Below, in pieces: positions 1 to 38,140 of a stretch of DNA of 38,140 nucleotides. A program made the position numbers and the translations under genes. Each line of letters begins with the position of its first letter. The stretch's first letter is position 1. The stretch comes from an uncultured Planctomycetaceae bacterium (GTDB lineage Bacteria; Planctomycetota; Planctomycetia; Pirellulales; UBA1268): contig CAJXFK010000012.1 of assembly GCA_913052575.1 (NCBI GenBank), positions 1-38,140 of the forward strand. The letters run 5' to 3'. The notes below the pieces were generated by a model. The model had not been told where the DNA came from, made no database searches, and saw only the letters and a program-made list of their open reading frames with translations.

Positions 1-2
1 AG

Positions 3-89
3 ATCATGATTGAGACTACAACTGGAGAAAAGGAGTTAGCGATCGTGCCTCGCCAGAAGAACTGGGGCCGATTTACATGGAAGCCATAA
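3..89 (+). CDS. possible C-terminal fragment of an upstream gene
   Basis: The + strand frame beginning at base 3 stays open from the window edge to a TAA at 87-89, while the other two forward frames hit stops within the first few codons. The encoded 28 residues end in a basic/aromatic tail (KNWGRFTWKP), which looks like a natural protein end. The stretch is too short for a family assignment. It would lie convergent to the vWA gene that ends at 350. An open frame this short could also be chance. Confidence 0.3.
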   Translation: MMIETTTGEKELAIVPRQKNWGRFTWKP

Positions 90-349
90 AGCGACGCTGT
101 CGTCCCCGAAACGGCTGAGAACTGATCATGCGACAAATAGGTGCAAAACATTTTGATGGTAGTTTTGCGTCTAGATGTACGTGTATGTTCAATAAAAAAT
201 TGAACGATGGGTTGAGTGATCTTAGTTCAAGCCTGCGGCTTTTATTCAGATGAGGGCCATGGAGAGAATGCAGTTGGAGATAATCAATAGCCTGCAACCC
301 GGCTGAAATTCTACGTGAATACACGTGAGTGTGACGTAATGTGAGTTGG
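90..349. other. intergenic region, convergent gene ends
   Basis: About 260 bp between the possible + strand gene end and the stop codon of the - strand vWA gene. A reverse-strand open frame (324-73) has no Shine-Dalgarno sequence and an unremarkable composition, so I treat it as non-coding. I see no convincing GC-rich hairpin followed by a T-run for either strand. Confidence 0.5.
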
Positions 350-3300
350 CTATTGGGCTGGTATAGGTATTACTAAAGGCATGCCGCCATCGGAGATGGT
401 GCTCGTGGCGCCGGCAATCAATCTCTGTTGATCTGTAAACTCAAGCCGAACGTTGTCAGATATCCGACCATTTGTTGCTTGAATAAGAAAGGTGTGCCGT
501 ATTCTGCAGATATCCGGCTCGACCATGTGGCTTGCTGATAGAGACGCGCCAGATACTACAGCTTTCAGGAGCGGCAAGTGTGACGACTGTTCAGCAGGAT
601 GTTCTTCAACAACACTCACTTCAATAATGTTTTTTGATTGTGGCTTTTTACGAGTAACTAATATCTTGGAACCCGGTAAACCAGGGAAGGAAAATTCCTT
701 CTCTACTTCTTCTGATAAGTCATTGACGAGTATTAGAAGGTCAGGATTCACCTGATCAAACCGAAACCACGCCTTGACGAGTGCTTTAGTTGCGAGGGGT
801 GGCCACTGCGGTGCGATAAGATCAAACACCGGTACAGATCGGTTTTTTTGAAGTGTCATATCGTAGAAGGTATACGGTATGCCGATTGGCTTATCTTGTT
901 TCAGTGGTTGGACTTCGACCCAGATGCTCGTTGGGCGTTGCGAATAGCTGTTTGCTTCATCGTTCTGTATCGATATTGGGATTCGCACGTCGTTCATGGT
1001 GCGAGATGCCAAGTGCACACCGAAGAAACTTTTTCTTCGAGAATCAATTGGATCAACAAGACCACTTTTACTATCACGAAGTCCTTGTTCAGTTCCGCCA
1101 TCATATCGCCGAAACTCAATGGATCGCCCGCCATTTGTGACATAAAGATCTAACGATGTATTGTTTTCAGCAGCGAAGCGTCGAGATGGAGGACGAGGCC
1201 CTGTTTCTAAGAATGCATCGTAATTGACAATACTTCGAGGTATCGAGCGAGGTAGTGTGCAAGTTTCCTCAAGGTGGAGAGTTTTGTTTACAGCATTCGG
1301 GCCCGAAACTCTCCACTGTAAAAGTCGAAATGAATCACGAAGAGATTTTAAGAGTGCTGCTGGGTCAGTAGCTTCGTAGAACTTTCCACCCGAATTATGA
1401 GCTACATCTCGCACTTCAGCCATGCGCATTGCTCGCTCCATTCCATTCGACTCTAAAGCGAACCCGATGATATCAATTCGAAGCGGTATCGAACGGCGTA
1501 AATTCTTCTGCGCTAATTGTCTTGTGACTCCAGGTGCTGTTGTAAACTGGCCTCCCGATTGATCATTCGCACCGTCTGTTACAACAAGAACATGTCCTGG
1601 TATGGCACTGTGTGAGCCGTCAAAATCTGTACCGATGGCCTCCGAAATTGCACGATACAGCGGCGTTTCACCGCCAGGAGAGATTGGTGACAAAATACTG
1701 TCTATTTCAAGTGCGACGCCTTGTGTGAGCGGTTGCATAGGTAACACTTGCTCAACATCATCTCCTGGAACCAGATTAAATGGTTGATCATTTTTCTTGG
1801 CAGTATCTTTTGCTTTTTGGCCAAGATCTGTCAGTGAGGAAGAGTAGTTTCCCTTTTCATCACGACTCCATTGTGTTCGGTGTCCATAGAGCCACAGTGA
1901 AACATCCCAGTCACCAGCTGAGACTAGATTATCGAGGACTTGTTGGACAGCCGCGCGACCAGCATCCAGTCGAGTTCGCCCGTCCATCATTCTGCGTCCC
2001 ATACTTCCTGAACAATCAAAAATAATTGCAACGGCTTGAGTCTGAGAAGCATCACCGTGGACGGTGATTTTACTCAGGTCACTAGACTGTGTATGCCACT
2101 GTGTCATTCGTGAGGCTGTTGCTGATACGACAGGAACCCCTTGGACCATTTTGTGGCCTCGATACCAGACTACAAAGTCAAGAGCAGGAACTTCATTTTC
2201 TTCAAGGCGGCGACTAATTGCAGCATCAATTTTCCAAGATTCAGGTTTTGTGTTGTCATATAAGCAAACCGGCAGTTGTGTGATAGGCTTCGAAGAAGAG
2301 TCTTTAATTAATGTCGGTAACGGCTCCGACTCCGCACCGGGTGCCAACCAAACTGTTGCCACTCCTCCGGGGATCCCCGGTGATGAGGGCTCAAGCTTTA
2401 TTGAAAGAGAGGCAGGGAGGTCAGAAGACAATGGCGCAAGCGTAATACGTCGTGGTGAGAGTTCGATTCTGGAAAATTCTTCAATTGAAACTTCTGCGTC
2501 ACTAAGACGTTCCTCGAATTCCTGTTCAAGAAGATCGTCACGTTTGGCACCGTATTTATCTGTTACAATTGTAGCTATGCTGAGTAGACGCCGTGACTTA
2601 ACGAGGCAAAATGGTTCGCTGCCCGGGGCAATGGCATTCCAGAAATCATCGAGTGTCAATTCCGATAAACGTATCAACCGTCGATAAGTAAGATTGGCAA
2701 AATACGTGATTTCAGGGTCATGCTCTTTTCCAGTTATAAATTTCAGCTGGTCGCATACGAGAAGTGCATGGCGACGATTGTCCACAGAGGCACCCTCTAG
2801 GATCGCCAGAAGAGTTTTGGAGTTGTCAGAATTTTGCTGTGCAGCTCGGTTAACCTGGGTTTTAATTTTGGAAAAATCTTCATCAAAATTGCGAGATACC
2901 TTCCTTAATACGGAGGATTGAAGTCCTACGTAGGCGGCAAATTCTTCTGTTGAAGATGGAAGCCTGTTTTGCTGTGGAACATCATCAAGAAATTGCGCGG
3001 TGACAGGGAATGAAAAAGAACCATCTACGCGTACACTTCCTTGCTCAAAATTAGATTCTGTGCTCTGTTTGATTGGTTTTGTTACGCGAGCAAAATTCTT
3101 TGCATATTCCTCAATAAGTTGTTGTTCAAGTTGATTGGATCTCATGAGCAATTGAATTCTGGTGCCAGCGGGAATGAGCGGGGTAAGCAAGGCCCGGCGT
3201 ATTGCGCCGAGAGTTTGAGGGCTGTCCGGCGCGGCTGCAGCGAGATTCCTGCAGTGATCGAGGTAGCTGTTGAGAAGCTTTTTAAAGTTTTTATCAGCAG

Positions 3301-5476
3301 CCTGCTGATACTTTTCAATAAAAGTAAATTGCTTCTGAGAATCCCGTTCGGCAGGGCTCGCCAGCATTGCGAGGCTTCGAAAGCTGCGGTAATACCGTCG
3401 GCATGAAGTAAGTAAGTCTTTTATAAAACTTGGCTGAAGTGTTGAGGGTTTTTGCTGGTCTGCTTGTATTTGTGCTTCCCGTGTCCACCAATCAAGAAGA
3501 TAAGGCAATTCTGAGTTGAGTTGATCAAGTGTTTTGAGGACCTGCCACCGCCGAGTAAGTTCACTTTTCAGTACTTTGAAATCATTGTGTACCTGTGCAG
3601 CGAGATCAACCGCGTCCCGCATGGAATCTGAGTCACCCACAAAGGTGAGGTCGATTGCTCTTCTGAGCATGTCCATAGCCTGTTTAAAATTTCGTTGATC
3701 TGCCGGTGAAGAGTGGAGCCGTCTAGATCGGCCAATTGCGATGTTCCGTGAATCTGCGACACACTGAATAAGTTTTGGAAAGAGTGAAGGGGAACGGCTC
3801 CAAGCGTCATTCTGACTCCATTCTAAGAGCATTCTGATGAAATGGAGTTGCGCAGAACTAAAAGAATCATTATCTGGAGAAGGCCCGACGTAATCGAGCC
3901 AACGCCGAAGGTAAGGGCGACTAATATCTTTCCCCGAATCCATTCGCAATAAAAGAAGTTGCCATGCCTGTTTTAAGCGATCCTGCCATACATTGATATC
4001 ACCTGTCGTGGTTGCGACAGATTGTTTTGAATCTTCAAGTAGCTTGTCAATTGCCTCTAGCTCTGCCCGCTGATCACTTTCTGGACTCTCAGTCAGTTGG
4101 GCCAATTCCTGGTCAAGCAGTACATACTCTAAAGAAGTGATGGGGCGTTGAAGCCTGCTTTCAAGTTGCTCAGCAAACGCATCGTTCACGCCTTGTATTT
4201 TCGATGTGGCAATGCCGTAGTGTCGTAGCCGCTCCGAACGAAGTAAAAGATTTTGATATGTGCCCCATAAGACAGGTCTTGTATTTTTTCGTAATTTACG
4301 GATTTCATCAACAGCGTTCCACCGTTGTGTCAACCAACTGATGTCAGGTATTGATAGAGATTTGATATTGAGTGTACCTCTTGGTCCTTTAGACCAACTC
4401 AACATCACGCTGTCTGACTTGATGGAAGTTTTGAGACCTGGAGAAGATGTACCAAGCAGTTTCGGTGTTTGACGTGACCCAAAGACTGTAGTTGCAAAGT
4501 GATCAACTTTATTTTGAAGGTATTGGCTGAGTTCAAGTAGGGAAACTTGTCCGTCACTATTTCCATATGGTTTTGCATCGGCAACTCCTTGAAGGCCTCT
4601 AGCGAAGTGCGTTGTGAACGAAGAACCACCAAGGTATTCGCTTGTCAATATTCTTTGACCGGCTGAATAAGGCAACATGACCCATAGTCGATCATGATTT
4701 CCTTGATCAACTATTGTCTCTACAGCTGCAGGAAATCCTGTTCCAGCGAGACCTGATGGCCATGACTGTTCATCTTTCCCGCAGTCTAAGACAGTCACTA
4801 CATTGATATTTGGTTGAACAGCAGCACGAATGCCAGCTAGAAGTCGTTCTACTGAAATGAAGTCGGCATCCGAAAGCGCCAGTGGTTGAGCACTTTTAAG
4901 TGGAGGCACGAGAAAAGGTTTACCGGTTTTATCAATGGCTGCAATGGCGGTTATGTAGACCAATACGGTGTTGCGATCCGGCCCACCAGGACGAGCTTCT
5001 TTGAGTGTTCGTGTGATGTAAGGCATGAAATCTGTGCCGGTCGTGAGTTCTCCAAATGCCGAGCTGATGTCACTAACAGTTGCAGCCATGGGCGCAAAAA
5101 ATCCATTTCCTGGAGAATTGAGGTCAAGAAGAAGTTTTTTGTCTTCTTCTACCAAAGGCAGTGGGCCAAAGGGGGCTTGATAGTTCGTTGCAAATGCGGT
5201 GACTATTGGAATAGGCCTGTGAAGTGTCAACAAAAGTTGCACAAGAAAGACAAGCACTCCGATCGTTGCAGAGGTAATGAATAAACGAGAAGTCCAGAGC
5301 AGAACCCGCTCAAGGATCGTTCGCTGGAAGTCAGAACTCCTCCATGATTTTGAAGGGCTCGAGTCGTTGTTGAGGAGGCTTTGTTCAGGTATATAATCTG
5401 CACCGTCAGACATTTTTGCCTGGCTTTTAGTTCGCCACGATTGCGGTTTCGAAGAGCTTTTTTTATCTGGACCCAT
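350..5476 (-). CDS. giant single-pass membrane protein with caspase-like and vWA domains (T6SS-linked)
   Basis: A 1708-aa protein. The N-terminus is basic and cytoplasmic (1-62), followed by one membrane helix (about 63-86), so about 1620 residues are predicted outside the inner membrane. Residues about 150-340 read like a caspase/C14 fold: strand VLVYITAIA where SGHG would be expected, then VVTVLDCGK, then SSFTTHFARGLQG, then an EF-hand-like DGQVSLLEL (309-317). The catalytic His-Gly is missing, so proteolysis is unlikely. A long helical region follows (about 380-1000). A vWA domain at about 1145-1350 has a complete MIDAS: DCSGS from D1154, T1271 and D1301. The C-terminal ~350 residues look beta-rich. 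It is the last gene of the - strand trio, 87 bp after the HEAT-like gene. It resembles the 1704-aa protein in architecture. Inferred role: a structural envelope component of the adjacent T6SS. No family with a proven function is recognised for the whole chain. Confidence 0.85.
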   Translation of the reverse strand: MGPDKKSSSKPQSWRTKSQAKMSDGADYIPEQSLLNNDSSPSKSWRSSDFQRTILERVLLWTSRLFITSATIGVLVFLVQLLLTLHRPIPIVTAFATNYQAPFGPLPLVEEDKKLLLDLNSPGNGFFAPMAATVSDISSAFGELTTGTDFMPYITRTLKEARPGGPDRNTVLVYITAIAAIDKTGKPFLVPPLKSAQPLALSDADFISVERLLAGIRAAVQPNINVVTVLDCGKDEQSWPSGLAGTGFPAAVETIVDQGNHDRLWVMLPYSAGQRILTSEYLGGSSFTTHFARGLQGVADAKPYGNSDGQVSLLELSQYLQNKVDHFATTVFGSRQTPKLLGTSSPGLKTSIKSDSVMLSWSKGPRGTLNIKSLSIPDISWLTQRWNAVDEIRKLRKNTRPVLWGTYQNLLLRSERLRHYGIATSKIQGVNDAFAEQLESRLQRPITSLEYVLLDQELAQLTESPESDQRAELEAIDKLLEDSKQSVATTTGDINVWQDRLKQAWQLLLLRMDSGKDISRPYLRRWLDYVGPSPDNDSFSSAQLHFIRMLLEWSQNDAWSRSPSLFPKLIQCVADSRNIAIGRSRRLHSSPADQRNFKQAMDMLRRAIDLTFVGDSDSMRDAVDLAAQVHNDFKVLKSELTRRWQVLKTLDQLNSELPYLLDWWTREAQIQADQQKPSTLQPSFIKDLLTSCRRYYRSFRSLAMLASPAERDSQKQFTFIEKYQQAADKNFKKLLNSYLDHCRNLAAAAPDSPQTLGAIRRALLTPLIPAGTRIQLLMRSNQLEQQLIEEYAKNFARVTKPIKQSTESNFEQGSVRVDGSFSFPVTAQFLDDVPQQNRLPSSTEEFAAYVGLQSSVLRKVSRNFDEDFSKIKTQVNRAAQQNSDNSKTLLAILEGASVDNRRHALLVCDQLKFITGKEHDPEITYFANLTYRRLIRLSELTLDDFWNAIAPGSEPFCLVKSRRLLSIATIVTDKYGAKRDDLLEQEFEERLSDAEVSIEEFSRIELSPRRITLAPLSSDLPASLSIKLEPSSPGIPGGVATVWLAPGAESEPLPTLIKDSSSKPITQLPVCLYDNTKPESWKIDAAISRRLEENEVPALDFVVWYRGHKMVQGVPVVSATASRMTQWHTQSSDLSKITVHGDASQTQAVAIIFDCSGSMGRRMMDGRTRLDAGRAAVQQVLDNLVSAGDWDVSLWLYGHRTQWSRDEKGNYSSSLTDLGQKAKDTAKKNDQPFNLVPGDDVEQVLPMQPLTQGVALEIDSILSPISPGGETPLYRAISEAIGTDFDGSHSAIPGHVLVVTDGANDQSGGQFTTAPGVTRQLAQKNLRRSIPLRIDIIGFALESNGMERAMRMAEVRDVAHNSGGKFYEATDPAALLKSLRDSFRLLQWRVSGPNAVNKTLHLEETCTLPRSIPRSIVNYDAFLETGPRPPSRRFAAENNTSLDLYVTNGGRSIEFRRYDGGTEQGLRDSKSGLVDPIDSRRKSFFGVHLASRTMNDVRIPISIQNDEANSYSQRPTSIWVEVQPLKQDKPIGIPYTFYDMTLQKNRSVPVFDLIAPQWPPLATKALVKAWFRFDQVNPDLLILVNDLSEEVEKEFSFPGLPGSKILVTRKKPQSKNIIEVSVVEEHPAEQSSHLPLLKAVVSGASLSASHMVEPDICRIRHTFLIQATNGRISDNVRLEFTDQQRLIAGATSTISDGGMPLVIPIPAQ

Positions 5477-5563
5477 AACAGTTTCTGCGATGAAATTGAG
5501 TTGAATGAAGTGTCATGTGATGTTGGCTTTTTATTATTTGAACGACATGAAGATTTCTGTTTC

Positions 5564-7267
5564 TTATCTGTTTTGTAAGGCGTTGGGACGATTTTTTACA
5601 ATGAAAAAATCATGGACAAACTGTATCAAAACCGCGAGTGTTATCAGTGTTGCGGGAATACGTAGCCATGTGACTAGTCGAGGTGCTTGTAATGCAGCGG
5701 TATTCTGCTCGGTGTGCTTTTCGCTAGATTCAGACGATGGGTTTCTATGAGCAACGACTTTATTGTTTTGTCCTGGTACGACCATGGTTTTTGTTGATGG
5801 AATTCGAGGTGCGGCGATGGTGTGGTTAGATTTTGTAGCCGTAGCATTTGGAAGAGCAGGTCTCGGTAGTTTTGGTTGACTTTGAACAATTTTTGCTGCA
5901 GGTTTGGTGAGTGAGTGAGACGAAGGTAACCCAATGCCAGCCCATCTCGGATTGTTTTCTAGAAATGATCGTTGATGTTCGGTGCTTCTTGGTGGTAGCT
6001 GAATGTTGTGAATTGAGTTCTGTGTGCCAGCAGATGCATGTTGTTGCAGGGTCGAGTCATTGATATGAGTCTGGTTAGAAGATTTGTTCGTCCTGTTTAC
6101 CGGGCTTTCAGTAGATGCCTGTCTAGTATTTATCCATGGGTGAGGGATTATCTCAGCGTAGCGATCTTCTTGTTCAGTATTGTTGGAGGGGGTAGATCGT
6201 TTTGATCGGCGTAATAGAACACTTTTTATTGCCTGTCGGACTGGTTTTTCCGACACGGCTTGTGGCGATGGTGGTGGTAGTTGTTCTACAGGGAATTGAA
6301 GAGATTCTGGGATGGCCGCGGGAGTAGGCTGTTGATCAGAGTTGAAATCATCAGGAGGAATAGTAAAAAGTGGTCGGTCAATAAAACATGGTTCATTATC
6401 GTCGCTATATGGTAATTCGCGATCAGTTACGATGGGCAATTCTCGTACGACTTGTGAATTAAATCCACTAGCAAACTGTTGGCAGTCGCAAGCTTGGCAA
6501 GCCTGGAGTGCTAATTCTGCAACCGTCCGGACCCGTTCACTTGTTTCAAGAAAACATCCGTTTTCGTCACGTCCATGGGCTAGCTGTTCGAGTTTCTTTC
6601 TCATGTCTGGGCTGCAACACGGTCCGTGTCCATTTCCACAGGGACATTCTTCTTTTGAAGGATCTTTGCAAACTGGTTTGCCTGTGATATGGGACATGAC
6701 TTTCTCTTGACACTCTTTCATTTTCTTGACACAGACACGCTCTTTTGGTGGTGCTTTTCCAAAAATACGATCAATGAAGTCACAGAACTTCTTCTCGATA
6801 GTTTTTTTAAGATCATGACAAACTTGAATACATCCAAGTGCTTTTCGTGTTGACTTTTTTTGTTCTCTCGACTGACACCCACTAGCAGTTTTGAGTGCAG
6901 CTAGTACCGCAGCGTATCGTACGGGTTCATCAGGATCGCCCATTGCAGCAACGATTGCTGGGCCGACTTCTGGATGTTCAGGAGAGCAGCCCATATTGGC
7001 AAGGTACTCCAAGGCCTTTTTCTTTTTGCAGATTTTATGTTTGGCAGCTTTTGCTTTAGCGGCTGCTTTAATTGCAGGGTTTTGAGAGTATTGGTCAGCA
7101 CCGATGCCAAGAGAGCTCCAGATAGTTGTCGGTGCTTCTTGCGCGTGCGATGTCAGTGTTGTCGTGTTAATTAAAATCATGACAACGAAAAGTCTGCGAA
7201 GGCACTGGTGTACGACACAGCACGTCAATAACGGCATCCATGATTTTTCCGTGTTCATTCTGTGCAT
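5564..7267 (-). CDS. Cys-rich HEAT-like repeat protein with signal peptide and C-terminal membrane helix
   Basis: A 567-aa protein. A hydrophobic stretch at about 24-40 ending SHA-QE looks like a signal peptide. Residues 62-130 contain a HEAT-like repeat (helix pair with DPDEPVRYAAVLAALK), and 222-258 look like a second. Between them lies a Cys-rich segment (C146 to C261, including CPCGNGHGPCC). Residues about 280-520 are Pro/Ser/Thr/Asn-rich and probably disordered. A single membrane helix lies near 534-555 with a short basic tail, giving a probable type I topology with the HEAT/Cys part outside the cytoplasm. The start is uncertain: ATGs at 7267, 7258 and 7237 are in frame and none has a clear Shine-Dalgarno site. 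It sits between the two giant paralogues on the same strand, so it probably acts with them. I do not recognise a named family; disulfide bonding or metal binding is possible. Confidence 0.75.
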   Translation of the reverse strand: MHRMNTEKSWMPLLTCCVVHQCLRRLFVVMILINTTTLTSHAQEAPTTIWSSLGIGADQYSQNPAIKAAAKAKAAKHKICKKKKALEYLANMGCSPEHPEVGPAIVAAMGDPDEPVRYAAVLAALKTASGCQSREQKKSTRKALGCIQVCHDLKKTIEKKFCDFIDRIFGKAPPKERVCVKKMKECQEKVMSHITGKPVCKDPSKEECPCGNGHGPCCSPDMRKKLEQLAHGRDENGCFLETSERVRTVAELALQACQACDCQQFASGFNSQVVRELPIVTDRELPYSDDNEPCFIDRPLFTIPPDDFNSDQQPTPAAIPESLQFPVEQLPPPSPQAVSEKPVRQAIKSVLLRRSKRSTPSNNTEQEDRYAEIIPHPWINTRQASTESPVNRTNKSSNQTHINDSTLQQHASAGTQNSIHNIQLPPRSTEHQRSFLENNPRWAGIGLPSSHSLTKPAAKIVQSQPKLPRPALPNATATKSNHTIAAPRIPSTKTMVVPGQNNKVVAHRNPSSESSEKHTEQNTAALQAPRLVTWLRIPATLITLAVLIQFVHDFFIVKNRPNALQNR

Positions 7268-7496
7268 TACTGTGAAATACAGGCTCGTTTATCCGTGTCG
7301 AGCGCATCCATGCTGCTCTTCTGGAAGGTTGGGAGACAACGAACTCCCACCTTTCATTTGTTATCGGTACTTGAAGTCTGCCGAATGATGCATGCAGAAG
7401 GGCCAACGGTCACCTTACTATGGAAGACTGTGACGATGAGGTAAGGCTGGGTGGCAACGCGGCAGTCTGTCGATCGTATCGTCTCAAATGAAATAT

Positions 7497-10400
7497 TTAT
7501 TGCATCTTAAGAGCAATCGTTGCTGGTGGGGCAGGGGATGCAGGCAGTGTAATTTTCATTAAATCTGACCGTCTTGTTGTGTTTCGAATAGCACCCTGCG
7601 CAGAGACGGAGTATTCGCCTGGCTCTAAGTTAGTAAACTGGAATTCACCTTTCTTTCCAGTCTTGACGGTTCGTTCTCCTGCAGGCCCTGTAAGGCTGAC
7701 AGAGACATCTGGTTCACCCTTCCCGTCAAGGGTGACACGACCAATAATATCGTTATTCGGACTGGCTGGTTTTGCGGCAATGTCAAGCCAGACACGATTT
7801 GGTGGGCTGCTCAATCCAACTTTATCAACAGCGCGTATGAGTAGTGGAAGTCGAACACCTGGTGATAATTTTTCCGTTTTAAGATTAATTTCATATCGAA
7901 CGTCACCAAGCCAAACCGCGGGCTCCCATTTTTCTGGTTTCCCAAGCCCTTTTATATCTACGGCCCATTCAACATTTGCAAGTCCAGAAACTCCTGGTCG
8001 AACACGATCTGGTGCGATAAAAAATCCATCTGATACATCATCAGCTACTCGTATTGGAATCTTAAGTTCTCTACCTACGATTACTGACGCTGATGGTGGT
8101 GAATCAATCTGGGGGGCTGTTCCGTCAAAGACAATTGTCCTGCTGTCAGTTGCACTTGTCTGTCTACCAGCGAATGAAACTCGTGCGATAGCAGTGACAT
8201 CAACATTGGAAAAGCCCTTTCCACTCGCCTCTACTTTCCAGTCAGAGACTTCAGTGGTGACTGAAAGTTGTTTCAGTTTTTTAGGCATCTTGAAAGTTAT
8301 TTGTCGGTCATTTCTTCCAGACCATGCAATCTGTTCACCAGCTCGGCTAGCAGACCCAACACTGATTGGACGAAAGACAATATCAATGGAACCGCTGTCA
8401 CCACGTGCGGTTTGAAAGGTGTCAGCAGGGGCATCGACTTCGAGGGAGAAGGGAATGACGGCAGTTGGTGAACGGACAAGTGTGCGCAGTGTTTCTGGTT
8501 GTTTTATACGAATGCTTCTCCAGTCATACTGGGGGTATTGAGCAACCTTGTCAGTTGTAGGCGAACATTCTAAGGAATAAATGAGAGCGCGAGGATAATC
8601 ATTGATATCAAGAGCAAAGTAAGCCTGTCCACGATCTGGACCAGTCCATGTTGCTATAGCAAAATCTGATAACGTCGACTTTTGAATGCGTATGTCGGGT
8701 TTTCTAGAGACAACAGAAGGCATAGTTTTAATTTGAGACTGATTGCGGCTCGGTGCAAGTAGTGGTTTGAGCGATGCGACAAGGCCTGCCGGTGGAAAGG
8801 CTTCAACTGCAGGAGAAAGTGGACGCAAAAGGACCCGTATTTCACGACGGCTGGCGTCATAGACGGCATTTGAATCAACGAAATGTCTAGGGTGAATTGG
8901 CGTTAGATGTATTCGAAAAACTATTTTGTTCGTTGTTCCAATCTGCGTGTAATCTTCTACAACGACCGCAAGTTCACTTCCCACTTGAATGTCTTTTTTT
9001 TGTTTTTCCGGCGCATCTGGTGAGGGGAGTGCTCCTTTTGTTTCAGGTTCCGAAATATCTTTTTCCGGTTCGTTCTGTTTCTCACCACTCTCATTTTCCT
9101 GGTCGCTTTTCTCTGCAGGAGGAGCAAGCTTAACCCTCGTTACCCCGGTGTCTGATTGAAGGGTTATATTCTTGGCGACTAGTATTGGCTTTAGTGATTT
9201 TTCTTTTTGATTAATTGCTGCGGCAAGTGCTTGAAAGGTTTCCAAGGCGGTTGTTTTAATGAGATCATTTTGTGCCGAAAATACCTGCACTGTAACCTGC
9301 TTTTTGATGTCAGAGAGATTTTCAATTCCTAATTCCCACTCTGTGGTGCCAGATGGCCATGGACGTAGGGTAAGTGTTGGCGCGGTTGATGCACGGCCAA
9401 TTCCAGTGGAATCAATGGGTTTGTTTGCTTTGTATGCAATATGAGTCCATCCGTTTGAATCTTTTGGACCGACAACGGTAAGAGGATGACCACGTGCGGC
9501 AAGGACAATGTCACGACTGTTGAGTAACGGTAAAACAATTTCTGCACACGTATTCTTGGTGCCTGCATGTAGGGTCATTTGAATTTTTGCAGACTGATCT
9601 TTCGTGAATAGGGTTGAGGTTGCAAGACGCTTTACCTCGAAGCGTGCTTGATTGCCCCTCCAACCAAGTTCTGATGCTGAGAATTTTATATTTCGGCCTA
9701 TTAGATCACCACTTAATCGAGACAGTTGAAATACAGCGGGATCGAATGAAAAAGAGACTTGGTCCTCGAATATCTCTTTGCTTGGGCCCTCGTAGGTAGC
9801 ATTGATGCCGATGCGGTCTTCATCAAATGTATTGTTTGCGATTTCAAGAGTGAGCGGTAACCTTTCGGGCAAATGGAGGTTCGGAGGTGGAAGGATTACT
9901 TCGCTATTAGCAGCAAAGGCATCCCGCCAGTCCAGTGAACGTAAAGCACCAGCCAGACAGTCGTTCTTAATCCGGTCTTGGGGATCACTAAACTCACGAG
10001 ACGTTGAAAGGGACTTAAGTTTTTGGAAAATCTTGGCAGTTACCCTGCCCAGTCCAAGTACTTTGTCAATTAGCTTATCGTTATCTTGTAAAGTCGAGAT
10101 CTTAGAAAGATCTTCGAGGTTGGTTTGTGCCTCTTGTATGTCCTCGCCGAGCTGCAAGATCATTTCGGGAGCATTGTCTTTTGCACTGAAGCCTAGTGCT
10201 ACCGAAAAGAAATCGAGTTGTAGGTTTACTAATCGCCTTATCTGCAAAAGGTCTGATTCTGTAAGCAAGCGTTTTGTTCTTATGGCTGCGTGCGACGCGG
10301 GAGTGAGTGCATTGGTAGTAAGTGCAGGTTTTTTTCTGGTCCCTAATAAGTACTGTTTTTTTAGGCGACTTCTAGTCGACTGGGTGATCGCAGGTGAGCC

Positions 10401-12611
10401 AAGGATTCTAGTTAGTTCGTGATATGCCGTTGTTGGTTCGTCTGGAGTACCACCCAATAACGTCGTGGTTGTTGTATCAATAAACTCCCTCAGTGATCCA
10501 TTTTTATGTAATAACAGTTGCGTTTGTGAATCAAGTAGGTTCATTAGCCGCCGGTCGTTCGTTTGTTGGTTGCTGTAGGTGTTTATTAAGTGAGTTGCGG
10601 CTGTGACTTCATCAAGGCAATTTCGAATTACTTGCTCGTCTACGGTCGAGGGCAGGTTGCCTCCTGAGAGTCGACCATTGAGCTCTATCGCATCATTCGT
10701 AGAAAAGATTGCATCATTTCTCGCTTGGAGAAGCTGGCCTACTTTTTCAGGAAGATTGAGCCAGGGTTCTTGCACTTGAGAAGCCGTTCCCGATTCAATT
10801 GCTTCATCAATTATGGCCGCGGTAGAAGACTGCGATGACATGTCATTGCCCAAACTTTTTTTTGCGTCAATCTCTTGAAGCGATCTTGTAAGAGACTTCA
10901 GGAATGATCTTGCTTCATCACTTCTCTTGCCACCTTCTAGTTCGGTAAGTTCAGCGAGCGCAATGTAATGACTTGCTCCGTTGAGTACGTGAGGCGCGTA
11001 GTCTTTTAAACCAATCTTGAGTGTGCTGTTGCGTTGGGGGCGTCGGCCTATATTTTCGAGTAGTTGCCAAATATCAACAACAGTGTTGACTCGAGGCTTC
11101 TTGGATTTCGGGTCACTACTCTTTGGGCTATCTGTCGAGTCCTTTTTTGTCGAACTCTTTTTATTCGATTTTTGTGGGCTTTCCGGTTGCACACCACCTT
11201 CCTGAGGTGTGTTGTCTTGAAGAGGAGATTCTTCTACCTGGCTCTTGTCATCTTGAGATGAGCTCGCACTATTGTTCTGCTGAGAATCTGATTTTTTATT
11301 CTTTGGTTGGGTCGTGTTCACCTGACTTTTTTCAGGCAACGGCTTGTCGAGTTCATCTTTTGCTTCAGAGTCAGGAGATGCTGTCGGGGTGTTGGCTGTT
11401 GCAGTGGCCTTAGCTGCCGGCTCTGAATTTTCGTTAGTCAGAGGTTGTTGCTTCTGGGTTAATTTTGTTTGATCCGAAGAGCCCCCTGAGAACCATTTTG
11501 ATAGCCATGTACTACCAGTATCAAACGTTCGTGTAGGCGCACGAATGAGACGAATATTCGGAGGGATTTCATCAATCGGGATCCTGCCAGACCCAATTTT
11601 CCAGATCACCGGATGTTGGCTGTGTCGACCACCGGTGGTTGCGCGCGACCATGCATATGTGACTATATGTACAAATCTAGCGAGTTCATCGAGTTCGATG
11701 ATTCCGTCTGCGTCTCCCCACGGGCTTTTATCTGCTTCGCCAAGTAGGGCGAGTTCAAAGGCTTTGCTAAATAGACTCCGGTTGTCGCTCAGGCTTACAT
11801 GAGAGAACTCCAAAGAATCGTTGGATGTAATAAGCCAACTGTCACCGACAGCGAGGTGTTTTTTTCCATTGCTTAACGCAGCAAGTTCTGTATCTAATTT
11901 ACTGGGTACAAAATTACCAAGTGTTCCGAGCCTAGGGTCCCAAGAAATATTGCCCAGATCCATAGCGATGAGCGTTGTGTTGTTGCTGCCGGCTCCAAGC
12001 GAGTCGAGAACATGACTGCAGCGGACCAAGCCACTTGGCGAACCACCTTCTAAAGAAAAGTCGGCGGCGGCAAGTTGGCAATGGTTTCTAGTTGGGGAAC
12101 CTTCTTCGGCAGTTGAGGAAATAAAAGACTGAGCCCTCACGTACGCCAGAAGGACATCTTTTTGCCGAAGTTTGAAGTCCTGGATTTTGCCAACGAGTTG
12201 ATCTCGTATGGCATCTGATGTTTCGTAATTTGATAGTCGAACAACACCACGCCCTGTAGCCGGGCTGCAACGTCCGCTGAGCACTTTTTGGATACCAGAG
12301 ATATCTAGATCTCGATATGCAATTGGTTGTAATCCAGCTTGATAGTTGTCAATCGCAAGAGTGACGCATGTCGTTTGCCAGGTCGTGAGCGGAGCAATAC
12401 TGATGAACGCAATTGTGATAATAGCAACGAGTGTCGCTGTCGTGAACATAATGCGGCGGGCCCAGGGGTCACCGCCTACTTTTTCTTTTGACCGATTCGT
12501 ACCTCTCCAGTTTTTTGCATCAAACTTATTTGAATCTGACGGCATTGTCTCAGAGCCAATGTTTACATTCGTCTCTGGGAGTGTTGATTTAGATTCAGGG
12601 GTGTCACTCAT
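7497..12611 (-). CDS. giant single-pass membrane protein with degenerate caspase-like domain and C-terminal carboxypeptidase-regulatory-like domain
   Basis: A 1704-aa protein. A polar N-terminus (1-51) is followed by one membrane helix (about 53-76). Residues about 80-345 parallel the 1708-aa protein: VTLAIDNYQAG (83-93), strand DVLLAYVRAQS (152-162), LIAMDLGN (214-221) and EF-hand-like DADGIIELDEL (300-310). Both catalytic positions of a C14 peptidase are absent. A disordered linker rich in Ser, Lys, Gln, Pro and acidic residues spans 376-508. A helical region follows (about 510-900), then beta/Ig-like segments with a second charged linker near 1180, an Ig-like domain around 1520-1620, and a carboxypeptidase-regulatory-like fold at about 1625-1690 (GEFQFTNLEPGEYSVSAQG). 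It is the first gene of the - strand set and diverges from tssK across 192 bp. Probable role: a long periplasmic scaffold of the T6SS envelope complex. That role is inferred from context and topology, not from a known homologue. Confidence 0.85.
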   Translation of the reverse strand: MSDTPESKSTLPETNVNIGSETMPSDSNKFDAKNWRGTNRSKEKVGGDPWARRIMFTTATLVAIITIAFISIAPLTTWQTTCVTLAIDNYQAGLQPIAYRDLDISGIQKVLSGRCSPATGRGVVRLSNYETSDAIRDQLVGKIQDFKLRQKDVLLAYVRAQSFISSTAEEGSPTRNHCQLAAADFSLEGGSPSGLVRCSHVLDSLGAGSNNTTLIAMDLGNISWDPRLGTLGNFVPSKLDTELAALSNGKKHLAVGDSWLITSNDSLEFSHVSLSDNRSLFSKAFELALLGEADKSPWGDADGIIELDELARFVHIVTYAWSRATTGGRHSQHPVIWKIGSGRIPIDEIPPNIRLIRAPTRTFDTGSTWLSKWFSGGSSDQTKLTQKQQPLTNENSEPAAKATATANTPTASPDSEAKDELDKPLPEKSQVNTTQPKNKKSDSQQNNSASSSQDDKSQVEESPLQDNTPQEGGVQPESPQKSNKKSSTKKDSTDSPKSSDPKSKKPRVNTVVDIWQLLENIGRRPQRNSTLKIGLKDYAPHVLNGASHYIALAELTELEGGKRSDEARSFLKSLTRSLQEIDAKKSLGNDMSSQSSTAAIIDEAIESGTASQVQEPWLNLPEKVGQLLQARNDAIFSTNDAIELNGRLSGGNLPSTVDEQVIRNCLDEVTAATHLINTYSNQQTNDRRLMNLLDSQTQLLLHKNGSLREFIDTTTTTLLGGTPDEPTTAYHELTRILGSPAITQSTRSRLKKQYLLGTRKKPALTTNALTPASHAAIRTKRLLTESDLLQIRRLVNLQLDFFSVALGFSAKDNAPEMILQLGEDIQEAQTNLEDLSKISTLQDNDKLIDKVLGLGRVTAKIFQKLKSLSTSREFSDPQDRIKNDCLAGALRSLDWRDAFAANSEVILPPPNLHLPERLPLTLEIANNTFDEDRIGINATYEGPSKEIFEDQVSFSFDPAVFQLSRLSGDLIGRNIKFSASELGWRGNQARFEVKRLATSTLFTKDQSAKIQMTLHAGTKNTCAEIVLPLLNSRDIVLAARGHPLTVVGPKDSNGWTHIAYKANKPIDSTGIGRASTAPTLTLRPWPSGTTEWELGIENLSDIKKQVTVQVFSAQNDLIKTTALETFQALAAAINQKEKSLKPILVAKNITLQSDTGVTRVKLAPPAEKSDQENESGEKQNEPEKDISEPETKGALPSPDAPEKQKKDIQVGSELAVVVEDYTQIGTTNKIVFRIHLTPIHPRHFVDSNAVYDASRREIRVLLRPLSPAVEAFPPAGLVASLKPLLAPSRNQSQIKTMPSVVSRKPDIRIQKSTLSDFAIATWTGPDRGQAYFALDINDYPRALIYSLECSPTTDKVAQYPQYDWRSIRIKQPETLRTLVRSPTAVIPFSLEVDAPADTFQTARGDSGSIDIVFRPISVGSASRAGEQIAWSGRNDRQITFKMPKKLKQLSVTTEVSDWKVEASGKGFSNVDVTAIARVSFAGRQTSATDSRTIVFDGTAPQIDSPPSASVIVGRELKIPIRVADDVSDGFFIAPDRVRPGVSGLANVEWAVDIKGLGKPEKWEPAVWLGDVRYEINLKTEKLSPGVRLPLLIRAVDKVGLSSPPNRVWLDIAAKPASPNNDIIGRVTLDGKGEPDVSVSLTGPAGERTVKTGKKGEFQFTNLEPGEYSVSAQGAIRNTTRRSDLMKITLPASPAPPATIALKMQ

Positions 12612-12803
12612 TGGGTTTTCGATCTGTATTCTGTTACAAACAATTACGAAGAGACGAGGGCAGACACGAATTTATGACGGTTTTTACCCACTCGTTTGCG
12701 ACACGACTCTGAGATATTAGACTATATTTCTTTGTTTTGGGACGAGATAACAACTGTGCTTTTCTCAATTTCTATTCCTTAGTCGTCAGCTCAGAGAATT
12801 TAA
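12612..12803. promoter_or_regulatory. divergent intergenic region with promoters for the giant-protein genes and the tssK operon
   Basis: This 192-bp AT-rich gap separates the - strand trio from tssK and must contain both start regions if these are separate transcripts. On the + strand there are AT-rich candidate -10 elements around 12715-12728 (TATTAG, TATATT), but no -35 at good spacing. On the - strand a run around 12625-12650 is similarly ambiguous. I cannot name specific promoters here. The shared region is consistent with coordinated control of the two gene groups. Confidence 0.4.
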
Positions 12804-14273
12804 ATGCGTCATTTGCAGGTCCATTGGTCTGAAGGAATGTTTCTGCGTCCGCAACATTTTCAGGCGGCTGATCGTCACCGAGAGGAACAGCAATCATTAT
12901 CAGTTTCTGTGAATGATCCCTGTTGTTATGGCTTCTCAATTTTAGAGATAGATCAAAGAGCGCTTGCGAATAGGCAACTAGAAATACGCAGTTGTCAGGC
13001 TCGCTTTAGAGACGGCACGCTTCTTTCTTTCGAGCAGGGAGAAGAGCCAGACCGGATCAGTCTTGAGCCGGCAGCAAAACAGGTAGAGGCTCTTTCTGCA
13101 TCGCTCTCAAATATCCAAGAAACAACCGACGATATTCGAGTATATCTTGGTATCCCAAGATATGGACCATTTACCTCGAATGCCTCGGCTTTTGCCGAGA
13201 CTGAAAAATGCCGAAGCAAGATCGTACGGCAGGAAGTGGCTGATGATACCTCTGGTACAAATGAACAGGAGGTAGAGTTCAGACAGTCGAACGTACGGGT
13301 CCTTCTTTCAACGGACGACCTTTCTGGTTATGAACTCCTGCCGTTAGCTCAAATACGTGGACTTGCAAGCCGGGAGACTGCTCCTGAGATTGATGCTAGT
13401 TTTTTTCCGCCTGTTCTTGCTGTATCTGCGTGGGCTCCTCTTTGCCATGACATAATTCGCAGCACGTACGACATGATCGGTAAAAAAGTCGAGGTACTTG
13501 CGGAGCAAGCGACAACCCGGCAAGTAGGCTTTTCAAGTTCTGAGCCAGGCGATCTTGATCGACTTTTCATGTTATCGAAACTTCTTGAAAGCCAGGGATC
13601 TCTGAAGGTTTTAGCGTTTGCCCCGGGTATTCATCCAAGAGAAGCTTACACTGAGCTTTGCCGCCTTGCTGGTTCACTCTCGGTATTCGAGCCAGATCGG
13701 CGTCTCGCTGAGATCATGCCCTATGACCATGATAATTTGGCAACAATTTTTCATTCAATCATGAAACAAATTGAGAGAATGCTGTCTCGCGTAACGAATC
13801 TTGAGTTTGATCAGCGCTACTTTGTTGGTGCTGGCCATGCAACACTTGCGGCAACTCTTGATGCGAAATGGCTTCAATCAGACTGGGAATGCTATGTTGG
13901 TGTTTTAAAGGGTGATATGACTGAAGAGACGTGTCACCGTCTTTTGACGGGAGATAGTCACTTGGACTGGAAGCTCGGAAGCGCTGAGGATGTTGATCGT
14001 ATATTTCGTCTGGGTTTGCCTGGGCTAGAGCTGCGTACAGCAGAGCAGATTCCACGGCCTCTTCCAACGCGTGGTGGTTGGCTTTATTTTCGTATCAACA
14101 CGAATTCGCCCGCTTGGCAATCAATACAAGTGAATCAGGCGATGGGCATTCGGCTGAGAGACACACTCATAACAAACCCAGAGCAATTACCTGGTGATCG
14201 CCGCGTGGAAGTTGTCTTCGAAGGTCGCAAAAGTGCAATTGAGTTTGCTATCTTTGCTGTCCCGACCCTTTGA
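12804..14273 (+). CDS. tssK: T6SS baseplate subunit TssK
   Basis: A 489-aa protein with the TssK/ImpJ/VasE N-terminal signature HWSEGMFLRPQHFQ at about residues 8-21. TssK forms trimers that link the TssEFG wedge of the baseplate to the cytoplasmic domains of TssL and TssM. The protein is somewhat longer than the usual ~445 residues, with an acidic insertion near residues 135-160. The ATG at 12804 is followed directly by the conserved N-terminus, so the start is firm even though the Shine-Dalgarno sequence is weak. It is the first gene of the + strand operon and is followed 23 bp later by tssL. The conserved TssK-TssL order supports the assignment. Confidence 0.96.
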   Translation: MRHLQVHWSEGMFLRPQHFQAADRHREEQQSLSVSVNDPCCYGFSILEIDQRALANRQLEIRSCQARFRDGTLLSFEQGEEPDRISLEPAAKQVEALSASLSNIQETTDDIRVYLGIPRYGPFTSNASAFAETEKCRSKIVRQEVADDTSGTNEQEVEFRQSNVRVLLSTDDLSGYELLPLAQIRGLASRETAPEIDASFFPPVLAVSAWAPLCHDIIRSTYDMIGKKVEVLAEQATTRQVGFSSSEPGDLDRLFMLSKLLESQGSLKVLAFAPGIHPREAYTELCRLAGSLSVFEPDRRLAEIMPYDHDNLATIFHSIMKQIERMLSRVTNLEFDQRYFVGAGHATLAATLDAKWLQSDWECYVGVLKGDMTEETCHRLLTGDSHLDWKLGSAEDVDRIFRLGLPGLELRTAEQIPRPLPTRGGWLYFRINTNSPAWQSIQVNQAMGIRLRDTLITNPEQLPGDRRVEVVFEGRKSAIEFAIFAVPTL

Positions 14274-14296
14274 TTAAATGAAACTAGCGAGTCGGT

Positions 14297-14914
14297 ATGA
14301 CACAAGATTTTCAATCTGCAGCAATTCCTGTAATTCTCGCCATAATCGGTCTGGCGAAACGTGCGGCGAGTGGGGAAGCTGGACCTGTTGAAGCTGAAAG
14401 AGCTGCTCTGCGTGTTTCTTTCGAAAAGGCTGCGGCCATCTGCCGAGGCCCCGCAGCAGAAGATTGGCGGCTCGCAAGTTATGCTTTGGCATCAGCAGTC
14501 GACGAACTTCTCATTGTCGACATTACTTGGTCAGGACAGGCTTGGTGGGAAAATCATGCCATGGAGGTAGAGCTGTTCGGTACGCGAAAAAGGGCGACCG
14601 AATTTTTCACTCTTTCAGAAAAGGCTGCATCTTTGCCAAGAGGGAATGCATTGCAGGTCTTTGTCGCTGCTGTAGTTATGGGTTTCCAGGGGACACACAG
14701 GGAACGTCCGGATGCTTTAGAGGCATGGCTTAGAACGCATAAACAGGGCATAAAACTATCGCTAGATCGTCCGGTAACACCTTCATCAGGACCAGAGGTA
14801 GCAGGCGGTGGTCCGCTCACCGGACGTATTCTTCTCTTGTGGAGTTTATTTTCGTCTCTTCTGCTTGGGGCGTTCTTTATTGTCACGGCTTGGTCCGTCT
14901 TTTATTTGCTGTAA
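14297..14914 (+). CDS. tssL: T6SS inner-membrane protein TssL (DotU/IcmH family)
   Basis: A 205-aa protein. The cytoplasmic helical domain has the DotU hallmark around residues 60-110 (ALASAVDELL, then a Trp-rich stretch, then a VELFGT-type motif). A single C-terminal membrane helix (about 178-202) ends the chain, as in tail-anchored TssL. There is no OmpA-like peptidoglycan-binding extension, so this is the short form and cannot anchor the complex to the wall itself. TssL normally pairs with TssM and docks TssK. It lies between tssK and the TssM-like gene. Confidence 0.93.
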   Translation: MTQDFQSAAIPVILAIIGLAKRAASGEAGPVEAERAALRVSFEKAAAICRGPAAEDWRLASYALASAVDELLIVDITWSGQAWWENHAMEVELFGTRKRATEFFTLSEKAASLPRGNALQVFVAAVVMGFQGTHRERPDALEAWLRTHKQGIKLSLDRPVTPSSGPEVAGGGPLTGRILLLWSLFSSLLLGAFFIVTAWSVFYLL

Positions 14915-14958
14915 ACTACGAGTCCAACCATTGGCCTAATTAACGTGGACAGCGATAA

Positions 14959-16356
14959 ATGGATACGCTACTGAGTTTCCTGCTTTCGCCCTTGCGTCTC
15001 ATCTTTGGCCCCATCCAATGGTTTCGGCAAGCATCTTTGGCGGCCCGGCTGGCGTTTCTGTTTGGTGTCTTTCAAATTGTTATTGTTTTGCTTGCCACAA
15101 GTGCTGTGCTTTTTGCTGGCGAATGGGTTGTGCTTCAGTTGTGGTGGAGTCCGGGCAAAATATTTCTTTTGCTTCTGTTATTTATTAGCGTGCCAATACT
15201 GGTCTATCGTTCTGCCTTGCTTTGGTGTGAGATCCCCACAGCAAGATGGCCAGATGTCACGAGTGCTTGGAATACAATCATTCAAGATTTGAAAAGACAA
15301 GATGTCGATCTTGAAGAGTGGCCAGTCTATTTAGTTCTAGGCTCAGATGGTAATGGGCTTGAGTCAGCACTCTTTCACTATGCAGCGACACCGTTGCTTT
15401 TGTCAGGAAGTCCTGGTGCAGGCGCACCTTTACATGCATATGCAACAAAAGAAGCAGTGTATATTACCCTAAACAGTATTGGTCACACTGCTGCTGCAGC
15501 AAAAGCGTGTCGGAATCAAAAAAGCGATTCCGATCACCAGTATGGTAGGAAGGAAGAGGCATCTCGTTTAGATGCATTGTGCAGCCTTCTAGTCATGGAA
15601 CGGGCACCCTTCGTACCGATCAATGGAATTTTATCACTTGTGCAGGTTGATTATGCACATCTGGTAAGTCAACCACTTACGAAATTAGCCATCGCTCAGG
15701 CACAAGATTTTCAGCGTATAACACATCGTTTAGGCGTTCGAGCCCCGGTCACGTTTTTAGCCGTAGGCCTTGAGAATGAGGCTGGCTTTGCTGATTACGC
15801 CGAATTGCTATCAGCAGAGCAGCAACCAAAAGTGAATGCTGACCAGACGGTTAGTAAGCCAACTGGTCGTGAAGAGGCGAAAGGTGTTCGTTTTCCAGTC
15901 GGTATTCGACCAACGAATGATCAACTTACTGCGGTAGCAGCCAACGCGATGGGACCATTGACTGACAATATTGCGGAGATGGTGCTGGATCCTGCAAGAC
16001 TGCCAGAACAACAGCGTCGCATTCGTTTGCTTGAACTGCTCTGTCGTATTCGTTTACACGGAGCGTCTCAGTTGAATGAGGTGCTCCAGCAAGTTTTTTC
16101 AAATAATCTAACTACTGCGGATTTACCATTGCTAAGCGGAGCGTTTGCTGGAGCCCTCGGCCCTGAACCGGAGAAGCAAGGTTTTTTAGCTGGTGTCTTA
16201 TCACATTTGAATGATCAGCAAGCGGAACTTGACTGGACAAGAAAGAGCCTCAGAAGTGACGAACGGGCTCGTCGTGCAGCAAGAATTCTATTCGGGCTGA
16301 CAATGGCCTTATTGCTTCTTTCTTCCGGCATGCTTTGGTGGAAGTTGGTGGCGTGA
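14959..16356 (+). CDS. tssM: TssM-like protein reduced to its N-terminal cytoplasmic half
   Basis: A 465-aa protein. Two membrane helices (about 31-54 and 67-88) are followed by a cytoplasmic domain and a third helix (about 441-463) at the very C-terminus. This is the order of the first ~450 residues of TssM/IcmF, whose usual length is about 1100-1200. The entire periplasmic domain that contacts TssJ and forms the channel is absent. The P-loop site reads GSDGNGLES (128-136) where GxxGxGKT/S is expected: the Lys is lost, so NTP binding is improbable. The stop is not followed by a readable continuation, because the next gene, a sigma factor, overlaps it as GTGA, so this looks like a genuine short form and not a recent frameshift. 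Gene position after tssL agrees with TssM. The periplasmic function may be supplied by the divergent giant proteins. Confidence 0.85.
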   Translation: MDTLLSFLLSPLRLIFGPIQWFRQASLAARLAFLFGVFQIVIVLLATSAVLFAGEWVVLQLWWSPGKIFLLLLLFISVPILVYRSALLWCEIPTARWPDVTSAWNTIIQDLKRQDVDLEEWPVYLVLGSDGNGLESALFHYAATPLLLSGSPGAGAPLHAYATKEAVYITLNSIGHTAAAAKACRNQKSDSDHQYGRKEEASRLDALCSLLVMERAPFVPINGILSLVQVDYAHLVSQPLTKLAIAQAQDFQRITHRLGVRAPVTFLAVGLENEAGFADYAELLSAEQQPKVNADQTVSKPTGREEAKGVRFPVGIRPTNDQLTAVAANAMGPLTDNIAEMVLDPARLPEQQRRIRLLELLCRIRLHGASQLNEVLQQVFSNNLTTADLPLLSGAFAGALGPEPEKQGFLAGVLSHLNDQQAELDWTRKSLRSDERARRAARILFGLTMALLLLSSGMLWWKLVA

Positions 16357-17018
16357 GCAAGTTTCCAAAGAAGCATGAGCGAGTGTTTCTTTTGCATCAG
16401 GGTCTGGTTCGTGCTCTTGCGTGGCGATTGCATCGCCGAACCGGAAGATACGTTGAAATTGATGATCTTATTGCATACGGTCAGATTGGTTTACTTGAGG
16501 CAATTCGGTGTTTTGATGAAGAACGTGGCATTAAGTTTTCGACGTATGCATGGTATCGAGTGCGAGGTGCAATTTTCGATGGCCTTATGAAGATGTCATG
16601 GTTTAATCGAATTGCATTTGAGCAGGGCGAATACGAATTCGAAATAAAGGAAAAATCATCGAAGCCAAAAAAGACGCTTCAGTCAGAGAAAAAAGAAAGT
16701 CAAGATCGGTCAAGTATTCGTCGTCAGCAACAGCCGTCTTTGTCTGGTGGTTTTGATGGTAACGTGCCGGGCGATCTTAAAGGAGTTGATTCGGTAGTTG
16801 TTCACAGAGAGTTGCTGGCGTTTCTTAGAGATCTTGTGTCAAATCTTCCGGAAAAAGAAGCGCAACTCATCAAAGAAAAGTTTTTTGTGGGAAGAACTCT
16901 CACAGAGGCTGCCCGCCGTGTTGGCATTAGTGTTGCTTGGGCAAGTCGTCTTAATGCACGAACACTTGCAGATTTGCGAATCGTATTGGAGCAGTCTGGC
17001 TTTGCTGCAGGCGACTAA
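16353..17018 (+). CDS. FliA-like alternative sigma factor embedded in the T6SS operon
   Basis: A 221-aa protein from a GTG start that overlaps the TssM stop (GTGA, 16353-16356), with a GGAAG Shine-Dalgarno eight bases upstream. TTG at 16335 and GTG at 16338 are alternative starts. Residues about 10-75 match sigma-70 region 2 of the FliA/SigB/SigF type (VEIDDLIAYGQIGLLEAI, FSTYAWYRVRGAIFDGL). Residues about 160-215 form region 4 with a helix-turn-helix (TLTEAARRVGISVAWASRLN). Region 3 is not recognisable; instead there is a Lys/Ser/Gln-rich linker (about 90-130). Being cotranscribed with tssKLM and upstream of tssA, it may direct transcription of the sheath/tube genes. No anti-sigma factor gene is visible in the window. 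Confidence 0.88.
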   Translation: MSKFPKKHERVFLLHQGLVRALAWRLHRRTGRYVEIDDLIAYGQIGLLEAIRCFDEERGIKFSTYAWYRVRGAIFDGLMKMSWFNRIAFEQGEYEFEIKEKSSKPKKTLQSEKKESQDRSSIRRQQQPSLSGGFDGNVPGDLKGVDSVVVHRELLAFLRDLVSNLPEKEAQLIKEKFFVGRTLTEAARRVGISVAWASRLNARTLADLRIVLEQSGFAAGD

Positions 17019-17032
17019 TGAATGGCCATTCA
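17019..17032. repeat. 14-bp perfect palindrome after the sigma factor stop
   Basis: TGAATGGCCATTCA is identical to its reverse complement and begins on the base after the sigma factor stop codon, 230 bp before tssA. It could be an operator half-site pair. One or two perfect 14-mers are expected by chance in a window this long. Confidence 0.25.
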
Positions 17033-17063
17033 CCTTTCAGGATTGCCATGAACAAAGAGCGCT

Positions 17064-17189
17064 GTGGAGCATGTTGAAGCACTGCAATGGGGGCCGATTC
17101 ATGCCCAACACGTGGTCAAGGAAGCGATTAATACGTGCAATCGATACAAATGGAAAGACGAAGACTGCTCGAAGCACACGAACGTGTAA
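17064..17189 (+). CDS. possible 41-residue small protein
   Basis: In the 243-bp gap between the sigma factor gene and tssA, one forward frame is open from a GTG at 17064 to TAA at 17187-17189. The peptide has a plausible soluble composition (VEHVEALQWGPI, then a Lys/Asp/Cys-rich end NRYKWKDEDCS). There is no strong Shine-Dalgarno site and no family match I can name. An overlapping frame is also open across this stretch, so protein coding is uncertain. Confidence 0.15.
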   Translation: MEHVEALQWGPIHAQHVVKEAINTCNRYKWKDEDCSKHTNV

Positions 17190-17261
17190 TTTTTAGACTA
17201 TTTGGATGAAAACGAGTGTACTCTTTAGAGAAACTTTGCCAATTACGGAAAATAAAATGCC

Positions 17262-18413
17262 ATGACGCTCTCATTTGATTTTGACGTTGAAGGTTTCGCG
17301 GCTGCGATAAGTGAAGAGCAGCCCTGCGGGATGAATCTTCAGATAACTGACGAGGGCCGTGCAATTCGATCCAATCTACGGGACCTTCGGGAAGAGTCCC
17401 GTCGTCTCGAGAGGCGAGCAGATGAAGGGGATGAAAGTGAAGGTGGCTGGGCATCAGCTCGATCAACATGGACACAACTTCGAGATCAGTCTATCGAGGT
17501 ACTCACAAACAATTCAAAAGATCTCGATGTTGCAGCCATGCTCACTGAATCGCTTTGTCGTACGGATGGTTTTGCGGGGCTTCAGGCTGGCTTCCAGGTC
17601 ATGGGCCTGCTCGTGGAGGCTTTCTGGAACGAAGTTTATCCAGTTCCTGATCCTGAGGACGGTGTAACTGACGAAACTCTTATTATTGAAGAACGGGTAC
17701 TTCCAATCCAACGCTTAGCGGGTCTGGAGCTAGAGGGACTGTTGGTTCCCGGCATACTACACATTCCACTTGCCGTAGGTCGTTCAGATCAGTCGTATGG
17801 GTTGTGTCATTGGCGGAGTAGTCGGGAACTAGTTGGCGAAGACAACGAAGAAAAACTTCAACTTGCAGTTGATCGAGGAGGGGTATCTCCAAGTCAGTTT
17901 GAACAGGCAGTGTCGGAGACAGATATCGGAGAAATCACTGCTGTTTACAAGGATCTCCTTTCTGCAAATGAGACTTGGGCAATGCTTGTTGATGCGATTT
18001 CAGAAATGTCTGAAGGTAAAGCAGTTGTTCCTGCGAGTCAGATACGTGATATTTTCGAAGAATGCATTGATGCAATAAAAGTTTTTGCACCGAGTGCGAT
18101 ACCTCAAGAATCATCAGGAGATGAAGATCCAGCCGGTGTAGACGGACAAGAAAAAAATGAAGGAGATGCTGGAGGTCTCTACCCAGCCAACCGCGAAGAG
18201 GCATTTCAGCGGCTTGAGAAAATAGCTGATTATTTCGAAACGCATGATCCGCACAGCCTCGTGGCTGCACAAATACGGAATATCGTAAAACTTGGTCGAT
18301 TGTCGCGAGGGGAATATTACAAACAGCTTCTTCGTGATGAATCAGCACTCAGCCTCCTTTTCCGCGCAGCTGGTATGGATGAGCAAATCCCCGACAATAA
18401 TGATGGATACTAA
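17262..18413 (+). CDS. tssA: T6SS protein TssA (ImpA N-terminal domain, short form)
   Basis: A 383-aa protein. Its N-terminal ~200 residues carry the ImpA_N pattern: an early EEQPCGMNL motif, then a central [20 protein letters not shown] block, then [18 protein letters not shown], typical of TssA. The C-terminal ~75 residues ([15 protein letters not shown], then EPHS-like [10 protein letters not shown]) match the C-terminal helical region of short TssA proteins. An acidic, low-complexity linker (about 282-305) separates the two. TssA primes baseplate and sheath assembly and caps the growing distal end. ATG at 17262 has a CGGAA site at a somewhat long spacing of about 11 bases. It heads the second + strand gene block after a 243-bp gap, so it may have its own promoter. 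Confidence 0.93.
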
Positions 18414-18446
18414 GAATATTTTTTAAGGTTCAGAAAAGGCAAGGGC

Positions 18447-18474
18447 TTGGCAGGCACCCTGAATCGTGTATTCT
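18447..18474 (+). promoter_or_regulatory. candidate sigma70-type promoter upstream of tssB
   Basis: TTGGCA (18447-18452) and TATTCT (18469-18474) are separated by 16 bp, about 80 bp before the tssB start. A similar TATTCTAACG string occurs upstream of tssE (from 23392), but without a matching -35. The boxes deviate from consensus at one and two positions. An internal promoter here would fit the high demand for sheath protein. Confidence 0.35.
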
Positions 18475-18553
18475 AAACGTTATTCGAGGTTGGTTTTCAG
18501 ATACACACCAGTCACAGCGGTCAGTCCACAACCGCTTCTTGAGGGAGGCAATA

Positions 18554-19117
18554 ATGCCGGAATCAGTTCACGGAAAACTTTCACGAGTCCGAAAGCCGCG
18601 AGTACATATCACGTACGAAGTTGAGACAGAGGGCGCTACGGTTGTCAAAGAGTTGCCATTTGTTGTTGGCGTGATGGGTGATTTTTCGGGCAATCCTACA
18701 GAGCCATTGAAACCACTGAAGGACAGGAAATTTGTCTCAATAGATCGTGACTCGTTCAGTGATGTCATGAGGCGAATGACGCCTGGAGTTGAGATGAAAG
18801 TCGATAACACACTAGCTGGCGATGGAAGTGAATTAGCCGTTTCACTTAAATTTTCATCGATGGAAGATTTCGAGCCGGCGAAAATTGTTGAGCAGGTGGA
18901 GCCACTTCGAAAACTTCTTGACACTCGAAACAAGCTTCGCGAACTCATGAGCGCTGTTGACCGAGCCGATGGTCTTGAAGATGAGATTGAAAAACTTTTG
19001 CAAAGTGACGACCAGCTGAAAGCGCTTGCTGGTGAGATTGGTGTTGGTTCAGGGGATGCAGCAGATTCGTCTGACTCTTCCAGTGATGATTCTTCTAGTG
19101 ATGGCGATGGTGCTTGA
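18554..19117 (+). CDS. tssB: T6SS contractile sheath small subunit TssB (VipA)
   Basis: A 187-aa protein. Residues about 1-160 carry the TssB/VipA pattern: [13 protein letters not shown], then [14 protein letters not shown], then [11 protein letters not shown], and near the end of the core [17 protein letters not shown]. TssB interlocks with TssC to build the contractile sheath. The ATG at 18554 is chosen over the in-frame TTG at 18539 because a strong GGGAGG site lies just upstream of the ATG. An unusual 23-residue tail made almost only of Ser, Asp, Gly and Ala ends the protein. It is followed 57 bp later by tssC. Confidence 0.97.
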
Positions 19118-19174
19118 ATAGTTTAAGTCAAGCGAATGTGAAAATTTTTGAATGAGTCTCAAAGGAAAAATACA

Positions 19175-20671
19175 ATGAGCACAGGCGAATCACAGCAACA
19201 AGAGAGCGTTGCAGCAGAACAGTCATCTGCCGGGCTGCTTGACCAGATAACGACCATGATGCCTCGGGCGGTAGAAAAGCCTCGACGTAATGAACTCATT
19301 CGTTCTCTCGTTGAGGAGTCTTTGAAGGGTACTGTAAAGTTCGACAAAAATGTTGGAAAGACAATCACGAATGCAATGACCGCGATTGACGCCGCAATGT
19401 CGACGCAATTAGCAGCAATTATGCACAACGATGCCTTTCAAAAGCTTGAAGGTTCTTGGCGTGGTCTTCATCACCTTGTTATGAACTCAGAAACAGGGGC
19501 ATCACTGAAAATACGGGTCATGAATATTGGGAAGCGAGAGCTTTTCAAAGATCTTGATAAAGCTGTTGAGTTTGACCAAAGCCAAACATTTAAAAAGATT
19601 TATGAGGCAGAATTTGGTTCTCCTGGTGGTGAGCCATACGGAGCACTTATCGGTGATTATGAATTCACGAATCACCCTGAAGACATTGACACGCTTTCGA
19701 AAATGTCACAGGTTGCGGCAGCTGGATTTGCACCATTTCTTTCTGCAGCAGATCCGAAACTCATGGGGATGGACAGTTACTCAGAATTGTCGAAGCCACG
19801 TGATCTTGAAAAAATCTTTCTTGATGAGAGCTATGCGAAGTGGAGGAGTTTTCGTGATTCTGATGACTCTCGGTTTGCAGTTTTGACAATGCCGAGATCT
19901 CTTTCACGACTGCCATATGGGAAGAATACGAAGGTAGTCGAAGAGTTTGACTATGAAGAGGTTGAGCTTGACGAAAAAGGTAACTCAAAGCCAGTTGAGC
20001 ACGGTAACTACTCATGGATGAATAGTTCGTATGTTCTTGGTGCCCAGATGACCTCTGCGTATTCAAAATTCGGTTGGTGCACGGCAATTCGTGGAGCGGA
20101 AAATGGCGGTAAGGTTGAAGGTCTACCTGCTCATATCTTCACAGCCGATGATGGTGATCAGGCCATGAAGTGTCCTACAGAGATTGCTATTACAGATCGC
20201 CGTGAAGCTGAATTGTCCAAGCTCGGTTTCCTTCCGCTTTGTCACTACAAAAATACGGACTATGCCGTTTTCTTTGGCGCGCAGACGACGCAAAAGGCGA
20301 AAAAGTACGACAAGCCTGAGGCAACAGCGAATGCCGCAATTTCTGCTCGACTGCCGTACATTATGGCTACATCTCGTATTGCTCATTTCTTGAAAGTAAT
20401 TGCAAGAGATAAGATCGGATCATTTATGGAACGACAGGACTGTGAGGACTGGCTAAAGCGGTGGATAGCGAACTATGTGTCCACTGATCCGCACCCGAGT
20501 GATGATGTGAAGGCGAGATATCCTCTCGCGGAAGCAGAGATAAAGGTTGAGGATATTCCGGGTTCGCCAGGAAGCTATAACGCTGTGGCTCATTTGCGTC
20601 CGTGGTTGCAGTTAGAGGAATTAACATCAAGTCTGCGACTAGTCGCTAAGATTCCGGCTAAGAGTGGTTGA
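19175..20671 (+). CDS. tssC: T6SS contractile sheath large subunit TssC (VipB)
   Basis: A 498-aa protein with the canonical TssC landmarks: a charged N-terminal helix region, [15 protein letters not shown] (about 87-101), [29 protein letters not shown] and the C-terminal [16 protein letters not shown]. TssC forms the main body of the sheath and its N-terminal helix is the ClpV target. The ATG at 19175 has an AAAGGAAA site; an upstream in-frame TTG at 19148 lacks one. Length is normal for the family. A second, diverged tssC follows 87 bp downstream. Confidence 0.97.
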
Positions 20672-20758
20672 TAACTTGATCAGCAACGTGGTCTTAGGGG
20701 TTGTTAATCACTAACCTTAAGGTTCGTTGTTTGTAAGTGGCTTTCTCGGTCGAAGCGT

Positions 20759-22426
20759 ATGAATTCAATGAATCCGGACCGTGGGGTAGAAGCGTCTCTG
20801 GCAGTCCAAGCTCTGCCCGGCACAGAGAAAGCCGCTGATTTTCGCTCCTCTGCTAGTGCGCTCAATCCAGCGCTTCTGTCTCTCGCTGAAAGAGGGACGT
20901 CTGCGCTGGCGTCGATACGAGGTAGAGGCGAGGCGTCTATTCTTGCTTCTGACGACCTCAATCACGTTTTTCGGACGTGGGCGGCGTCACGAATCCTCTT
21001 AGGAAAGCAAGTTACTCGTAGTGAGATACTCTGCAAACTCGGTGAAGATGTCGCTGCTATCGACAAGGCACTCAATGTGCAAGTGGACACGATTTTACAC
21101 CATACTGCACTTCAGAAACTTGAAGGTAGTTGGCGTGGGTTATTTTATCTTGTGAACCAGGCAGAAGGGGCTAATTCAGACTCTGGGACAGGGGTTGGGG
21201 GCAAGCCGCGAGTCAAGGTTCGTGTTCTTTCTGTAAAAAAAAGAGAGTTGCGTAGAGATCAAGAAACAGCTGTTGAATTCGATCGTTCTGACTTGTGGCA
21301 AAAGGTCTATGAAAATGAGTTTGGAACCGCTGGAGGTATTCCGTACGGATTGCTGGTTTGTGATCATCAATTCAGTCACCATCCGGATGACGTAAGTTTG
21401 TTATCAGGAATGTCTGAGACAGCAATGGCAGCCTTTGCACCATTACTTGTATCGCCAGAACCCACAATTTTTGGAAGCGAACAATTGAATGATCTTGAAA
21501 ATCTCCCTAGGATCACAGATACACAAGCATCAAAACAGTTTATTAAATGGAAAGCATTACGTGAGCGTGAAGAATCAAGGTTTATCGGCTTGCCTTTACC
21601 GAGGGTGTTAGGTCGGCATGGATATAACGGTTTAATTGGGCACCCTAACGCTTTGGCAGCAGATGAACGGAGTTGGGAACAACGGGGGTTTCGGTACAAG
21701 GAAAAAACCGAGGCAGTCAACGGGTCCGGAAATCTTTGGATGAGTGGCGTATGGCCGTTCGCAAGTATTGTTATCAGAGAATTTGGTAGGTCTGGTTGGT
21801 TTGCAAACCTCCGGGGTGGTTCCCGTGGTGTTGGAGGTGGCGGGGAAGTAGCTGGACTTCCTAAGGATACTTTCTCTGGGTTTGAGAATTCAAATGTTCT
21901 CAGGGGGCCGACGGAGGTTAACATTCCATCAGATTTGGGGGAAGAGTTTGAACAGGCTGGAATGATACCACTTGAAGCGACGGGTTCAGATGGGCGAGCC
22001 GTTTTTCACTCTAATATGTCGCTTCACAAACCCAAACTTTTTGACGACCAAAAAATTTCAGAAAATGAGCGGCTTTCATCAATGATGCAGTATGTGCTCT
22101 GTGTCTCACGGTTTGCGCAGTATCTTAAAGTGATTCTTCGAGACAAGCTCGGAAGTTTCACTGAGGCTCCTCAAGCAGAAAAATTCCTGAGTGATTGGGT
22201 TCATCAGTATGTCAGTCCAGATGATCAGGCTTCAGATGAGACTCGAGCGAAAATGCCACTGAGGGCCGCTGAAATTGAGGTGCAGGATGATCCGGGGTCG
22301 GGCGGAACCATGAAAGTCGTCATGCGGTTACAGCCACATTTTCAGATTGATAGAATCGATTCGACCCTTCGTCTCATTTCAGCAGTACATTATGACCCTA
22401 ACAAGATGTCTTCTCGGAGAGGCTAG
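20759..22426 (+). CDS. second TssC-like sheath protein
   Basis: A 555-aa paralogue of TssC, with the same order of landmarks: [62 protein letters not shown] and a C-terminal MKVVMRLQPHFQIDR. The N-terminal ~70 residues are longer than in TssC and Ala/Ser/Leu-rich. Small Gly-rich insertions appear near residues 145-155 and about 358-366. Paired TssC genes are known from imp-type T6SS loci (ImpC/ImpD; TssC40/41 in Agrobacterium). Which copy pairs with TssB, and whether this one is a minor or specialised sheath component, cannot be told from sequence. The ATG at 20759 has only a weak Shine-Dalgarno site. Confidence 0.93.
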   Translation: MNSMNPDRGVEASLAVQALPGTEKAADFRSSASALNPALLSLAERGTSALASIRGRGEASILASDDLNHVFRTWAASRILLGKQVTRSEILCKLGEDVAAIDKALNVQVDTILHHTALQKLEGSWRGLFYLVNQAEGANSDSGTGVGGKPRVKVRVLSVKKRELRRDQETAVEFDRSDLWQKVYENEFGTAGGIPYGLLVCDHQFSHHPDDVSLLSGMSETAMAAFAPLLVSPEPTIFGSEQLNDLENLPRITDTQASKQFIKWKALREREESRFIGLPLPRVLGRHGYNGLIGHPNALAADERSWEQRGFRYKEKTEAVNGSGNLWMSGVWPFASIVIREFGRSGWFANLRGGSRGVGGGGEVAGLPKDTFSGFENSNVLRGPTEVNIPSDLGEEFEQAGMIPLEATGSDGRAVFHSNMSLHKPKLFDDQKISENERLSSMMQYVLCVSRFAQYLKVILRDKLGSFTEAPQAEKFLSDWVHQYVSPDDQASDETRAKMPLRAAEIEVQDDPGSGGTMKVVMRLQPHFQIDRIDSTLRLISAVHYDPNKMSSRRG

Positions 22427-22474
22427 TATCTCAGCTGAAGGCATTAACCCCGAAATAGTGAAAAGAGGACTGTG

Positions 22475-23275
22475 ATGGCGACAGTAAGTGAAAAGCTCAA
22501 GCAGGGCGATCTTCACGGGGCTATTGGTTTAGCTTCTGAAGCAGTGAAAGCAGACCCGAAAAAGTTCGAACATCGTTGGTTTCTCGCTGAATTACTCATC
22601 CTCGCAGGAGATGATGATCGGGCCGATAAGCAGCTTGATACTCTCATAACACTTGACCCACGATTTGCAGTTGCCGCAACGCCGGTGCGGCAACTTATAC
22701 GAGCGGAAACAAAACGCAAACAGTTTTTCGACGAGGGAAGGGTTCCGGATTTTCTGGATGGTGCTTCTGAATCACTACAGGCACGGCTTGAGGCATTCGT
22801 GTTGTTACGAGACGGGCAGCCTGACGCAGCAGGAGAAGTTGTAAAGAAAGCAGAGTGCTCAAGGCCAGCTCTTTCTGGGCAGATAACAATCGATGGTAAC
22901 TGCAAGAAGTTTGATGATATTCGTGATCTCGATGACATTACAGCAGAGGTCTTCGAAGTATTAACGCATACGGGAAAGTACTATTGGATTGAGATGAGTC
23001 AGGTCAAATCGATTGAATTTCAGTCTCCGAAACAACCGCTCGATCTTATCTGGCGAAAAGCAAAAATGGTGGTAACAGATGCTTTTGATGCTGAAGTTTT
23101 TCTTCCTTCAGTATATGGAAGCCAAAAAGATATTGATGATTTGGCAAGACTCGGTAGGCGGACCGAATGGGTTGGCGAACCTGATCAAGCTGTTACCGGT
23201 ACCGGGGGGCGCAGTTTTGTACTTGATGGTGAAACAGAAGTGAATATGTTGCAGATCGAATCACTCGAGTTTTAG
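22475..23275 (+). CDS. tagJ: T6SS accessory protein TagJ (ImpE family)
   Basis: A 266-aa protein. The N-terminal half is TPR-like (GDLHGAIGLASEAVKADP, then RWFLAELLILAGDDDRAD). The C-terminal half has the ImpE pattern LPSVYGS and a closing beta-rich segment, and matches TagJ in length. In P. aeruginosa TagJ binds the TssB N-terminus and may modulate sheath disassembly by ClpV. ATG at 22475 has an AAGAGGA site; an overlapping GTG at 22472 is less likely. Its place after the tssC pair and before tssE is the common imp-type order. Confidence 0.92.
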   Translation: MATVSEKLKQGDLHGAIGLASEAVKADPKKFEHRWFLAELLILAGDDDRADKQLDTLITLDPRFAVAATPVRQLIRAETKRKQFFDEGRVPDFLDGASESLQARLEAFVLLRDGQPDAAGEVVKKAECSRPALSGQITIDGNCKKFDDIRDLDDITAEVFEVLTHTGKYYWIEMSQVKSIEFQSPKQPLDLIWRKAKMVVTDAFDAEVFLPSVYGSQKDIDDLARLGRRTEWVGEPDQAVTGTGGRSFVLDGETEVNMLQIESLEF

Positions 23276-23295
23276 TCGCTTCAAAATTGATCACT

Positions 23296-23312
23296 CGTGT
23301 TGGTTGAACACG
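23296..23312 (+). other. small stem-loop between tagJ and tssE
   Basis: CGTGTT and AACACG form a perfect 6-bp stem with a 5-nt loop, 20 bp after the tagJ stop. It has no T-run, so it is not a classical terminator; it might slow 3' decay of the upstream mRNA. Confidence 0.35.
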
Positions 23313-23333
23313 GCAAAGTCTAAGTAAGTCAGA

Positions 23334-23367
23334 GAAATATGAGCCAATTCTCTACTTTTCATATTTC
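23334..23367. repeat. 9-bp inverted repeat upstream of tssE
   Basis: GAAATATGA (23334-23342) and TCATATTTC (23359-23367) are perfect inverted copies 16 bp apart, about 95 bp before the tssE start and just upstream of a possible -10 (TATTCT from 23392). The position suits an operator or an mRNA hairpin. AT-rich composition raises the chance of coincidence. Confidence 0.3.
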
Positions 23368-23459
23368 AGAATGGGTCTAGAACCAGTGTGGTATTCTAAC
23401 GTGTAAGTATTTTGTCATGAATCCTGGCAAGTAGTATTCGTTCGAGTTGAGGAAATGTT

Positions 23460-23966
23460 GTGCCGGACACAGGTAATGTTTTTGCAAGGGAGCAACTGCG
23501 CCCAAGTATTCTTGACCGACTTCTGGATGATGATCCTGAAACGACACGTGAGCCAGTTTGGCAACAAGCGGCTGTTCTCGAATCTTTGCGAGATACTGTC
23601 TGTAGAGACCTTCAATATCTATTGAATTCAAGGCGATGCCTGGAAGAGTTGCCCGAGAATTTCCCAGAACTACACTCATCGTTACTGAATTACGGGCTTC
23701 CGGACCTGCAGAGCCTTGAAATCCGTCAAGGAAGGGCGGGGCAGCAAATCGCGCATCTCATTGAGGAAGTGATACGCGATTTTGAACCAAGGCTTCGTGG
23801 CGTTCGTGTCAGGTCCAAAGGTCTAGATAATCATGCTAGTGACTCCTTGAGACAGCTGAGTTTTGAAATAGATGCGGTACTGGTTATTGAGCCCCTCAAG
23901 GAACCGGTGCTTTTTACATCATCATTTAATTCAATTAGTGGCGAATTCAACGTCGAGGGTGGGTAA
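23460..23966 (+). CDS. tssE: T6SS baseplate subunit TssE (gp25-like)
   Basis: A 168-aa protein with the gp25/TssE fold: an early RPSILDRLLDDDP motif, then LRDTVCRDLQYLLNSRR (about 40-56), LLNYGLPDL and a C-terminal beta segment. TssE seeds sheath polymerisation from the baseplate. The GTG start at 23460 is supported by GAGGA six bases upstream. Length is normal. The stop codon TAA is followed immediately by the ATG of tssF, so the two are likely translationally coupled. Confidence 0.95.
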   Translation: MPDTGNVFAREQLRPSILDRLLDDDPETTREPVWQQAAVLESLRDTVCRDLQYLLNSRRCLEELPENFPELHSSLLNYGLPDLQSLEIRQGRAGQQIAHLIEEVIRDFEPRLRGVRVRSKGLDNHASDSLRQLSFEIDAVLVIEPLKEPVLFTSSFNSISGEFNVEGG

Positions 23967-25844
23967 ATGAGTGACGACATGCTTCCGTACTACGAGCGTG
24001 AATTAGCGCTTTTGCATTCATTGGCAGGCGAGTTTGCTGAGCAGCATCCGAAGGTAGCAGCCCGTTTATCAATTGGTCGTGGAGGGTCTCAAGATCCGCA
24101 TGTCGAGCGACTACTGCAAGGGACAGCATTCCTCGCGGCGGATATTCATAAACGGCTAGATGATGATTTTCCAGAACTAACTGATAGCTTGCTTGACATG
24201 GTGTGCCCGCACTACCTGCGTCCTGTTCCCTCAATGTCGGTTGTTGAGTTTGCCCTTGATCGAAAGCAGGCATCACTTACATCTGGTTATGAAATTCCGC
24301 GTGGCACAGAACTTGAATCGGAACCAGTTGATGAACAGCCATGTATTTATCAAACATGTTTCAATACAAGAGTCTGGCCGATTCGTATTTCAGATGTTAA
24401 TGTTGCTGGCCCGCCCTTTCAGCTTCCAGCTATTCCGCCCATCGGTACGGCTATGGTATTGGACATAGTGCTTGAAGCTCTGTCACCGAAAGTACCAATT
24501 TCAAAATTACAGATTGATGAATTACGCTTTTTTCTTCATGCGGATACGGGACAGTCAGTCTTTCATCTTTACGAGTCAATGTTAACTCGTTGCAACGGAA
24601 TTATGGTCTCAACTGGGCCTGATGATCGGTCGCCAGTAATTTTAAATCCGGAGTGTCTCGTTGCAGCAGGATTTGAGGATGACGAGGCTGCGTTGCCAGA
24701 AGAGGCTAGAGGCTTTTCTGGACATCGCTTGCTCACTGAGTTTTTTACACTGCCGCAGAAGTACCTCTTTGTTGACCTTCAGAAGATTCCAGAGAGTGTG
24801 ATTAAAAAATCTGGATCAAAACTTCATATTTCAATTTTGCTTGCAGACTTCGATCAAAATCTTGAAAGGTCCGTTTCACGATCAAATATTCGACTGGGCT
24901 GCTCACCTATTGTAAATCTCTTCACACAACCTTTCGACCCATTCACTGTTGACGGAACAAAATCAGAATACTGTGTTGTGCCTGATGCTCGTCGTGCCCG
25001 AGCGATCGAGGTTTATGCAATTGACAAAGTTCAAGTAAGTGATCCCGGTGGAGAACCGGTCGAATCTACACCGTTCTATAAACTTTCAACAAGTTCATCT
25101 CTTGCTGGATTGCAAGAAGCAAGCACTGTGAAATGGATGACGCATCGGCGCATGCATCGTGAGCCGCGTCCCGATGGCATTGTTGATGGGGCAAGTGATG
25201 TTTGGCTAAGCTTGGTCGACCAACAGAAGGGGCAAATTGGTCTGATAGATAAAACAGTGCATACGTCTGGACTATGTACAAATCGGAATCTACCAAGCCG
25301 TTTGCCATTCACCGGTAACCGACCAAGATTGAATATTCGGTCTGGCCAAGGTCCAATCGGTTCAATTTTATGTCTTGTTCGACCAACTGCACCTGCTCGA
25401 GTACGACCGGGTCAGGGAGCAATATGGAAGCTTGTATCACATCTTTCTTTGAATCACCTTTCGCTTGCCAGCGAAAAGCCCGGAGACGCAGCAGCTGCAT
25501 TGAGAGAGATGCTTCATCTCTACCTGCTTGATAATATAGAAGACTTTGAGCAAAAGCGGCGATGGATAGAGGGAGTCCGAGACATCTCGAGTAGTCGTAT
25601 TGCTGCTCGAGTTGGTACGGCTGTGAATGGTGTGTGCCAAGGAGTTGAAGTGAGGGTTGAGTTGGATGACGAATACTTTGACTTTCGGACAGGATTTCTA
25701 TTTTCCAGCGTACTGGAACGTTTTTATGCTGCTTGGGTTAACATAAATAGTTTTACTCAGTTGGTGTCGACTTCAAGACAACGGGATAGCCGTCAGGAGG
25801 AGTGGTCCTGGCCACCGCGATCTGGTTCAAAGGTCTTGGTATGA
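23967..25844 (+). CDS. tssF: T6SS baseplate subunit TssF (ImpG/VasA)
   Basis: A 625-aa protein. The N-terminus has the TssF signature: LPYYERELALLHSLAGEFA, then HPKVAARLSI, then DPHVERLLQGTAFL and CPHYLRPVPSM. Two TssF with one TssG form the core wedge of the baseplate. Length is normal for the family (about 580-630). ATG directly abuts the tssE stop, and the last four bases overlap the tssG start (ATGA), showing tight coupling of the wedge genes. Confidence 0.97.
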   Translation: MSDDMLPYYERELALLHSLAGEFAEQHPKVAARLSIGRGGSQDPHVERLLQGTAFLAADIHKRLDDDFPELTDSLLDMVCPHYLRPVPSMSVVEFALDRKQASLTSGYEIPRGTELESEPVDEQPCIYQTCFNTRVWPIRISDVNVAGPPFQLPAIPPIGTAMVLDIVLEALSPKVPISKLQIDELRFFLHADTGQSVFHLYESMLTRCNGIMVSTGPDDRSPVILNPECLVAAGFEDDEAALPEEARGFSGHRLLTEFFTLPQKYLFVDLQKIPESVIKKSGSKLHISILLADFDQNLERSVSRSNIRLGCSPIVNLFTQPFDPFTVDGTKSEYCVVPDARRARAIEVYAIDKVQVSDPGGEPVESTPFYKLSTSSSLAGLQEASTVKWMTHRRMHREPRPDGIVDGASDVWLSLVDQQKGQIGLIDKTVHTSGLCTNRNLPSRLPFTGNRPRLNIRSGQGPIGSILCLVRPTAPARVRPGQGAIWKLVSHLSLNHLSLASEKPGDAAAALREMLHLYLLDNIEDFEQKRRWIEGVRDISSSRIAARVGTAVNGVCQGVEVRVELDDEYFDFRTGFLFSSVLERFYAAWVNINSFTQLVSTSRQRDSRQEEWSWPPRSGSKVLV

Positions 25845-27100
25845 CTGATTTCAAAAAGTCGATCGAAATGGAAGAGTTGGTAAGGAAAGCGTCTGAAGTA
25901 CTACGACAGCTCGTTCAAGAACCACAGTCATATGATTTTTTTCAGGCAGTCCGTCTTCTCGATCAGATTCAGCTGACTAATCGATATGCTAGAGAGGGAT
26001 TAAAAGCAGATTCGTTAGTAAAACCAGCAGGAACTGGGCCGATTACTCAGGCACCTTCTCTACTAGGGAAAAATACTCCATCTCAATGGGCTCTTCAAAA
26101 GTTTTTTGGTGACACACTACGATTTGAGTCATCTGCCTCACTCCAATTTCCAGAGGGAGCTTTGACTAAGATCAGCGTGCCGCAAGATTGGTTTGGTGAC
26201 TACACAGATCACCATGACTTCACAACTGACGATGAAATGGTGCGTCTTGAGCTATCAAGTTTCGGTCTGATTGGTTCGACTGGCAAATTACCACAACACT
26301 ACACAACACTTGTCGTTGAACGCTCACGACGCTTTCGTGATCAAACGTTTCGACATTTTCTCAATATTTTTACTCACCATTTTACTGTGAGGCTTTATCG
26401 CTCATGGGTAAAGTATCGAGGGGCAGTCGGCTACGAATACCAAAAATCAGCACACAGTGTTGGGAAGCGTGCAAGCAATCTTGTCGGTGAGTCAGACCCA
26501 TTAACGGCTTGTATTGCTGCAATTATCGGCATCGGAACACCTGGTTTAGCAGATCGTCTCAATGTTCCTGATGAGGTACTTTACTACCATGTTGGGAATC
26601 TGGTCAGCCGGCCTCGAACTGCAGAATCACTGAAGAAAATGATCAGCGATGTTTTTTCAGTCAATGCTGAAATAATACCTTTTGTAGGCAACTGGCTTGT
26701 TCTACGGAAGAAAGATTGTACACGGCTTGCAAGCCAGGGTAATCCACATGGCCGTCATGCTGCTCTTGGCAAATCTGCGATTGCGGGTAGCCGAGTATGG
26801 GATAGCTCATCAGCTTTTGAGGTACGGCTTGGGCCGTTGAGGGCAGAGAAGTTCAGTCGATTTCTCCCAGGTCAGCCGGATCTCATAGCGGCGGGTGATC
26901 TTCTTCGATTTGCAGCGGGTGCACAGTTTTCAATTAAGATTCGATTGGTTCTCAAAGCAGCAGAAGTGCCACCAGTTCAACTTCTTGCCCAGGAGCCAGA
27001 AGTGCCTCTGTGCCCAAGACTTGGGTGGTCCACGTGGTTACCATGTCACGCAGAGTTTGAGAGTGATCGCGATGAGACGTCATTCCAAATCACCTCGTAG
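25841..27100 (+). CDS. tssG: T6SS baseplate subunit TssG (ImpH/VasB)
   Basis: A 419-aa protein with TssG landmarks: EPQSYDFFQAVRLLDQI near residues 28-44, FESSASLQFPEG, LSSFGLIGSTGKLPQHYT and HFLNIFTHHFTVRLYRSW. It is longer than the usual ~330-350 residues; the excess seems spread over the N-terminal region and loops. The ATG at 25841 overlaps the tssF stop by 4 bp and is preferred over an upstream in-frame GTG at 25802 that would sit inside tssF. A 222-bp gap follows before clpV. Confidence 0.96.
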   Translation: MTDFKKSIEMEELVRKASEVLRQLVQEPQSYDFFQAVRLLDQIQLTNRYAREGLKADSLVKPAGTGPITQAPSLLGKNTPSQWALQKFFGDTLRFESSASLQFPEGALTKISVPQDWFGDYTDHHDFTTDDEMVRLELSSFGLIGSTGKLPQHYTTLVVERSRRFRDQTFRHFLNIFTHHFTVRLYRSWVKYRGAVGYEYQKSAHSVGKRASNLVGESDPLTACIAAIIGIGTPGLADRLNVPDEVLYYHVGNLVSRPRTAESLKKMISDVFSVNAEIIPFVGNWLVLRKKDCTRLASQGNPHGRHAALGKSAIAGSRVWDSSSAFEVRLGPLRAEKFSRFLPGQPDLIAAGDLLRFAAGAQFSIKIRLVLKAAEVPPVQLLAQEPEVPLCPRLGWSTWLPCHAEFESDRDETSFQITS

Positions 27101-27217
27101 AAAAAGACTTGTTTTGGTATCAAACGAACAAGATTCTCAGTGAATTCTTATGACCGGTGTTTTATAGCAGAGTCTTTAAAAACCTGAAAAATAAGGTAAT
27201 CTCACGTGTAGTTTCGA

Positions 27218-27231
27218 GGCAATGCATTGCC
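27218..27231. promoter_or_regulatory. 14-bp perfect palindrome upstream of clpV
   Basis: GGCAATGCATTGCC is a perfect palindrome in the tssG-clpV gap, about 92 bp before the clpV start. A symmetric regulator could bind here. Its position in one of the few large gaps of the block is suggestive, but the size is near chance expectation. Confidence 0.3.
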
Positions 27232-27322
27232 GGTCACATCTAGTATTTTCTATCGTTAAAAAATGTGAACGGGCTTTCAGTGATGCACGTGGCGTATTTT
27301 TTCACATTAAAGGTTTCTAGAT

Positions 27323-30001
27323 ATGGCTGGTCTTGATCTAAAGTCACTCATTGGAAAACTGAACCCAGTCTGCCAGCGGTCGCTTGAGGGTGCCGCTGGT
27401 CTTTGTTTGTCGCGAACGAATTATAATGTTGAAATAGAACACTGGTTAGTAAAACTTTTGGAGCAGCCAGGTAATGATATTTGTTTGCTGCTCAAACATT
27501 TTGAAATTGATCAGGGAAATCTCTTAGCAGATCTGACAAAATCTATCGACCGGTTTAAAACTGGTAATGCGCGACCGCCACTCTTGTCTCCAGAGGTCTG
27601 CGACTTGATTAAAGAAGCTTGGCTTCTTTCGAGTGTCGACCACAATGAAAGCCGTGTCCGCGGGGCTTGGCTATTATTGGCTCTACTTTCAAATGAGGCT
27701 TTATCCCAGCGAGCAGTTGCTTCTTCGGATGAATTTCGACGTATTGCTCCAGAGGTGTTGGTTCGTGAAGCCTCACGGGTGTTTTCGCGTTCAACGGAAT
27801 CGGACTATATGCCCGGGGGGTCGTCTGGTGACAGTGAGGGTGTTGATGGAAGTTCTTCATCAGGCGAAAGGAAAGGGCCGACGAAAACACCCGGCTTAGA
27901 TCAGTTTACAATTGACCTCACAGCAAAAGCAAAAGCTGGTGGTATTGATCCTGTGTTGGGTCGTGAAGCAGAGGTCCGTCAGATTGTGGATATTCTGACG
28001 AGGAGACGACAAAATAACCCGATTCTGACAGGTGAGGCCGGTGTAGGAAAAACTGCTGTTGTTGAAGGTTTTGCTCAGCGGATTGCCTCCGGTGATGTTC
28101 CAGAGCCTTTGAAAAATGTTCAGATCCGGACATTGGATCTTGGGTTATTGCAGGCTGGCGCAGGTGTAAAAGGAGAGTTTGAGAATCGTTTGAAGGGTGT
28201 TATTGATGAGGTGAAAAAGTCACCGACACCGATCATTCTCTTTATTGATGAAGCTCATACCATGATTGGCGCGGGTGGCCAGGCGGGACAGGGTGACGCT
28301 GCAAATCTTCTCAAACCAGCTTTGGCCAGAGGCGAATTGCGAACAGTAGCAGCAACAACATGGGCAGAATATAAAAAATATTTTGAGAAAGACGCAGCTC
28401 TTGCCCGGCGATTTCAGGTCGTGAAGGTGGAAGAGCCAACTGATGGTATTGCTTGCAGAATGCTTCGTGGCATCGTCGCTACGCTTGAGTCGCACCATAA
28501 AGTGACAGTCTTAGACGAAGCAGTTGTTGATGCTGTCAAATTATCACGACGATATATCCCTGCTCGGCAATTACCGGATAAAGGTGTCAGTCTGCTCGAT
28601 ACAGCATGCGCAAAGGTAGCGATTGGTCATTCCTCAACACCTCCTGCGATTGAAGACTCAGCAAGAAGTATCGATGCAATTGCAGTCGAAATGAATCTCC
28701 TTGAAAGAGAGCAGAGTACAGGTGCAGACCATTCCGAGGCGCTTCAGGAACTGGGTGTCCGCAAAACTGAATTTGAAAAATCACTCGCTGTTCTGAAAGC
28801 AAAATTTGATGAAGAAACGAGGCTTGTTCAACAGATTCAGGCAGAACGTGCGACAATTCTTGCGGCATTAGATGAAAAAGATGAGTCGCAATTGTCAGAG
28901 CAGGATGCCACAGCTCGTCGTCAAACACTGCAGTCATTAGAAAAGCAGCTCAAAGAAGTACAGGGCGAAACACCGTTGGTAAGCCCTTGTGTTGATCAAC
29001 AGGCAATTGCTGAGGTCATTGCGGGTTGGACAGGTATCCCCGTTGGGAAAATGGTCTCAGATGAAATTCAGGGTGTCCTTGACCTTAAATCAAAACTCGA
29101 AGAACGGGTTGTTGGGCAGTCTCATGCACTTGAAGTGATCGCTGAGCGAATTCGCACAAGTCGAGCGGGACTAACCGATCCGAAAAGACCAACAGGAGTA
29201 TTTTTGTTAGCTGGTACGAGTGGTGTTGGAAAAACTGAAACGGCATTAGCTCTTACAGAACTCCTTTTTGGTGATGAGTCAAACATGACAACCATAAATA
29301 TGAGTGAGTTCAAAGAAGAGCATAAGGTGTCGCTCCTCATGGGCTCGCCTCCGGGGTATGTCGGGTACGGTGAAGGTGGCGTCCTGACCGAGGCAGTGCG
29401 AAGAAGGCCGTATGGGGTGATATTGCTCGATGAAATGGAGAAAGCACACCCGGGGGTGCAGGATATCTTCTATCAGGTCTTTGATAAGGGGCAAATGAAA
29501 GATGGAGAAGGAAGAGATATAGATTTCCGTAATTCTGTCATCATCATGACAACAAATGCAGGAACCGATACGGTCATGAAGTTGTGTGATGATCCAGAGA
29601 CTCGACCTGAGCCAGATGCGCTTGCCGACGCTCTACACGATGACCTCCTGAAGCATTTTAAGCCGGCATTTCTCGGACGACTGACCGTTATCCCGTACTA
29701 TCCGCTTCCAGATGATATTCTTGGGATGATTTGTGAGTTGAAACTCAAGTCAATTGGCAGACGTGTGTTTGAGTCCTATAAGGCGGACTTTTCATGGCAG
29801 CCAGAAGTGGTTAAGGCAGTCATTGATCGTTGTAATGAGGTTGACAGTGGAGCACGCATCATCGACCGAGTGCTTTCGGGCACCATGTTACCGGAACTTT
29901 CAACACGTCTTCTTGCAAAATTGGCTGAGGGACAGATTGTGGAAGGTGTTACCGTGCAATGGGATTCAGAAAAGGGAGATTTCCAGTACGAAATCACCTA
30001 A
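27323..30001 (+). CDS. clpV: T6SS sheath-recycling AAA+ ATPase ClpV (TssH)
   Basis: An 892-aa Clp/Hsp100 ATPase. A Clp-N-like domain (about 1-160) is followed by a Ser/Gly-rich linker and the first AAA domain (Walker A GEAGVGKT 237-244, Walker B around D309-E310). A coiled M-domain lies at about 450-540, and AGWTGIPVGKM introduces the second AAA domain (Walker A GTSGVGKT 631-638, Walker B D703-E704). All key ATPase residues are present. ClpV pulls on the N-terminal helix of TssC to dismantle contracted sheaths. ATG at 27323 has an AAAGG site. The ClpV assignment over ClpB rests on context and on the N-terminal domain, which looks like the T6SS type. Confidence 0.96.
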   Translation: MAGLDLKSLIGKLNPVCQRSLEGAAGLCLSRTNYNVEIEHWLVKLLEQPGNDICLLLKHFEIDQGNLLADLTKSIDRFKTGNARPPLLSPEVCDLIKEAWLLSSVDHNESRVRGAWLLLALLSNEALSQRAVASSDEFRRIAPEVLVREASRVFSRSTESDYMPGGSSGDSEGVDGSSSSGERKGPTKTPGLDQFTIDLTAKAKAGGIDPVLGREAEVRQIVDILTRRRQNNPILTGEAGVGKTAVVEGFAQRIASGDVPEPLKNVQIRTLDLGLLQAGAGVKGEFENRLKGVIDEVKKSPTPIILFIDEAHTMIGAGGQAGQGDAANLLKPALARGELRTVAATTWAEYKKYFEKDAALARRFQVVKVEEPTDGIACRMLRGIVATLESHHKVTVLDEAVVDAVKLSRRYIPARQLPDKGVSLLDTACAKVAIGHSSTPPAIEDSARSIDAIAVEMNLLEREQSTGADHSEALQELGVRKTEFEKSLAVLKAKFDEETRLVQQIQAERATILAALDEKDESQLSEQDATARRQTLQSLEKQLKEVQGETPLVSPCVDQQAIAEVIAGWTGIPVGKMVSDEIQGVLDLKSKLEERVVGQSHALEVIAERIRTSRAGLTDPKRPTGVFLLAGTSGVGKTETALALTELLFGDESNMTTINMSEFKEEHKVSLLMGSPPGYVGYGEGGVLTEAVRRRPYGVILLDEMEKAHPGVQDIFYQVFDKGQMKDGEGRDIDFRNSVIIMTTNAGTDTVMKLCDDPETRPEPDALADALHDDLLKHFKPAFLGRLTVIPYYPLPDDILGMICELKLKSIGRRVFESYKADFSWQPEVVKAVIDRCNEVDSGARIIDRVLSGTMLPELSTRLLAKLAEGQIVEGVTVQWDSEKGDFQYEIT

Positions 30002-30104
30002 CCTTTTTTTAAAAAAAAGATTTAGTTCCGCAAGAAATTGTGCATACTCAAGATAATAGTAAGGCGGCGAGAGAATCCGGTGGGTCACTCATGCCGTCTG
30101 ATAC

Positions 30105-30127
30105 GTGAAAAACATGTTGTTTTTCAC
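30105..30127. promoter_or_regulatory. 10-bp perfect inverted repeat in the hcp leader
   Basis: GTGAAAAACA (30105-30114) and TGTTTTTCAC (30118-30127) are perfect inverted copies around a 3-nt centre, 46 bp before the first hcp start. A further palindrome, AGATTTTAAATCT (30129-30141), follows almost directly. As DNA it could be an operator; as RNA a hairpin. There is no trailing T-run, so a terminator for clpV is less likely. Confidence 0.45.
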
Positions 30128-30173
30128 AAGATTTTAAATCTCGAAAGCGACTCACTGCTTGAAAGGAAAGAAA

Positions 30174-30659
30174 ATGGCACTCTACGTACAGTGCAAGGAT
30201 ATTGAAGGAGAAGCAACTGATAGCAATCACCAAAAGTGGATCATTTGCGACTCGGCTTCTTTGCCAGTTTTTCGGTCAATCCCAAGTGGTGCGGTTGACC
30301 AGCAACGAACCAAGGGCGAAACAAGTCTCGGTGACATTACCCTTGTTCGTCAGCTTGATAAGTCTTCACCAAAATTGATGGAGGCGTGCGCTCTTGGTAA
30401 ATTCAACAAAGAAGTAAAAATTGAGTTTACAACTACCACAGGTGGTAAGACCGATACATATCTAAGTTGGAAGCTCGAGAATGTTGTTTTCACTGGCTAT
30501 TCATGTCATGGCAACTCATCCGGTGAGCCTTTGCCTAGTGAGCAAATCAGTATGAACTTTACGAAAATAACGAAGACCTATACCGAGTTCGATAATAAGA
30601 CCGGCTCCAAGAAGGGTAATGTCGAAGCGTCCTATGAAATGGGTGCAAACAAAGCCTAA
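30174..30659 (+). CDS. hcp: T6SS tube protein Hcp (first copy)
   Basis: A 161-aa Hcp/TssD family protein. The N-terminus ALYVQCKDIEGEATDSNH and the C-terminal MNFTKITKTYTEF strand are typical of this beta-barrel, which stacks as hexameric rings to form the inner tube. No signal peptide and no extension domain are present, so it acts as tube and possibly as effector carrier. The ATG at 30174 has a strong AAAGGAAAG site; an in-frame TTG at 30159 is less likely. The 172-bp leader contains a perfect inverted repeat. A second hcp follows. Confidence 0.97.
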   Translation: MALYVQCKDIEGEATDSNHQKWIICDSASLPVFRSIPSGAVDQQRTKGETSLGDITLVRQLDKSSPKLMEACALGKFNKEVKIEFTTTTGGKTDTYLSWKLENVVFTGYSCHGNSSGEPLPSEQISMNFTKITKTYTEFDNKTGSKKGNVEASYEMGANKA

Positions 30660-30671
30660 GTGGAATTAACT

Positions 30672-30689
30672 GTAGACGAATTTGTCTAC
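30672..30689 (+). other. small stem-loop after the first hcp
   Basis: GTAGAC (30672-30677) and GTCTAC (30684-30689) form a 6-bp stem, 13 bp after the first hcp stop. It stands immediately before the much stronger nested stem-loop at 30692-30746 and is probably part of the same structured spacer. Confidence 0.4.
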
Positions 30690-30691
30690 TG

Positions 30692-30746
30692 CTTGCCCCA
30701 ACGCCGCCCCGGATGCAACTCCGGGGCGGTAGGGTAAACGGGCAAG
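30692..30746 (+). other. nested GC-rich stem-loop between the two hcp genes
   Basis: An inner 10-bp perfect stem (CCGCCCCGGA 30704-30713 with TCCGGGGCGG 30720-30729, loop TGCAAC) is enclosed by an outer 7-bp stem (CTTGCCC 30692-30698 with GGGCAAG 30740-30746). It is much more GC-rich than its surroundings. No T-run follows, and the Shine-Dalgarno site of the second hcp begins six bases later. Likely jobs are stabilising the upstream hcp mRNA, partial termination, or processing that sets different levels of the two Hcps. Confidence 0.7.
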
Positions 30747-30763
30747 AGCTCAGGAGAAGATTG

Positions 30764-31288
30764 ATGTCTGGCAAGCAACAACCAACTGAACGAACCACAA
30801 AAATCGGTACAGGTTTTGTTAAGATTGGAGACTTTAAAGGTGAAGCAACGGATACCAATCACTCTGGTTGGAGCATTTGTCATGGGCTATCGGCACCAAT
30901 AACTCATAGTACCGGTGGTTTTCAGCAAAGGGAACGAACGGCTGGGGCGACCTGTCTTGGTGATGCTCTGGTAGTGAAGGATCTAGATAGCGCGAGTGTC
31001 AAGGTCAAGAAGGCTTGTGCAACAGGTCAATTGCTACCCAAGGTCACCATAGAATTATGTACGATTGTGGACGGTTCTGCGGAGCCGTACCTCGCCTACG
31101 AACTAGAAAACGTTATCGTTACAAATTATGACCTGGTCGAGACGGATCAGGAGGGCCGGATACTTCCATGCGAATGTGTCAAGCTTTCGTATACAAAAGT
31201 AACATGGACGTATACGAAGTACGATACGATGGGTAAGAGTCAGGGTAAGGTTACCGACTCTTACGCAATAGGCGAAAAGTCGTCGTAG
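30764..31288 (+). CDS. hcp: T6SS tube protein Hcp (second, diverged copy)
   Basis: A 174-aa Hcp paralogue. It shares GDFKGEATDTNHSGWSI with the first copy's KDIEGEATDSNHQKWII, and the C-terminal strand KLSYTKVTWTYTKYD. It has an extra ~15-residue polar N-terminus and differs elsewhere, so it is not a recent duplicate. ATG at 30764 is preferred over an in-frame upstream ATG at 30713 because the AGGAG site lies eight bases before it and the upstream start falls inside the stem-loop. It may form its own rings, mixed tubes, or a tip ring next to VgrG, whose gene begins 12 bp later. Confidence 0.95.
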   Translation: MSGKQQPTERTTKIGTGFVKIGDFKGEATDTNHSGWSICHGLSAPITHSTGGFQQRERTAGATCLGDALVVKDLDSASVKVKKACATGQLLPKVTIELCTIVDGSAEPYLAYELENVIVTNYDLVETDQEGRILPCECVKLSYTKVTWTYTKYDTMGKSQGKVTDSYAIGEKSS

Positions 31289-31300
31289 TAAGGGCGGAAT

Positions 31301-33385
31301 ATGAGTAAATACACGCAAGATGACGAACCTCTCGCGATTGAAACACCGCTTGGCAAAGATGCACTTTTGCTGGAGTCATTCAAAGGTCAAGAAACTCTCA
31401 GTGGCCTTTTTCATTTTGAGCTGACGTGTCTCAGTGTCGAAGATCAAATTGATGACACAAAGATTGTTGGGAAAAAAGTAAGCTTTCGAGTAGATAAGGG
31501 CAGTGGGAATCCTCGCTGGTTCACTGGATACGTAAAGCAATTCTCTTGGGCCGGGCGTAATGAAAAACTTACTATGTGGAACCTTGTAGTTGTTCCATCA
31601 CTTTGGTTTACATCGCTAACAAGTGACTGTAAAATTTTTCAGGAAAAGTCGACGCCAGACATACTTTCAGCAGTTCTGGGCGACTGTTCTGAATTGACAG
31701 TTTCAAAAAAACTGAGTGAGTCATATTCGCCATGGGAGTATTGCGTTCAATATCAGGAGACCGATCTCGCGTTTGTGAGCCGTCTCATGGAGTTTGCAGG
31801 TATGACTTACTTCTTCGAGCATGCAAAAAATAGTCTGTCAATGGTGATCGCAGATTCAAACTCGGCATTCACGGATTGCGATGATGGACAGGTTGATGCC
31901 ATTCAAGGCTTTTCGTCTCCCGATGAACCTGGTCAGTTGATAACGTGGAAACACGACCATTCGTTTCGTTCCGGGAAGTTTGTGCAAACAGACTATAATT
32001 TCGAAGATCCGTCCACAGATCTACTGGTGACTTCTAAAGGGAAGTCTCCTTATCCATCGGCTTCCAATGCTGAACTGTTTGATTACCCTGGCGACTATAT
32101 CAAAAAGTCTGATGGTGAATCACTCGGGAAATATCGGATTGAAGCAGCTGAATTACTTTCAGATGTAGCGAGTGGAAAAAGTTCATGCCGATCATTTTCA
32201 CCGGGTTATACATTCAAAATAGGAGATCATCCAAATTCTTCAGAAAAAGGAAAGAAATATCTGCTGATAAAAGTGAGCCATCAAGGGAGTAATAAAGGCG
32301 TTTACGGAACTGCGTCTGAGTCAGAAGTGGCATTTAGTTATGAAAATACTTTCGAGTGCGTTCCTTCTGAGACTGTGGCCAGAGTGCCTCAGTCCACCCC
32401 ATGGCCTTCTGGAACAGTGCAGACAGCGTTGGTGGTCGGTCCATCTGGTGAAGAAATTTATACAGATGAATATGGACGTATTAAGGTTCAGTTTTATTGG
32501 GATCGATATGGTGAAAAAAATGAGCAGTCTTCTTGTTGGATTCGTGTTTCCCAGTCATTAGCTGGACCACAATTCGGTTCACAATTCCTTCCCAGAGTTG
32601 GTATGGAAGTTGTTGTATCGCATTTGGATAACAACCCGAATCGACCGCTTGTCACTGGAGCGGTTTACAACGGAACAAACAAGCCGCCGTTTACCTTGCC
32701 AGATAGTGCTGCTCAGAGTGGAATTCAGACAAGAAGTACGAAAGATGGTCAAGAGGATCAGGCAAATCAACTCATTTTCGACGATACCAAAGACTCGGAA
32801 ATGGTTACTTTTCATGCACAAAAAGATTTTACTCGTGTTGTCGAAAACGATGACTCCGTAGAAGTAGGATTTGATACAAAAGATAAGGGTGACAGGTCAG
32901 TCAAGGTTTACAATAACCTGACCGAAGAGATTGGTTCAGATGGCTGTGACGATGGCACTCGCTCCATGACCGTGTACAAAGACAATCAGACAACAGTCTC
33001 GACAGGTGACGAGACATACACTGTGAAACAAGGTGATGCGACCTATGAGGTGACAAAAGGAAAACAGGCAATTACTGTCGGAAAAGGTCAGGTAATTGAA
33101 GTGGGCGATGGCCATTCGCTCACCGTCAAGTCAGGTGATCATACTCTGAGTGTAAATAGTGGCAGTGGGTCTATGAAGGCTACTTCATGGACAATTGAAG
33201 GTACGCAATCAATTACATTAAAAGTTGGCAGCAATTCGATTGAAATTGGTCCTAGTGGCATCAACATCAAGGGAACGACAGTCAGTGTGAAGGGGAACAC
33301 TTCGGCGAGCATTGAGGGGCTGACAACCTCTATCAAGGGAACCACCGCTCTGACTCAGTCAGGCGCAATCATAAAGATAGGCTAA
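31301..33385 (+). CDS. vgrG: T6SS spike protein VgrG (TssI)
   Basis: A 694-aa VgrG. The gp27-like part (1 to about 370) includes SFKGQETLSGLFHFEL. The gp5-like OB fold (about 385-460) has EYGRIKVQFYWDRYG, then CWIRVSQSLAGPQFGSQF and the NNPNRPLVTGAVYNG motif. The C-terminal ~200 residues form a repetitive beta-helix rich in Val, Thr, Ser and Gly ending in IIKIG. No effector domain follows the needle, so this is a structural VgrG that should be tipped by a PAAR protein, found here on the opposite strand at 35289-35672. ATG at 31301 has an AAGGGCGG site. Confidence 0.97.
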   Translation: MSKYTQDDEPLAIETPLGKDALLLESFKGQETLSGLFHFELTCLSVEDQIDDTKIVGKKVSFRVDKGSGNPRWFTGYVKQFSWAGRNEKLTMWNLVVVPSLWFTSLTSDCKIFQEKSTPDILSAVLGDCSELTVSKKLSESYSPWEYCVQYQETDLAFVSRLMEFAGMTYFFEHAKNSLSMVIADSNSAFTDCDDGQVDAIQGFSSPDEPGQLITWKHDHSFRSGKFVQTDYNFEDPSTDLLVTSKGKSPYPSASNAELFDYPGDYIKKSDGESLGKYRIEAAELLSDVASGKSSCRSFSPGYTFKIGDHPNSSEKGKKYLLIKVSHQGSNKGVYGTASESEVAFSYENTFECVPSETVARVPQSTPWPSGTVQTALVVGPSGEEIYTDEYGRIKVQFYWDRYGEKNEQSSCWIRVSQSLAGPQFGSQFLPRVGMEVVVSHLDNNPNRPLVTGAVYNGTNKPPFTLPDSAAQSGIQTRSTKDGQEDQANQLIFDDTKDSEMVTFHAQKDFTRVVENDDSVEVGFDTKDKGDRSVKVYNNLTEEIGSDGCDDGTRSMTVYKDNQTTVSTGDETYTVKQGDATYEVTKGKQAITVGKGQVIEVGDGHSLTVKSGDHTLSVNSGSGSMKATSWTIEGTQSITLKVGSNSIEIGPSGINIKGTTVSVKGNTSASIEGLTTSIKGTTALTQSGAIIKIG

Positions 33386-33414
33386 TAGTCATTTAGAAGC
33401 GGTGGAGCATACAT

Positions 33415-34020
33415 ATGCAGATAGTAACACTCGATCAGTTTCCAACGAAAGAAGCATCGCGCAGTCGACTCGCAAAGCTAGCACTCGAAGACGAGGCTCT
33501 TTCTTTCTTGAAGACAGCGGAAGATGAACTGCCAGGTGGTTCTGTTGTTGAAACTGCTCGGATGATGACCGAATCGGGACTGCTAAATGATGCTTGTAGT
33601 GTTCTTGCACAGGCCCTTACTCGTCGAGGGGCTGTTTGGTGGGCATGTTGTGCTGCAAGAGGAGAATCTGGTGGTGGTCCGACTGATCACGAAATGCCGG
33701 CTCTTGTCTGTGCGGAAGCATGGGTGACTGCGCCGGAGCAAAAAAAGGCCTACGCTGCAGAAGCGTCATCCACCGAAATTGGTTTGGCATGTCCAGCGGG
33801 TTGCGCTGCCTTAGCCGCTTTTTTAGCTGGAGAATCAATCGCACCGCCGCACCTTGATCCATTGCCACCAGAGCCACATTTTGCGGGGCTTGCAGTGACT
33901 GGTGCTATTCGTTTGGCTGCCGAAAGAAGAGAGCCAGCAGAATCATCCGCCCATCTCAAAAAATTACTTGAGTTAGGTTTTTCGATTGCGTCGGGTGAAA
34001 ATATCTGGAAAGAAACTTAA
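33415..34020 (+). CDS. small conserved-looking protein of unknown function next to vgrG
   Basis: A 201-aa protein with no signal peptide or clear membrane helix. It looks mainly helical, with an Ala-rich central region, a WWACCAARGES segment (about 76-86), a Pro-rich stretch (about 141-153: APPHLDPLPPEPH) and a C-terminal helix. ATG at 33415 has a GGTGGAG site, and the gene lies 29 bp after vgrG as the last of the + strand block. It may be related to the DUF6931-type small proteins reported near T6SS genes, but I cannot confirm this. By position, an adaptor or chaperone that loads the VgrG/PAAR tip or cargo is the simplest guess; an effector is also possible. Confidence 0.75.
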   Translation: MQIVTLDQFPTKEASRSRLAKLALEDEALSFLKTAEDELPGGSVVETARMMTESGLLNDACSVLAQALTRRGAVWWACCAARGESGGGPTDHEMPALVCAEAWVTAPEQKKAYAAEASSTEIGLACPAGCAALAAFLAGESIAPPHLDPLPPEPHFAGLAVTGAIRLAAERREPAESSAHLKKLLELGFSIASGENIWKET

Positions 34021-34062
34021 AAACATCAGTGGATAAGAAATTATTGCTTAAATTTTACGGAG

Positions 34063-34095
34063 CTTCAAAATTGAAGTGTCTATAGCCTATTTTTT
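34063..34095 (+). terminator. weak candidate terminator at the end of the T6SS + strand block
   Basis: CTTCAA and TTGAAG (34063-34076) form a small AT-rich hairpin about 13 nt before a run of six Ts (34090-34095), in the 128-bp gap between two convergent genes. The stem is weak and the T-run is not adjacent, so this is only a plausible site. Confidence 0.2.
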
Positions 34096-34148
34096 CTATT
34101 CTAAGATGTTGTGAGCTTTGGTATTCAGAAATAATTCAATAGATACCG

Positions 34149-35270
34149 CTACTTGTTTGTTTGCCGCAGTTTTTCAATAGCAAGCATGTCACATGAATAA
34201 TTCATTGTGGCCCGTTCATGGAGTCGGACCTGCCATGATGCATTTTTCATGTCATTCACCAGATGCATGTTGTGTAAAGATGCCGGATGTTCTTTAGAGT
34301 TTAATAACTGACGAATGATCGTTGCAGGGGACCCTTTTGTGTCAGTTCTTTGAGAATGTCCGCCAATCCAAGCTTCGGTTGGTGTTGCTGAAGTAGACCA
34401 ATCATAAGGACTGGCGAGAACGCATCGTCCAGTAGGTTCTAGAGTCCGTTCGATTTCCTGAAGTGCAGTGAGTGGGGAGTGCACACAATCGAGTACATTG
34501 AGACTGGAAGTAAAGGAAAATAGATTGTCGCTGAAAGGAAGAGCAGTCACATCACAACACCAAAAGTCAATGTTTGCTTTTACGGTTTGTGAATATTGGT
34601 CAGCCACGGAGAACGTGTGTCGGTCGTAAGCAAGGCCTGTCCTTCGTAGTGGGTATTCAACAATACCACTCGCATGGATTTGTTGAGCCCTTCGTAGCAG
34701 AGATATATCGAGGTCGATCCCAACAACAGGTCGTTGAAGATGATCCGCCAATTCATAGGTAGTGCGGCCTACAGCGCATCCCATATCGAGCCCCGGACCA
34801 CTCGCAGTAGATAGTTTCTTTGGAAATAAATCGATCCCTTGTTTGAGCAAACGAGCGATGGCTCCAGGAGATGTGATTTGCCCAACCGACTTGTTAATAG
34901 CTGGATCAAATTCTCCCCAGTGGTCCCACGTATATGACGATCGTCGTTGTCGTTCGTCATCGAAACCAGAACCAGATCCGCAGCAATCCCCAAGTAGACT
35001 CTCAAGACTTTCGGAGAAACTGTCACGTGCACGAATTCGATCAATCCATCCGGAGACAATAGGACGTAGCTGAGGAACGATAACAGGAATGCCGTCAAGA
35101 ATAGGAAATTCATGGCGACACGCTGGCTCCGGGCAGCAGAGAATTCCCTCAATAATGTTGTTCGTGTCTTGTCGAACCAAAGTGTTGAGAATGAGTTGCT
35201 TTGGCTCACGCGTTTGTGCACGACAGACAGGACATACCGGTTTCAAAAGTTCAAAGTGAGAAAGTTGCAT
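34149..35270 (-). CDS. SAM-dependent methyltransferase with N-terminal Trm112-like zinc-binding segment
   Basis: A 373-aa protein. Residues 1-66 resemble a Trm112-type segment: CPVC (13-16) and CCPEPAC (45-51) followed by FPILDGIPVIVP. The class I methyltransferase fold has motif I LDMGCAVGRTTY (161-172), an acidic ribose-binding strand VGIDLDISLL, and post-motif ALPFSDNLFSFTSSLNVLDC. Family proteins of this layout methylate small molecules or, less often, proteins or lipids; the substrate is unknown. The ATG at 35270 has an AAAGG site and lies 18 bp after the PAAR gene, so the two are probably cotranscribed. It may modify the spike or a T6SS cargo, or be unrelated to secretion. Confidence 0.88.
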   Translation of the reverse strand: MQLSHFELLKPVCPVCRAQTREPKQLILNTLVRQDTNNIIEGILCCPEPACRHEFPILDGIPVIVPQLRPIVSGWIDRIRARDSFSESLESLLGDCCGSGSGFDDERQRRSSYTWDHWGEFDPAINKSVGQITSPGAIARLLKQGIDLFPKKLSTASGPGLDMGCAVGRTTYELADHLQRPVVGIDLDISLLRRAQQIHASGIVEYPLRRTGLAYDRHTFSVADQYSQTVKANIDFWCCDVTALPFSDNLFSFTSSLNVLDCVHSPLTALQEIERTLEPTGRCVLASPYDWSTSATPTEAWIGGHSQRTDTKGSPATIIRQLLNSKEHPASLHNMHLVNDMKNASWQVRLHERATMNYSCDMLAIEKLRQTNK

Positions 35271-35288
35271 CGTACCTTTTGGCCGTAA

Positions 35289-35672
35289 TCAACCGATTAA
35301 AACGGTGGGGGCACCTGGTGGCAAGATTGTGCCTGTGGGACTTGGAATTGGTGCAATGCATGTCGCATGAAGGGTTGAATCACCAACGCGGGCAGCCGGC
35401 ATATTGGCAATGATTACAGTTGCTGAGCCCTTGTCGATAACTCCTGGGCCACCAGGAATACAGGAAGGAAGAAGACATATCATTGTCTGATCCGTTATCC
35501 TGGCTGCTGGCTGATTCGCGATCATAACAGTTGGAGCCCCAGAAATAATTGCCAGTGGCAGGGCGGGATGTGGCACAGGTGTTGGGACTGGTGCAGGTGG
35601 GTGAATTGGAGCATGGCAGTGCGGTGCTGCTTGTAGTGCCTGATCTCCCAGTCGTGCTGCGGGCTGTCCCAT
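35289..35672 (-). CDS. PAAR-type spike-tip protein with three PAAR motifs
   Basis: A 127-aa protein. The motif recurs three times: QPAARLGDQ near the start, QPAARITDQ in the middle and MPAARVGDST near the end, with His and Cys residues that can bind the tip metal (HCHAPIHP, LLPSC, HATC). PAAR proteins form the sharp cone on VgrG. The ATG at 35672 is chosen because GAGAG lies about eight bases upstream; an in-frame TTG at 35687 has no such site. A Pro/Val/His-rich insertion follows the first motif. There is no C-terminal effector domain. Confidence 0.93.
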   Translation of the reverse strand: MGQPAARLGDQALQAAPHCHAPIHPPAPVPTPVPHPALPLAIISGAPTVMIANQPAARITDQTMICLLPSCIPGGPGVIDKGSATVIIANMPAARVGDSTLHATCIAPIPSPTGTILPPGAPTVLIG

Positions 35673-36460
35673 TGTCGGAGCTCTCAATAAAAGGTTTGTA
35701 GAGAAATGCGATTACTATTGTGGTGGCTAGCTTCGATTATTGCAGTCTAGCAAAGACTGTTCTTTTAAGGAAATTAAGTGTCCTGGCACGTATGCCAGCA
35801 ACTATTTGTTGGTGGCTAGAAAAATGAGCTTTCATAAATAAAGAATTCATCGAATTGTAAAGCGTATTTTGTGCTTTTAAAAGGAATAATGCATGATTTC
35901 AAGTGTTGTGCAAGCCATGCGCTATTGCTGAATCCCCACATCTTCAATCGAGTTAACAAAGATCGAAGTGAGCTTCGGTGTACTGTGCTACAAAAAATGC
36001 TAATTACTCGCTTTACGGCTTGAGTCAATATTCAATAAGCAAAGACAGAGATCTGTAATTTAAGTGCACCAGTTGAAACAAAGTGCCGAGAAGGCAGCTT
36101 GGATTAATTGTGCGAAGCTTCAGGCGAGTGACTAGACATGTGTTGCTTTGGTTCTTTCGGGATGTGGGCCAAAGAGATTAAAGGTAGCGTAAAGCATCAG
36201 GTTCTTGATCAAAGTTCCATATCAATCAGTCGTCTTGGGTTGATATAAAAATTGCACGGATAGCCTTGGAAGTTTTGATTGAAAATCATGTGAGAGACCA
36301 CCAAATACTCATTGATAATGATTTTTAAATGTGATTATTTCGGGGGGTTCATCCTGTTTTATTGTTTGAGAATCACGAACAGTGTTTTAGGATAAGGGAA
36401 ACTATTTTTTATGAAAAAAGTTCTTGTTTTCACAAATGTAATTCCAGAGAGTCATTCTCG
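35673..36460. other. long AT-rich intergenic region
   Basis: About 790 bp separates the divergent PAAR and radical SAM genes. A 70-codon open frame on the - strand (36028-35816) and a 36-codon one on the + strand (36138-36248) lack good ribosome sites and family character. A 6-bp hairpin, CTGGCA-CGTA-TGCCAG, sits at 35784-35799 upstream of the PAAR gene. Inverted copies of AAAATCAT (36282-36289, 36318-36325) occur upstream of the radical SAM gene. I see no tRNA, riboswitch or attachment site. Confidence 0.55.
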
Positions 36461-37795
36461 GTGAGAGTATTATTCATTGAAGTCGATACTGAGCGTTCGT
36501 GGGCTGTCGCCTCGGTTGGCCCAGCCTTTTTGGCCTCTGTGCTTCGTCAGCATGGACATAGCGTTCATTTCTTTCGGATGACCTTAGATCACACATCGAA
36601 CGATGTGGCTGAGCATGTTCGTTCTTGTGGGGCGGAATTGATTGGGCTGTCACTCACTACCCGTCAGTGGTTAAGAGCACGCCAGTTGGCTCATGACCTG
36701 CGAGAGTACTTCGAAATACCTGTCGTTGCTGGTGGTTTACATCCAACTTTTTCGGCTGATGACGTGTTGCAGACTGATGGTATCGACTATGCCTGTATCG
36801 GTGAAGGAGAGACGGCAATGCTCGATCTTGTTCATGCTATTGAATCTGGAGGATCCGTAGCAGGAATAAGAAATATTCAAGAGAAGGTAGGTGAGCGTCC
36901 TGCTCTGAGGCCACCATATTCACCAATCGACAGTTTGCCATTTGTTGCACGAGACCATCTTGATGAGCACCAGGGTGTTTGTCACATGACCACGCAGCGA
37001 GGCTGTCCTTTTCCTTGCACGTATTGCGGCGCGCGAATGTATAACCAGCTCTATCGTGGAGCCGAGACTGCATATGGTCGCAGGCGATCGATCGACAATG
37101 TCATGGCTGAACTCCGGCAACTCAAGCAGTCTGGAAAGCTTTCATACGTTATCTTTCTTGATGATACATTTACAATCCACCCTACATGGGTCAAAGAATT
37201 TTGCTCAATTTACAGGGAAGAAATAGGGGCACCATTTTCACTTCACGCAAGAGTTGAAACAGTGAATCAACAATTGCTGATTGAACTTGCTGGAGCGGGC
37301 TGTTCACAGATTACATATGGTGTTGAATCTGGGAGTGAACGCATTCGTCATGAGGTGATGAAGCGGCCTGTCACAAACCAACAGTTTCTTGATGTGTTTG
37401 AATGGACGCGTTCGGCAGGGATATCCCTCACGGCGAATTTCATGTTGGGGTTGCCAGAGGAAACACCATCTGACTTGCAGATGACGTATGATCTTGCAGA
37501 AGAGCTTGATGTTCTCGATTTCGGTTACTTTGTTTTCTATCCTTATCCAGGAACAGAGCTTTTTTTCTTATGCCAATCAAAAGGCTATTTGCCTGAGAAT
37601 TATTTGGATTTGCCAGCAAATCATCGGGAATCAATCCTTTGTCTTCCAACACTGACAAATAAAGTGATTGGAGAATATTACGATAAATTTACCAATCTGC
37701 GTATAAAACGTTATCGGGATCATTTTGGTATCGATATTGAATCCCAAGAATTCATTGCGGCGAAGCAAGCCCAAGATCTCGCCCAAACAGGCTAG
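36461..37795 (+). CDS. B12-binding-domain radical SAM protein
   Basis: A 444-aa protein from the GTG at 36461. An N-terminal B12-binding-like Rossmann domain (about 1-150: RVLFIEVDTERSW, VVAGGLHPTFS, CIGEGE) precedes the radical SAM barrel with the Fe-S motif CPFPCTYC (C182, C186, C189). Later blocks, such as ITYGVESGSERI and MLGLPEET, match the BchE/HpnP-like class. Such enzymes carry out methylations or cyclisations of lipids, pigments and other small molecules; the substrate is not predictable here. A TTG at 36362 would add 33 residues, but these do not look like the family. It lies beyond the T6SS block and is probably independent of it. Confidence 0.9.
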   Translation: MRVLFIEVDTERSWAVASVGPAFLASVLRQHGHSVHFFRMTLDHTSNDVAEHVRSCGAELIGLSLTTRQWLRARQLAHDLREYFEIPVVAGGLHPTFSADDVLQTDGIDYACIGEGETAMLDLVHAIESGGSVAGIRNIQEKVGERPALRPPYSPIDSLPFVARDHLDEHQGVCHMTTQRGCPFPCTYCGARMYNQLYRGAETAYGRRRSIDNVMAELRQLKQSGKLSYVIFLDDTFTIHPTWVKEFCSIYREEIGAPFSLHARVETVNQQLLIELAGAGCSQITYGVESGSERIRHEVMKRPVTNQQFLDVFEWTRSAGISLTANFMLGLPEETPSDLQMTYDLAEELDVLDFGYFVFYPYPGTELFFLCQSKGYLPENYLDLPANHRESILCLPTLTNKVIGEYYDKFTNLRIKRYRDHFGIDIESQEFIAAKQAQDLAQTG

Positions 37796-37872
37796 TTTGA
37801 GGTCTACAACATTTGAAAAATGCTTGGAATTTGTGGGGTGGCGACGCGAAGAAGTTCGTTGCGGATTCGGTA

Positions 37873-38136
37873 TCACGCAGGTGATGTGGCACTGCTGGTA
37901 GCAGAGCCTTCATGGAAACCTTCCCAGCCTACTGGTGCGGGCCGACAGGGCAGAATTACCTCTTCACAGGCAGCGCGACGGGTGCGAGCAAGTTGGTCGA
38001 TCTCTTGTTGTAGCGCTTTGACGTAGTTGATTTTTTCTTCTGTTGAAAAACGGTGGCTCCGTCCATTTTCACCGGGTTGAGTCTCCTCGACGTGCTCCCA
38101 TGCTTTGATCGCAGCGTTGCAAAGCGCTGATTGCAT
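37873..38136 (-). CDS. possible small hypothetical protein at the window edge
   Basis: An 87-residue reading frame whose ATG is four bases from the window end, so it may be the C-terminal part of a longer protein. It contains a helical, charged segment (STEEKINYVKALQQEIDQL) and a Ser/Thr-rich tail. I do not recognise it. It would be convergent to the radical SAM gene. Coding potential is plausible, because the region is more GC-rich and the composition protein-like, but unproven. Confidence 0.35.
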   Translation of the reverse strand: MQSALCNAAIKAWEHVEETQPGENGRSHRFSTEEKINYVKALQQEIDQLARTRRAACEEVILPCRPAPVGWEGFHEGSATSSATSPA

Positions 38137-38140
38137 GGCA

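Follow-up and report, generated by a model that had tools for sequence, protein, structure and literature searches.

Periplasmic vWA domains at T6SSs are not new in themselves, because TssR and PpkA precede the case described here. In the T6SS-iii of Bacteroidota, the five-protein complex TssNQOPR includes TssR, whose D2 domain is a periplasmic vWA domain and which is needed for T6SS-dependent competition (PMC10781749). In the H1-T6SS of Pseudomonas aeruginosa, the Ser/Thr kinase PpkA carries an extracytoplasmic vWA domain with a proposed sensor role (PMC3224232). The membrane complex of the canonical T6SS-i is formed by TssJ, TssL, and TssM; in Acinetobacter, the complex has lost TssJ and has added lineage-specific envelope proteins (PMC10564176). 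For T6SSs that have neither TssJ nor a periplasmic TssM part, we found accounts of how the envelope is crossed only from Bacteroidota and Acinetobacter.

The window analyzed here, meaning the whole stretch of 38,140 nucleotides from an uncultured Planctomycetaceae bacterium, encodes a full T6SS. TssK, TssL, TssA, TssB, TssC, ImpE/TagJ, VgrG, and PAAR were identified with family models, and TssE, TssF, TssG, ClpV, and Hcp were recognized by sequence reading. The genes for TssK, TssL, and TssM diverge from a trio encoding two giant proteins, A and B, and a HEAT-like protein, as follows.

350..5476, minus strand: protein A (1708 aa), a giant of one predicted membrane span (N-in) that combines pseudocaspase, helical, Ig-like, vWA, and C-terminal beta domains
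5564..7267, minus strand: HEAT-like protein, third member of the trio, with a signal-like N-terminal segment, a C-terminal helix, and invariant cysteines
7497..12611, minus strand: sister protein B (1704 aa), with a TM segment and caspase-like N terminus as in A and no vWA domain
12804..14914, plus strand: TssK and TssL (DotU), identified with family models
14959..16356, plus strand: short TssM (465 aa), matched only by IcmF-related_N and stopping at its third TM helix

The run of T6SS genes also holds a sigma-70 family factor with regions 2 and 4 (16335-17018, plus strand), which overlaps the end of tssM; such a factor lies within the T6SS run of two other loci as well (L120 and L035), and an apparent sigma-TssM fusion in L035 proved to be an off-frame extension. 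Further along are tandem TssC-like genes (19148-20671 and 20759-22426, plus strand), the second resembling a divergent copy, and, directly after VgrG, a gene for a DUF6931 protein (33415-34020, plus strand) that is possibly a VgrG/effector adaptor.

The shortening of TssM is not a peculiarity of this genome. Among 197 genomes of the same order, 57 carry TssK, and none of these 57 gave a match to IcmF_C, the periplasmic part of TssM, in a search whose E. coli control rang; the single genome of the order with IcmF_C lacks TssK. TssJ was found in 0 of the 197 genomes, its E. coli control likewise ringing. Across the class, TssM homologues stop just after the third TM helix and the class sample contained no IcmF_C, which is often present in more distant T6SS-bearing members of the phylum. 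Protein A, on the other hand, was found by sequence in 51 of the 57 TssK-positive genomes of the order and by profile in 5 more (56/57). The six genomes that at first appeared to be without A thus comprise five with a divergent A and one (G121, L120) that is cut by a contig edge beside tssK. Only 1 of the 140 TssK-negative genomes, a fragmented MAG, carries A, giving a Fisher P of about 4e-47 that is overstated, because related genomes are non-independent and the negatives were mostly searched by the less sensitive single sequence. In the class sample, A occurs in 10/10 TssK-positive versus 0/15 TssK-negative genomes. HEAT-like genes were recovered by profile in 23/25 T6SS genomes, and A-HEAT-B is a conserved trio that tracks the T6SS. 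Gene order points the same way: in other families of the class, tssM lies between the two giants (B-TssM-A in L110, L111, L113, and L115) or directly beside A (A-TssM-TssL-TssK in L112), a direct physical linkage to the gene for the shortened TssM. Co-occurrence with TssK and synteny together bear out the T6SS association that an earlier note on this DNA had proposed for A. No A was found in plasmid and viral collections.

Protein A is divided as follows.

5201..5257, minus strand: predicted TM helix, residues 74-92, from hydropathy and flanking charges, the N side being more positive
4127..5305, minus strand: caspase-like fold, residues 58-450, from AlphaFold and Foldseek, common to sister B
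2039..2476, minus strand: beta (Ig-like) domain before the vWA domain, residues ~1001-1146, from the secondary structure of the AlphaFold model
1277..2038, minus strand: vWA domain, residues ~1147-1400, from Pfam, profile, AlphaFold, and Foldseek
359..1276, minus strand: C-terminal beta-rich, family-specific domains, residues 1401-1706, from the AlphaFold model
2003..2017, minus strand: MIDAS motif 1, DCSGS (D1154, S1156, S1158), from the codon check and the orthologue alignment
1664..1666, minus strand: MIDAS T1271, within GETPLY; every orthologue has T or S here
1574..1576, minus strand: MIDAS D1301, within TDG, D being invariant

The N-terminal part of A is shared with B (TM and N-terminal domain, E=2e-24). 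Its caspase-like domain was modeled by AlphaFold with a pLDDT of 89.8 and matched CED-3 and caspases in Foldseek (E=3e-7); inspection of the aligned positions showed that A of the window has neither the catalytic His nor the catalytic Cys of an active caspase. In some orthologues (L062), both residues are retained at these positions, and an EF-hand-like DG..[IV]xLxEL loop occurs in the caspase-like domains of both giants. No vWA domain was found in B, and the presence at each locus of one giant with this domain and one without is consistent with a paired arrangement, of which it is not proof.

The earlier note had claimed a vWA domain in A with a complete MIDAS, and both parts of the claim hold. 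D1154, S1156, S1158, T1271, and D1301 make up the full set (DxSxS/T/D), matching the ORF exactly, with codons at 2015-2017 for D1154, 2009-2011 for S1156, and 2003-2005 for S1158; the span then given, 1430-2050, corresponds to residues 1143-1349, and the vWA fold extends to about residue 1400. Pfam VWA matched A of the window with E=5e-4, slightly short of the curated cut-off, and VWA_2 was matched in 34/37 orthologues with a best E of 8e-12. Solved structures matched by the family profile include the vWA domains of BatB, LapA, and pilus proteins; printed alignments spanning motif 1 have DxSxS aligned, and in two Bat proteins the TDG as well. The AlphaFold model of residues 940-1708 gives the vWA fold with confidence (pLDDT 88.5), whereas its pTM of 0.63 leaves the relative placement of the domains uncertain. 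In this model D1154 ends the first strand, T1271 immediately precedes a helix, and D1301 directly follows the strand after that, as expected of MIDAS loops. Foldseek matched the modeled domain to vWA proteins down to E=3e-12, including LapA (TM-score 0.71) and NorD (9qh8), the nearest structures being the MIDAS-bearing pilus-tip adhesins PitA, PilB, SpaC, and RrgA.

Conservation singles out the same site. Orthologues of A were gathered from the 197 genomes of the order and from class and phylum searches, and the MIDAS set is intact in 39/39 aligned orthologues (allowing S/T at positions 3 and 4) and in every orthologue added later. None of the 52 distinct orthologues, a count that omits a contig whose A is 97% identical, has lost the site, so the outcome that would have refuted the earlier note's claim, loss of MIDAS residues in most homologues, is not seen. 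Over the full length of A the median pairwise identity is 21%, and only 9 of 1708 columns are invariant: D609, R1106, D1154, S1156, M1159, P1272, T1300, D1301, and G1302. Seven of these nine are at the MIDAS, three as ligands and four as adjacent residues, and finding 3 of the 5 MIDAS positions among 9 invariant columns of 1708 has a hypergeometric P of 1e-6. An apparent loss in L058/L059 came from taking the wrong paralogues, the sisters, and the adjoining true A genes keep the site. Profile hits from outside the class (L102-L108) were left uncounted; they are other giants of 1500-2000 aa from more distant genomes, with a C-terminal intact-MIDAS vWA domain and no T6SS neighbours, and form a separate group. 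Two orthologues come from unexpected sources: the 97% identical A is on a contig titled Rickettsiales bacterium (L101, PALK01000028.1), probably a mislabelled MAG, and L109 (G490), a full-length orthologue of A from a genome that is assigned outside the class and in which TssK was not detected, may reflect transfer or contamination.

Strict conservation could mean that the cation simply steadies the fold, with its open coordination site unused by any partner. A MIDAS is often kept in vWA domains, the T6SS-free giants L102-L108 among them, fold requirements can account for such conservation, and conservation is by itself no proof of docking. The MIDAS columns are, however, among the most conserved of A. 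Streptococcus sanguinis PilB binds Mg or Mn through the same residue set, and its Asp319-to-Ala variant loses the metal with the structure unchanged at 0.45 A rmsd (PMC8179133), so that the fold does not in general require a MIDAS metal. These PilB data count in favor of a role in binding; a purely structural role we regard as improbable for A.

Where such binding would take place depends on topology. In most of the 39 aligned orthologues, hydropathy shows a sole strong hydrophobic segment near the N terminus, preceded by 3 to 13 Lys/Arg and followed by a less positive stretch. By the positive-inside rule this charge pattern implies an N-in, C-out orientation, and the MIDAS is therefore predicted, from sequence, to lie outside the inner membrane. 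The periplasmic location that had been deduced from the single N-terminal helix thereby gains support as a prediction, the charge pattern being family-wide. Seven cysteines are invariant in the HEAT protein family, as are the acidic residues D111, E114, and E241; these cysteines, together with the signal-like N terminus, agree with an oxidizing compartment. If A were instead unexported, its vWA domain might act on the cytoplasmic side in the manner of the CoxE/NorD-type partners of MoxR ATPases. The NorD domain is indeed among the fold matches, but the conserved TM segment with its preceding positive charge, the signal-like N terminus and invariant cysteines of the HEAT protein, and the failure to recognize any MoxR-type ATPase in the window make this very unlikely.

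An extracytoplasmic vWA domain might also be exposed at the surface, constantly or on firing, and grip prey or matrix. This reading draws on the pilus adhesins that are the nearest solved structures and on the transient vWA/PKD exposure raised speculatively by the authors of the TssR study (PMC10781749). In A, however, an inner-membrane anchor is predicted, and we recognized no outer-membrane anchor or surface-sorting signal. Its MIDAS is also far more conserved than a ligand-variable adhesin would lead one to expect, and we see little chance that A is an adhesin. A PpkA-like sensor, in which the MIDAS would bind an external or periplasmic ligand and gate the assembly or firing of the T6SS, agrees with A in location and type of domain (PMC3224232). 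On the other side, A has no kinase domain (no match in Pfam or NCBIfam), no more than about 70 of its residues are predicted to be cytoplasmic, and almost all T6SS genomes of the order contain it, as befits a core part and not an optional regulator; we therefore consider the sensor unlikely. The trio as a whole could also be regulatory rather than structural.

Taken together, our results make it reasonably likely that A is a scaffold component in the periplasmic section of a variant membrane complex of the T6SS, with its MIDAS serving as a docking joint. The absence of TssJ and of a periplasmic TssM domain makes a scaffold role of A plausible, and because the T6SSs of this group are without both, the A-HEAT-B trio is the leading candidate to form the periplasmic half of the complex. 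In the proposed arrangement, one helix would anchor A in the inner membrane and leave about 1600 residues outside, and A-HEAT-B would occupy the periplasmic space of the missing TssJ and of the part of TssM that would follow its third membrane helix. We infer that the MIDAS carries a divalent cation, probably Mg2+ or Mn2+, whose open coordination position would hold on to an acidic side chain from a partner within this envelope complex. That partner would most likely be B, the HEAT protein, TssM/TssL, or a neighbouring copy of A. Candidate residues for the ligand are the invariant D111, E114, and E241 of the HEAT protein, D294, D302, E309, D1496, and D1524 of B, and D609 of A. The earlier note had named the first two proteins as possible docking partners, and its interpretation is supported in part: in the complete and conserved MIDAS, the predicted extracytoplasmic location, and the T6SS association. 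The HEAT protein had at one stage been excluded as the ligand because no HEAT gene was seen between A and B in L058-L062 and L110-L115, but the profile finds HEAT in most of these and it stays a candidate.

We came across no description of a periplasmic vWA protein combined with a truncated TssM and a lack of TssJ in the searched open literature, in which no title or abstract among open papers on T6SS in Planctomycetes/Planctomycetota dealt with this system (subscription papers and preprints were outside the search). One alternative set of proteins seems common to a whole bacterial class, with a single metal site as its most conserved feature. More tentatively, at somewhat less than an even chance, the locus may represent a new type of complex, in which TssL and a membrane/cytoplasmic TssM are retained, the envelope section is rebuilt from two pseudocaspase giants and a HEAT protein, and a metal-dependent vWA clamp forms the joint, reached independently of TssR.

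Comparison of A with the known systems shows both likenesses and differences. Like the pilus-tip adhesins S. sanguinis PilB, RrgA, SpaC, and PitA, it combines a vWA domain of the same metal-ligand pattern with flanking domains, but those proteins are surface pilins or sortase-anchored and not parts of a secretion machine. In PpkA, too, a vWA domain outside the cytoplasm goes with a T6SS, as predicted for A, although PpkA is a kinase. From the canonical T6SS-i, TssL/DotU and the IcmF-related N-terminal part of TssM are present here too, whereas IcmF_C and TssJ are in no T6SS-positive genome of the order. The Acinetobacter complex is a parallel in the loss of TssJ and the addition of envelope proteins, but its TssM gained a new oligomerization domain where the TssM described here lost its periplasmic part (PMC10564176). 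TssR offers the likeness of a periplasmic vWA domain, predicted in the case of A, at a T6SS without TssJ and canonical TssM. Sequence tests nevertheless set A apart from the TssR family: the TssR model gave no Pfam match in A or 37 orthologues, and Pfam TssR (PF17643) gave none in this genome, control genomes being silent too. No lipobox was seen in A of the window, where about 70 hydrophilic residues are followed by the TM helix. TssR is a lipoprotein of ~790 aa from a system that is also without TssL/TssM, whereas A is a single-span protein of 1708 aa with pseudocaspase and beta domains, encoded beside TssL and a short TssM.
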